From the NCBI GenBank assembly GCA_021234155.1, contig JAJEKV010000001.1, forward strand, positions 23,919,189-23,983,188: 64,000 nt of DNA, given 5' to 3'. The first letter of the stretch is position 1. Every line of letters starts with the position of its first letter. Both the position numbers and the translations under genes were made by a program. The stretch comes from Isoetes taiwanensis (taxonomy: Eukaryota; Streptophyta; Lycopodiopsida; Isoetales; Isoetaceae). Positions 1 to 64,000 of the stretch are shown here, in pieces. The notes below the pieces were generated by a model that was given only the letters and a program-made list of their open reading frames with translations, did not search any database and had not been told where the DNA came from.

Positions 1-784
1 ATGCAAAAAGACGACTATGATTTCCATTATGGATTCATTGTTGTTTTATTGGACAGAAGTATGGAGATTGAAGGTGTTCAGGATCTTATTTCAAGACATT
101 ACGGAGAAGCAACTTGTGATCCATTTAGATGTAATATATCTAAATGCAACTCCAAATAAAATAATAAAGGAAGGAAGGAAAGCAGAACCATCAATTGGTA
201 TGTCTTGACTAGTAATATGGAGAGAATAACGAACAAAAAATGGAAATCATAAATAAAGTTGTTTTCTCCAAGTTAATCATCAAGGTGAGTTAACGAGAGT
301 AAAAGGCTCCGTAGGTCCAGTTTTCCCTGAGTAATGTTGACTTGTTGTTTATATACATATAACATTGATTAAGAAGACGAAAGCTTTTAACGTCGAGGCT
401 CCATAGGTCCAGTTGATTCCCAGAGTAATGTTGACTTGTTGTATATATACATAATAATTGATTAAGAAGACGAGAGCTTTTAACGTCGAGACCAACTTGT
501 CTAGGATACACATGCACACACAACACATAATATTACTCTTACGGATATTTCTCTATGTAGATGTGATGTGTGCATCATATGTGCAATCGAATACTGCAAA
601 TATTTCTCTCTGTCAATTGTGATATTGCATCATATGTGCAATCGAATACTACAAATGTGGCAGCTTTTCTTCTTCGCCCACACATGATATGGTCCCCTGG
701 CCTTGACCTTGGGCCCTGCCCCAAATTGACTTTACGTAAAGAGCAACCAGTTGACCCTTAAATTGAAAATTTTAAGAACGTTGT
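1..784. repeat. Tandem duplication, copy 1 (ABCB upstream region)
   Basis: This stretch is nearly identical to 1415-2206, giving a direct repeat with a period of about 1.41 kb upstream of the ABCB gene. Inside it a unit of about 93 bp containing GGTCCAG and AACGTCGAG occurs twice (about 305-500), and a unit of about 50 bp containing CATATGTGCAATCGAA occurs twice (about 560-655). No supported coding region was found; short ORFs here are not conserved in frame between the copies. Confidence 0.85.
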
Positions 785-1414
785 CTTTTGCCATGCAACA
801 GTCCCCCTCCACCAACAGGGGCAACCGAGCATTTACAGCCTATGATGGGTTTTTAGCAGTCATCAGTATATTCTGGGTATATATTGACATATACCTAGAA
901 TATGCCATAAACCCACCTCAACAAGGGGCAACCCAAAAATAAGCTAGAGGCTACCAACAAAGGCTCAAAATTACATTTGAACAATTGGATTTTTTGAACA
1001 ATTGGATAAATTCCCCTTTAACTCGCATGTTGTTTTGGTGCATAACCATATTGAAAAAGCATATAAATAGACATGGCATACCCCAAGTTCTTATGCTATT
1101 GTTTGTATGAGACGTCTGGCAATAGGTAAGTCTTTGCATGCATACATATATACGATCAATACGTATGAGACGTCATGAGCCAATCATTGTTAAGCAGTCG
1201 TATGTAACGATAACATATGCCATTTGTGTATTTTCAAGGGTTGTGCCATCTGACGCTCTACATTGCTCTAAATTTCCATCGGATGGCTCGAGCCAAACAA
1301 TGGATGCCTCATATGAATATGCACCAAAACAATCATCAAACAATAATGTAAATTGTGTATTCCATATAGTAACATCACAAAAATGAGCTTTGCAACCAAA
1401 ATTGTTTTGATTGC
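785..1414. other. Spacer between the duplicated upstream copies; no gene seen
   Basis: This DNA is present once, between the two copies of the upstream duplication. It contains two short look-alike stretches with CAACAGGGGCAACC and CAACAAGGGGCAACCC. I see no coding signal, RNA gene or element end. Confidence 0.5.
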
Positions 1415-2206
1415 CATGCAAAAAGACAACTATGATTTCCATTATGGATTCATTGTTGTTTTATTGGACAGAAGTATGGAGATTGAAGGTGTTCAGGATC
1501 TTATTTCAAGACATTACGGAGAAGCAACTTGTGATCCATTTAGATGTAATAAATCTAAATGCAACTCCAAATAAAATAATAAAGCAGAACCATCAATTGG
1601 TATGTCTTGACCAGTAATATGGAGAAAATAACAAACAAAAAATGGAAATCATAAATAAAGTTATTTTCTCCAAGTTAATCATCAAGGTGAGTTAACGAGA
1701 GTAAAAGGCTCCGTAGGTCCAGTTTTCCCCGAGTAATGTTGACTTGTTGTATATATACACATAACATTGATTAAGATAACGAAAGCTTTTAACGTCGAGG
1801 CTCCATGGGTCCAGTTTTCCCAGAGTAATGTTGACTTGTTGTATATATACATATAACATTGATTAAGAAGACGGAGAGCTTTTAACGTCGAGACCAACTT
1901 GTCTAGGATACACATGCACACACAACACATAATATTACTCTTACGGATATTTCTCTATGTCGGTGTGATGTGTGCATCATATGTGCAATCGAATACTGCA
2001 AATATTTCTCTCTGTCGGTGTGATGTGTGCATCATATGTGCAATCGAAAACTGCAAATGTGGCATGACATTTTCTTCTTCTTCGCCCACACACACAACCC
2101 ATATTATGGTCCCCACAGCCCCCTTGACCTTGGGCCCTGCCCCAAATTGACTTTACGTAAAGAGCAACCAGTTGACCCTTGAATTGAAAATTTTAAGAAC
2201 GTTGTC
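1415..2206. repeat. Tandem duplication, copy 2 (ABCB upstream region)
   Basis: Second copy of the 1-784 block, with the same internal duplicated units of about 93 bp (about 1705-1895) and about 50 bp (about 1960-2055). It ends about 390 bp before the ABCB start codon, so the distal promoter of that gene has probably been duplicated. Copies differ by scattered substitutions and short indels, for example a 12-bp insertion in copy 1 near position 167. Confidence 0.85.
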
Positions 2207-2549
2207 GGTAATGGGCACATTGGTGATATTGAGCGTAGACTCTTTGTCTATATCGAAGAACCAAATCGTACCTTTTTTGCGCCTCCACAATCGGCCAAAT
2301 CTGTAGTTAAGATCGGACCAGCAGCTACGTTCACAAAATGTTCCTTTCTTCTGTTTCTAGTTGATCTTCTTCTTTTGCGATGTCGATAGGCGCCAATCCG
2401 ATCCTGTAAGTCCAATGCATCGGATCCCATTTCGCTTTTCAACCATGCTCCACATGCAAGGCATTCAATGTCGTAATGGGGTTGACCCAAGGAATTTGAG
2501 ATGTGCATCCTTGTGGCCTTTATTCTTTTGGCTGATCCTAGTATTTGAA

Positions 2550-2557
2550 TATATAAA
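2550..2557 (+). promoter_or_regulatory. Possible TATA box of the ABCB gene
   Basis: A perfect TATATAAA lies 42 bp upstream of the ABCB start codon used here (2599). If functional it would give a leader of only about 15 bases, so either the leader is very short or the real promoter lies further upstream in the duplicated region. Call rests on motif and position only. Confidence 0.35.
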
Positions 2558-2598
2558 GGACAGGCGTATGCAGAGCATGGCATAGTCATATATTGATC

Positions 2599-5500
2599 AT
2601 GGAATCACGTGCACAGAATGAACTGCAAAATGTCAGCAGGGATAAGAAACTTGAAGAAAAGGATGTAGATCATAGTCCAATCCATAAGCTGTTTGAGTAT
2701 GCAGATGGATTTGATTGGATACTCATGGCATTTGGAACCCTTGGAGCCATCGTGCATGGTTTCACCTTACCCGTGTTTTTTGTTCTGTTTGGAGATCTGC
2801 TCAACAGCTTTGGCAACTTCTTGGGCGATCACCATAAAATGTACCATGAAGCATCCAAGGTATGTATGCATGATAAAAGTTATGATTTGTTTTCAGTGTT
2901 ACAATTACTTCTATTCTGCAGTTTGCATCATACTTGGTTTACTTGGGTCTTGTGAGTGGAGTATCATCATGGGCAGGTATGTTTTTGATTGAAAAATTAC
3001 TTTACTGGCCACTCCATTTCTAAGTATCTCCGAATTGGGAAAACAGAGGTAGCATGTTGGATGCAAACTGGAGAGCGTCAAACAGCCCGACTGAGAATTA
3101 AATATCTGGAGGCCATGCTCAATCAGGATATTGGCTTTTTTGATACTGAAGCAAGGACTGGGGATCTAGTGGGAAAAATATCAACTGACATTCTAATTGT
3201 CCAGGAGGCTATTAGTGAAAAGGTTAGTTTCTGCTCCGTAAGCTTTCAAGCTTTTCTCCAACAGAATTGGCATTTAGGCTAAGTCAACTGCCTTTCTTGG
3301 GTGCTCACAGATGGGCCTCTTTTTGCATTTTGCTGCGGTATTTATTGGAGGATTCACTGTAGCATTTAGATCAACATGGAGACTAAGTCTTGTGACCTTG
3401 GGAATTCTTCCGCTATTAGCTATTGCTGGTGGTCTTTCTGTCTATGCGCTGACGTATGTTACATCTAAGGCCAAAGAAGCATATGCTGTTGCAGGAAATA
3501 TTGCAGAACAGGTATATGGTCTGCTTTCAGAAAAACGTTCTGCCGATGGTATTGGTGTATGTATCTAATATATCGCACCTATGTTATTGGCACTTTGCGA
3601 GACAGGCAATTTCACAGATTAGAACTGTTTATTCCTTTGTTGGAGAAACGGATGCAGTTAAGACCTATTCCCAAGCATTAGAATCCACACTTTCATTAGG
3701 TCACAGAGCTGGGTTGGCCAAAGGAATGGGTGTAGGATCAACGTACGCAATCCTCTGTGGCTGCTGGGCTTTACTATTTTGGTATGGAGGTGTCCTGGTC
3801 AGGAAAGGCGAGGTTGATGGAGGCAAGGTTATATCAGGAATATTTTCAGTCATCGTTGGTGGCCTGTATGTATCTCAGATATTTAATCTAATGTGAAGCT
3901 TTAAATAAAAAAATAATGGCATGTACGCAATATTAACCTTATGTTACCTTGTCATGAAGCTCCCTAGGCCAAGCCGCTCCAAGCATTGCAACCTTTTCAA
4001 AGGCAAGAACATCTGCTTATCAACTTATGCAGTTGATTAACCACAGACCCCATATACATGGGAACAAACAGAATGGTGCAGTACTAACTGTAGTAGAAGG
4101 GAACATTAACTTCTGCAGTGTTTCCTTTAGTTACCCTTCAAGGCCTGATATAGCCATATTCAAAGATCTATGCCTTAAAATACCAGCAGGGAAGACTGTT
4201 GCATTTGTTGGAGAAAGTGGTTGTGGAAAGAGCACCATTATTTCACTTATTCAGCGATTCTATGATCCTAATTCAGGTTTGAAGTAAAGTATTTACCTTC
4301 ATGTTTATATTGCATATGATGTGTCTTATACATTTATCATCTGTAAAGGGAAGGTCCTGCTCGATAACCACGACATTAAAACACTAAAATTAGACTGGCT
4401 CAGGCAACAAATGGGTTTGGTCAATCAGGAGCCAGTTTTATTTGCAACAACAATCGAGGAAAACATACTCTATGGCAAGCAGGATGCAACGATTGAGGAT
4501 ATTGAAAAAGCTTCAAAATCTGCAAATGCTCATGGCTTCATCAGCCAGCTTCCAGAGGGATACAAAACTCAGGTATGCTTATGGACATGAACATTTAGAC
4601 ATCGTGCTTTCCTTACTCCATAAATCTCATAGTTATTGTGAAAGCAGGTTGGTGAACATGGTGTCCAGCTCTCTGGTGGACAAAAACAGAGGATTGCGAT
4701 AGCAAGAGCAATACTCAGAAATCCATCTATTCTTCTTCTTGATGAAGCCACAAGTGCTTTAGATGCAGAATCAGAGCATGCCGTCCAAGAAGCCTTGGTT
4801 CACCTCATGATAGGGAGGACAACAATAGTTGTTGCACATCGCCTATCAACTATTCAGAATGCAGATATAATTGCTGTTTTGCAACAAGGGAGTATTGTTG
4901 AGTTAGGGGCCCACAAGGATCTCATGGCCATAGGGGATTCTGGCGCATATGCTGCTCTTTTTAAGCTGCAATCCATGATGAAAGATGAAGAAGCGCACGA
5001 GGAGGAAGAACATGGGTTTGTTTCCTTTTTGAATTATATTTTTTCAGGGGTTATCAACTTTATTAATGCTGAATTTGTATTGATGTGCTTGCAGAATGTT
5101 GAAACAATATTCCTCAAATAAGTTGTCCAGTATAGACGGCAAGGGTGGGAGTAAACGGTTTCGTTTTAGCTGGAGAAAGAATTCATTGAGTTATCCATCT
5201 AGTATAGCTTCAGACTCTCTGAGAATTGTGAGTAATGACGACGATGAAGAGGATGAAAAAGAGTCCAAAGGATACTTTTGGAGGTTATTGGGGTTAAATT
5301 TATCAGACTGGCCTTTCTTCATAGTTGGGACAACAGGAGCTATGTTAGCTGGAGTTGTCACTCCTGCGCTTGGCTTCCTCATGGCTTCAAATATCAATTT
5401 GTTTTACACTACAAACTTTCATTACATGGAAGAGCAAATTGCAAAAAACTGCTACTATTTTATCCTTGTGGGGGCTGCATCATTTGTAGCCTTTTTATTG

Positions 5501-7186
5501 GACCATTACTCTTTTGCTATTGCAGGAGAAAATCTTACCAAGCGAGTGCGGGAAAAGATGCTTGCAGGTTTAGTGGATACTTTTTTCGTTAGCATACAAC
5601 ATGTTAGCATAATTAACATAGTGGATACAAAACATGTTAGCATAATTAACATATTGCATTGCAGCTATACTGAACAATGAAATCAGCTGGTTTGACCAAA
5701 ATGAGAATAGCAGTGGCCAGATTGTTTCACGCTTGTCTTACAGTGCAATATATGTAAGAGCTGCAATGGGGGACCGAGTTGCAACAATTGTACAGAATGG
5801 AACACTTCTTATCTCAGCTCTCATTGCTGTGTACATTATGGCTTGGAGGTTGGCCCTCGTGATGACTGCAATTATACCATTAGTCGTTGCTGCTGCCATG
5901 GTAGAGGTAATATTTTTTATTTTATAGATTTGGGTGCAAGTGCGCTTATAGTAACTGTCCATGGTTTGCAGCAACTGTTTTTAAAGGGATTTATTGGTGA
6001 CATAGATAAGGCATATCACAAATCAAATACAACAGCAGGAGAAGCTGTTAGCAACATCCGTATTGTGGCAGCTTTTGGTGCAGAGGAAAGACTAGTAAAC
6101 TTATTTGCTAACGAGTTAAAGGTGTCAAAACAGTCTAACTTCATCAGAGGACAGGTAGCTGGTCTAGGGTTTGGCATCTCACAAATTTTCCTCTTTTCTT
6201 CATATGGAGTTGCACTATGGTATGGGGCCAAGTTGATAAGAGATGAAATGGCAAGCTTTGGAAATGTCATGAAGGTTTTCTTTGTCCTCTTTGCAACAGC
6301 ATTTGCTGTTTCAGAAACAATTAGTTTAACCCCAGATATTGTAAAAAGTAACAAAGCAATGAAGTCTGTTTTCAAAATCCTGGACCGAAGGACTAGGATT
6401 GAGCCAGATTGTTCGGATGGTGAGCAGGTCAATGAAATCAAGGGGGACCTTGAACTCCAAAAAGTATACTTTTACTACCCATCTAGGCCAGAGGTGGGAG
6501 TTCTTAAAAACTTGAATTTGAAAGTGCATGCAGGGAGATCCCTTGCATTAGTTGGACCTAGTGGGTCAGGAAAGAGCTCTGTAGTATCCTTGGTTGAGAG
6601 GTTTTATGACCCTACGAGGGGAACTGTCTTAGTTGATGGGAAAGATATCCGAACCTTGAATTTAAAATCATTTCGTCGCCATGTAGGCTTGGTTCAGCAG
6701 GAGCCTACCCTATTTGCAACCAGCATATATGAGAATATACTCTATGGTAAAGGTAATGCATCGGAAAGTGAGGTAATTGAGGCGTCAAAAGCTGCTAATG
6801 CTCATGACTTTATAAGCTCGTTGCCAGATGGATACAAGACAAATGTGGGGGAGAGGGGAATTCAGCTTTCTGGAGGCCAAAAACAGAGACTGGCAATTGC
6901 TCGTGCAGTTCTGAAGAATCCAAAAATACTCTTATTGGATGAAGCAACAAGTGCCTTGGATGCAGAATCTGAACGCATTGTACAAGAGGCTCTTGACAAG
7001 CTAATGAAAGGAAGGACAAGCATAGTAATAGCTCATCGTCTCTCAACCATAAGAGATGCAGATGAGATTGCAGTGATGGAAGGTGGCAAAATCATTGAGC
7101 AAGGAAGACATCAGGATCTTGTTGGAAAAAATGATGGTGCCTACTATAGATTAATAAAGCTTCAGCAAAGAAGCAATAGCACCTAG
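2599..7186 (+). CDS. Full-size ABCB (MDR/P-glycoprotein) ABC transporter, 11 exons
   Basis: Intact plant ABCB full transporter, an ATP-driven membrane exporter. Members of the family move auxin or other small molecules across the plasma membrane; the substrate here is unknown. Exons: 2599-2859, 2922-2976, 3047-3222, 3311-3511, 3606-3865, 3960-4276, 4349-4572, 4648-5015, 5095-5567, 5665-5906, 5972-7186. All introns are GT-AG and 62-97 bp, and all phases agree, giving 1263 residues (family usually about 1250). Order is TMD1, NBD1, linker, TMD2, NBD2. NBD1 has Walker [10 protein letters not shown] (402-410), LSGGQ (506-510) and Walker B with D530/E531. NBD2 has Walker [10 protein letters not shown] (1054-1062), LSGGQ (1158-1162) and D1182/E1183. 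An acidic and basic linker lies at about 600-690. NBD1 reads GEHG where GERG is usual before the signature. Sequence style is nearer the ABCB2/10/13 group than ABCB1/19. The in-frame ATG at 2593 is an alternative start. Confidence 0.96.
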
Positions 7187-8550
7187 TGTCAAACAAGTCA
7201 TGCAAGGTGTTTATAAAGTTGTAAACTGTTCTCAAAAGAGCACATGTAACAAAATACATAGTTGATAGTTCTTGCTTACAATAGGAAGCATCTCGCGTAG
7301 CATTGTTGATTCCAATTATTAGTACAAGAATGGGAGGAAGATGGCCTTAGGCCCTTTCTCACTTTCCCAAGCTAGCTTTGGAAGCTATTCTAATAGAAAG
7401 GCAAATTGTTGATGGGCGAACTTGCCCATAAAAAATTTGTCATATCTTAACATTGTATAGAATAGATATTCTTAAAACAAAATCCACATTACCCGGTAAG
7501 CAGCCATTTAAAGAATCCACATCGGGATTCATGCGAATAGATAAGGATAGATGCCGAAAATTTCCCAGCTATTCAGGATGACCTAATGGAATTAGCGGCC
7601 AAGATCATTTTCTCATGGTACCTTAGCGAGACGCGAAAATGAGAAAACGTACAGCAATCTCCGAACTTTTATGGGAGGAATAGACTCTTGGGCCAAGATT
7701 CCGCTAGGTTATCTTGGAAGGCCAAGTTAAAAATCTAGAAAGATAAATTCGGTATTAGGGTATGGTCGCCACGTTTCGCGCACTTAAGAGGCAAACTCTT
7801 GTAAGTCGAGGTACATTCGCGCGATACCTAATGTCTTGGACTACAAAAATTGGAGAACAAAATTTCATCAGAATCCCTAAGGTTAAGAAGTTATAGCATC
7901 ATGAGTCGCTTTGGGTTGGGTCCACGATCCCACGCCGATTTTAATAGCCCCATTTGCATATACCCCGAGCCTGCCATCGCCAGACTTATGGACGCGCGAA
8001 GACACCGAGTGTGCCACCTGACACGCCACTTAACATTATGTTCGTCCGACTCCCACGATCGGGGAACGATGCATCAATACAGCCTTCATGCTTATATCGT
8101 TTTCGCCATATCCGAGGCCCCCTAAAGTTGCCAGCTATCGTGCCCTAGGGTAATGGATACCGTCCCCAATTTGGCCCGCCTCCGCTAAATTTCTAGCCTA
8201 CCTCCATAAACCCTTTCTAATTCTTCAATCGATTCGCCCCTAAACGGCTCGAACCGTCTCTGCTCTAGCTGCAGTGGATGAATTTGGCCTTTAAGGCGAG
8301 GATTTTTTGGGAATCTGGGATGTCCAGACCGCGCCAGACCCATCATACCCTTCTTCCTTTAAATTTGGAGTTCATTGTCTCCCCGTGATGTACCTCGAAG
8401 TATTCTTAATCACCCTCGGCACCCAATAAGCGTACCGCTCACATTGTCTCCTTCAACTTAATTTGGATGTTTCTAGGCTAGACTAAATGTGTTTTCTTGC
8501 ATTAACATAGCAGGCACATCAGTGATTATGGATCAAGTACGCAGGACAAG
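7187..8550. other. ABCB 3' flank and gene-free DNA
   Basis: The first few hundred bases after the stop are AT-rich and probably include the ABCB 3' UTR. I did not find a convincing poly(A) signal. From about 7500 the base composition turns mixed and GC-richer, with no open frame longer than about 90 codons and no recognisable domain. It looks like old, decayed repeat DNA. Confidence 0.5.
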
Positions 8551-8555
8551 CTTCC

Positions 8556-8873
8556 TTGCCGACCTGGGACACTGCCAGGTCTGAAAGGATGGGGGCTCCG
8601 TCACCCAGGAAACGACCTCGCAAACCTCCCAGCAATCATCCCAGCTCTAGTAGCTCCACAACGTCAACAACTCCCAACTTTTTTTCAATTCGCAACTGTC
8701 TTGTTACACCGGCAGAGTTGACCCGTGTTGTAGGTTCCTCCCTCCATGTTGAGGTGTCTCCAAAGATAGTCTCCCAGGTTGAAAGGGCCCACTCTAATAC
8801 CGACTTAATCCATTGCCAGATTGTGGTTACTGAAGAAGATAGCGTCCTCTTCCAAAGCCCTGTGCAACCTTGA
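8556..8873 (+). CDS. Possible small ORF or gene fragment, unrecognised
   Basis: An open frame of 105 codons with a basic, Pro/Ser-rich start (PRKRPRKPP) followed by a serine run and then a more ordinary mixed stretch. I recognise no domain. The following DNA (8880-9140) is T-rich and contains a 29-bp direct duplication (9071-9099 and 9104-9132), like a transcribed 3' end. It could be a terminal exon of a transposon-borne or pseudogenised gene; a chance ORF is not excluded. Confidence 0.25.
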   Translation: MPTWDTARSERMGAPSPRKRPRKPPSNHPSSSSSTTSTTPNFFSIRNCLVTPAELTRVVGSSLHVEVSPKIVSQVERAHSNTDLIHCQIVVTEEDSVLFQSPVQP

Positions 8874-9383
8874 ATGCTTCCATCCATATCTGCATGGCCA
8901 CCACTAGACGATCATCTTTCTCCCTTTTTTCTTATGTGATTGTGGCCTCTGTGCCCTTACCCCTCTTTTAATCATGATCTGGAATGTGGCCTGAGTGCCA
9001 AGAGTTTTTGTGATAGGCCTAAGTGCCATCTTGTGTAGCAGCCCTCGGGTTTTTTGTGAATGAAAATGAGTTAATGAAACTTTAGTTTTGTCTTAACACT
9101 TGCTTAATGAAACTTCAGTTTTGTCTTAACACAGTTGTTATATATATTGTTTTGTGTATGTGTAGTGAGCATGATCTGAATGACGCGGAACTTAAGAGGT
9201 TGAGCAGGCTCCAGTTAATTGATCACCAATGTTTGTTGTATTATACATCCAGAAATCTGGTCCTGATGAGTTAACAAATATATCAAACGTAGTAAACAAT
9301 GCAATGGATTTAGGGTTGAATGGCAGATGCCTTAGTTGTCTATGGTCTCATCACTGTCTTCGGATACCTGCCATATGCAAATA

Positions 9384-9947
9384 TTAGTATTGTATCACAA
9401 ATGCCAGTTCCCTTAAAAGCCTGCTGTAGACCAAACAAACCTGGTTAATGAATGTGTTGCCCTCCTCGAATCTTGGTGTTGGTCCCGTGCCTTCAGACAT
9501 ATTTGCTCTCCAAGTCTTTGCAAACTCCACATCCATTCCTCTGGCCCGGGAGATTATATCCATGTCCACACCAATTTCGACCATTTCTTAAATGATCCTA
9601 GCCTTGTCTATGGCCTTATCCCCGTCGTGTTGAGGGCTAGAATTGGCTGCTGCATATTTGACCCAACCTTGTATGTCCAACCTCATGGAATTCACATGGC
9701 CAATTTCAGCGTGTGTCTGTGGTTCTCCCTCCCTGCTGACCAAGTCCCATGTCTTCATTGGTGACTTGATTGTGCTAATGGAATTTGGGACAGATCTGAC
9801 CAGACGCAGAAACCCTTCTATGCTAATATCCTGCACACCAGCAACGTCTCCCGAGCATAAGTGTGTATCCTCCAAGCTACACATAACCTGCACTTCTTCT
9901 TCACTATCATGGGCAAGTGTGTGATCAAACATAACTGGTGTTGTCAA
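9384..9947 (-). pseudogene. Coding-like remnant downstream of the pogo transposase, unrecognised
   Basis: Two adjacent open pieces on the - strand, 9588-9947 (119 codons) and 9384-9584 (66 codons), lie just 3' of the pogo-like transposase on the same strand. They have ordinary globular amino-acid composition and no domain I know. They may be the end of the transposase-encoded protein, a second product of the same element, or an unrelated insert. A stop and frame change separate them from the upstream piece ending at 9967. Confidence 0.3.
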
Positions 9948-9966
9948 TCCATTGACCTGCTAACGT

Positions 9967-11708
9967 TCAAAGTCCAGCGTGAAAGATGTTTGGACTATTG
10001 GAGCCCCTAATTGGACTTATCCCTTGCCTCATCCTCATCCTCATCCTGTTTCTAACCTCTAACCTTTTGCTCTTCACCTCATCACTCATTGGCCTCTGGA
10101 AGCTAAAGACTGCAACCACTCTTAAAATGCCCCTGGGGTACATGAGTTCTCTAAGTCTTGCAGTAGAGGCTTCAAAATCAGCATCTGCCTTCTTCTTTTT
10201 TTCCCTTTCTTCCCTATTTTGTTGTGCTCTCTTGGCAGCCTCCTGCCTTTCCAATTTCCTTCTAGCAACCTCGAGTTTTCTGGCTGCAACTTCCTCATCC
10301 TTTAGTCTCGCAGCCTTAACCCTTCTAAACCTCTCAGCTGTCAAGGCCTCACAGAAGCTACCACTAGAGATGTGCACTCTTCCACTCAGATCTGGAGCTA
10401 AACCCCTCTTCCTTGCCCTCATGGCCTGAGACTGTTGCACGTAGGCCTGTGAAGTCCTCAGGTTTTCAGGAAGCTGCACACATGCCTGTGCTGCTCCCAT
10501 GTCACGAGTTGGTAGCACAGGTTGCAATGAGGGCCTTAAGGTTGCATCCATGGCCTCATGGTTACCAACTTGTGCGCCTTCTCGCTGAGATGGATGCACA
10601 TCATGGCTTGCAATATCTACATCGTCACTTACATGTTCATTCTCTCCAGTTGGCTGTTGGCCATCATGCTCACCAGTAGGCTGTTGTGCCTCCCATAACT
10701 GTTGCAAATCAGCCATGTTGAATTGTTCCAATTCCTCATCCTCCAAGTTGGCAGCCTCTTCCTGGCCTCCACTTTGCATAATTTACTCTATGGGCACCCT
10801 ACCGAACCTGCCACTTTCCTGGCCTGGCCCTCTTTGGCTCTATCCTCTCTTTGCTAATCATATAGGAAGACCTCAACCTTTTGAATGCTGATTTGAATGG
10901 TGCAAAGCATGCCACATCCAAAGGTTGTAACCTATGGGATGCGTGGGGTGGAAGTAGGGCAAAATGAATGCCCATTCCTTTAGCTGCCAAAATTACTTCC
11001 AGCTCCAATATTATAAGGTGTGGCCTTGATGGAGATACTCCACCTGGGACCGTAGCAACAAAATGTGACAACTAGGACTTGAACAATTATGTAGTCATCC
11101 AGACTGAGGGCTGGACAGCCTGAATTGCCCCTTCCTCACATCTGGCAATGTTATCTTGTCTCATCGGAGTAGCCTTGAAGATGTACATATTAGGTATCTT
11201 GAGCCCTTCAGCATTTAAACATACCAGTATTGTAACCCACTCCGTGTTGTTCATGACAACCTCACTTACCCTATTCTCCCCTTTCCTCCCTATGATCTTC
11301 ATGCTCTTCACCTTCCCAGCTTGGATGCCAGTCTCATCAGCATTCCAAATCCTAGAGGCCGGGAAATCAAACTCCCATAGATTTGCCTCATACCAGCATA
11401 GAAGTTATCCAAGTTTTGTTGTGTCATAGCACGTGCCCGAGCCATATCTAGTGTCTCTGCACTTCTTAGTGCAACCTCTGGATGCCTTTGCCTGAACAGC
11501 TTCCACCATTTACTCCCGGGAATCCATCGGAAATCTGAGTTGCCCCCTTCCATAGCCATTTGTGTTGCCCTCTCTTTGACAGCCGAGAGTGTAACCCCCA
11601 TTCCCTGCTCGGCCCTAAAGATGCCCAGTTAACTAATTCTTCCTCTTGTAGAGTTGTTAGAATTTGAGGATTACCAGTTTGTTTATGAGTTATATGGCCA
11701 TGAAGCAA
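9967..11708 (-). pseudogene. Pogo/Tigger-like (CENP-B/DDE superfamily) transposase pseudogene
   Basis: Read on the - strand in pieces 11708-11466, 11601-11308, 11311-11087, 11071-10799 and 10779-9967, which shift frame relative to one another. The order fits a pogo-type transposase. A helix-turn-helix CENP-B-like part contains WWKLFRQRHPE and DMARARAMT. The DDE domain follows with IWNADETGIQ (first catalytic Asp, near 11340), NMYIFK and IARCEEGA, then LLPPHASHRLQPLDVACF (third Asp). The expected block with the second catalytic Asp, DGHSSH in relatives, is missing: HLIILE runs straight into LEVILAAKG near 11000. The last part (270 codons) is Glu/Arg/Lys-rich and likely coiled coil. Terminal inverted repeats were not identified. 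The enzyme must be inactive. Confidence 0.85.
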
Positions 11709-11719
11709 AGGTATAGAAA

Positions 11720-12248
11720 TTGAGTCATGCCATATTGAGAAAGGAGAAAGTAAATTACAAGGACGACATGGTATTCTAGAGCATATAAACTAGTGAAATC
11801 TTATGCCAGTTATTTTAAGCCTATATAGTTCTAAGGTTAAGGAAGGAAATCGAAACTGGTTAAGCTTATACTTATCAATGGTAGACAATGGTTTAAAGAT
11901 GGAAGGAAAATGAGCGGTGCCATGGAATATGGGACTCGGTCGAATCACCGGATCCCAGCTATATGAAAATAAAATAGTATGTGCCGATCACCTGAAGATA
12001 GATCTGAGGAGGTCGTAGTTGGATTGGGGACTTGATCGGAAGAGCTGTTGGTTGATTCACTAGTCTGCTTGGGCTATCAGAATATTGCTACAGTTCCATA
12101 TAATGCAAACCATGTTTATTTGATATTGATGAATAGCTATTGGTTTACTCAAGTCTATGGTATTATAAGTATCTAGATGAACTTGTGCATTATATAAGGA
12201 AAGATTGAGTGTCTACTTGATTGTTCTATCATAATATTTTTCTTTCTT
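11720..12248 (+). repeat. Possible 5' LTR of a copia element
   Basis: This non-coding stretch directly precedes a copia-type primer-binding site, so at least its end should be the 5' LTR. I could not fix the left border, and no matching 3' LTR was found after 16560, so the extent is a guess. Confidence 0.3.
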
Positions 12249-12260
12249 TGGTATCAGAGC
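12249..12260 (+). other. Copia primer-binding site (initiator Met-tRNA)
   Basis: TGGTATCAGAGC is the usual primer-binding site of plant Ty1/copia elements, complementary to the 3' part of initiator methionine tRNA. It is followed 8 bp later by the gag start codon at 12269. Confidence 0.8.
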
Positions 12261-12587
12261 AGGGATTATGGCAAGCAGACTAGGAGCATCATTGCTAAAT
12301 GCAATTGATGTATTTGAAGGAGAGTCCGGATTCCAGGTGTGGAAAGAAAAAATAAAAGAAGTTCTGGAAATTGAAGGCTTATGGAGCTATGTAGCTGATG
12401 AAGAAGCGTAAAGATAATCACCATTGCTTCCAGTAGGAGTTCCAGTAATGTTGGGTGCAGAGGGAGAACCAACCCAAGCAATGAAGAGGTGATTTCTCAA
12501 GTTAGAGGTGATGCAAGTGCAACCAAACTGATTGAAGCAAGAAGTATTATAACAAGTAAGCTTAGCTCATCAATTTTATTGAAAGTT

Positions 12588-12597
12588 AGAAGGCTTA
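12588..12597 (+). repeat. Target-site duplication, left copy
   Basis: AGAAGGCTTA, repeated exactly at 12995-13004 on the other side of the retroposon. Confidence 0.85.
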
Positions 12598-12994
12598 CAG
12601 AGACATGTTCTACCACCATAAGGCCTTGCAAGATGCTCACGGAGAGGCTTTGATCCTTTTCTCTGAAACAGCCCCTCTTTGGTTTTTTGCCTTCCCAATT
12701 CAGAATGGAATGACATTGGTTTGGCGTGTGGATCCAGGGTTTGATTTGGTGATCATTGGCCGAGGAGGAGACTGATTGGACACGGATTTTATAGTTCCGA
12801 TCCTCCACTCTGAAATCGTAATCGAATTCATCGCGGCGGGTTTCTCTATGTACAAAGGTTTACGATCCAATTTTTGATGTTATACATATCGTGCTAAAGG
12901 CACATTTTTGAGAGCCTATATGGTTCCTATATTTTCTGATGTAACTACTTGATGAGTAATATAAATCTTCCTTTTCTCCAAAAAAAAAAAAAAA
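12598..12994 (+). mobile_element. SINE-like or processed retroposon with poly(A) tail
   Basis: About 397 bp ending in a run of 16 A (12979-12994) and flanked by a perfect 10-bp direct repeat. That structure is produced by LINE-machinery retrotransposition. When it is removed, the copia gag reading frame resumes cleanly across the site (RRLT then KEIWKYM), which shows it is a precise insertion. I did not see clear Pol III A and B boxes and recognise no gene in it, so it may be a SINE of unknown family or a copied transcript 3' end. Confidence 0.8.
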
Positions 12995-13004
12995 AGAAGG
13001 CTTA
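12995..13004 (+). repeat. Target-site duplication, right copy
   Basis: AGAAGGCTTA directly after the poly(A) run, identical to 12588-12597. Confidence 0.85.
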
Positions 13005-16000
13005 ACAAAGGAAATATGGAAGTACATGTTAAAGGCGTTATGAGACTAAAAGCTCATCCCAACCGGACGTTCTAGATAGGGAACTTAGAAGGCTTAAGTA
13101 TCATGATAAAGATAATTTAACCAAGTTTTTCGGAGATTAGATAACATTATTCTACTCTCGGTCACGGAGGGCGAGGAATGATTGTGACATCGAAGTTTCA
13201 AGTACTATCAGTAATGCGGCCTTCTCTAATTATGAATACTTGTCAACTCGTTAGAAACGTGGCAAAGAACGAGATGATGCAGAAGCGTATGATCGCATTT
13301 GGGCTTGAGCAAAGAAGGTACAGGGTGATGAAGAGGCCGGAATCAAGTGTTGTTTCTTTGGACAAAAACGAGGAGAAGGATCTAACAAAGGGTAAGTTTG
13401 GTCCATGTTTCAATTGTAGCTTCGTATGGACATCTCAAAGGCGTATTGTCTAAGTTAGGGGAAGGAAGTAAAATACTTCAATTACGAGGGATATGGGCAC
13501 ATTAAGAATGTGTCAGTCAAAGAATAGAGGCGTAAATGGAGAAGGCAGAGGAGGAGGTAACAGGGTGGAAGCAATAGAGGAAGGGAAGGTGCGGGCCGAG
13601 GAAGAGGTGGTGAAAAGAACAAATGTTCACCAATATTGCAAGAGAAGTTTCAAATCAAGTTGAAGGTGATACTGAATGAACAAGCAGAGGTAAATGTCTC
13701 AAAAACTTTTTCCATTTTCGAAGTGAACTAAAAGAATCATCGGTCTTTATTTGTACTAGATAGTGGAGTTTTGAGATCGCTGATTAGATCACCGAGAAGC
13801 TTAAGGAGCCGAAATAACAGAGAATTCGTGTTTATCCAATTAGGAAATGGAGAATTACAAAAGGTGGAAAAGTTTGAACTTTGACGTTTTGATCTAAATG
13901 GTGGGCGATAGATCTTAAAATGTGCTATGTGTTCCAACCATTATTAGAAATCTTTATTTCTATTGCCACAATTGGTAGATCTTGGCTACTAAAAAAAGTT
14001 TGCTTTTGGCAAGCGGCGATGTAAAATATTTCTTAATGGAGAATTGAAGTTTTTAGCAAAGCGTATTGGCAATCTCTTTGGATTTGGAAGCAAATGTGTT
14101 GATTCAAGAATGCTTTAACTGTACCTACCATAAGAATGTGGCATGAGAGGTTAGGTCACCGATTTGAATAATATTGAATATTTGATAAAAAGGGCCTACT
14201 AACTAAAAACGAGAAAAAGCGTTTTTTATGCAAGGTCGACATCTTGGGAAAACAAGTGTAGACTTCCATTTCCTAAAATGCTAAAAGAGCAAAACATGTG
14301 TTGGATTTGATTCCACCCAGTTGACTTATGCGGGCCCACTTGAATATTACAAGCATGGTAGTAAAAGGTATTTTATAACCTTTATTGACAATTTTTTCTA
14401 GAAAATCACGGATGCTTCTTCTTGAGAACTAAAGATCAAGCATTAGATGCTTTTAAAATTTACATTTGAAATTTGAAAGCAAAGCGAAAGCGGGGAAGAA
14501 AGATCAAATGGCTCGAGGAAGTGAGGAGGAGGAGAGTTTGTATCGGAAAATTTAAGCAATCTTTACAATGCAATTAAAAAGGAATTAAAGGCAACTTACC
14601 TTAGTCACACTCCCCGGACAAAATGGGTGAAGCGGAGCGGAGAAGAAACAAAACAATATTAAATGGAATTGCATGCCATGCTTAAGCCTGAGAGGACTTC
14701 CTAACTTCTTTATGGCAAAGAAGCGGTTAGAAACGATAGAAGTTGCCAACAAGAGTATTAAGGAAGCGGTGCATATTTATATGCCAAAGAGCAGAAGAAA
14801 TAGAATTGGATGACCGGGGAAGGCGTTACAATGCCAGTTAAGATAAAACGAATGGGGCAAAGGGAAGAGTCTGATTTGTATGATCAACGGAAGAATGACA
14901 ACAGTCGCCAAAAGCAGGATATTATATTTGATGAAACTACTCAGTGTATGGGATGAAAAGTGGGCTGGAAAATGTGGCAAGAAAAGGTGACAAAGAGATC
15001 AGCAAAGAATAAGAGAACAAAAGCAGTGGTAGAATGTGAGGACGGTGTTTGGGAGCGGGAATAGTTGGGGCGATGAAAATCGACCGAAGCAGACGGCTGA
15101 ACAGGTGGGCGAGGCGAAGTATTGAGAACCGCAATCCGGTGGTGCTCATTATAAAGAAGGAAGGAAAAGCCGAGATCGAAATTCTGCAGGGAAGATGCGT
15201 TGAGTACAGAAATGAAGTGTGAGCATTGAAGAGAAATAAAAGATTTGAGGAAGGGAGAAATTTCATCCATGGCGTGCCGGAACCCACCGGAAGTACACGA
15301 TCAGCTATGAAGAAGCTATGAGGAAGCGGCAAATAATGATGGAGGAGGCAATCTGGGAGGGCTAAAATCATTCAGAAAACTCAAAATTGCTGAGATTGTG
15401 ATATGCCCACAAATAGAATATTGTGGGAAATAAATGTTCTTCTAGAATTGGAAGCGAGGGACCAGGATGTTGAAGAGTACAATACATTTGGTTTAAGTTT
15501 TCTCTTAGAAAAGGATTGGATTATGAAACTTTCTCTCCATTAGTTAAATAGCGATTATTAGGAGTTCTTACTTGCAATGATAGCAAATCACTTATGACAT
15601 GGGATTACCTCTGGATATAAAAGCATTTCAAATGCACCATTAGAGGAAGGGAAATCTTTATGAAGCGACCTCTACAGTTTAGAAGTGGATGAAAGTAAAG
15701 TTGGAGGACCCAGAAAGAGGCGTTATCTGGTTCAACTGATCCTTGCCCGTCGATTGAGAATATATATGCGATGATGCACATGCAGGGAGAATGGATTTAA
15801 GAGCTGAAAGTGATGGTAATTGCTCATGTTAATGATGTGGCTAGTTATTGCATTATGGCTTTATGTAAATGGATAGTATAATGTTGACAAAAGGAATACA
15901 TTTTGGAAAAGAAATATGAAGATCCTTGCGAATGATTTGACATGGAAGTGATCTTGGAAATTAAAAAGTATTTTTAGGATTAGTATCTGACTTGTGAAGG

Positions 16001-16775
16001 AACAGAGCAGGCTTACACACAAACAAAATTCAAGGTATATTGGAGTGAAGTTTGGCATGAAAGAATGTAAACCTAGTAGTCACCATTAGTTATGACTGAG
16101 ATTTCAAAGTGGCCGGCACCCTCGTAACATAAGAGGATATAATCTGAAGCCCTTCACTCCATATGTTGAAATTTGATGGGTTGCTTGTTGTATATGGAAT
16201 TCAACGAGACTGATATATCATTTGGGAATTAGCATCTTCAAATGCGTCTTGCAATAATCCAGGAAAAGCTCACTGGATAGCAGCAAAAAGAATTCTCAAG
16301 TTCCTAAAGGGAACAATAAACGATGGACTAGAATTTAACAATACAAATATGATTCTATCAGGATGTGTAGATGTTGATTGGGCGATTGATCACGATATGG
16401 AAAGTACATCAAAGGTTTTCTTTTGATTTTTTGGGAGTGCATCAATAGTTTGGAAAAAGCAAAAACAAACATGTGTTCGCAATTAATCATCATCAGTAGA
16501 AATTTCGGAAGTATGGAGAAGAAACTTTGAGTATGAAATTCTAACTGAGCCATTGCTTAAAGTTAATATGCAATTACAAATTCACAAGAAGCATTTTAAG
16601 TGCTCCAAAACTATTATAATACCTTTGCTATTTTCGATTAACTCAATAAATTTCTAAATAAAATGCTTTCATAGCATATATAATTATATTACATTATGCT
16701 TTAATATTATAGTTACTCAAGTTTCATATTACTATATTCCCTTTTATTCTTAATACATCTATTTTTTTTTTTTTT

Positions 16776-16919
16776 GGGGCCGAAAATTTTTTTTAGTATA
16801 ATAACCAACATATAACTACTATTAACATTAATAAACATAACCATTGGATCCACCACATTTAAATTAAAATCCCATAAACCCCTTTGGTTTGGGTGCACAT
16901 TCTACGGGGGTGACTCAGG
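16776..16919 (+). mobile_element. One arm of a long-TIR foldback element (family shared with 46.8 and 49.8 kb)
   Basis: Matches the left arm of the complete element at 49836-50346: the GGGGCC edge, an A/T run, the CAACATA..ACTACTAT segment, the TAAACCCC..GGTTTGGGTGCA segment and the GGGGGTGACTC inner part. The opposite arm is absent. The sequence runs straight into the truncated copy of the Ulp1-like block at 16951, so the second arm was probably lost together with that junction. Confidence 0.7.
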
Positions 16920-16950
16920 ACATCGAGGAACATTGGGGGTGATGGCGGGT

Positions 16951-19000
16951 ACATGAAATGGATATTGATGATGATGGAGGAGAAGATATTAGCATGGAGC
17001 AAGATTCAGCCCAGAGGTGGAGCAGCCCAAGTGGACCTACAATTATCAAAACCAAGAGGTACTTATATGCAGCAAAGCCTTGCAATTACATTAATGAGAG
17101 GAAGGGGTTTATATTAGAACACGCCAGAACCAAACCATGGTTTCAAAGGGAATATTAGGGGTCCTAAAGAGTGACATTGCAGAATGTGAGATGGCCCGCT
17201 GGTAGTAGAACTTGGGAAATGTACTATTCAGGAATACGTTGAATCAGGAATTGGAGGCTATGCCAATGGTCTAAAGATACCTAAATTCTTGCACCGACAT
17301 GATGCCACATTTAGGACTGTGGAACTAGGTGAGTTTAGGAGGAAGAGAAAGAAAAAATTTGTCAGCAGGACTTTGTGATCAAAGAGCTGGCATGGGGTCA
17401 AAGGGAGGCCAAAGAGAGTGCTGGGGTTCACAAGACAAACATTGCTAGGGAATGGCATTGGAGGGCTGAAGGTTTTGAGTGAAGTGGAGGCAAGATGATT
17501 GGGAGAAGGAGGAGAAGCGACCTCAGTGACACTCTGGCATGTATGGCAGTTGAGAAAAGAGTGAAGCCATGGAGTTGAGGCCCGTACTCCACCTCGACAA
17601 GGGCAAGAACAACCTAATATTGGATTCCTCCAAGGTGTGACAATATAGATGAGACACACAGGCTGAGAGGACTTTGAGACCATGGTAATCCCCATCATAC
17701 TCTGCCTCATTGCCTTTGGATTGGAGCAGGAGAGTGGATTCTTTAACCTGCTTGATCAGCTAGGTATAATGTAGGGAGCTCCAGGAAAGAAATCCTGATT
17801 GCATGAATATAATTCGTTGGCATCTTGGGAACCCTTGTGGAAACAAGGGTCTTCTCATATAAGGTGGTATTTCACATGTCCGAGAAAATGTGTTGGCATT
17901 TGAGAATTTTGGCATCGGATGACGACCATGCCTGCGAAATCATGGGTGGAGTGATGAGGCCGGTTGCCTATCTCATTGAGTGGTCTGGCCCTAGTTTGGA
18001 AGGTTTTTTTTCTTGCTCATCTACGTTTCTAACTTATTCTTTAACTGCGGGAACTATTCCATGTCTGTGAGGAGATCCATCAGCTGGCTGGTTTAATCCC
18101 ACTATCTTGGGGGCTTTCGTGGAAGTGGTTCCCACCCCTCACCCGATTTGAGAAGTTGCTGCCCCCAGACCTCTGGTAGGGTTAAAGGATTACGGAAGAT
18201 TGACTCAATCTTGTACTACTAGCTTTATTAACCGAGGGTATTAGTATTAGTCAGGTTTTCCTGTCAATTTGCATTTTTTTTTTTTTGTGATTTTAGTTTC
18301 TTTGCTTGGACTAATTGGTTCCACTATCGGTGGTCATTGGAGTTTATTTTTTTTAGTAAGCGACCAGCAAACGCTACTGCTTGCATTTGAGAACCAAACA
18401 CGATGATTACGCACTTTGGCGACGAAAATGATTCGCCTTAGCGTTGTCATGTCAATTAAAAATGTAAGTAAATTACCTTATTTTTCCGGATGTTTCCATT
18501 ACCATTTATACGCTCGTTTTCCCCACTTATTCTTATGCGGTTTACTACGGGATCTTTTTTCATGAATGCCCATGTGCACTTTCGGTTGATTGCCCTCTCA
18601 ATCAAAGCGAATCCCATTGTAGATGCGGACGTCTTGTTTGCAAAAGCGATTTCCTGGATTTTGTCTTCAAGAGAGCTTCCAATGATTTGGTTAAAGGTAG
18701 CTTATATCTTTGCCGGAGCCTAATGTTTACCATTGGTTTAGATTGCCTTCTTTTTGATATCACGCCGTATTCTGAGTTGGCGGACTTGGATTTGAGGAAG
18801 AGTATTTGAAACAATCTTGCCTTAAGACCTTTGGAACTCTTCAGCAAAACTCCATGAACTTGTCATATCACGGTAAAAAACTTGCCTTTACCTACGAGTC
18901 CTCGCCTGCGGAAGATATAGGGACTAAATTTCTTGCAAAGGACAGACTAAGCACTCAAAAACTTTGAAGTTCAATTTTATTGGCATTTTGTTGGCATGAT
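16951..19000 (+). pseudogene. Decayed duplicate of the Ulp1/C48-like gene at 52655-55317
   Basis: From GGGTACATGAAATGG onward this follows 53320-55320 base by base, with many differences, and continues in register into the minisatellite. The copy begins inside exon 2 of the parent gene, so exon 1, the first intron and the promoter are missing. The first readable piece (16958-17158) matches the acidic IDDDG segment and ends WFQREY as in the parent. The GHWSL motif (catalytic His) can still be read near 18330. The HFDSL (Asp) and DCGVW (Cys) motifs are destroyed near 18415 and 18625. It cannot encode an active protease. Confidence 0.85.
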
Positions 19001-19561
19001 GTCTTGGCTTACGGAGCACACTTTTACGTTTGTAAATTGCATATTATGTTTCTATAGTTTTTGGATATCCAATAACACTTTTTTGTGATACGTATTGCAT
19101 ATTATCTTTGTATGGTTTGGTATGCTATCTATAAATAAAATTAAGAGTAGAATAGACCCTTCAGAGTTTAGATGCTGGCGAATGAATGCAAAATAGTTGA
19201 AACGGATTGATATCCCACTAAGTGTCATGATCAAACATCCCAAAATTTCCTTGAAACACTATTCATTTTGACCATGAAAAGAAATACTATTCATTTGGTT
19301 AGGAAAAGAACATTGTTCACCAAAACCATTAGAAATTAGTCATGATTTTGAATACTAAATTACACTTGCTTTACATTTTAAAAGGTTAAGGTTAAATTGC
19401 AAAGTTTGAGCTTGGGGGACACAACTCGTCTTTAAAGGAAAAACACATGAAAACATGAAATAAGTTAAATCTTGGAATAAAATTTCCATTATCATAAAAT
19501 GACTCTTAAAACTAAAACCCAACAGGGTATCACATTTCAAAGCGAAAAAAAAAATTATCAA

Positions 19562-21545
19562 GTGTCATGTTTGAGCCAACAAGATGTCATGTTTGAGCCA
19601 TAGAGTGTCAAGTTTGAACCAATGGGATGTCATGTTTGAGCCAATAGGGTGTCAAGTTTGAGCCAATGAGGATGTCGGCAGCCGAGGGTGTCATGTTTGA
19701 GCCAATGAGGATGTCATGTTTGGGACAAAGCGTGTCATGTTTGGGCCAATGAGGATGTCATGTTTGAGCCAATGAGGTGTCATGTTTGACAACGGTATGT
19801 CATGTTTGAGCCAATGAAGTGTCATGTTTGAGCCAATGAGGATGTCATGTTTGAGCCAATGAGATGTCATGTTTGAGCCAACAACTTGACATGTTTGAGA
19901 CAATGGGGTGTCATGTTTGAAGCCAATGAGGTATCATGTTTGAGCCAATGAGGGTATCATGTTTGAGCCAATGAGGATGTCATGTTTGAGCCAATGAGGA
20001 TGTCATGTTTGAGCCAAACACTTGTCATGTTTGGAACCAAACACTTGTTGAACCAAACACTTGTCATGTTTTGAGCCAATGAGGTGTCATGTTTGAGCCA
20101 ATGAGGTGTCATGTTTGAGCCAATGAGGGATGTCATGTTTGAACTAGCAGGGCACAACACACCCTTAGAAAGAAAAAGAAAATGAAATAAACTTAAACCT
20201 TGGAATAAAATTAACATTTGAAGCGAAATTAAAAAAAAATTATCAAATTAATCATGTTTGAGAATGAGTGTCATGTTTGAGCCAACCAGGTGTCATGTTT
20301 TGAGCCATGAAGATGTCATGCTTGAGCTAAATACTTGTCATGTTTGAGCCAATGAGGTGTCACGTTTGAGAAGGCCAGGCACAACTCACCCTTAGAAGAA
20401 AAGCTAATGAAATAAACTTAACCTTAGAATAAAATTCACATTTCAAGCGAAATTAAAAAAGTATCAAGTGTCATGTTTGAGCCATGAGTGTCATGTTTGA
20501 GCCATATGGTGTCATGTTTGAGCCAATGAGGATGTCATGTTTGAGCCAAGCACTTGTCATGTGTGAGCTTGATGAGGTGTCATGTTTGAGCCAACAAAGG
20601 TGTCATGTTTGAAATAGCGGTGTCATGTTTGAGCCAATATGAGTATATCATGTTTGAGCCAACGAGGATGTCATGTTTGAGCCAATGAGGTGTCCATGTT
20701 TGAGCCAATGAGGGTGTCATGTTTGAGCCAATGAGGGTGTCATGTTTATGCCAATGAGGGTGTCATGTTTAGAGCCAAACACTTGTCATGCTTAGAACAA
20801 ACAATTTGTCTTGTTTGAGCCAATCTTGGTGTCATGTTTGAGCCAATGATGTGCCCGCGTTTGGGCCAATGAGGGTCTCATGTTTGAATAGCAGGGCACA
20901 ACTCACCTTAAAAAGAAAAAAGCAAATGAAATAAACTTAAACCTTGGAATAAAATTCACATTTCAAGCGAAATTAAAAATTTAACAAGTGTCATGTTTGA
21001 GCCAACATGGTGTCATGTTTGAGCCCAATGAGGGTGTCATGTTTGAGCCAAACACTTGTCATTTGAGCCAATGAGGGGTGTCATGTTTGAGCCAACAAAA
21101 GCACAACTCACCCTTAGAAGAAAAAACTAATAGAAATAAACTTAGACCTTGGAATAAAATTCACATTTAAAATTAAAAAATTATCGTCATGTTTGAGCCA
21201 TGAAGTGTCATGTTTGAGCCAACCAGTGTCATGTTTGAGCCAACGAGTGTCATGTTTGGAGCCAGCGAGGGGTGTCATCTTTGAGCCAATGAGGATGTCA
21301 TGTTTAGGCAAACACTTGTCATATTTGAGCCAATAAAAGGTGTCATGTTTGAGCCAGCGAGGGTGTCAGTGGTGTCATGTTTGAGCCAATGAATGTCATG
21401 TTTGAGCCAATGAGTGTCATGTTTGAGCCAATGAGGGTGTCATGTTTGAGCCAATGAGGATGTAATAATTTTGACCAATGGTGTCATGTTTGAGCCAATG
21501 AGGTGTCATGAGCCAATGAGGGTGTCATGTTTGAGCCAGCAGGGG
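19562..21545. repeat. Large minisatellite, array A (about 22-bp unit)
   Basis: About 2 kb of tandem units of roughly 22 bp, core TGTCATGTTTGAGCC followed by AATGAGG, AACAGGG or AAACACT variants. At several places a spacer of about 100 bp (starting GGGCACAACTCACCC and ending ATTAAAAAAATTATCAAG) interrupts the units, giving a higher-order pattern. The - strand shows repetitive ORFs with WLKHD and SNMT motifs, which come from the repeat and not from a gene. This array is collinear with array B at 55915-57801 but more degraded. Confidence 0.95.
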
Positions 21546-21555
21546 CAAAGCGTAC

Positions 21556-21587
21556 TATAATATAATAATAATAATAATAATAATAAT

Positions 21588-21632
<45 letters not shown>

Positions 21633-21653
21633 TGTATAATAATAATAATAATA

Positions 21654-21702
<49 letters not shown>

Positions 21703-21703
21703 T
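21556..21703. repeat. (AAT)n microsatellite
   Basis: About 148 bp of nearly pure TAA/AAT triplets with a few interruptions (TGTA near 21588 and 21632). It abuts the minisatellite on the left and a LINE fragment on the right. The 3' end of that LINE fragment faces this side, so the triplets could be a LINE-type repeat tail. Confidence 0.95.
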
Positions 21704-21990
21704 GATTGAATGGTCGAGCTTCTTAAGACCCCAAACCAAAGATTGGCTCTCCTCTAAGCTAAGATCCTGTTCACATATGAAAGTGTTGACACATGGCCCG
21801 ACCTCCAAGGGAAACATCCTGTCTCAGCTAGAATGCATATATGGCACTTGTTTTTTTCCAAAAGCTCTTCTCGAAGGAAAAGTTTAAGAACTCCTTCTAT
21901 TTTTTTTCTCACATCACGCGATATAGATGGTCCCCAAATTGGGCAGCCATACAACAATCTGGTTTTTGTCCCAGAGTGAAAAAAAAGCAT
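21704..21990 (-). pseudogene. LINE reverse-transcriptase C-terminal fragment
   Basis: The - strand ORF 21990-21754 reads LLYGCPIWGP, then a basic FLREEL stretch and ILAETGCFP. This is the pattern seen after the polymerase domain of LINE-like proteins (LYG.EIWG, then KF..R.LGV and LLETG..P). Only this short end is left. It is not continuous with the LINE at 23467-26130, whose corresponding part looks different. Confidence 0.6.
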
Positions 21991-23460
21991 TTTTGTGAAG
22001 CTTCCATGCTATTAGTCGACCTTATTTTGCCTTTTTAACATGGCGTTTTTGAGACGTTTTCCACTAACGAATGGACTCTAATCATATAAAGATCGGATTA
22101 GCGGAGTAGATCTATTTCTCTTATTTCAATTCTTACGGATTTGTATGATGATGTTGATATCTCTATGCGCCTTTTGTGCTTGGGAAAGGGGATAGAGACC
22201 AAGACTATGTTAGGGATGATTCTAGAATAGCGTCATTAATTTCCAAATAAATCTCACGGTTTGTGCGGATCACCTTACAACTATGGGTGGGGGGGGCTAG
22301 GTGACAATGAAAGGCTTATGCGGCTGCGATTGATCCGTGGTGTATTGTTCCTTGGTGTATTAGTATTGAGTATGTACTTTTGGGAGGTGCCAAAAGTAGT
22401 CCACCCTAGCTGCTCTTATCCATGGGCCAATAGATGCTAACCATAAAAATGCACCCTAAAGCATGGAAGTTCAAAAGTGTAGGACCCTAAAGTGTCATTT
22501 TCAGATTTAGCCCTTGACCTCACCAGCGTGGCCGAGATATCAATGGGGAAACATTGCCAAATATCCTCTCCTTCTTTGCTCTAGTGGGACCCTAACATTT
22601 CCAATTTTCAAGATCTTTGTCAATAGGGTTTGTAGCATGATCAAAGACAAAGGAAAAGAATTTATCTATTACCATGATTTTGCTACTAGGAGGCTAGGAG
22701 AGAGAGTCTAACCCTCGACTTTCTCGGGTATATAATATTGTGCTAAAAGGTTTTCTCATCTCTTATATTTGATGGCCTCCATTGTTTTACATAGGTACTT
22801 GGAAGCACTTCCTTATGTAATCTCTCTGGAAAATTGCTCTTCCACAATCTATGTGGCCGCTACCATGGTGCAAACTCCATCAGGGGATATTCTTCATTGG
22901 CACTTGTCACTTACGTCTGAATGGTTGGCGATCACGACAAGGATGTACCTATTGATAGCTCTTTTTCGTTTCTTATTGGAAACTTAGCTTGAAATTTATT
23001 TCCATTGCCAAAATAGATTTTTAAGGTGTTCTTAAACTTGTGAATTTTGGCAATTGGTTAAGGCTTTAAACTCTTTAATTAGCTACACTATTTTTCATGA
23101 AGACAATGTGATTCACATGACATCACACAATTCTAGCACTAATGTACTAACGGTGAGGGGCTTGGCATGTTCTTTAGGCATTTTTTTGCTTTGGCGTGGT
23201 ACTTTGGAGTTGTTGTATAGATGTTAGTGGACATGCTTTTTTGGTTGAAGCGATGAGGCAGAACAATGGCCAAAACGAGGCACGAAGCAAAACATAGAAT
23301 TTGCATTGGCAAATTCGAAACTACACCATTGCAAAATCGTAATGATAAACAACAAATATGATATTGCATTTCCTCAACAAAGTATGAGAATTATGCAACA
23401 TTATTTGCTTCTATGATCAATATTAGGGGTTGTTTTTCTTATCATTTTCTTAAGCGGGTG
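21991..23460. other. Gene-free stretch
   Basis: Mixed composition with only short ORFs on both strands (up to 76 codons), none with a domain I recognise. It lies between two LINE remnants and is probably old repeat or intergenic DNA. A poly-G run of eight sits near 22289. Confidence 0.4.
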
Positions 23461-23466
23461 TATTCT

Positions 23467-26130
23467 TTTTTTTTTTTTTTTGAAGAAACGACCAACTAAA
23501 TTGAAACTCAAAGCCAAAAGCGGATACAAATCGAGGAGGCGGAATAGAATCTCGGAGGATAATGATGATCCACTAAATAGAACCACCAGCCTATGCATAA
23601 GACAACCTCAAGTAGGACTCAAATATCAGCCGCAAAAACTTGCGAGAACAAAGCGAAAAAGAACAATGGTGAGGCCTTAGCGATTCTGGCTTTTAGTCTG
23701 GAGGACAAGCTGGGAGGAATATCAAACCACGAAGATACACAATCTTACAGCTTCGGATGGACCACAACCGTCCGTCGATGCTAAATGAAATGCTTCGGCT
23801 CCACAAATTATTCCAAGTATCGGGATAAATAGCCGGGGAAGCACTGGCGACTTGTCAATGTCACATGAAAAAAAGCGGCCAAGACCAAAGCGGTAGAGGG
23901 TGATCACATAAAAAGAAAACAATTCTCTATGGTCTACGTCTCTTTGCTTGGCCGATTAAGGCGGAGTCATGACACTCGAGGATCAAATCGTGGACAAAGC
24001 ACATTCACGAGGGCATCGTGAAGAATCGCCACAAAGCACTGACCACTTTAGGATGGAGTAGTTTATCCCAAGCCCAAGTCACATACGTCTCCAACTAGGA
24101 GGTGAGAGCTGAAGGGACCACTTAGTAGATGGCGGAAGGATATCATCATTGACCAGTAGCCTATACATAGAGCTCACAAGCCTATGCTCGTGCGCACTCT
24201 GGTGGGAAACCCACATGCACACTTCAATAGCCTCTGGAGCAACCAATGGCAGGGTACTAGCAACCTTTTGCCAAATAGATCTATCCCATCGAGATGTTGC
24301 TAACTGGTCAGAATCATACCATGCCGCAGCTGTCAAGATTCTTGCTAACCTCCAGCGTTGTTGAGTTAATGGATGAACTGAGGCACAAGGTAGAAGATTA
24401 TTTTCCATAGGTATCCACCAACAAGTGGCACTCAACTGATGACATGCAACAAGATCAATACGAAATAAGGTCCGTATTGTCTCCCAAGACTCCAGCAAGC
24501 CTTTCAAAAAAGGGGAGGCATTAGGAAAAGGGCATAGCTGATAAAAGAGACTCCAAGGAAGAAGAGGTTTTAACGAAGCTTTCCTAAAAGGAACACAATG
24601 TGCAAGTGACTGCTTCACCAACTGCATTCCAGGTGAGTCAACCATATCCTTAAGCATCCTCCAAATGAACTTAGAAATCAGAATCTTACTTTGCCGATGG
24701 AAGTGTCATACCCCAACCACCACAAATTTTGGCCCCCTAGTGCATTTGGACCATGCAACCTTGACCACAACATGCTCCTCATTCCCACCCCAAATAAAAT
24801 TACGGACAATGGTAACAATCAATTGAAATTTTGGTAGAGAAGCCCGAGAAGGCCGGACCATATAGATGTGGGAATTACTTAAAAACATGCCTAACTTAGC
24901 GGTTATTTATCTTTGGCGAGAACAAACAATATTGCACCAAAAAATGCTTTTCATAACCCTTCTATAGTAATATCCCAAGCATCGGAGGTAGAAATATGAA
25001 TGCCCGCGAAGAATACCAAAGTTTAGTAGTCTTCCCATGAGGAAGCACCTTCCAAGGAAAATCCAGGCAACACAAGAGCCAACCAACAAGAACTCGGATG
25101 CTAAAGAGAATGTATCAAGAAGAAGCTTTGCATTACAGAAGATTATCGCATTAGCGACAAAGAAAGAAGCGTGTCATCGACATCTTGATTATAAATTTCA
25201 CAATGAACCATCCTCGATACTCAATCCACACTATCCCATCACCTTGCGACCTTAGCAAAGAGTTGTGAGAGGGACCCTCGGCTACTATTGTGAACAAAAG
25301 TGGGCTAATGGGCAACTTTGGCGAACACCCCGTGTAGAAAAATAGTGGAGGTTCTCCACGAAACAACCTGATGAGCCGTCTTAGAGATATGGAGTTTCAT
25401 AACATCATTGGTGAAGTCTTGACAAAAGCCCAATGTTAAGAGGCATTTTTCAAAAATCCCCTAATCCATCTTTGTCATATATCTTGGCAAAATCTAATTT
25501 AAGATAGACTATATGCTGATCTTTCAATCTTGGCAAGAATCCAGTTAAGTAGGAAGATTGATACAACCAAGACATCCGCGTATTTATGCGCAAAGGGCCT
25601 TATAAATATTTTATACGGAAGACAATAATGTGATAGGGCACCAATCGAGATATTGTCTTGACTCTTTACACTAGGGGAATAAAAATCACGGCCGATTACG
25701 AACCTCTGAAACTCCACCGAAAGCATTGTAAAGATGCAACTAACCCGGTCAAATATTCTGGAAAAATTCCATTGGGAAACCATCTAGGCGGGGCACTTGT
25801 CTTTCTTCAAAGAGAGGGTGATGTCGATTCTAGGTGTGCATCTTTGCTCCTGCTAACACAATAGAATGGACCTTCCGACAAAGGCTACTTGTTGCATATC
25901 CTCTTGAAAGGGCAAGCCCGATGTCACGGAAAAAATGAAGAAAAGTGAGTGGGAGATATTGCTTCAAGCTGAGGCGGAGAACACTCTAAATCATCAGGCA
26001 AAATAAGGGAGTTAACAGAGGCTATCATATGCATTCTCTTAGCGGCCCGAAAAAAGAAGTGAGAGCATCTATCACCAGATTTAAACCATTCCAATCCCGT
26101 CGTGATCCTGGCTTGATTCACATGAGGCGT
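23467..26130 (-). pseudogene. L1-like LINE, 5'-truncated, on the - strand
   Basis: The plus-strand poly(T) run at 23467-23481 is the poly(A) tail of a - strand LINE. Reading from the right, 26121-25924 has WFKSGDRCSHFFFRAAKR, the usual segment before the polymerase domain. The reverse-transcriptase block near 25310 shows a GCxxxLPISPLLFTIVAE motif. The thumb part at 24888-24706 has FIWGG and VAWSKC. The most open piece, 24657-24079 (192 codons), is the C-terminal region. Frame breaks and stops are frequent, and the endonuclease and ORF1 are missing, so it is a dead 5'-truncated copy. Confidence 0.8.
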
Positions 26131-26200
26131 CTCAATGGCTTTAAAAGCACAATTTCATTATAATGGGAAAATTTTTAGTAAACTGGAATTTTTTTATAAT

Positions 26201-26296
26201 AGACCTTATGCAAGGGTTGTATACACGTGTACAGCACCCTGTATCATAGACCTTATGCAGGGGTTGTATACACGTGCAATATACATGAATATTTAG
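26201..26296. repeat. Direct duplication of about 48 bp
   Basis: A unit containing AGACCTTATGCA then GGGTTGTATACACGTG occurs twice back to back. It lies just 3' of the unrecognised - strand ORF and is not present in the related copy at 33 kb. Confidence 0.7.
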
Positions 26297-26446
26297 AAAA
26301 CATATTAACACAGTATCATATACCAACTTCCAAACACAATAGAGACCGAAGTATGAACTATATATGATAGATAGCAAAGGTTACTAGAGACCACGGTAGT
26401 ATGTCCCTAGTAACCTTCCCCTGGCTAGTAACCTTCCCCTATGTTC

Positions 26447-26989
26447 CTAACCCCTTCCCCTTCCCCTTCCCCTGCGAGGTCTAACCCACACAGCTGGATT
26501 AGGAACCCAGAGCTCACGCATATCCCAACCTGATTCTTCCCACCATATGGGGTACCTAGTCATTGCAAAAAGTAATTCCACATGATGATACTCATGGAAG
26601 AAGAGCAGACCCAACTCCATAAAGTTGTTGTACTCATGGTAGTATGTCCTAATAAGGCCATATGTCTGTCCCTTACAAATTTCATGAATGACCTCTGGTA
26701 TGTATTGAACTAAAGAGTGTGCTAAATAACCAGCACAAAAAAGAGGCCTCAACTGCTGTAGCATCTCGTCCATATGAGGAGGGGGTTCAAGAATTCCCAC
26801 TAATGCAAGTCTCCTATAGCATTCAGATGGATTAATTTCCATCAGTGGCTCATGACCACAATCAAATTGCTCAGTCTGAGGTTGATCAACTCCCTTGCAA
26901 GCTCCTTGGTGGGGCCTGTGGCGCCAACCTCCACTCCAAGAAATGGTCAAATAACTCATCTTGATCGGGCCACGAAGAATGCAGGGCAT
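26447..26989 (-). CDS. Unrecognised ORF family, copy 1 (180 aa)
   Basis: An open - strand frame of 180 codons. Its first 70 residues include WSGGW, ACKGVDQ and EINPSECYRRLAL. The middle part (about 95-165) is rich in Tyr, His and Leu (TYGLIRTYYHEYNNF, LLFAMTRYPIWWEES). It ends in an Arg/Gly repeat (RPRRGRGRGRG) encoded by a CCCCTT microsatellite. I recognise no domain. The protein is clearly related to copy 2 (33237-33764) and more distantly to copy 3 (34551-35244), and DNA similarity to copy 2 covers about 26290-26990. This copy has the cleanest frame. The start codon is uncertain, because copy 2 continues upstream while similarity here stops at this ATG. Confidence 0.55.
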   Translation of the reverse strand: MPCILRGPIKMSYLTISWSGGWRHRPHQGACKGVDQPQTEQFDCGHEPLMEINPSECYRRLALVGILEPPPHMDEMLQQLRPLFCAGYLAHSLVQYIPEVIHEICKGQTYGLIRTYYHEYNNFMELGLLFFHEYHHVELLFAMTRYPIWWEESGWDMRELWVPNPAVWVRPRRGRGRGRG

Positions 26990-27100
26990 GCTTCACAAGG
27001 CCCCAAAAAATGAACTTGTATAAAAATTAGCATGAAAACCAGTATATATGTGATTTTTTTATACGACAATGTAAAGAAAAATCATGTGTTCTTCCTAGTT

Positions 27101-27672
27101 TTGCAAAATCAATAGTGGTTCATATCATATTATTTGTACTAATTCATAAATTTACAGTAGTTTCTAGAAATCATCATTAGTTTGTATGATTGTTTTTTAA
27201 TGTACAATGAGTTAGCAAACTCATATCCTGTTTAATTACATGACTTCTATGATTGTACAATAGGTTTTTGAAATCATCAATAGTTTAGAAGAGGTGTTTT
27301 AAGCATATATTGATTTTGGAAAACCAATAGTGGCTAATACTATATTTTTTGTACTAATTCAAAACTTTACACTAGTTTATAGAAATCATTATTAGTTCAT
27401 AAGGTTGTTTTTAAGTGTAGATTGATTTAGCAAAATCACTAATAGTTTATATCATGTTTAATTAACTGAATTCCATAATCATATAATAGTTTTTTGAAAT
27501 CATCCATAGTTTAGAAGATGTATTTTAAGCATATATTGATTTTGCAAGATCAATAGTGCTTCATATCGTATTTTTTATACTAATTCAAAAATTTATAGAA
27601 ATCATAATTAATTTGTGAGATTGTTTTTAAGTGTATAGTTTTTTAGCAAAATCATTACTAGTTCATATGATC
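27101..27672. repeat. Tandem repeat of about 220 bp, 2.5 copies
   Basis: AT-rich units that each begin with a TTTTGCAAAATCAATAGTGG-like stretch at about 27100, 27315 and 27541 and carry TTTTTGAAATCATC and AGTTTAGAAGA further on. Copies are about 80% alike by eye. No coding potential. Confidence 0.8.
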
Positions 27673-28600
27673 AGGGTAATAAAGAGTGGCTAAAATTCGC
27701 CAAATGGCGATTTTTTAGACCTTTAGTCAAATTTCATGGCTAAAGTTTTTAAAGGCAATTTTTTTAGAAAAAGCATAATTTAGCCACTCCAAAAGGGATA
27801 AATTACAAGCGCTTAGAGTTTAGCCGGGATTATTTGTTTGCATGGTGTCTTGAATAAGCCTTCTCTAAAGTTGATTAGGAGAACCCTGATCAATTCAAAT
27901 AGCCATGCCAATTCTATTCAGGGACCTCTTTCATTTAGGAATTGCCATTAGCTACCTCAATCATATTTTGAATTTGTATCTATAAGTTGTTTAGGTTAAA
28001 TGCTATGAAGAACGTTACATGATGTGCATTTTAAGCTTTAAATAGTAAGTGCTCTCTTCTTGCAAGTGTTGACCCTAAAGGGCTTTATCACCAAATTCAC
28101 CATTTGGATGCATTTGACCCCAACGTAAACATGCATGTTCCTTCAAACAATATTGTTTGTTCCTTATGAATTGTACTTTGAACAACTTTGTTATCGTTTT
28201 GTAAAAGAAGCATATTGAATCAATGTCATTCATGTACTAATCAGTGCTCAAAGTTTAAAGTTAAATAGTTGCACTTTAGCTAGGGACCAAGAAAAATTCG
28301 CCAACATCAGAATTTCATGTCATATAAATTTTACATTTTAGCCAAGTGGGAAGATAATTAAAGGGCTTTATTTTATCAATTTTCGCCAAGAAAAAAATTT
28401 AAGAACTTTTGTTTTTCATAGGTTTAGCCAACCTTAATTTGAATAGAAAAACATTTAGGGCCGTTAAAATTTACCTTACATGAATTCTACAATCGTACAA
28501 TTGTTACTGAAACCATACATTATATATCCCTAAAACAATTGAATGTGTTAATAAAAAAAAATATAGATCCAAGATAAAAAATAATCACATTAGCTCACTG
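27673..28600. other. AT-rich gene-free DNA
   Basis: Contains recurring short phrases such as ATTCGCCAA, TTTTCGCCAAG and TTTAGCCA in both orientations, at about 27700-27790 and 28300-28440. This suggests the two sides of an old inverted element, but I could not define ends. No ORF worth reporting. Confidence 0.4.
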
Positions 28601-28604
28601 CGTA

Positions 28605-29062
28605 TATTGGTTAAAGTAGTCTTATTAGGACATTGAGTTATTTTTGTAGAGGTTCGAGCCCCCGTATTTCATATTCTAAAATCTTAGGCAAAGTCGTATA
28701 GAGGTTCGATATTCCCTCAAAACCTTAGGCGAAAGCATATTTCATATTTCAAAATCATAGACGCCTCCAATCATAAATAACTATAAGCGAAACGAGAGGT
28801 GCTCACAGGCCCCAACATACGATCTGGGTCGTAGGATCGGCGAATCCGACGACTATGGCAGTCCAAGATGCACCTCGTTTATGAATGGGGACGCCTACGA
28901 ATTTGAAATGTGGAATACAAGTTCGCCTAAGGTTTTGAAATATGAAATACTGGGACTCATCTCTATATGAGTTCGCCTAAGGTTTTAGATTTTGAGATAC
29001 GGAGACTCGAACCTTTACTAAAATAATGCAATATCCTAATATGAATGCTTTAACCAATGGAA
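28605..29062. mobile_element. Foldback element or head-to-head SINE pair with tRNA-like boxes
   Basis: The left 190 bp and the right 190 bp are imperfect inverted copies. Both arms carry TTGGTTAAAG near the outer edge and GGTTCGAG about 40 bp further in. These resemble the Pol III A box and B box of a tRNA-derived SINE (B box GGTTCGAnnCC at 28651 and, inverted, near 29013). The GCCTAAGGTTTT phrase repeats inside each arm. The central part holds TCGTAGGATCGGCGAATCCGA. It would fold into a long hairpin. No coding capacity. Confidence 0.7.
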
Positions 29063-29990
29063 CCAACAAACTAATGTGCTTTTTTCTATTGTGTCTATAT
29101 TCTTTTTTCTTTTAATAATAACCTATTTTAGGGGTATGGTCTATGGTCTCAAGGCAAGTGATTTATTCATCTATATTGAATCCCCTTGGAACCTTTTGTT
29201 ATTGTGCTACATATTCATATGGCAACCAGATTAGTTTTTTTGTCTTCAGCAACCAAGCATCTGAAGCCAAACTAGCAAATGTGTCTAACTCATCTAACTT
29301 TTATGAAAATTTGTGACTAAATTTAATGTTTTTGTTAATTCCTTATCAATGCCTCAAGTTCTTCCCATGATCATAAAACTCCAAAAATTATGATGGAGTG
29401 CAAAATAAAACTCTTAATCTTTGCTACAACAATTTGTCTTAAAATGCCTCAAATCTTCTTGATATGTTATTGTGTATGTAGCTGGAGCGCTGAGGTGGCA
29501 AGTTGCATTAGAGTTTTTTTGAGGTCAAATAAGGGCCTCCTAAGAATATATTAGGGGGGCCGCCACGTAGGATGCCGAACCTAGCTTCCCCCCTCCATAC
29601 CTAAATTTCACTCTCCCCTAACCTAACTACCTAACCTCCCAGAACCTAACCCCGAACCTAACCCCTTAATCATTATTTCCTAAAATATTTGATGATTATT
29701 TTCGTTTTCCCACCTTCGAGCTTATGCCATCGAGCTTCAGCACCATCGATTGAGCTTGCCCTCGGCGCCATCGACCTTGCCATCGCGCCATCGGCATGCG
29801 ATCTTGCCATCGGGCCCGGGCGATTTTGAATTCCGAATTATGGCGGTTCTTGCCGACAAATGAAGCGAAATTTTCAATTTAAGCTCGTTTGTTAACAGAA
29901 TCTTCCTAATCTAATCTCCTTCAGGTTCTCGGTCTTTGCAGCGTCAATGGCAAAGGTATTTGGTTTAAATTAGTCATTGCATTCCTTTGA
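29063..29990. other. Gene-free DNA with short CCTAAC and GCCATCG repeats
   Basis: At 29600-29665 there are repeated CCTAAC/AACCCC phrases. At about 29722-29815 the phrase GCCATCG with AGCTT or ACCTT recurs at least six times, a degenerate short tandem repeat. No open frame of note. It immediately precedes the coding-like block starting near 29990. Confidence 0.5.
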
Positions 29991-32560
29991 GTGTTCTTCC
30001 TTCTAATACTTACGTTTTGGGATCAAACTAATTCCGAGGGTCAATTTAGAGTGCAAGTGCCAAAAGAATGCACGCCTTTACGGAATAAGTTCACTTGGAA
30101 GCAACCAATAGATGAAGATGCATTCTTGACTTACGGAGCCATGAATATAGACCTCTGGGCTAAAGGCCAACTGTATCCATGTGATCCTTTCACTCGAGCC
30201 CATCAAACTTCCACTCTGCATCGGTCTTATTGAATTTGCTTGTAAGGGACAGCAAGGGTTACTAGGTTTCTTGTAATAATTTGGTTAATGGTATCTTGAT
30301 CCACATTTGCGTTATGTATAACCACTTGTATGGATTCAATTGCAAAGTTTTATCGGATGTTAATCGGCTCCAACAGGCCGAACTACTTTTACTGTCTCAA
30401 CAATGCCTAAGCTCAATGAATTGGAGGTAGAAAATCAGAAATTAGTAGTTGAGATGAATGCCTTTGCAGCAAAAGGAATGAAGAGGGTTGCGCAAAAGAA
30501 AATGATTCCCTTCACAAGCGGGTCAAGCGGCTTAAAAAGAACTCCACTGGGGATCGGGGAGAGGGCAAAAACACAAAGCCCATAAATATATTAGCCCACA
30601 GGGGTGGAGGCTCAAAAAAGGGTCATGGCTATTAAAAAACGCTTGTTGATCCAAATCTTGCGAGAAAAGAAAATAAGAAAAACACGCTAATATTGCGGTT
30701 TATTAAAGAAATTAGTTACTAAAGATGATGTATTGAGAATGTTAAAGCTTCACGGTAGCATTCAACTTAGGAAAGGCTGTAGTACATCAATCTGATTGCG
30801 GGGAGTTGGGGAACAGTCAAACCTCGAGAATCGATTAAGAAGCGTGTGACAATGTCGGAATAAGTAGGCAAGCTTATATTGCTTTGTTCGGATGCTTGCG
30901 GGATGGCTTTAAACAACAAGGCATTACCAAAACTATTCTACTACCAAGGATGACTAAGCGTGATGACTTGTAGGTCATCGAAAAACGAGACAAGTGCAAG
31001 AGCTTCTTGGTGATATGTATCGGTGACCCAGCGGTGTCAACTTGGATACATTGGCATCCTATACCAAAGGTAAGAAGAAGTCGAAGTTTGGTGATACTTT
31101 TACTACGCCTTAATGAAAATAACAATTCTTTGGATAGACTTAACTAGAATGCTTCAGACTTTTGGTTCGATTTTATGATATGAAGGTAGAAGAGTCTTGT
31201 TGGCAAACTAAGAATTGTTTTGAAGCTGGATGAAATGGAATTGGTGAAAGGCGAGAAATGCGAGAGGGTTTTAGTTGAGTCTAATGAACGAGCTTTGAAT
31301 ACGAGGGAATGAAGAGTCAAATCTAGATGATAAGTTTTCCGATCCGGTCGAAGATCACATTTGGTGGGTTGGTTTTATTTCAGGTACCGGAGGAAAATCA
31401 CGGTATCTTGAAATGGGTTTTGATCAAACACCCATTCCCACAATGATTGCCTCTCCGCGGAATCGGGAGAAAAACTTGCAGTTCACGGATATGGTGAGTA
31501 CGAGGTTGAATGGCATCTTCTTTGCAGATTTGAAGACAATAAAATGCATGTACGAGAATGAAGCATGGTGCTGGTAAGACTACTCATGCTTGTCCCTCTT
31601 GTCTCTATGCAAGAAGAGATTCAATTTGGATTGGACAAGAGTACATTAGAAGCCGTGTCGGGATGAGCCACCAAATAGAGAGGAGAAGGACACAACCTTG
31701 ATGCCAATTACGCCAATTCCATTAAGAAGAGTACACATATGCACCCTTCATGCTTTCTTGAGAATCATAGACAAGATGGTTTACATGAGTATCTGTTTGC
31801 TTGGAATAAATCACCCCAAAGCTCTAGGAAGCTGCCATGCATGAAGTTGAAAAGGTGCTATCTAATGTGGGACTTCATGGTGGGCACTACAAAATACTTC
31901 AAGATCCAAAGGTATCCCAAGCAAGGTTCCCAAAAACCCGGTATGGGTGGTCCAAAGGCTAAGAGGTTTTGCCTCCTTGAAAGAACTTATCGGTGTTTGG
32001 GAAGCTTACAAGGATCTTATTGCAAAATGAGGATGATCGAAATGATAAGTGGCGGAATCACGCTGAAAAAAAATCAAGGCATGGCGGGATTTCTCTGTCT
32101 TGGTAAAGGAAATGCAAAAAAAAGGTAGTGCGAGGAAAATGATGTTGCCAAATTCCGGGGAGGCGGTCACAAACTTCACTAAGTCTTTCCCGGCGGCATG
32201 GGGTGAGGCCAATTTGACTCACTATGTCCATATCTGTTAAGCATGGCGTGTGGTTTGTCGGGGAGTATGGAAGCACAGGAATTTGGAATACCAGGGAATG
32301 GAGAAGTCCCATAAGCAAGCAAAGAATGCATTCTTCCGTTTCACTCAACCTGGAGGTTGGTTAGGGAATTCCTTGCAGCAGATGTGTCAATGGTTTCTGA
32401 AGGGATGCGTGTGCAAGTGGGTGAAGAAATCACGGAACCGAGTGAATCAACACTTGCTAAGTTGTTTAGACAAAAACCCCGGCCCGGGAAAAAAGAGGGC
32501 AGCTTGGTATAAGTCCGCGGTTGTTGGCGATCAAGGAGTGGAGATCAATGAGATGTAGGC
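29991..32560 (+). pseudogene. Unrecognised coding-like block, fragmented
   Basis: A series of + strand open pieces (29991-30233, 30403-30585, 31739-32128, 32250-32558) separated by frame changes. The region has protein-like composition. The last part reads FPAAWGEANLTHYVH in one frame, then GVWFVGEYGSTGIWNTQGMEKSHKQ after frame adjustments, then an Arg/Lys-rich tail. The QGMEKSHK stretch recalls the end of some large DNA-transposon transposases, but I cannot name a family. It may be the enzyme gene of an element whose other parts lie to the right. Confidence 0.4.
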
Positions 32561-32699
32561 AAGGCAAAGGTTATGTCCGTGTATTGAGAGCTCTGATAAC
32601 GCGTCTCTTTGTAAAAGAGTTGGTTTATTTATCGGTTCGATAGTGCTCGGTGTGCGCGAAATCTTGTGTTGTAAGTAAATTGGATGCATGTATTGCGCC

Positions 32700-33010
32700 A
32701 TTACGGTCTGAATATGGGCTGTAACTAAAGCGGATCCGCGTTTTTACGCGCACCGTAGCCCGCGATGCGAAATAGGCCCTTCAATAATTTATGGCGGGTG
32801 CGATTTACGCACCGTGGCTACTGATCTTAATAGGCCCTTGAATAATTTGTGGCGAGTCGATTTACGCCGCGTAGCCCGCGGTCTGCGAAATAGGCCCCTT
32901 CAATAATTTGTAACTTCGGTGATTTCGCACCGGGCTGCGGTCGCGAAAATAAAACCCTTCAATAATTTGTACACGAGTCAATTTAGACGCGTGGCTCACG
33001 GTCGCGAAAA
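32700..33010. repeat. Palindromic repeat cluster P1
   Basis: Four to five tandem units of about 57-60 bp. Each has a half-site related to TTTCGCACCGTGG, its inverted partner with CGCGGTxxGCGAAATA, and a linker ending CCTTCAATAATTTGT. Units here are degraded. The linker phrase TTCAATAATTT is shared with cluster P2. Confidence 0.8.
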
Positions 33011-33236
33011 TATGGGCCCAATAACTAGAGAATATTAACATATTAGAGAACATATTAACATATTAGAGAATATTTATAGAACATATTATCACGGTATCAT
33101 ATGAAATATTTATGATAGATAGCAAAGGTTACTAGAGACCACGGCAGTATGTCCCTAGTAACGTTCCCCTAGGTTCCTAACCCCTTCCCCTTCCCCTTCC
33201 CCTGCGAGGTGTAACCCATGCATCACGGGTTAGGAA

Positions 33237-33764
33237 TCAAACTCTCACGCTCATCCCGGCTGATTCTTCCCACCATATGGGGTACCTAGTCATTAGAAAA
33301 AGTAATTCCAGAGGATGATACTCACGGAAGAAGAGCGGACCCAACTCCACAAAACCGTTGTACTCATTGTAGTACACCCTAATAAGGCCATACATCTGTC
33401 CCTTAGAAATTTCATGAATGAACTCTGATATGTATGCATCCAGAGAGTGTGCTAAATATCCGGCCACGAAGAAGAGGCCTCAATTCTTTGTAGCATCTCG
33501 GTCCGGATAAGGGGGTTCAAGCATTCCCCTCATTGCAAGTCTCCTATAACATTCGGATGGATTAATTTCCATCGGTGGCTCATGACCACAATCAAATCGC
33601 TCAGAATGAAGTTGATCAACTCCATTGTAAGCTCCTTGGTGGGGCCCGTGGGGCCAACCTCCACTCCAAGAAATGGTCCCATAGCTCATCCATTCCAGGC
33701 GCCTGAGAATGCAGGGCATGCTTGCCATCCCTTCCACGGAGTAGCCAGGGAGGATTGGGTCCAA
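33237..33764 (-). pseudogene. Unrecognised ORF family, copy 2 (frameshifted)
   Basis: Two - strand pieces, 33764-33480 (94 codons, N-terminal half with WSGGW, GVDQLHS, INPSECYRRLA) and 33467-33237 (76 codons, C-terminal half with YGLIRVYYNEYNGF and RYPIWWEES), are separated by a frameshift near 33475. They match copy 1 closely in protein and DNA, and the CCCCTT microsatellite follows at 33186-33202. N-terminal sequence extends further than in copy 1 (MDPILPGYS). Differences from copy 1 include CAG to CGG changes at several sites. Confidence 0.6.
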
Positions 33765-33769
33765 TCATT

Positions 33770-34210
33770 TGCACAAGCAAGCAAGGAACAAGGAGCGAGC
33801 AAGGAACAAGGCAAGGAGCAAGAAGCAAGGAAGAGGACCAAGTAGCAAGGAACAAGGATCAAGATCAAGTAGGAAGAAGCAAGGAACAAGGAAGATCAAG
33901 GAGCAAGAAGATCAAGGAACAAGGAAGACCAAATAGCAAGAACCGGGGTAGATGAAGTAGCAAGGAACAAGGAAGATCATGGAACAAAGGGAAGCAAGGA
34001 ACAAGATCAAGTAGCAAGATCGAGAGCAAGGAACAAGACCAAGTAGCATGAAGTAGCACGAAGATGAAGGAGCAAGAAGCAAGGATCAAGATCAATTAGC
34101 AAAGAACACGGAACACAAGGTGAGAAGTGAAAGCAAAGTGAGAACCACGAGAAGTGAAAGCAATGTGAAAACATGGAACAAAGGTGAGAAGTGAAAGCAA
34201 GGTGAAAGAA
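33770..34210. repeat. Purine-rich minisatellite (AAGGAACAAGGA type)
   Basis: About 440 bp of irregular repeats built from GCAAGGAACAAGG, AGATCAAG and AAGTAGCAAGA phrases. It sits upstream (5' side) of copy 2 of the unrecognised ORF family. The ORFs it creates on both strands are low-complexity artefacts (KEQGASKEQG on +, CSLLLAPCS on -). Confidence 0.85.
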
Positions 34211-34309
34211 TTTATAGCTCTGACTCAATAATGTTGAAGTATAATACTAATACTGTTGAAGTATAATACCACAGTAGCCAGGAATACTGTTGAAGTACTA
34301 ATACTGTAG

Positions 34310-34375
34310 CCACGGTGCGAAATAGGACCTTCAATAATTTTTAAGTGAGGCGATTTAATATTTTAAGCCCGCAGG
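34310..34375. repeat. Palindromic repeat cluster P2 (single unit)
   Basis: GTAGCCACGGTGCGAAATAG followed by CCTTCAATAATTT and a partial second half-site. Same unit as P1. Confidence 0.7.
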
Positions 34376-34550
34376 TCCCAATATGACTACAAATAAAACA
34401 TTCACACGAGAAAATACAAGGAAAATGGTAGAAGAAAACCATTCAATTACACTAAAAGTGTAAGATTGCCAACATAATACATGATAATATGAGGGATTTA
34501 CTTAATTACCAGGAAATCACTTGCTTATATCTTAATTTCTATGAAAATCT

Positions 34551-35244
34551 TTATACCAGTCCGATTGGAGTATCTTCACACGTGATATGCGATATTATGT
34601 CTTTGTGTGCTATGTAGCCATAGGTCACGCGTGTATCCCAAGGAATTGTATCCCAGGTGGGGAATCTAGACAGTAACCACAGGATGTTGAAGTCAAGGGA
34701 ACGGAATAGGAGCTTACCAATATCCACAAAAGATTTGTAATGGAAGTCGTAAAGTTCAATGAGGATATAAATCCTATTCTTCTCATTAGTAGGAATGACC
34801 GGAGGCACATCTTGATCAGTAGGCCATGAAACCATGGAAAAGCATGTCCTTCAAGCATTCTAGCCTATCTTCTAAATGCGAGGGGGTTCAAGAAGTCCCC
34901 AAAGCACTTAGAGTGAACCTTGCTTCACTCGAATTGATCTCCTCGGTGGAGGGAGATGGCGAGTATAGCGATCGATAACGAAGTTGATCAACTGCCTTGC
35001 AAGCTCTGTGGTTGGACCGCGTGGCCCATCGATGCTCCCAAAAGTTGTTAAAAAAAAAATCAAAGTGCACGTTATCTCTACCTTGCGGCTTGCGGTATTC
35101 CGGATCAACCCGGCGAGGATGTTCTTGCAAAGTTACCATTTGCAAAGAAACTAGTGGAAGCGACGAACGGGCAAAGAGCAACAAGAAGCGGACCGAGGGA
35201 GGCAAGGAGCATGCAAACAAGAAGCGGAGACAAAGACAAGGCAT
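34551..35244 (-). pseudogene. Unrecognised ORF family, copy 3 (diverged)
   Basis: Two - strand pieces, 35244-34888 and 34835-34551. The first ends with ACKAVDQLRYRS and EINSSEARFTLSALG, aligning with ACKGVDQ and EINPSECYRRLAL of copy 1. The second has YILIELYDFHYKSF, GKLLFRSL and SRFPTWD, aligning with YGLIRTYYHEYNNF, GLLFFHEY and TRYPIWW. The spacing of the conserved residues is kept although identity is low, so this is a real ancient paralogue. It lacks the Arg/Gly tail. Purine-rich sequence like that of copy 2 lies upstream (35150-35245). Confidence 0.5.
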
Positions 35245-35344
35245 AGATGCCTATTTAAAGAGAAATCAGGTATATATGCTATATACGTTACATTATATTT
35301 ACATATTGTAGCTCACGTGGTATCACGAGTACCATACAAGTATG

Positions 35345-35455
35345 TATATGATAATAATTTTGGTATGTATATACCATCAATAATTTCTATGTATATACCG
35401 TCAATAATTTTACGGGTATATACCATCAATAATTTTGGTGGGTATAAATATACAT
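35345..35455. repeat. Short tandem repeat, unit about 29 bp
   Basis: Four units of the type GTATATACCATCAATAATTT. No coding role; the short ORFs across it repeat the same peptide. Confidence 0.8.
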
Positions 35456-36354
35456 CAAATTGCCGAGTCGCGACAATATTGGCCTCCGATCTAGCCATGT
35501 GGTCTCATTACGGTCCTGAGCGTGATTCCATTACACGCAAGATGAATCCGCGAAAATTTCAGCGATTAATCGCGGCGAAAATACCCATGGAAGGCGGATG
35601 ACCACTGCCGTTCTCAATCCCACTATTATCATCGATCCCTTCGATGTTATCATCCATCTAATATGGAATAGAGAGCATCAAATGTACATGATAGAAAAGA
35701 TCACTGGGGTGCCTGGTGACAATGACTCAGAAGAGTCCCCCTAACTCAATACTCAGAATGTATATACGCTATATACGTACATTATATACATGTGTATTTT
35801 GTACATTATGCTGCATTATGTATAACCAATAATGCTTGCTTTCTGATGCATGTCAATAATTTTGTTCGATATAAGTAGGGTTCCACTCAATGCAGAAGGC
35901 GTCCATTTGCTATGTCTCGGCCTCCTCGTCCCGAAGATATGGACTCCATTACTTGCACTATGACATATAATGATATTCATAGATGTTCTCAGAGGGGTAT
36001 CCCCCTTGATCCCTGGCTGGAAGGAGTAGCGGAGGGCGAAATCGTTCTTCCTAGAGGGTTTTATCGTGTTATTATCCACCTTTGGAGGGTTCGGGCGTGA
36101 AGCGTCTATGAGATTAATCGCATCACTCAACTACCTTTTCATGATGATCCCGATCGCTGAATAAGCTTCTTCATTCATGTATGCTATGCCTCTTATATGA
36201 GTTCTATGTACATGCTATGCCTCTTATATGAGTTATAAGTATGTAACCATAAGTGATACATGTGATCCGTCTATTTACCGCACATTTTCAATTTGGAAAG
36301 CTCTTGGCCATTTTCCTTACGTGTAGATTCTAAATTCAGTTCAGCATTCTCTTC
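35456..36354. other. Stretch with weak coding signal on the + strand
   Basis: Two small + strand frames (35317-35601 end part and 35912-36100) have some protein-like character, for example DMDSITCTMTYNDIH and WLEGVAEGEI, but no domain I know. The remainder is AT-rich with a repeated ATGCCTCTTATATGAGTT phrase at about 36185 and 36215. Confidence 0.3.
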
Positions 36355-36575
36355 ACAATGTGTGGAATAGTGCATTTCGCACAGTAGTCGCGGTCTTGAA
36401 ATTGCGCCCCCTCAAAACTTTGGAACCACTATTTTCGCGCAGGTGGCCGCGATGCGAAATAGACTTTCCCAAAGAATGTGGAATAGTCATTTTCGCACCG
36501 TGGCCACGGTGCGAAATAGACCTTCCCACAGAATATGGAATAGTCATTTTCGCACCGTGGCCACGGTCAACACTA
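36355..36575. repeat. Palindromic repeat cluster P3, with a perfect 26-bp palindrome
   Basis: Three to four units of about 63 bp. The best one, 36491-36516, is a perfect palindrome made of TTTCGCACCGTGG and its exact inverted copy. Units are joined by a linker with AGACCTTCCCACAGAATATG. This cluster lies about 130-345 bp 3' of the histone-like ORF. Perfect dyad symmetry in tandem is typical of protein-binding repeats near transposon ends or of replication origins; which applies here is unknown. Confidence 0.85.
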
Positions 36576-36699
36576 GTAGATAAATGCACAGCCGCAATAA
36601 ATAGAATTGCAAATAATTACAGATAAATATAAAACACTCATGACGATAAATACTAAAACACTCATATATTAAGAAACAAAAAAGTGTTACAAAAGGATG

Positions 36700-37179
36700 C
36701 TAAGGGAGGCATCCACGGAAGTATCTAGCTAAAGCATAATCGTTGGCCTGCACAGTAACACGTCCTCTGTGCACACAACAGCGGACACTGTCCTCAAAGA
36801 GGCTAATTAGATGAGCCTCTGCTGCCTCTTGCAGTATGTCCAAGGCCTCTGCCTGGATTCTATTCACCTCCTCCTCCACCATCGGGACGAAGTCTGGTGC
36901 TCTGTCCCTCCTCTTGCTTCTTGCTTCCTTCCTCCTCTCAATAATTTCCTGCATCTCAAACCTGACCATTCTAGCGAAGGCAAGCTTGGGAATCAGAGGC
37001 TGGGTGCGTGCCTGCCAGTACCTGATCTCCCTCAAAGCCTGAGTGCCAGGAGGAGCACCCTTCATCTTCTCAGGGCCACCATATCTAACACTAGGCTCCC
37101 CTTCCTTAGGCTTCCGCTTATTACCAAGCTTATCAGTCTCCTTGCCTGCATCTCTCTCGGCTTGTCTCAGTAGGAACAA
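36700..37179 (-). CDS. Divergent histone H3-fold protein, CENH3-like
   Basis: An open frame of 159 residues whose second half follows histone H3. PGTQALREIR (44-53) matches the H3 alpha-N start PGT.ALREIR. QPLIPKLAFARMVRFEM (60-76) matches alpha 1. AEALDILQEAAEAHLISLFED (110-130) matches alpha 2, and RVTVQANDYALARYFRG (140-156) matches alpha 3. The LIP and AEAL residues are closer to plant CENH3 than to canonical H3. Loop 1 carries about 20 extra residues, mostly charged (RRKEARSKRRDR, then VEEEV), far longer than in CENH3. The canonical ARTKQ tail is absent. The upstream overlapping frame 37597-37133 adds a Lys/Pro-rich tail-like segment (SPGRKAEIQPKKPSQEKPP), so an upstream exon or a frameshift is possible. 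H3-type histones wrap DNA with H4, and CENH3 marks centromeres. Whether this one is expressed is unknown. Confidence 0.75.
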   Translation of the reverse strand: MFLLRQAERDAGKETDKLGNKRKPKEGEPSVRYGGPEKMKGAPPGTQALREIRYWQARTQPLIPKLAFARMVRFEMQEIIERRKEARSKRRDRAPDFVPMVEEEVNRIQAEALDILQEAAEAHLISLFEDSVRCCVHRGRVTVQANDYALARYFRGCLP

Positions 37180-37597
37180 GCCTAGGAGGCTTTTCTTGGC
37201 TCGGTTTCTTCGGCTGGATTTCAGCTTTTCGCCCGGGGCTTCCTAGAACCTTTTTCCACTTTCGAACTAGGGTTCCGGGATCAACATCTTTGGTCCACCG
37301 ATGATCTTCTTTGGGCGGCTGATCCGGCTGATTTTCTTTGGACCGGTGATCGCGATCTTCTTTGGCCCGTCGATCCTGGCGATCATCTTTGGACCAGGTG
37401 ATCGCGGGGTCATCTTTGCACTTCCATAGTCCGCGGTTCTTCCTCCCCCACCAGCGCCAAACGTTTGGGAATGCAATAGTGGTCCCAACGTCCGAGACGA
37501 GGAGATAGCCCGATTCATGAGCCACTTTGGCACCATGGCCCTGGTCAACCCGGCCAAAGCACTGGCGTGTGTGTAGACCCCCTCGGCGTGGTTTCAA
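37180..37597 (-). other. Possible N-terminal tail-coding extension of the histone-like gene
   Basis: A frame of 154 codons ending at 37133 overlaps the start of the histone-like ORF in a different frame. Its last third is basic and Pro-rich like a histone tail. Its first part has runs such as KDDRQDRRAKEDRDHRSKEN that come from a GATC-rich repetitive stretch (37280-37420). A splice junction or one frameshift near 37150 would join the two. I cannot decide which. Confidence 0.3.
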
Positions 37598-38194
37598 CCG
37601 TAATCCAGCTCATTACACAAGAACTGGAATGGCCGTGACTCCGTGCGGACATGGATGACATCAACCCGGCCACACGACGCATGACCCGGCGGCTTCCTCC
37701 AATGTCTCCGCTCTGGGGTGGGGAAGCGGCGGTGGCCGCATTGGATCAGAGCTGTGTCCACTTTGCTACCACAATCTGATCATCACAACTGGAATATTGT
37801 GGCGCATTCGTCCGCGGAAAACTCCTTCCCCAACAACCTTACCGGTAGCTCAACCAAGGGTGACCCGACTAGGAAGCGGTCGGGTTTTGAATATTCGCCC
37901 ACACTATTACTAATAGTGTGGGCGACATTTCCAAGGGTTTGCCCGGTCTTACTGTAAGGACAACCTCCTCTACGCCCATCTGGCGGGCTTGTGATGGGAA
38001 TAAGCGCCTCGCCCTCGTGATTGGAATAGAAGTCTCTGGCCGCTAGTAATGACCTCATCAACATTCAAGCGGCCGGTCAAGCGCCTCATTTTGTGGGATT
38101 TGGAGCTAGCGCCTTCCATGGACATGGCGGATTTTAGCAAGGAGAAGAAATTCAATTAAGCAATATTGTCTGTCCGATCCCATAAACCCCTACA

Positions 38195-38560
38195 AAAAAT
38201 GTTACGTAGCCACTCGCGGTCGAGGCAAATTCAAAATCGCCGACATCTTTGTTTTCGACCGTAGCCCGGCATGCGAAAATAGGGCAGTCCAAAATGCCGG
38301 CAGACTGTTTTTCGCGACCGTAATACGGTTGAAATCGTCGCCCTAAACCGACATCCTCTTTTCGCCACCGGCCACCGGTCGCGAAATAAGGCAGTCCAAA
38401 AGCTGCCAGAGCAACTGTTTTCGCCGCACCGTAGCCCGCGGTCGCGAAATAGGGTAGTCCAAAATTGCCGACCTTTGTTTTCGCCTTTGTAGCCCGCGGT
38501 CGCGAAAATCGCCCAGACCAAAAACTGCTGACATCCTGTTTTCGCACTGTAGCCACCATT
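38195..38560. repeat. Palindromic repeat cluster P4
   Basis: Six units of about 62 bp with GCACCGTAGCCCGCGGTCGCGAAA-type dyads and a linker of the form AGGGCAGTCCAAAA. It lies about 0.6 kb upstream of the histone-like ORF region, on the opposite side from P3. The two - strand ORFs crossing it (38152-38619 and 38231-38521) only translate the repeat (FGLPYFATAG and similar). Confidence 0.85.
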
Positions 38561-39899
38561 AAAGTATACCTAACATATACATCTAACAAGGATTTATTGC
38601 TCACATTGAAGTCTAACAATTAATGAATATCATAAATGAACATTCATACAAAAACAATTTCGTCATATGAAAACAATTGATACATTATAGAAAAGACAAT
38701 TTATAGAAAAGACATTATATTCATACATAAGTTTTTAAGTACATTTCCTTTTCTTGGCATCGGGAATTTGTAGTACCCGAATCAAAATCTTCTAAGTCCT
38801 CTTCTTTTACTCCAGCCCCAATTGCATCTAACGGATACAATATGTCGGGGGTCCTTCACGCAGGACAAGCTAGCGGTGTTTCCTTGTCCGCTCCACCCAA
38901 GCCTAGAGTGCTTTATTTGCAAGGACAGAGTACATTTTGAAGCCCCCGAAGACATACATTCGCGATAGCCCTATCTCTTACTACCACTCGATCATAGTTT
39001 GAGGCTAGGGGCGCGTGGTTTGCCGACTAATAGAGCCTTAAGCTTGAGGACCTCCTGGTACTCCAGGATGGACTATATTTATTGTGAAACACAATAATTT
39101 CCCCTTGTGAAGGTAGCCCATATAATGTGCACATAAGGTCCCTACCTAGGGTGACTCTCGATGCCTTGCCGTAAGTCATCAATAAATAACTCCCCGCATA
39201 AAAGAAACATCGATTCAAGAAGAAATAGAAAATGAAACCGATAAATACCTCTCTTTTGTCCCGCTCGACAATTTGGGTTTGTTATTTTGAAAGCGGACTT
39301 CGACGACTCCGTTCTATGAATTGAGCGGTGTTTGAAGAGCTAGCGACTTCAAATTTGACATCTTTCACCGCTTCATACCACCTTCCAGCTTTTGCTGCAT
39401 GACAATTTCAAATGCATCCTCTGCGGAGGTATTGAGGATCCATCATAAGTCACGACCTCCATCATTTGTCCGGGGACATCGGTCTCAAAGTCTATAAGTC
39501 CTCCCGGGCCTACAACATGGGCATATATCCGCCCAATATCTGCGTCTTCTCTCAACCCTGTCCACTTCAGATATGTCCGTGACAACAAGTATGGTTTCCC
39601 ACCTACATGGATGGGATATGCTTCGATAGCCCCCAAGTAGATAACTTTTTCTCGGAGACCTCCTGTTCCACAACCTCGATCTCCTCATTTTCCAAAGACG
39701 AGCTTCTCTTCCTCGGGATCTATCGGCTCCTCTCTTGCGGTGAGGCGGGCGTTTGTTTCACGACTGTGCACTTGAAGAAGAACGGCATCTTTGCTTGGCT
39801 TAGTGTAAATCATGTATGTCTTTGAACATGATATCTAGGCGAAAAAACTTTCCTTCCCCTCTTGCTCGCGATTAAGCGGTAGTTTCTTCAAGAACCTTC

Positions 39900-40208
39900 T
39901 TATTCGGTCATGATCGGGTTTGAAAACATCTTAAGAAAAGCTTGGATGCTTAGTGAAGGCAAACCCAGTCCACGGGGACATGGTTTCACGTCGGGACCAG
40001 CTCCAGCCATGAAGCTATGAAGGATGCCGCCCGTATGCATCGATAAACTGTTACACTCGCCATAATGTCTACGCTTTCGGGCAAAATTATTATACCACGG
40101 TGGTTGCATCCACTTTGGCTCCTCTAACTCCTCCTCGAACTCTTCGGGATGTTTTCGATTTAAAATCCGTTCTTTCTCCACTATTTTGTCATACCATGTG
40201 CTAAACAA
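39900..40208 (-). pseudogene. Possible plant En/Spm TNP1-like transposase fragment
   Basis: A 102-codon frame with EEFEEELEEPKWMQPPWY, an Arg/Lys stretch, SLSMHTGG and a following GLPSLSIQAFLKMF. TNP1-type proteins of CACTA elements carry a HTGGS motif followed by a Pro-Ser and FLK-like motif at similar spacing. The match rests on a few residues and is tentative. Confidence 0.3.
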
Positions 40209-40299
40209 ACTTCCATGCCTTATCTGACCCGCTATTTGCCATTCTCGTGGAGCGGCCTCGATTTATGACACTTAGAATGTGAGCCTTTGTAGCGGCTTG

Positions 40300-40690
40300 A
40301 TTTGCAATAGAGACTAAGAACGCGGCAACGATCGCGAAAATAACACTTCCTTAATTTATGCTATGCACAAATTACGCCTTGCACCGCGGGCTACGGTCGC
40401 GAAAACAAGACTTCGATAAGTTATTCTATTCACAATTTGTATAACCGTGGCTACGGTCTTGAAAATACCATTCCATTTTTATTACGTTGCACATTTTTCA
40501 AGCATCGTTTCGCTGCGGTCGCGGCAAAGTTCTTCAATATCTTATTGTATGTATAACCGCAAGCAACAATCACTCGGTTAATATACCCTTTTTTTTTATG
40601 CTATGCACATTTTTCGCCGCCACCTTGGCTTAAAAAATAACTTCCATATTTTTTATGAGAGCCACAATTTAGAGACACCGTAAACGTGCG
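40300..40690. repeat. Palindromic repeat cluster P5 (degraded)
   Basis: Five to six loose units with GGCTACGGTCGCGAAAA or related half-sites and a linker with TTTATGCTATGCACAA. Same family as P1-P4, with a different linker. Confidence 0.7.
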
Positions 40691-42449
40691 GTTTTGAAAA
40701 CACATCCACAATCGAGTTGTACATAACATGGCTACTTTAAGTCTTATATCCCAATGAAAGCAAATGTTTGCAATTAATATACAATAGATCTACGCTAACA
40801 ATCACTTATATTTATATTAGATAGATTCATATCTGAGATATGACTTTGGGGCATGCATGACCCCAATTTATAGCATTCTTCTGCAAAGCTTTCCCACCTA
40901 CCTCGCCATCTATCATGAAATGGAAGAAGTTTAAGTCTTCGTCTCAAACTCCAATTATGGAAACAAATTGGCCAACATCTAATAGAGACCACTTTCATCT
41001 CGCTCTCGGACTTTTTGAACAGTGATTATCCTTATGAATGTTCAAGTCTATGACAACGAATGAGTGCCATCATTGTCATCTTGTTCGACGGGGAATCGAG
41101 GCGTACTTTCTTCCTTCACGGACATTCGCCATCTCCTATACTTAAAAGTGACATACGAGTTTGCTTAGAATGCAATATCTGAACCGAACCGTGTCTCGAC
41201 TTATCCCGCATTCAAGACATTCAGCTCCATCGTGAAGTCGAGCACTCCAACCTTCAAGAAATACACTATCTAAAAAACAATCCGACCGTTGAATCAGAAA
41301 CATCTTCAAGGTCTTCTTTACATTGTCGGTAGCTCTTGAATATGGCAATGAACGGATCAATTCCTAAATTTATCTTCACATGCCCGAGACTCCTCCCTTC
41401 TCCTTCAATGCCGCGAACATTTCCTGCGACAACTTACTCCGTGCTAATAAGATAGAAGTGGCATCCGGGCTGCAAGATAAATCCGGACGGTAGCCGGGCA
41501 ATGGAAGCTCGGTTAGCTTGGATCTTCGTGGAGAGTATTCATACCTCGGAACCATATACCCTTTCTCTTGGTGTGTGCTACCTTGCTACCTTCAACAACA
41601 AGCGGCCCATATCTTGGTGAAAGCAATGGAAAACACCGCTTATCGAGTGTGAAGAGACAGTGTTCTCCACATCGATATACACAAACCTGAGAGAATGGGA
41701 AGGAACTGGATAAAATGGCGAACTAATTTGAATATGGATTGCATAGAATTACATACTCACAATTTGCTTCTAACCGGGGAAAGTTAGGTAAATATTGCTT
41801 ATTTTTCTTTTGCCATATCCCGCATTTGGAGTGTATACATGCCTTACTTGTACAAATATCTCTTTGCCCGATCGAAATCGACCACCAAAAGCCTTCCAAT
41901 GTGCGAAACATCATTTCTCCCCGCATCTTTTGACTCGCCATTCACCTCGCATGCGGGTTGGAGTGTAACAAAGCTCCTGGCCGACACCACACGAAGCTTT
42001 CAAACTCATTCCGACCGTGATAGAGCTTATAGCCATCTAGTCCGCGAAATTCAAATCGTAATGTGGAGCGAATCGAAATACTAGGAAAGGCTACGAACCA
42101 TTTTACCTTGATCGGGTTTTTACGTGGTCGAAACTCCCTTTAGCGCCATTCGGCATTGCGGTTCAAAGTGAACCCAAGCTCCCTTGGCGGGCAATCGATC
42201 TTCGCGCAAAAACTCTGTTGTGAAAAACACTGGGACCGGGAATTGAGGGCGGGAGCTAACGGTTATAATTGCCACGTGTGTAATCTGACACCCGAAGCTA
42301 GAGGCACGGACATTACCGAAGCTACGTGCAGTTGACACCTGGAAACGCGAAACCAAGGCTCGGTGAAAAAGTTCTGTACAAGCTCGGCTCCCCATTGGCC
42401 GCGAGCTTTTTGACGTGGCATCGAGTAAGGGCCCTTATTTGATCTCAAA

Positions 42450-45400
42450 AAAACTCTAATGGTTCAAATATGAAGAAGGTTCTTCAAGTCAATTTGGCCA
42501 GTTCAAAACCATAGGTTTAGAACCGGGTTTAGAACAAGTACAATTTCACCCAAAGAAATAGATTGTTGCAGCTAAATACATAGAAAGAAGAGTCGAATTC
42601 ATTCCGATGAAAGTAATTTAAGAATGAATTTCACCTAATCTCCAGATATTGAGGACTCGATGTTTGCCACGATAAAATTTTGTAAAAATAATCTTATTTT
42701 GTGAGAAGTAAATGTAAGCTTCACAATGCAAGTAAACCTTGGAAGGGCTATGCAGTCCACTCCAGCTTACCAAGGATGAGTTAGTTACAATACAAATCAT
42801 TTGGTCTCCATAGTAAGTGATCATATATATACCAAAAACCTGTTGTTGAAAAAATCACATAACAGGAAGAATGCACTTCACTTCCACCCTTAACATGACC
42901 CTAAAGATCATTGTCCACATTCTAAGCATAAGCATCTCTCATTGAAAGACTATAATGGCATATTGGTTGTTAATATATGACACTTCCATTTGCTATCATA
43001 GATTCAATACAAATCAGTACCCTTTCACTTCAAAAATAAAGCTCTTGATCCAAGTTGAGAAGAAAAGGCAATCATTTACATCCAACATGTAATATTGCTA
43101 TCCATTGTGGGGACTCTTTGTACTTTATATCCTTATTAATCAAAAAATACACTCTTAAAAAGATTTAAAAAAAAAGAAAAAAGAAAAATTCTAATATTTT
43201 ACATGAAAAATGCTCAGTCGCTTAGGTGGATTTGAGGTGCACAACAAGATTTCATCGTAAAGAAAATGCACATGTTTATTGAAGGCCGTGAAGTAGAGTC
43301 CTTAAGGAAAATTGTTCCATACTTGCATAAAACAATTACATTTCTAGAAAACTTGGAACAATCCAAAATTCTATGTGGGGTATCTTTTCATGCTAACATT
43401 TATTTCCCATTGATCTTTTGAATCTTGAGATTATCTTCGTTTGTTATCTTAGGAAAAAGGACAAATAATCCATAGAACAGTAGAATTCATTTCAATTCAT
43501 ACTATAACTTTAGCCAAGTTGCTTATGTGCCTACTTGCACAAGGGCATTATTTGGATTAAAAATTCTTATGCGGAGCGGACTCACTTTGCAGTATTCGTG
43601 TTGCTATAAGTAATGTTCTAGTATTTGGTTTTTAAGAAAAGACAAGGCAAGTTGAATAACTTTAGGGGCTACTTGCATTACTTGCATCCAAAGTTCCTAG
43701 GATTCATCGAAACAATATAAATAATGAAAAGGACAGCACGATATCCCCTGTTGGTTGCACCTAACCAACTAGTACATGTGATGAAAATGCCTTCAGTAGG
43801 GGCACTGGCATCTTACATTCATGGGGTACTAGACATGCAGGGCCAATTGTGCCCTTGATCACTACACTGACATGTATAAATGTATAATTCATTGGCAAGC
43901 TTATCACTACGAAAGTATTCTCATCGAAAACCCTTCGGGGCAAGGGTTTTTAAATCCCCAACTTTAATGGTCGATTGTTCTTTGTTTGTTTACTTGTGCC
44001 CATAGGCCTTTTGTTCTTCGTGTAGCCAATCCAATCCAATTCCTTCTTATATCATCTCCTTATTCAAGCAACTTGGTCTATTCTATGAGTTAAATTGCAT
44101 TGGTTTTATTTATGATGAAAACTTGAATGGTTGAGTTATTCAACTTATTTTTTCTCAAAGATGTAGTAACAAAACGCTAATGAATGCCTATTATGGCAAC
44201 ATAAATATCGCAAAACTACTCTGCAAAAATGCTGGAAGAGATTCCATATATTTTCTCTTTTGAGAAACACAAGATGTATCATAAAAAGATGGTGGGGAGG
44301 ATCCTATCTTTACAAAAAGTCCACATGAACATAAACAAAAGTCGCTTTCTAGCAAAACGATTCGGTTGCTTTCATTGACTTACCAGGATTTGGATTTGTG
44401 TCGTCAGAAGTGGCTAAATTGTAGTTGAGAAAGGAAATTGCTATGAACATCAATTGCTTGACAACATGTGTTTAATGCTCGGTAAAAACTCGAATATAAC
44501 CATTGATATGATCTCTTTTTTGCCGTACAACAATGCAACAATACGCATAGTATCCAATTTTTTGAAAAGGATTGGTGGTCCAAACGATGTGATATCACAT
44601 CTCATAATATAATATAATATATATGTATATGATTGCCGTCGGATTTGGTGGCATACTGGCCACCCATCTCGTCTGTCATGCCACCGGATCTTGGCCAATC
44701 ATCAGTGCCCAGGCAATCTCGTCCGTAGAATCTGGTGATTTACTGATGGTCCATCTCGTTTGCCCATCCATTGACTTCTTAGGAATCCTCAATTATGTAT
44801 AAAATTTCTTAAATTTATGTATTGAAGGAAATTGGATCTGTGCCCTCATACCCTGTAAGGAAGATCTGGAGGAAAACCCCTTAACCAGCTCTCTAGACTT
44901 CTATATTTGATAATTTTTTTATTTTTCTTGCAGACTTGCCTTTCCTATTCGTTGTTAGATTGAAAAATTATAAAATTTTCAAAATTTACCTTCTTGATGG
45001 CCGATCTCAGTTCCGAATTATTTAATTTTATACTAAAGAAGTGTCTTAAATGGTGTTTGATTTTGTCAGAAGCCTAAGCCACTAAAGTTTTACCCTTTCA
45101 TATTTCCTTATCTAGTGTTTTCTTCCTCTATAGCGAACTCTTGTTCTTCAAAATATCAAGAATACTACTCTTGGAAAATCTATTTTATAGGAAAGGTAAG
45201 TAGCTCTTTCAAGTGTGGCGTATTACATGAAATTGAATTTTGGAACGGCATAGTCTTTATCATGTAGCATGACGTAAAAATACTATCTATCTGTCGAGCA
45301 TGCAAATGAAGTGACGCACAAAGTGCTTTTGTTTTCAATTTGAATACTACCTTTCATATCTCGTTATAGTTGTATGCAACTAAAGGTAACACTAAGATGA

Positions 45401-46540
45401 ATGTGATTGTAATCCGATCCTTATATATTTGGCCTCTTAGGAGTTGTTCTTTATTCGGTGTTCTTCTCGCAAAGCAAAGATAGTAGCATCATGAAAACCT
45501 TTTCTCCACTATGTATCCGGCTACACTTCTAGTGCCGATCTCTGCTCTTCTACCTAGTTCTATCCAAATCCCATGCTTCAGATGGATATGCTCGAACCCT
45601 TCTTTTACATCAAGATTTCATTCAATTGGATCTTCTCAGTAATTTTTTTGGTGTGGCTTCTCTCAATCATTCTTTGTAAGGTGTATCTTTTTTACCCAAG
45701 TATGTACAAGTTTTCACTAAGTTATTAGGAGATCAGTTTTTTTGTAGTCTTGGAAGGCTTGTTTGAATTCGAATAGGAATTATATAGTTTATACTTGTGC
45801 ATATTGTTTGATGCATGTTATCTCCATGTAAGTTATTTTGACATATTGGGTGACTATGGTTGTTGTTTTAAACATTGGAATTTTATTTATAGCTTTTGAT
45901 GGAAAACTTTTTTAGAAAGATTGTGCTTCCTTTTTATCTTCATGGCTTTCGATCTTCGTGGCTTTTGTTTACGAATTTTGGTTTCTAATTCATGAATCAA
46001 CATATTTCTCAAGTGCAAGTCATTGGTCTCTGAATATCTTAGACCTTTTCTTCTTGTGTTCAAGTCTCTGGGGGTCCGTCATATGTCCTCATGGATGCTG
46101 CTAATGTGGCATGGCGTAAAATTACTATTCATCTATCTATCTTTAACTAGAATCTCTAAATTCAAGTTGATATGTTGGTTTTTAAATCACATGATATCCA
46201 TTGTAGTTGCAAACATTCTCCTTCAGTTCTCGGATCATAAAAATTGGCTTCTAAATTAGCCTTTCCGAAAGAGATGGAACATATCGTTCGAATGTAAAAT
46301 GGAGGAAGGCATGGATCTAGCTCTTTGGCATTCAATCGACTCTAATTTTGTGATCTTGCATTCAGAATCAATTTTTAAGAATTAGCTTGATCAAGCTTGT
46401 ACATAAGAAAGAAGAACTATTGGGGGGCAAACATGAAATCAACTTTAAAGATGAGCGTCACCACAGCTCGGGCCTAGAAATTCCTTGTTGTTTTTTCTTG
46501 TGCAGATATAGGTGCTGGAAGGACGGGAACTGCCAAGGTT
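42450..46540. other. Gene-free stretch of about 4 kb
   Basis: AT-rich DNA with ORFs below 100 codons and none recognisable. The segments at about 45240-45460 and 46090-46260 share several phrases (GGCATAG or GGCATGGCGTAAAA, then ACTATxxATCTATCT). They look like a diverged duplication. A run of A-rich sequence lies at 43160-43190. I see no RNA gene, element end or exon I could support. Confidence 0.5.
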
Positions 46541-46704
46541 TACAAGGTTGAATCTTGGGCCCTGTGCGAGTTTCCAGTGGATTTTTTCCATTTTCTTGGC
46601 CGAAATTCAACATCAAGGCAACTGGTCGGGCTAGATCTAGGGTCCTGCGCTAATGCTCCAGGGGGATTTTTTCCCTTTTTCTGCAAGCGCCTTATTTGAC
46701 AACC

Positions 46705-46752
46705 AGTCATGTTTAAACCACCATACTTTTCTTGGTTCAAACATGATATGCG
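46705..46752. repeat. Inverted pair of the minisatellite core
   Basis: GTCATGTTTAAACC and, after a spacer of about 16 bp, GGTTCAAACATGAT form an inverted repeat of the TCATGTTTGAGCC core that makes up the two large minisatellites. It is an isolated occurrence about 6.5 kb left of the Ulp1-like gene. Confidence 0.6.
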
Positions 46753-46804
46753 TCCATCCCCATCCAATGGATCCATATGGATCCATGCCTCCATCATACC
46801 CTTA

Positions 46805-47183
46805 CTTTATTCATACGGGGGGTTACTCCGGGCAACGAGAGCTGTCGGATGGGCATATTTGCCCATTATTCCAAGATCTGGATCGTACATAGCGATCCTC
46901 GTTTGTGGGGTATGCATGTACAAATTTTTGTATACTATATATTAAGGTTTGCAAAATACTATAAGGTTTGAGAGAATGTACTTAATGGTGTTAATTTTGC
47001 ACATGTATTTGTAAATTTTTTGGGGCTCTCGCTGCCCTACGTAACCCCACCCAAACCAAAGGGGGTTTAAGAGGGATTTTAACTTAAATGTGTCAAATGC
47101 AATGGTTTGTATTAATAATGTTAATGGTAGTTGTGTGTTAATGGTTTATGTTAACTAAAAATTTTTTTTGCCCCTTCGAGGCC
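46805..47183. mobile_element. Long-TIR foldback element, left-truncated copy
   Basis: The central part (GGGTTACTCCGGGCAACGAGAG to TGCAAAATACTATAAG) and the right arm (GGGCTCTCGCTGCCCTACGT through GCCCCTTCGAGGCC) match the complete element at 49836-50346. The outer left arm is missing. Confidence 0.8.
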
Positions 47184-47820
47184 TTAAGGATGGTGTAGGG
47201 GTATAGATATAGACATTACCTAATACTCTAATGATGGATGATGTATCATAGCCTCACAAATCTAACAAACTAGAGGTGCTCAAATTATAAAAACGAAAAC
47301 ATTGCATAGAATTAAACATATAATATTATATCAATATACGAATTTTAATATATGAGGTAGCATGTAATAATAGAATTTATTAATAATGAACGAACAGTTA
47401 AATCCAATACATCCTTTTCTCCAAACGAACAGTTAAATCCAACGAACAGTTAAATCCAATACATCCAAAACAGTCTTTTCTCCAAGTTGCATACATCCAT
47501 ACATGCATATAGCTTTGCGTTACACAAGCATTTATAATAGTAGAAAAGGCCTGATTGCACAAGCTAGTGTCCTATCTTTTAATACAAAATAAAAAGAGAA
47601 TTATGAGACTACAACTACAAGATTCTACAAGAATCAGTCTGAACAATCACAAATCAATGTTGTTCATCGCTATCCACAACAGAAGTCATGCAATCGCATA
47701 GATCGGACAAACAACAATGAGAAATAAAAGTAATACTGGAATCAAAAGATTGTTCATAAGCCCACAGAGTTTAAGTTTACCAGTTTAAGTTTACCTGCAA
47801 TCATGTTTCGTTGTGAAATT
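47184..47820. other. AT-rich gene-free DNA
   Basis: Contains a triplicated short phrase (AACAGTTAAATCCAA near 47393-47458) and no ORF of note. Confidence 0.4.
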
Positions 47821-48670
47821 TTAATTGCTAGCTCGTGGCATAGAATTACCAAGACAGGCTTTCTGCAAGCCTTCTAAACTCAGCACCAAGTTGCTAAACT
47901 GTAAAATCTTGTAAACTTTGTGAACCCACAAATTCTTTGCATCATCCACCATAGCTGAACCAGAAGCACATAAATCTGAAGTCCCTATGTCACATTTACA
48001 ATAGCAGCATATGCATCCATTTCTGAAGAATCTCCACAACCCTTTGCAACACCATTACCGCATGCTGATGCATCCTCAACCGCATACGAAGATGTAAAAC
48101 CACTTTTCAAATAAGCTTTGGCCAAATCATTTGGGAGACATTGAAGGATATAGTACAGTGTAGACATGGCATCTTGGCATTCCTCCATCACATGAGGTGT
48201 CAGATTCTCTCCTCCTTCGGACTGATGTAACGTATGCTTCAAATCTTGCTAATAGTTACAGCAATCAATGTGCTGCACAGCTGAAGCACTCTCTTCAGCA
48301 CCCCAGGTTTAGGCAAATTAGCCTAGGAGACGCCCACTCCAACAAGAGTAATAGGCAAATTAGCCAAGGAGACGCCCACTCCAACAAGAGCAAAGGGTCT
48401 TTCTGCTCCACCTCCCAGCCCGTATTTCCCACAACATCTTTCAAATGCATCACATACAGCCCTTTCAAAATGTAGTGGCAACTGCGCAAAAGCAGCCAAC
48501 ATGGTTTGATGAATCGGTCTAGAATTTTCCTGAAAGAGAAGCTCCATAGCGACAGATAAACCAAGAAAAGCAAATTCATCTACATTCATTACAGTCCGAG
48601 CCATGGGATTGCAAATCGATCTTGTTATCATCATCTTCAACATCAACGTTGCAGGCAACTGAATCTGCAT
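47821..48670 (-). pseudogene. Host gene fragment, unrecognised (possible helical-repeat protein)
   Basis: Three - strand pieces look like real protein: 48670-48323 (115 codons, with VDEFAFLGLSVAMELLFQEN and a helix-rich middle), 48242-47985 (85 codons, starting near EECQDAMSTLYYILQCLPND) and 48039-47821. The helix-rich Leu/Ala pattern suggests a large HEAT-like or scaffold protein. ECQDAM..LYY reminds me weakly of THADA-type (DUF2428) proteins, but I would not rely on it. The first piece ends in a translated 42-bp tandem duplication (VGVGVS...). Several introns or deletions must separate the pieces. Confidence 0.4.
48308..48391. repeat. 42-bp tandem duplication inside the gene fragment
   Basis: Two copies of a 42-bp unit containing GGAGACGCCCACTCCAACA. 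The unit is a multiple of three, so the duplication keeps the frame and adds a repeated ANLP.TLVGVGVS-type peptide. Confidence 0.85.
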
Positions 48671-48740
48671 TTCTGTTTCTGTTTTTAATCAAAAACATTA
48701 CAGCCACTATTGCTTAAACTTGAATCCTAGATGACAATCA

Positions 48741-48956
<216 letters not shown>

Positions 48957-49339
48957 CTAGTATAAGTAAGGGGACGAAACCATTTTTTCGAATTTGCATC
49001 CCTGGAGCTTCTTAGCCAAGAATTGAGTAGGTAAACAGTGCTTGCGAGGAATAGAACCAGCTTACGAATCCATCTCCGTGCTGCACATACCTTGCTCCGG
49101 CAGAAAGCGAGCTCATGCAAATCTGTGAGTTGCATCCATCTTACAGAAAGGAGGGGCCGTGCTGCACATACCCCGCTCCTCCGGCTTCAGAGATAGCAAA
49201 TCCATAAAGCCCTCCCGCTATCTGCCATTCTCAGAACCCTAAAATGGTCGACCCCTGAAGTCCCGAGCCTTGCATGCCTAGCATTTTTTTTTCATCTTTT
49301 TTAACCTAAAATTAGATAAAGGGTAAACGACCACCGTCG

Positions 49340-49500
49340 GATTGTTGAAGCCAACCCAAATCAACGAACCAAAAAGGGCGCACTCTAGAAATACTATTTA
49401 GTATGCCTCCACGAATACAACGCCGAAATCATAGGACAACCATGTGAAAAATAGTATAAAACCACAAAAAAAACCCCTATTATAATGCTAGATATTTCAT
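49340..49500. repeat. Dispersed repeat, copy 1 (paired with 52370-52520)
   Basis: Shares with the second copy the series GCACTCTAGA, a CCxxCGAATACAxC phrase, AAATCxTAGGA and a run with ACAAAxAAAACCCC, in the same order and spacing. Both copies lie between a - strand gene-like piece with AACCCTAAAA near its start and a + strand region with the minisatellite core. They appear to be duplicated intergenic or promoter DNA. Confidence 0.65.
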
Positions 49501-49540
49501 GCATGCATGTCATGTGGGTCATGTCTGACAGTACTTTCTG

Positions 49541-49560
49541 ACTGTCATGTTTGAGCCAAG
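49541..49560 (+). repeat. Isolated minisatellite core unit
   Basis: CTGTCATGTTTGAGCCAAGA, one unit of the minisatellite motif outside the arrays. It directly precedes a small + strand frame (49551-49817, 88 codons) of unknown nature. Confidence 0.75.
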
Positions 49561-49835
49561 AAGAAGAAGAACAGCATTTGAATTTGAGAAACAGAGGAAT
49601 TTCAAAAGCGCCATCATTCGGCCCGCATTATCGATACCAAAGCAAATCATGGTCTTCAATAATCATCAAGAACAGCCAGCAGCTGCATGATGGAGGCCGA
49701 TTTTCATGGGCACCCAAGAATTTGAGGTCAGTTCCTTGCATTTGTTTCAAGTTTTTTCAGCTCTTTCCTCCCAGTCTCTCCCCTATGGTCGCATTCATAG
49801 CCCTTCAACATCTGTAACCCGCTCAACATCTGTAA

Positions 49836-50346
49836 CCCGCCAAAAAACCTGTTGTAACATAACAACCAACATAACTACTATGAACATTAATTAACACAAA
49901 CCATTACATTAGACATGTTGTTAATTAAATTCCCCCTTAAACCCCCTTTTGTTTGGGTGCATATTCACACGGGGGGTGACTCCGGGCAACGAGAGCTGTT
50001 GGATAGGCATATTCACCCCTTATTCTTTAATCTACACCGTACACAAAGTTCCTCATTTGTGGGGTATGGATGTATAGAATTTGTTATACTGTATAACAAG
50101 ATTTGCAAAATACTATAAGATTTCAGGCAATATACTACATGGTGTTGATTTTGTACGTGCAAAACATCATTCTGAGGGCTCTCGCTGCCCTACGTCACCC
50201 CCCGTGTGAATATGCACCCAAACAAAAGGGGGTTTAAGGGGGAATTTAATTAACAACATGTCTAATGTAATGGTTTGTGTTAATTAATGTTCATAGTAGT
50301 TATGTTGGTTGTTATGTTACAAAAAATTTTTGGCCCTTCGGGCCAA
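49836..50346. mobile_element. Long-TIR foldback/MITE-like element, complete copy
   Basis: The arms 49854-49996 and 50178-50320 are inverted copies of about 143 bp with only a few mismatches near the inner ends, so the element is young or gene-converted. The right outer edge is A/T-rich and then GGCCCTTCGGGCC (hairpin-forming) at about 50332-50344; the left outer edge is degraded. The middle (about 180 bp) has no ORF. No transposase is encoded. Other members are at 46805-47183 and 16776-16919. Confidence 0.85.
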
Positions 50347-50573
50347 CAAAAAAAAAAACAAAATATAAAAATCAAAATAAAATAAAAGTACAAAATGATT
50401 GATGTGTTATTGCAAATCATATATTTTAAATTGCATAATTTATAGGCTCCAAAATGACAACATTGTAACAATGCGCTCAAATTGTGTTGAAATCATTCTA
50501 AAATAGCATTGTTGCAACAACGCGCTCAATTTGTCTCGACTGAATACCTAAACCTACATTTCTTTCAGTATAC

Positions 50574-51188
50574 TCAAATTCTTCCACAACTAGCTTTCAA
50601 ACAAGCTGTGCAACTCCATGAGGACCATGTAGACGTCAAGTAGTCTGGGTATGTATATCTAGATTCTCGACCTAAACCATTGCTCACAAGGGGGGAGTTC
50701 TGAGCAGTTAGATGAAATACTGTAGTTAGAATGATGAAGGACAGAGCAACACCAATTAAGTTTGAGAGGGCAAGCTTTTTCCGCCACATCTGAACGATAA
50801 GAACTATGCTAACAATAGTTCCAAGAGCGTTCATACCGCCACTATTAAGGATAACAATAATGCTTTCTATGTGATGCAAATCCAAATTTGCTCTACTATG
50901 GATGGACTATAGTACATAAGCGTATTGATTCAGGCAATTGCTGAAAAATCTGCAATAACAAGAGAAAGCCCCCTTAATAGTAGCCAAAAACTAGTCTAGC
51001 ATATGACAAACCAAATGGCTTCGTAAACATTAACATAAAAAAGACCAAAGATGTTGTAATTCACAATGCTAAGGGCATGGAATCTATTGTAAAACATTAC
51101 ATTTCTATAAAGCCATGTAAAAAGAGCATCAAAAGTCCCTGCAAGATAGAAGGTAAACCTGCAGCACCAAGCATCCATCTCCAAGTAC
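50574..51188 (-). pseudogene. Inositol/sugar transporter (INT type) pseudogene fragment
   Basis: Read right to left. An exon starts at 51188 after a CAG acceptor with GTWRWMLGAAGLPSILQGLLMLFL, the GTWRWMLG..G.P...Q..LM..LPES segment of INT transporters. A second exon near 50930-50574 has YYSPSIVE, GFASH and, after frameshifts, MNALGTIVS and an SFIILTTVF membrane segment. These correspond to YYSPTIV..AGF, LNALG.IVS and the next helix in INT proteins. Intervening non-coding sequence is kept, so it was copied as DNA. The rest of the gene is absent. Confidence 0.7.
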
Positions 51189-51439
51189 CTGAAGCGTGGG
51201 AAAAAATAACAACGCTACGATGGACCTTAGAAAACATAGATGCAAAGCATGAGCACCTTTGTAAATGCAAGGTTAATCAGATATGATACAAATTGGCCTC
51301 CAGTGATCATCAGCACATTCAAGCTAACAAGAGCTCCTCTCTTTCTGGCAGGTGATGCTTCTGCCTACAAATACTCTGCCAACAAATACTCTGCCTATGA
51401 TCAACATCCATGGCTTAGGTGCGGCTGCCATCAGAAACA

Positions 51440-51700
51440 GTCATAGAACAGAATCAATTGATCAACATACCAATTCCTTGCAGCTGTGAACATGGCATTC
51501 GAAAAGCAAGCTCTGTTACATACAAAGCGAAAGATATGGACACTCTACTCAGCATCGCATCAGACATATACGGTGGATTGCTCAGGCTAATAATCAGTCT
51601 ACACATGATAGTCTTGTTTCAGGGCAAGATGTGACAATCCAAGCTGGTGATTCTCTGACCCAGACCCTTTGCTATGGATATCAAACATATTTAACGGATT
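51440..51700 (+). pseudogene. LysM-domain receptor fragment (LYM/CEBiP type)
   Basis: In-frame with QLINIPIPCSCEHG, VTYKAKDMDTLLSIASDIYGGLL, followed after a frame change by SLVSGQDVTIQ and GDSLT. This is the INIPIPCSC..G....VTY.VK.GDTL..IA...YGGLV pattern between LysM units of plant chitin/peptidoglycan receptors. Only this part is present, with no signal peptide, GPI signal or kinase nearby. Confidence 0.7.
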
Positions 51701-51889
51701 CCTTGTATTGAAGATTTTTCCCCTCAGATTATTTAGTTGAAAATGGCTCGTAATTTGTATGCGACTCCTCATAATGAAGTTTCTTTCCCACATTTTACAT
51801 AATTGGGTGAAACGAAAAAACCCTCTGCCACCATGAAAAATAGAAGGATCTCTTAACATTTACACGGATTAACCCTGAATCATATGCAT

Positions 51890-52072
51890 TCAACCCGCCG
51901 ATCGACATATGTATTTGCCAACAAAGCCACAAATTGCCAAGTTAGGATGGTCCAGCTTCATAATCGCTTCCATCGCACATTCAAATTGACCCAAGATCTC
52001 CATAGATGGCACAAGCACTTTCGAAAGGCTCTCCGTTATCGATCGATCCGGTTCCACAAGGCATTGTATCAA
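51890..52072 (-). CDS. Possible gene fragment, unrecognised
   Basis: A 60-codon - strand frame with natural-looking composition (ITESLSKVLVPSMEILGQF, LDHPNLAICGFVGKYICRS). Two AACCCTAAAA motifs (52249-52271) lie on its upstream side, as in plant leaders. No domain recognised. The + strand frame at the same place is probably its shadow. Confidence 0.3.
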   Translation of the reverse strand: MIQCLVEPDRSITESLSKVLVPSMEILGQFECAMEAIMKLDHPNLAICGFVGKYICRSAG

Positions 52073-52369
52073 TAAGATTCCGAAGCTTCACCTAGCTGTC
52101 CCAAGACGTCCAATCGGATCAACCATACAAGCTCATAGATGGCTCATAGAGTTGAAACATTCATGGCCTTCATCCAAGCTGCTGATTCTCAGCATGTTCG
52201 AACCCTGCAGCATTGTATTGCTTTCTCGATTCTTGCCTTCTTTCTTCCTAACCCTAAAATAACCCTAAAACATGATGGCACGATGCTTGCATGCGAAACT
52301 GGAAATGGCAACTAAAATAAAAAAAAGGGCTTTTTGTTGTGAGCCCTTGGATGTTGGACTATTGAAAAA

Positions 52370-52520
52370 AAAGCGCTAAATCAACGACTGAGAAATGGTG
52401 CACTCTAGATGTACGCATTAGTACATCCATTCGAATACACCATGAAATCTTAGGAAAACCTTTGTGAAAAGCGTACAAAAACACAAAGAAAACCCCCTGT
52501 TATTATGCTACATATTCTGC
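52370..52520. repeat. Dispersed repeat, copy 2 (paired with 49340-49500)
   Basis: See copy 1. It ends about 130 bp upstream of the start codon of the Ulp1-like gene. Confidence 0.65.
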
Positions 52521-52599
52521 CCTGTTGAAGTTGTGGCATCCATTATATTTTGTCCAAATCGATTTGGACTGATGGAATCCAGGCGGTCAGGGTTTTGCA

Positions 52600-52608
52600 T
52601 TAGGGTTT
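52600..52608 (+). promoter_or_regulatory. Telo-box in the Ulp1-like gene leader
   Basis: TTAGGGTTT, the inverted telo-box (AAACCCTAA) common in plant promoters and leaders of growth-related genes, lies 47 bp upstream of the start codon at 52655. Confidence 0.45.
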
Positions 52609-52654
52609 AGCAACCTGCACACCATACCAGAGCCAGAGAATCCAGATTATTGTC

Positions 52655-55317
52655 ATGGCCCCTGGTAAATTCCTTCCCCAATGAAAGCCCTCAGTGAAAA
52701 TCTCGGGATCTGCTTGCATGTATGCACAATAATAATTTATTGTTGTCATGTTTGAGCCAAGCAAGTCTGTTTGTCACTCTGTATAATATTTTATTGCTGT
52801 CATATTTGAGCCAAGAAAGCTCTGTTTGGCACTTTGTCATGCTTGTCTTTATTTTTTATTTTCTATTTATGTTTATGATTTTGTCTTGGCTTTGCAGGAA
52901 GAACTCGAAAAAGAACTCAGAAGCTGCTCTCCCACAGATCTGACAGCAGTGAGGCACCACTCGAGCCCAAAAGGCCTTCTCAAATTGACCCCAAATTTTT
53001 GCTCAGGCAAGAACTTTGGTCAGTTAGTACTGTAGAATGGCTCGAGCAATTAGTTAATAGTGAGGCAGCACCATCAGTTCAGAGTGAGGCAGCACCAGAG
53101 GCAGCATTGTCAGACAAACATAGCAGCACAGGATCAATATCTTATTCAATGGCTGAAATTGATGGAAGTGAGGGAGCTTGCAGTAGAAATATTCAGCCGG
53201 TTGATGAAGTGGCCAATGTGGTAGCTAGCATAGCACAGGATTTTCTGATGCAAGAGAATGAGGCAATCGAGCATGAGCAGCCAATTGGGCATGAGGAAAA
53301 GGTTAAAGAGGATGATGATCGGGTACATGAAATGGAGATTGATGATGATGGAGAAGATATTAGCATGGAGCAGCCCAAGTGGACCTACAATTATCAAACC
53401 AAGAGGTACTTATGTCTGGCAAAGCCTTGCAATTACATTAATGGAGGAAGGACTGTTTATTGAAACACATGAACAAGCTTCATGGTTTCAAAGGGAATAT
53501 TGAGGGTTCTAAGAGAGACAGGCCGTGCAAGAATGCAGATGGCCCTTTGCGGCCGGTAGAACTTCTGAAATGTACTATGCAAGGAATACGTTGAATCCGG
53601 AGTGGAGGTATGCCAATGATCTAAAAAGATACCTAAATTCTTGCACCAAACATGCCAATGCCACATTTCTGGACCTTTGTGGAACTAGTGAGTTTAGGGA
53701 GGAAGAGAAAGAAAAATTTGTAGCAGACTTTGTGGAATCAAGAAGCCTGGCATGGGAGTCCAAAAGGGAGGCCAAAATTGCAGGTTACAAGGCAAACATT
53801 GCTAGGGGATGGCATTATGAGGAGGCTGTTGAAGGTTTTTCTGATGAAGTGGAGGCAAAGAATGATTGGGAGAAGGAGGAGAGCAGCCTCAATGACACTC
53901 TCCTGGCATGTGGCAGATTTGAGGAAATTGAAGCCATGGAGGTTGAGAACTGTACTCCACCTCGACCAAGGCAAGAACCAGCTTCTAATATTGATTCCTC
54001 CAAGATTGTGACAATAGATGAGATACCTGAACTGCAGAGGACTTTAGCAGATAGCAGCAATACTATGTCCTTACTCTCTTATCATTGCCTTTGGATTGGG
54101 TACTGGAGAGGTCGTTCTTTAACCTACTTGATCAATGGTATAATATGAGGAGCTCCAAGAAGAAGAAATCTATGATTGCATGTAATATAATTGCAGGTGG
54201 CCTTTATATCTTCGGAGTCCCTTGTGGAAGCAAGGGTCTTCTCCTTATGGTGAATTTCACCTTAATCGAGAAAATGTGTTGGCATTTGAAACTTTGGCAT
54301 CAGATGACCCGATGCATGCCTCGAAATCATGGGTGGGTGATGAGGCCATCGGTTGCTATCTCATGTGCGTGGTCTAGCTAGTTTGGAAAGGTTTTTTTCT
54401 TGCTCATCTCTGTTCTAACTTATTGCTGCTGCAGGAACTATTCCATGTACAAGGAGATCCCATCACTGCTGGTTTAATCCCGCTATCTTGGGGCTGCTCG
54501 TAAGTGGTTCCACCTCCTGGTTGAAGTTGCTGCCCCCTAGACCTCCTGGTAGGGTTAAGGATTCTGGAAAGATTGACTCAATCTTGTACTACTAGCTTTC
54601 AGCCAACACGAGGTAGTATTAGTCAAGTTTTCCTGTCAATTTGCATTTTTTTTTTTTGGTCATTTTAGTTGCTGCAGACTAATTGGTTTCCTATGCAGTG
54701 GTCATTGGAGTTTATTTGTTTTAGTAACTGACCAACAAACATGCACTGCATTTGAGCAACCGACACCAGTGATTCTGCACTTTGACAGCTTGAAAAGGAT
54801 TCATAGCACGTTGTCATGTCAATTAAAAATGTAAGTAAATTACCTTATTTTTTCCAGATGTTCCATTACCATTGTCTGCTCGTTTTCTGCCACTTATTCT
54901 TATGCCAGTTTACTACGGGATCTTTTTTCATGAATGCCCCTGTGCACTCAGTTGATTGCCCTACTCAATCAAACGAATCTGATTGTGGAGTCTGGACCGT
55001 CTTGTTTGCAAAACAGTTATGGATTTTGTCTTCAAGAGAGCTTCCAATGATTTGGTTAAGGTAACACTATATGCTGCCGACCTAATGTTTACCATTGGTT
55101 TAGATTGCCTTCTTTTTTATATCCTGCCATGTTACAGGTTGACAGGACTTGGATTTCAGAGACTGATCTGAAACAATGCCGCAAGACCTTTGGAACTCTT
55201 CTAGCAAAACTCCATGAACTTGTCATATCTGGTAAAAAAAACTTGCCTTTACCTGAGTCCTCGCCTGCGGAAGATATAGGGACTAGAGCTGCTGTGGCAA
55301 AGAGGAGACCTGACTAA
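52655..55317 (+). pseudogene. Ulp1/C48 SUMO-protease-like gene, nearly complete but frameshifted
   Basis: Cysteine-protease domain of the Ulp1 (C48) family, which cleaves SUMO or related conjugates. Related domains are also carried by some plant transposons. Proposed exons: 52655-52664 (MAPG), 52898-54137, 54197-54368, 54435-54499, 54699-54830, about 54912-55060, 55138-55317. Most junctions are GT-AG and phase-consistent. Exon 2 begins RTRKRTQ and contains an acidic stretch and a part with CRWPFAAG that I do not recognise. The protease domain has SWVGDEAIGCYL, GHWSLFVLV (catalytic His), ILHFDSLK (Asp) and QSNESDCGVW (Cys). At least four frameshifts are needed, near 53450, 54065, 54930 and 55005. 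It is either a recent pseudogene or contains sequence errors. The first intron holds two minisatellite-core units (52744 and 52797). Confidence 0.75.
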
Positions 55318-55914
55318 GCACTCAAAAACTTTGAAGTTCAATTTTATTGGCATTTTGTTGGCATGATGTACTGGCACGGAGCACACTTTTCTGTTTGTAA
55401 ATTGCATATTATGTTTCTATAGTTTTTGGTTATCAGGAATAACACTTTTGTATTCTGTATTGCATATTATCTTTGTATGGTTTGGTATGCTATCTATAAA
55501 TAAAAAATTAGAGTAGAATAGACCCTTCAGGATTTAGATGCTGGCGAATGAATGCGAAAATAGTTGAAACGGATTGATATCCCACTAAGTGTCATGAATC
55601 AAACATCCCAAAATTTCCTTGAAACACTATTCATTTGACCATGAAAGAAATACTATTCATTTAGTTAGGAAAAGAACATTGTTCACCAAACCATTAGAAA
55701 TTGAGTCATGATTTTGAATACTAAATTACACTTGCTTTACATTTTAAAGGTTAAGGTTAAATTGCAAAGTTTGACTCGTCTTTAAAGGAAAAACACATGA
55801 AAACATGAAATAAGTTAAATCTTGGAATAAAATTCCCATTATCATAAAATGACTCTTAAAACTAAAAACCCAACAGGGTGTCACATTTCAAACGAAATTA
55901 AAAAAATTATCAAG

Positions 55915-57801
55915 TGTCATGTTTGAGCCAACAAGATGTCATGTTTGAGCCAACAGAGTGTCAAGTTTGAACCAATGAGGATGTCATGTTTGAGCCAATA
56001 GGGTGTCAAGTTTGAGCCAATGAGGATGTCGACGACAGGGTGTCATGTTTGAGCCAATGAGGATGTCATGTTTGGGACAAAAGCGTGTCATGTTTGGGCC
56101 AATGAGGATGTCATGTTTGAGCCAATGAGGTGTCATGTTTGAGACAACGAGTATGTCATGTTTGAGCCAATGAAGTGTCATGTTTGAGCCAATGAGGATG
56201 TCATGTTTGAGCCAATGAGATGTCATGTTTGAGCCAACAACTTGACATGTTTGAGACAATGGGGTGTCATGTTTGAGCCAATGAGGTATCATGTTTGAGC
56301 CAATGAGGGTATCATGTTTGAGCCAATGAGGATGTCATGTTTGAGCCAATGAGGATGTCATGTTTGAGCCAAACACTTGTCATGTTTGAACAAACACTTG
56401 TCATGTTTGAGCCAATGAGGTGTCATGTTTGAGCCAATGAGGTGTCATGTTTGAGCCAATGAGGATGTCATGTTTGAGCCAACAGGGCACAACACACCCT
56501 TAGAAGAAAAGAAAATGAAATAAACTTAAACCTTGGAATAAAATTAACATTTGAAACGAAATTAAAAAAATTATCAAGTGTCATGTTTGAGCCAACAGAG
56601 TGTCATGTTTGAGCCAACAGGGTGTCATGTTTGAGCCAATGAAGATGTCATGCTTGAGCTAAATACTTGTCATGTTTGAGCCAATGAGGTGTCATGTTTG
56701 AGCCAATGAGGGGTGTCATGTTTGAGCCAACAGGGCACAACTCACCCTTAGAAGAAAAGCTAATGAAATAAACTTAACCTTAGAATAAAATTCACATTTT
56801 CAAACGAAATTAAAAAAATTATCAAGTGTCATGTTTGAGCCAGCAGTGTCATGTTTGAGCCAGCCAGGGTGTCATGTTTGAGCCAATGAGGATGTCATGT
56901 TTGAGCCAAACACTTGTCATGTGTGAGCCAATGAGGTGTCATGTTTGAGCCAACAAGGTGTCATGTTTGAGCCAATAGGTGTCATGTTTGAGCCAATGAG
57001 GTATCATGTTTGAGCCAACGAGGATGTCATGTTTGAGCCAATGAGGTGTCATGTTTGAGCCAATGAGGGTGTCATGTTTGAGCCAATGAGGGTGTCATGT
57101 TTATGCCAATGAGGGTGTCATGTTTGAGCCAATGAGGTGTCATGTTTGAGACAATGAGGATGTCATGTTTGAGCCAATGAGGATGTCATGTTTGAGCCAA
57201 ACACTTGTCATGCTTGAGACAAACAATTGTCTTGTTTGAGCCAATGAGGTGTCATGTTTGAGCCAATGATGTGCCACGTTTGGGCCAATGAGGGTCTCAT
57301 GTTTGAGCCAACGGGGCACAACTCACCCTTAAAAGAAAAGCAAATGAAATAAACTCTAACCTTGGAATAAAATTCACATTTCAAACGAAATTAAAAAATT
57401 TAACAAGTGTCATGTTTGAGCCAACATGGTGTCATGTTTGAGCCAATGAGGATGTCATGTTTGAGCCAAACACTTGTCATGTTTGAGCCAATGAGGGTGT
57501 CATGTTTGAGCCAACAAAGCACAACTCACCCTTAGAAGAAAAGCTAATGAAATAAACTTAGACCTTGGAATAAAATTCACATTTCAGACGAAATTAAAAA
57601 AATTATCAAGTGTCATGTTTGAGTCAACAGAGTGTCATGTTTGAGCCCAGCGAGTGTCATGTTTGAGCCAGCGGGGTGTCATGTTTGAGCCAATGAGGAT
57701 GTCATGTTTGAGCCAAACACTTGTCATATTTGAGCCAATGAGGTGTCATGTTTGAGCCAGCGGGGTGTCAGCGAGGTGTCATGTTTGAGCCAATGAGGAT
57801 G
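55915..57801. repeat. Large minisatellite, array B (about 22-bp unit)
   Basis: About 1.9 kb, cleaner than array A and collinear with it. The core is TGTCATGTTTGAGCC, with the tail AATGAGG most frequent. Spacers of about 100 bp beginning GGGCACAAC and ending ATTATCAAG occur at about 56483-56580, 56730-56825, 57310-57408 and 57515-57610, a higher-order unit. A diverged spacer also precedes the first unit (about 55785-55914). It starts about 600 bp after the Ulp1-like stop codon and ends where the gypsy LTR begins. Confidence 0.95.
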
Positions 57802-59364
57802 TGCAGTGGCGTTCCCACGACCCCGGTCGGGATACATCGAGGACTTTCCCCTCCCATGGCGACCATCTGCCCCACGGCGGGGCCCTCCATCTAACTAGGC
57901 CGTCTACATAGAAGCCTTCCGGTGAAGGGACGTCATTACATTACGCCGATGAAACCCTACGTCATGAAGCATGAATACAAGGGGTTAGCACCACGGCATG
58001 AATCATATACAAATAGCCACCACGAGGGTGGCTCATCCCATCCGAATACCAGCGGCAAAGAATATGCATCTAAGCTAAGAAAACACCCAAAACCGGGTTC
58101 TACCCGGTCCGGACTCTAGTGAGGGCGGCCCGGCGGGGGTCTCGGAGATCAGCGGGAATAGAGTCTTGGCATGGCGTTGGCTGGCATAGAGCGTCGGCTC
58201 ACGGTTGTCCACTCCATCCGCCCCTCACATGCACACTTTGCGGATGGGTGAGCACGCTATGGCCGCTATAGCCTTCCAGAATCTGAGACTCAAGGTATCA
58301 CCCTTTGAGCCTACTCGGGGTCATGACACCTGGTCCGGATGAGGGCGAGGTGAGCGTCCCCTTCGGGATCCGCGGTGGTTCCATGGGTGAGCTAGAGGAC
58401 CGCGTCTTGCGTCGGCTGACCCCGCATCCGTGCAGACTTACTCACCTAAATCTACTCAAAGTGCATGGTGCCCCATCACGGGTCACACCACTACACCAGT
58501 GTCGGACCCATACAGGCCCTCCCGTGGCCAGGCTATCGGACCCTAGCCCAGCGTAGGAGTCTCGGGGAGCCTTTTATGCTGTAAAGACCCCACCCCTACT
58601 TCACCATAAAAAAGATTGTGCGGTGCTAAGCGGACCATAAGCGTCTATGACCCGGTGGGCTCTTGTGCCTGGGCGAAACTAGTAGGGTGTTAGCGGAAGT
58701 ACTAGGAGCATTCCATACTCAAGCTCGAGGAGGCCTCTACCCCCTTTTTAATCCCTGTTTACTGGAACCACTAAACTAACTCATAGAGACATCGACCATC
58801 CCATATGAGCATCATTTATAACTGAAAAGTATTCCTAGTTACCAAAGAAGGGTTAATCTCAACCAAAACTAGCCAGAAAAGAATACTAGAGTATTATTCT
58901 AGAATTTGCAAGTTAAACTACCACTAACCCGAGAGTTTAATTTTGGACCCGTTGTCAAGGGGTGCTTCCATAGTCTTTATCTTGGGAGTAGCGGCGGTAG
59001 ATGGTGTCTTGGCGATTGGAAGATGTTAAACAAGCTGTGCTCTCAAAAGGGACACCCTAACTGCTCTTTTGGTCTTTGGTAGGTCGAAATTGGGGACCTG
59101 GATATGGGGGCTTTGCCTTTGGTGGCTCGGTTTAGAAACCCCCATCTTTGGCCACTTTCGAGGTTATGCCAAGTGGCGCCTTCCCACCATTAGGTGACTT
59201 AATAGCAAGTATTTAGATAATTATCCTTTATAATTAATTTAGCATAGCTAATTAAATCCCTTGTGGCCAACCCCCTAGGTTATCATACCCCAGGTGGCGT
59301 ATCTATACCGAGTGACGTGTCAATATATTTATACGTACACTGTATAAATACTTGGAACGTCACA
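57802..59364 (-). repeat. 3' LTR of a gypsy element (- strand)
   Basis: Right edge AACGTCACA is followed by a pyrimidine run (59365-59379), the complement of a polypurine tract, which fixes the LTR border for a - strand element. The inverted counterpart TGTGACG starts the related fragment at 62664. The left edge, next to the minisatellite, is altered (TGCAGTGGCG). The first 180 bp match 62664-62861. About 1.56 kb, GC-rich in the middle; small ORFs inside are not credible genes. Confidence 0.65.
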
Positions 59365-59379
59365 TTCTCCCCTCCTTAG
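59365..59379 (-). other. Polypurine tract of the gypsy element
   Basis: The plus strand reads TTCTCCCCTCCTTAG. On the - strand this is a purine run directly before the LTR start TGTGACG, as needed for second-strand priming. Confidence 0.65.
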
Positions 59380-59859
59380 AATTAATGTTGTCCTCAGCAT
59401 TGGGGTTAGTTAGGAATGAAGAAAGAAATACGTTATGGAGGAAGGTAATTCCTTATTTTTTTCGAAAAGTCATACATATATTCAAAACTTTAAGGTTTGT
59501 AAAACAGTTCAAGCACCGTGGTGCATTCGACATGATTATCATAGTCAGAACAAAAAGTTCAAGGACCGAAGTCCAATACCAACATCAGTGGACAATAAAC
59601 AAGACATGTAGGCAAAATAAAACTGAAGAGTTCGGGTCATCAGTAACCCTCTAACATGGGCAGGGCACGCACTGCTTACTGGCCTGCACATGTCAGTATA
59701 TTAGTACATATGATGAAATTGTGGTTGAAGGGACCACCCCCTTATAATAATTAAAAGAAAATACTATCTATCAGGGAACCTATCATGTCTATGGTTTGCA
59801 GTTCCTTGTAGCATAGGGGTTGGTCAAGTTCCCATTGTAGCCGAAAGGAAGGCGGCTTA

Positions 59860-61813
59860 TCAACTATATGCTCTGCAACCCCTGACAATCAAGCTTCTAA
59901 GCTTACCGCCGACTGCGGGGTTGATAGCATCGTTGATGGTGCGGCCTTGAGATTCGCGCATGAAATCCGGATAATGCTTGTCAAGGTCTATCTTCATCAC
60001 CCACGTAGCATCCTCAACTGGTAAGTGTTTCCACTTAACCAAGTATTGCAACATTTGAGTCCTTGGATTTATTTGTAAGCTTCGGTCAAGAAGAGCTTGG
60101 GGCACTATTCGAGTTGCTCTTACGTCATTTCTAGGAGGGGTTGGGGTATCCAAAACCTCCTGCGGATCAGGGTGTGTTGCCCGGAAGACTCCGTGAAAAG
60201 ACCTTGTGGATCTTCAAGCGGGCGGCAATTCTAAGCGATATGCACGCTCTCCAAGCGCTCAATAATCTTGAATGGTCCAGCCCATCACGGGGGCCAACTT
60301 TTGCGTTGCCAATCTTAAGCTTGGCTTGCTTCACCTTAATCTTAAGCCAAACTGATTAAGCCACACGGAAAATGCGTGGGGTTACGTGCTTATCGGCTAC
60401 ACTCTTACATCATTTGCGTCGCGTTAATAAGTAATCCGCGAACTTCTTCGACTAGAGCTTGCATTTCCAAGAGGAGTTGTTGAGAAACCTCCACCTTAGA
60501 AGCGGGGTTATGCCAAGTGTGCGGAGTAAGACATTGATAACCATAATTAATCATGAAGGGAGACGTGCGGAAGACTCTGTTTCATCTTTGTTGTAGGCAA
60601 ACTTCGACCCGGGTAAATATAGTTGACCCATTGTGATTGCTTACTCCACACATAACTCCTTAGCATATCCTCTATAATGCGATTGAGTGCGCTCGGTCGA
60701 CCATCGTTTGAGGATGATATGCGTTACTCATAGCAAGCTTGGTGCGAATGGTGGCAAAAGAAATCTTTCGAGAGCAAGCTTACGAACTTGGGATCCTGTC
60801 GATACAATAACTTCGTGGCATTAAGGTGTAGTCTGAAGATCTCCTTGGCAAATAGCGGAGGCGATATCAAAGGCGTATCGTGAATGCGACATGGCAAAAA
60901 ATGAGCCATTTTCGACAATTTGTCGGCGACTACCATCAAGGCATCATATCCCGGGAGAGTTAGTGGAAGGCCGACAATGAAATCCATGGTTATCACCTCC
61001 CATTTGGCGTTAGGCACATCAAAGGTTGCAGCTTCGCTGGAATCATAAGCTTGCTTTCGGCTTTGGTTTCGACACACGACCTTTGCTTAATATGCGTGGC
61101 AATGTCCTTTTCATGGAAGGCGAGAAATAGGCTGGATCCGGATTTTAAAGTAGGTCTTCATAAAACCCGGTGTGTCGGCTATAGGGCTATTATTGTGTGT
61201 CATGAAGAATAAGCTTCCGTACTCACGAAGTCTTGACACACATAACTTATCCTTGTGATATAACAAGTTGCCCTCTTTCTTATAGGCACGAAAAGCCTGC
61301 GCACTCTGCATCGGTCGCGAGCTTCCTTAACAAACTATTCCAAATGTCCGCGAACTCAGGGATCTCGTGGCCAAGGTCTGCTCTATCTGTTTCCCAAACT
61401 CACTGGTGAGCGTAGAAATGGCATTACAATGGGTTCGGGTCACTAACTGATACTGATGAATCAGAAGACACCGAAGTGGTTGAGTGTGAGGAGGTGGCGC
61501 TATCCTTAGAGGAACTTCGGTGACGCTTAGCATGAGGCCTCCTGGTGCTTGATCTGGGGCTGGTTCCGGGGAGATGGGCTGTTGTCGCGGTGGACTCGGT
61601 GGTAGCGGAGGTAACTTTCGGTCCATCTTCTGGGGTTTGCTGCAGTGGGTTGGCATGCAACACATAGGCCTGTAACTCACCTAGCTGCCTTTTCATTAAC
61701 ATCAGTTCCTGTTCGGGTGTGAGTCTACTGGCATTTGAAGGTGTCTGCCAGGCGGCGTTACGTGCCCCGTCTAAATTGAGCATGAAAAAGGTATAAGCAT
61801 ACTTATAACACAT
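59860..61813 (-). pseudogene. Ty3/gypsy chromovirus internal region, deleted for PR-RT-RH
   Basis: Reading on the - strand. A gag-like start at 61813-61327 has RLTPEQELMLMKRQLGELQ and a Ser/Thr-rich run. This is followed directly by the integrase zinc-binding part (61311-61111; YHKDKLCV, HNSPIADTPGFMKTY) and the catalytic part (61077-60724; WEVITMDFIVGLP, DKLSKMAHFLP). Last is a chromodomain-like end (60153-59860; YLVKWKHLPVEDATW). Protease, reverse transcriptase and RNase H are missing between gag and integrase, so the copy carries a large internal deletion plus frameshifts. It is non-autonomous and inactive. Confidence 0.8.
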
Positions 61814-62663
61814 AAATTCTTACAAATTTTATCATGTCGGACGAAGGGTAGAGAGAGAACATAAGGAAAATTTATTATTATAAGAGGAAAACTTTTCTAT
61901 TACAATTTCACACCTTGAAATCTTTGTCAAAAGTTGATCTGAGGAGTATTACACAAGGACAACATGATGCTGCTTGAAGCTTAAAGTTGAGCTCACATAC
62001 AGCTTATAACACAAAAAGAAACTAGAAAGACCGGCCTAGGGGGTTATAAAAAGGAGTGCAAATTGAATAGCGAACACTCTCACGCGCCCCGACCCTAACG
62101 AGCTTGTAGCGTGCCCGGAACTGGACAATGGCGGTTGGTATTCCCGTTGGGCTAATAATGAGAAGATTAAAAGCCTTCTCAAAGCATAGAAGAGTTGCCC
62201 GCAATTGGTGGATTAAGCGTCCTCGAAGGCTTAGTGCACAGTCATGCTCGATAGTCCCATGTGCGGCACAAAGTTTTCTTGAGGTCCTCAAAAGCTCGTC
62301 ACGAGGATATTAACTATCTCCATCCCTTTGGGTTGGATCATAGGGTTCTCGGTGGCGGGGTTCCCATCTACGTAACCTTCATCCCATTACGGATACTCCC
62401 CATATCTTTGGCCATAGTCTGTTGGGGCGGTCCACGGTCATCCCTCCTTATACGCTTCTGTAATCCTCTCTTCATATTCGAAGTGTCTCTTCTGCAAGAC
62501 AATGGAAATGAATATAGAGCATTTCATGATATTACTATACTCTAAATTTCAATAATTAGAAGACACATCATGGAAAAGAACAAAAGGGGTTTATTATATT
62601 ATAAAATGGCTAAAATTTGCCAGTCAAAATTTTACAATATCTTAAATGCAAGAAGCACAATGC
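61814..62663. other. Gypsy leader region or inserted DNA, no gene seen
   Basis: It lies between the gag-like start and the right LTR fragment. Two opposed small frames (62022-62291 on -, 62128-62545 on +) have no recognisable domain. No tRNA-complementary primer site was found next to the LTR fragment. Confidence 0.35.
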
Positions 62664-62861
62664 TGTGACGCTCCCTGAATATATACGACCCCCCGGTCGG
62701 ATACATATGGGGACTTTCCCCTCCCATGGCGACCATCTGCCCCGCGGCGGGGCCCTCCATCTAGCGGGCGTCTACATAGAGGCGGCTCGGTGTGAAGGAC
62801 CGCGGAGGGTCATTACATTACGCCCGATGATGAAGCCTACGTCGCGGAAGCATGAATACAA
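62664..62861 (-). repeat. LTR fragment of the same gypsy family
   Basis: Starts TGTGACGCTCCC and follows 57802-57981 (ACCCC.GGTCGG, GGGGACTTTCCCC, CCATGGCGACCATCTG, GCATGAATACAA) in the same orientation, then stops abruptly. It is probably the 5' LTR of the element on the - strand, cut by the sequence to its right. Confidence 0.75.
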
Positions 62862-64000
62862 TCATTCAGGAACTAGGTCCTCCTTCTTCATTTGTAGATC
62901 GAGGAGGTGGTGGTGGCGGTCGGTGTCGCAGCAGAGTGACCCCGGGGTCTACTGTGGCAGCCGCAATAGATGCAACCTCTGGTGGATAAGCAACAGCCAA
63001 TGGGGCTGCCGTAAGGAAGCTTCATGCTCATCCGGTGCAATATCTTGGCCCAAGGCGTTAGGGCAAGATCCGCCCCGCAGTACATAAGTAAGCGTCACGA
63101 TAGAGGGAGCTTCTTATGCGGCCAATGTGGAAAGAAACACGAAGGGTCCACCATGAAGCTTCACCTCCGCCCTAAATCTCGGGCTATAAAAAGAACTTGG
63201 CCCTGCCGAAAGGCTGATAAGAAGAAGCGGGGTAAAGGTGGTTTCCCAATACCTTCCCTTGTGGGGTCTCTCGGCGTGGCCACTTCTTTATCCAAATCCA
63301 TAGGAACTTCTTCTTCCTTAAGTTCTGTTGCTCCTCCTTCAAATGAGTAGGATTATGGTACAAATCCTCTCCCTCGTCATCGAACGGAGGAACCTCAACC
63401 ATATTGATATTTGGGACATGAGGTCCCATAGCCCGTGAAAGCATCTGGCGAGGGGGCTGAGGCCGACTCTGCATCACCAGCTCGAAGGCGTGGTAGAGTC
63501 TCGGCCGGCTCTATGGTCTCTTGGCGGGCTGGGGCAGTTCTTTGCACCTCGGGAGGAAGCTCAATAGGGGTGAAAGTCGATGAAGTCGTCCATGCAATAC
63601 TCCGCCAAAGCTCATAAAGCACATGGTCTTTAAAACTTGCGTCTAAATCCGGCAACCATGTGATAAGTCGGATAATATCATCCAAGAAAGATATTCTTGC
63701 CCTTGGTGATAAATAAGCTGGAAGGGCATCCAGCCACGACAAGCCTCTGACTTGCTCCGCGGTCGCGGTGGCGGCTCTTCCTTAACTTTGCTTCCAGCGA
63801 GCAAAATTAAGCCCATGCCTATGTGTTCGTCTTCTCCCTCCTCTCGGAAGACTTCGGGGCGGTTTGCCTTTCTCTCTGAGCAAAGGTTTCATCCCTCGAC
63901 ATATTGGTCCATGAGGATGGCTAGAGGCGAAGAGCAACCTCAAGATCTTGCCGCCCACGATCTTTTCTTGCGGGCGGATGTTTGCCATCAGACTTCCCCT
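62862..64000 (-). pseudogene. Coding-like block at the window edge, unrecognised
   Basis: The - strand frames 63742-63395 (115 codons; DALPAYLSPRARISFLDDIIRLI, then a Pro/Ala/Glu-rich part) and 63477-63184 (97 codons; NMVEVPPFDDEGEDLYHN) overlap in different frames and could be one protein with a frameshift. The composition resembles a gag-type or structural protein of an LTR element, but I see no zinc knuckle in the - strand frames. Continues beyond the window. Confidence 0.3.

Follow-up and report, generated by a model that had tools for sequence, protein, structure and literature searches.

A divergent histone H3-type gene carried by a multi-copy, multi-gene DNA transposon of Isoetes taiwanensis

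What is a strongly diverged, H3-like reading frame doing in the repeat-rich DNA of a lycopod, and does it belong to the plant or to a mobile element? The question is raised by a minus-strand frame without stops at 36700–37242 (180 codons from stop to stop) in a 64,000-nucleotide stretch of the Isoetes taiwanensis genome (contig JAJEKV010000001.1, positions 23,919,189 to 23,983,188; hereafter the window, in whose numbering bare coordinates are given). A first-pass annotation had read here a divergent, CENH3-like protein, and had proposed that it was an H3 or CENH3 paralogue on a mobile element, a neo-functionalised host variant or a lineage-specific centromere histone. The 159-residue reading of this frame begins at TTG, and the sole in-frame Met ahead of alpha-N is that of EKMKG, so that the true N-terminus lies outside the 36700–37242 frame. 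The conserved H3-like coding stretch comprises 155 codons and a stop (36700..37167, minus strand), with the fold itself running from about 37053 down to 36700.

The product of this frame is a histone H3-type protein. It matches the Pfam profile Histone (PF00125) with an E value of 1.1e-18 and 68.1 bits (curated cut-off 26.4), and in a sequence search of the PDB the best 60 of 174 matches are H3 chains or the CENP-A entry cnp1, with E values from 4e-18. An AlphaFold model, built from 19 sequences and of moderate confidence (mean pLDDT 66, pTM 0.45), places helices at residues 46–58, 68–93, 101–137 and 145–155, which is the H3 order of alpha-N, alpha-1, alpha-2 and alpha-3. Searching with this model in Foldseek gives nucleosome or histone octamer entries as the best 50 of 673 matches (best E 2.6e-5), and because the TM-scores are low (0.26–0.51 among the 50 matches listed) the assignment of the histone fold rests mainly on sequence. 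The histone fold that had been claimed for this frame is borne out by profile search, PDB chains, predicted structure and Foldseek.

Compared with a canonical H3 of the same genome (L096), to which it is 52% identical (48 of 93 aligned residues), the protein is enlarged, counting 116 residues from PG onward where the canonical protein has 93, in good agreement with the roughly 20 extra loop 1 residues reported earlier. The approximately 23 additional residues fall between alpha-1 and alpha-2 and mostly form an extension of alpha-1 in the model; they are encoded by purine-rich DNA at approximately 36874..36942 (minus strand), as placed by alignment with the canonical H3 and the relatives and by the model helix 68–93. 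A retained intron was considered as the origin of this insert and set aside, as no plausible splice pair, judged by eye, keeps both alpha-1 and alpha-2 whole.

The gene lies within a multi-copy mobile element. Alignment of the window to a same-orientation copy at a distance of 5.4 Mb on this contig (C907:29391502-29404495) yields a single alignment of 89.5% identity over 29506–42469, whose right end falls no more than 8 bases from the right terminal repeat, and the whole DNA transposon is delimited at 29506..42461, a length of 12,956 bp (12.96 kb). Its left terminal inverted repeat has 32 bp, CATTAGAGTTTTTTTGAGGTCAAATAAGGGCC (29506..29537, plus strand), and the right one agrees with it at 31 of 32 positions (42430..42461, minus strand). 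At up to 2 mismatches the terminal repeat is matched 379 times in the genome (183 forward, 196 reverse), against 0 matches for a reversed control. For the best 100 of these 379 termini, a histone match lies inward at 20 kb or less in 41 cases and outward in 1, and the remaining 59 of the 100 termini listed have no scored histone match inward over that distance.

A search of the Isoetes taiwanensis genome with the histone itself gave 150 scored matches out of 5,703 first-look candidates, at 140 or more loci over 2 kb apart and on many contigs, which excludes a single isolated locus. Twenty of the 24 best matches beyond the window were taken with 10 kb flanks (those on C132, C1059, C37 and C1043 were left out and later added in short form), and all 20 have aligned pieces of more than 1.4 kb in common with the window. 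The proposal of a paralogue on a mobile element thus stands as to the mobile element, through its copies, its ends and the 379 termini; nothing was found that favours a neo-functionalised host variant or a lineage-specific centromere histone.

The element ends in 5'-CA..TG-3', as CATTAGAG..CTCTAATG, in both the window and the C907 copy; ten further end pairs were picked by the terminal sequence itself, so that CA..TG is not independent there. In these 12 end pairs, six of which are spaced 12–15 kb and some of which may join the ends of different elements, a target-site duplication of 3–12 bp was found in 0/12 and a 2-bp agreement in 1/12. For the DNA just outside the element (42500–44500), near-complete copies are confined to the neighbourhood on this contig, other matches being short and 71–84% identical. 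These nearby copies, at C907:23911497 and C907:23990868, are near-identical (98–99%) and represent a local duplication around the insertion. Elsewhere in the genome, C919:21762523-21766973 holds two element termini just 4.45 kb apart, possibly a non-autonomous deletion form, and C1049:11717764-11734140 holds a local array of three partial element histones in 16.4 kb, two of them stop-free (138-codon frames), where use by the host might be sought.

Beyond the element, the window contains an ABCB-type ABC transporter gene of several exons (2557–7186) that adjoins a duplication (1–800 versus 1416–2200), and two diverged copies of another repeat (16900–19560 and 53300–55870), each with a large 22-bp minisatellite TGTCATGTTTGAGCCAA after it (approximately 19562–21538 and 55914–57770). 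Single window ORFs match DDE_1 (E 2e-6), Y_phosphatase2 (4e-12) and Chromo (1e-7), and these lie outside the element since they are not among its 68 ORFs.

What kind of transposon this is can be judged from a plus-strand gene at 29990..32560, where ORFs of other copies map and which is broken in the window. It encodes a transposase with a coiled coil followed by a DDE domain of RAG1/Transib type. Its 30 homologues, out of 6,418 candidates and with E values as low as 7e-125, are all unnamed or "hypothetical" and carry no precomputed Pfam domain. The modelled fold of one relative, P0138 (32 sequences, pLDDT 74), has six PDB matches below E 0.001, of which five are RAG-complex chains (4e-10 to 2e-8) and one is HzTransib (4e-6). 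The motifs KLDE, HLAGDLK, CxxC, HxxxxH and GMERSH follow one another in this order in P0137 and P0138, and ORF pieces of the element in copy L018 bear the same transposase motifs as these two relatives; GMERSH is absent from P0135 and P0139, and P0135 also lacks CxxC as written. Such an order, with CxxC and HxxxxH between the second D and the last E, is given for the CACTA/Mirage/Chapaev/Transib clade in the available portion of the source (PMC12730594). Judged through its relatives, the membership of the element transposase in this CMCT clade (the CACTA/Transib/RAG1 kind) is well supported: a DDE domain with CxxC and H(3-4)H is seen in the relatives and the L018 pieces, and the CA..TG ends are present; the 2–5 bp duplication of the clade was not seen at the end pairs compared, apart from the one 2-bp agreement. 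No hAT domain appeared at E 0.01 in the 68 window ORFs of at least 65 codons inside the element, or in 165 of the 212 such ORFs of 7.2–64 kb, and a hAT-type 8-bp duplication was seen in 0/12 end pairs.

Besides the transposase and the histone, the element carries genes for proteins A to D, all on the minus strand and all marked by open frames of other copies that map there. Protein A (33210..34004) is helical-looking and frame-broken, and protein B (34602..35250) is its distant paralogue (approximately 30%). Protein C (38745..40287), to which ORFs in L024, L025 and L017 map, and protein D (40836..41756), to which ORFs in L012, L016, L017 and L027 map, are both in pieces. Proteins A, C and D have no Pfam match over the cut-off and protein B has none; in the 68 window ORFs inside the element the histone is the sole good Pfam match, next to one weak YARHG (E 0.0014), and in the pieces tested from copies and relatives nothing but histones exceeds the cut-off. 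A relative of gene A is found outside the element at 26352–26993 (70% protein identity to 33258–33722, over 155 residues at 26450–26992); its DNA is 84% identical to gene A of the C907 copy, and another related element may lie there. A viral origin was considered and rejected: IMG/VR matches were obtained with the histone (11, by pattern), with its profile (235) and with protein A (5), none of which was confirmed by tblastn.

The palindromic clusters that had been described on both sides of the histone are present, as the GCACCGTGGCCACGGTGCGAAAT cluster downstream (36354..36568) and a related one upstream (38250..38556). Further related repeats occur as clusters at 32749..33018 and 40321..40500 and singly at 34303..34356, so that the clusters recur about every 2 kb along what is one transposon.

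The histone is longer in other copies than in the window. In L020, L021 and L025 its frame extends upstream to a total of 265–292 residues, adding a Q/D/H-rich stretch and a basic stretch ahead of the fold (the basic part being SSSGTGTRKPIPRRKLKSKPKKSEPAKPPRLVPSW in L021). The tails of L020, L021, L022 and L025 have their counterpart in the window at 37169..37597 (minus strand), spread over frames -1 and -2, and a stop just above 37242 closes the histone frame; with its tail split in this way, the window copy is not intact. The earlier statement that a canonical tail is lacking is accurate for the window copy, but the three other copies examined have a long tail, Q/D/H-rich and basic. A splice acceptor where the conserved stretch begins was also entertained and dropped, given that the open frame of other copies continues upstream. 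With its broken tail frame and its transposase in pieces, the window copy of the element is probably dead.

If single copies decay, has the histone nevertheless been constrained? The 468-base histone stretch is gap-free in 18 of the 20 best copies and in 13 of 40 further ones, which are mostly of lower rank and many of which have stops, and no other run of the element stays nearly indel-free over so great a length in the compared copies, these rows having been chosen by histone similarity. Elsewhere in the element the 20 copies differ from the window by 24–34 indel events per kb, a count that excludes indels peculiar to the window, and by 5–12% of bases, and the contrast between histone and flank is inflated by an unknown amount through the choice of rows, to which nanopore assembly error may add. 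The observation of an open frame amid frame breaks is upheld, with part of the breakage possibly being assembly error.

The sharing of variants over 61 copies is less exposed to this choice of rows, albeit not free from it. Variants present in at least 4 copies comprise 50 synonymous and 45 nonsynonymous changes (per-site ratio 0.25), with 54 of 97 at third positions and 2 stops, against 90 synonymous and 259 nonsynonymous changes (ratio 0.81) and 17 stops for variants present in one to three copies. Within the rare class the trend is not smooth, with 0.69 for singletons and 1.13 for variants in 2–3 copies. The difference between the classes gives a Fisher p of 1.5e-6, and of 1.7e-5 when the 20 best-scoring copies are removed (43/39 common versus 86/236 rare), where the relatedness of the copies makes both p-values smaller than they should be, to an unknown extent, so that they serve as a guide only. 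Read in each of the other five frames, the common class has ratios from 0.40 to 1.50. Pairwise dN/dS among 19 gap-free sequences (two with a stop) is 0.39 overall, with a minimum of 0.26 in alpha-N/alpha-1 and a maximum of 0.70 in the insert. Subject to the biases stated, these values support selection on the histone while the element was mobile, with decay of single copies afterwards. Neutral evolution is not the pattern of the shared variants; many copies do hold stops.

From what kind of H3 the gene descends is less clear-cut. In a tree of 23 rows the seven element histones form one group (100/100) on a long branch (1.36), and together with the RWQA sequences P0001, P0002, P0004 and P0006 they fall outside the 95/99 group of canonical H3; the tree is midpoint-rooted, was built with no plant CENH3, and may be subject to long-branch effects. 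The RWQA sequences among the closest relatives, one of them from the brown alga Pylaiella, are taken by us to be CENH3-like, and without its insert the window histone shows 60% identity to P0001, as against 52% to canonical H3. Like CENH3 and CENP-A, the element histone combines an H3 fold with a divergent tail, an AEAL stretch and a loop 1 longer than that of H3, the surplus here being mostly alpha-1 extension in the model. It differs from them in the size of that surplus, in being transposon-borne at many loci and in the residue that begins alpha-2, where Trp is usual in CENH3 and is found in all four RWQA sequences; the window and 20 copies have Ile instead (RIQAEAL). Both features of the earlier argument that loop 1 and AEAL point to CENH3 are present, and the element histones stand beside the RWQA sequences in the tree, but the Ile and the long branch weaken the argument. 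On balance the comparison leans toward a source of CENH3 type and a protein on the CENH3 side of H3, and CENH3 identity as such is only suggested.

The genome also holds a second, abundant and dispersed family of H3-bearing sequences, separate from the window element. A search with PF00125 scored 150 out of 8,705 candidates, 15 of them near-full-length at 164–165 bits (one of which, L096, is the canonical H3 used above) and 135 at 144–155 bits, on many contigs and with open frames of up to 494 codons. Six examples of the latter (L093–L095 and L097–L099) have near-canonical H3 domains, with LFGDANLC or LFSDANLC in 5 of the 6, and group together in the tree (97/94) on the canonical H3 side. In L093 (C1018:14519710-14520410) and L094 the H3 domain is preceded by a long, coiled-coil-like N-terminal part, and L093 as a query scored 150 of 12,185 candidates, many spanning both parts, at 60–100% identity and with frames of up to 546 codons. 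The main text of the genome paper of Isoetes taiwanensis has no word beginning with "histone" or "centromer" (PMC8566536).

The histone sequence, its place within the element and the number of copies are established, and we consider it probable (roughly 0.6) that this H3 variant gene, part of a multi-gene transposon of about 13 kb, has been kept by selection acting on the transposon. In this account a host H3-type gene would have been taken up long ago, would then have diverged strongly and gained the alpha-1/loop 1 extension and the long tail, and would since have been maintained at the level of the transposon. The likeliest competing account is that an H3 or CENH3 gene was picked up by accident and is useless to the element, with the apparent constraint coming from a host gene or from a few master copies. 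Fungal H3 copies spread by hAT elements have indeed decayed, in the portion of that study available (PMC6710886), and stops are present in many of the Isoetes copies, up to seven in one listed match (C1041:4850297). This account nevertheless seems unlikely to us, as common variants keep their low ratio in a protein only about half identical to canonical H3, from which constraint seems to have acted during the spread, and as the histone is the longest nearly indel-free run, albeit in rows chosen by histone similarity.

Host selection could also enter through a master gene, a true CENH3 or H3 variant that seeds the copies, for instance by conversion. A histone exon far less broken than its flanks and a place in the tree with CENH3-like sequences would suit such a source, but it is a rather improbable one, considering that each of the 20 copies inspected together with its flanks sits in the element and that the window-type sequence departs from canonical H3 at about half of its residues. 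Less probable still is that the protein is a CENH3 derivative which enters centromeric chromatin and lets the element target or spread in centromeres. The AEAL motif, the longer loop 1 and the closeness to the RWQA sequences could be read in this way, as could LIP after the alpha-N helix, which occurs in grass CENH3; the matches lie on many contigs, however, the Trp of RWQ is replaced, and none of the 14 relatives found has so long an insert.

Returning to a histone kept by selection on the transposon, we can offer a tentative account of what it does, in which no centromere function is assumed. The protein would pair with host H4 and take the place of H3 in the nucleosomes of the element or its surroundings, where either the silencing marks that the host places on the H3 tail could not form, or the transposase complex would be brought to the right chromatin. 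More doubtful is the further step that a dedicated and needed H3 variant forms special nucleosomes on the DNA of the transposon, which would either resist silencing by the host or attract the transposition machinery, and that, given the second H3-bearing family, the use of histones by mobile elements could recur in this plant. Transposons are usually regarded as targets of chromatin silencing, and if the account is true, a transposon with its own maintained H3 variant would have a direct effect on chromatin and offer a natural tool for asking about the roles of the H3 tail and of loop 1. Mobile copies of this kind can also inflate the apparent number of H3 or CENH3 genes in such genomes.

Among the papers listed in literature searches on transposon-borne histones, the fungal hAT cases were the only ones found, and none of those papers gave a plant example or an H3 variant that a transposon maintains. 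One of the fungal carriers, a hAT transposon with histone H3, is reportedly found in Pyrenophora tritici-repentis. In Pseudocercospora fijiensis and relatives, as far as the available text of the study goes, a hAT DNA transposon has spread H3 to tens or hundreds of copies, and the P. fijiensis element has a hAT transposase, a length of approximately 9.5 kb, 8-bp duplications and an H3 derived from the ordinary gene of the host, with all copies inactivated (PMC6710886). The likeness is that of a DNA transposon which carries and spreads an H3 coding sequence; the Isoetes gene, in contrast, is far from canonical H3, is enlarged and bears signs of constraint among its copies, and its element has no hAT domain in the ORFs searched.

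Closer in its transposase is a group of fungal CMCT transposons carrying TET/JBP genes (ESTA, EnSpm and Plavaka), which the consulted part of their description gives as having an accessory DNA dioxygenase gene and 2–5 bp duplications (PMC12730594). They share with the Isoetes element the clade motifs, the CA..TG ends and a chromatin-related accessory gene, although that gene is a dioxygenase there and a histone here, and the lack of a duplication of 3 bp or more at the Isoetes end pairs is unusual for the clade. Gene capture by plant DNA transposons is itself familiar from Pack-type elements, which usually have no transposase. Pack-MULE and Pack-CACTA elements contain fragments of many different host genes, some of the captured pieces being under selection, according to the portion of the source available (PMC13317346), whereas in Isoetes it is a single gene, old and diverged, that is found from copy to copy, and the family has a transposase gene as well. 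Capture of H3 by transposons is thus already known from fungal hAT elements, and the Isoetes element is a different variant of it.
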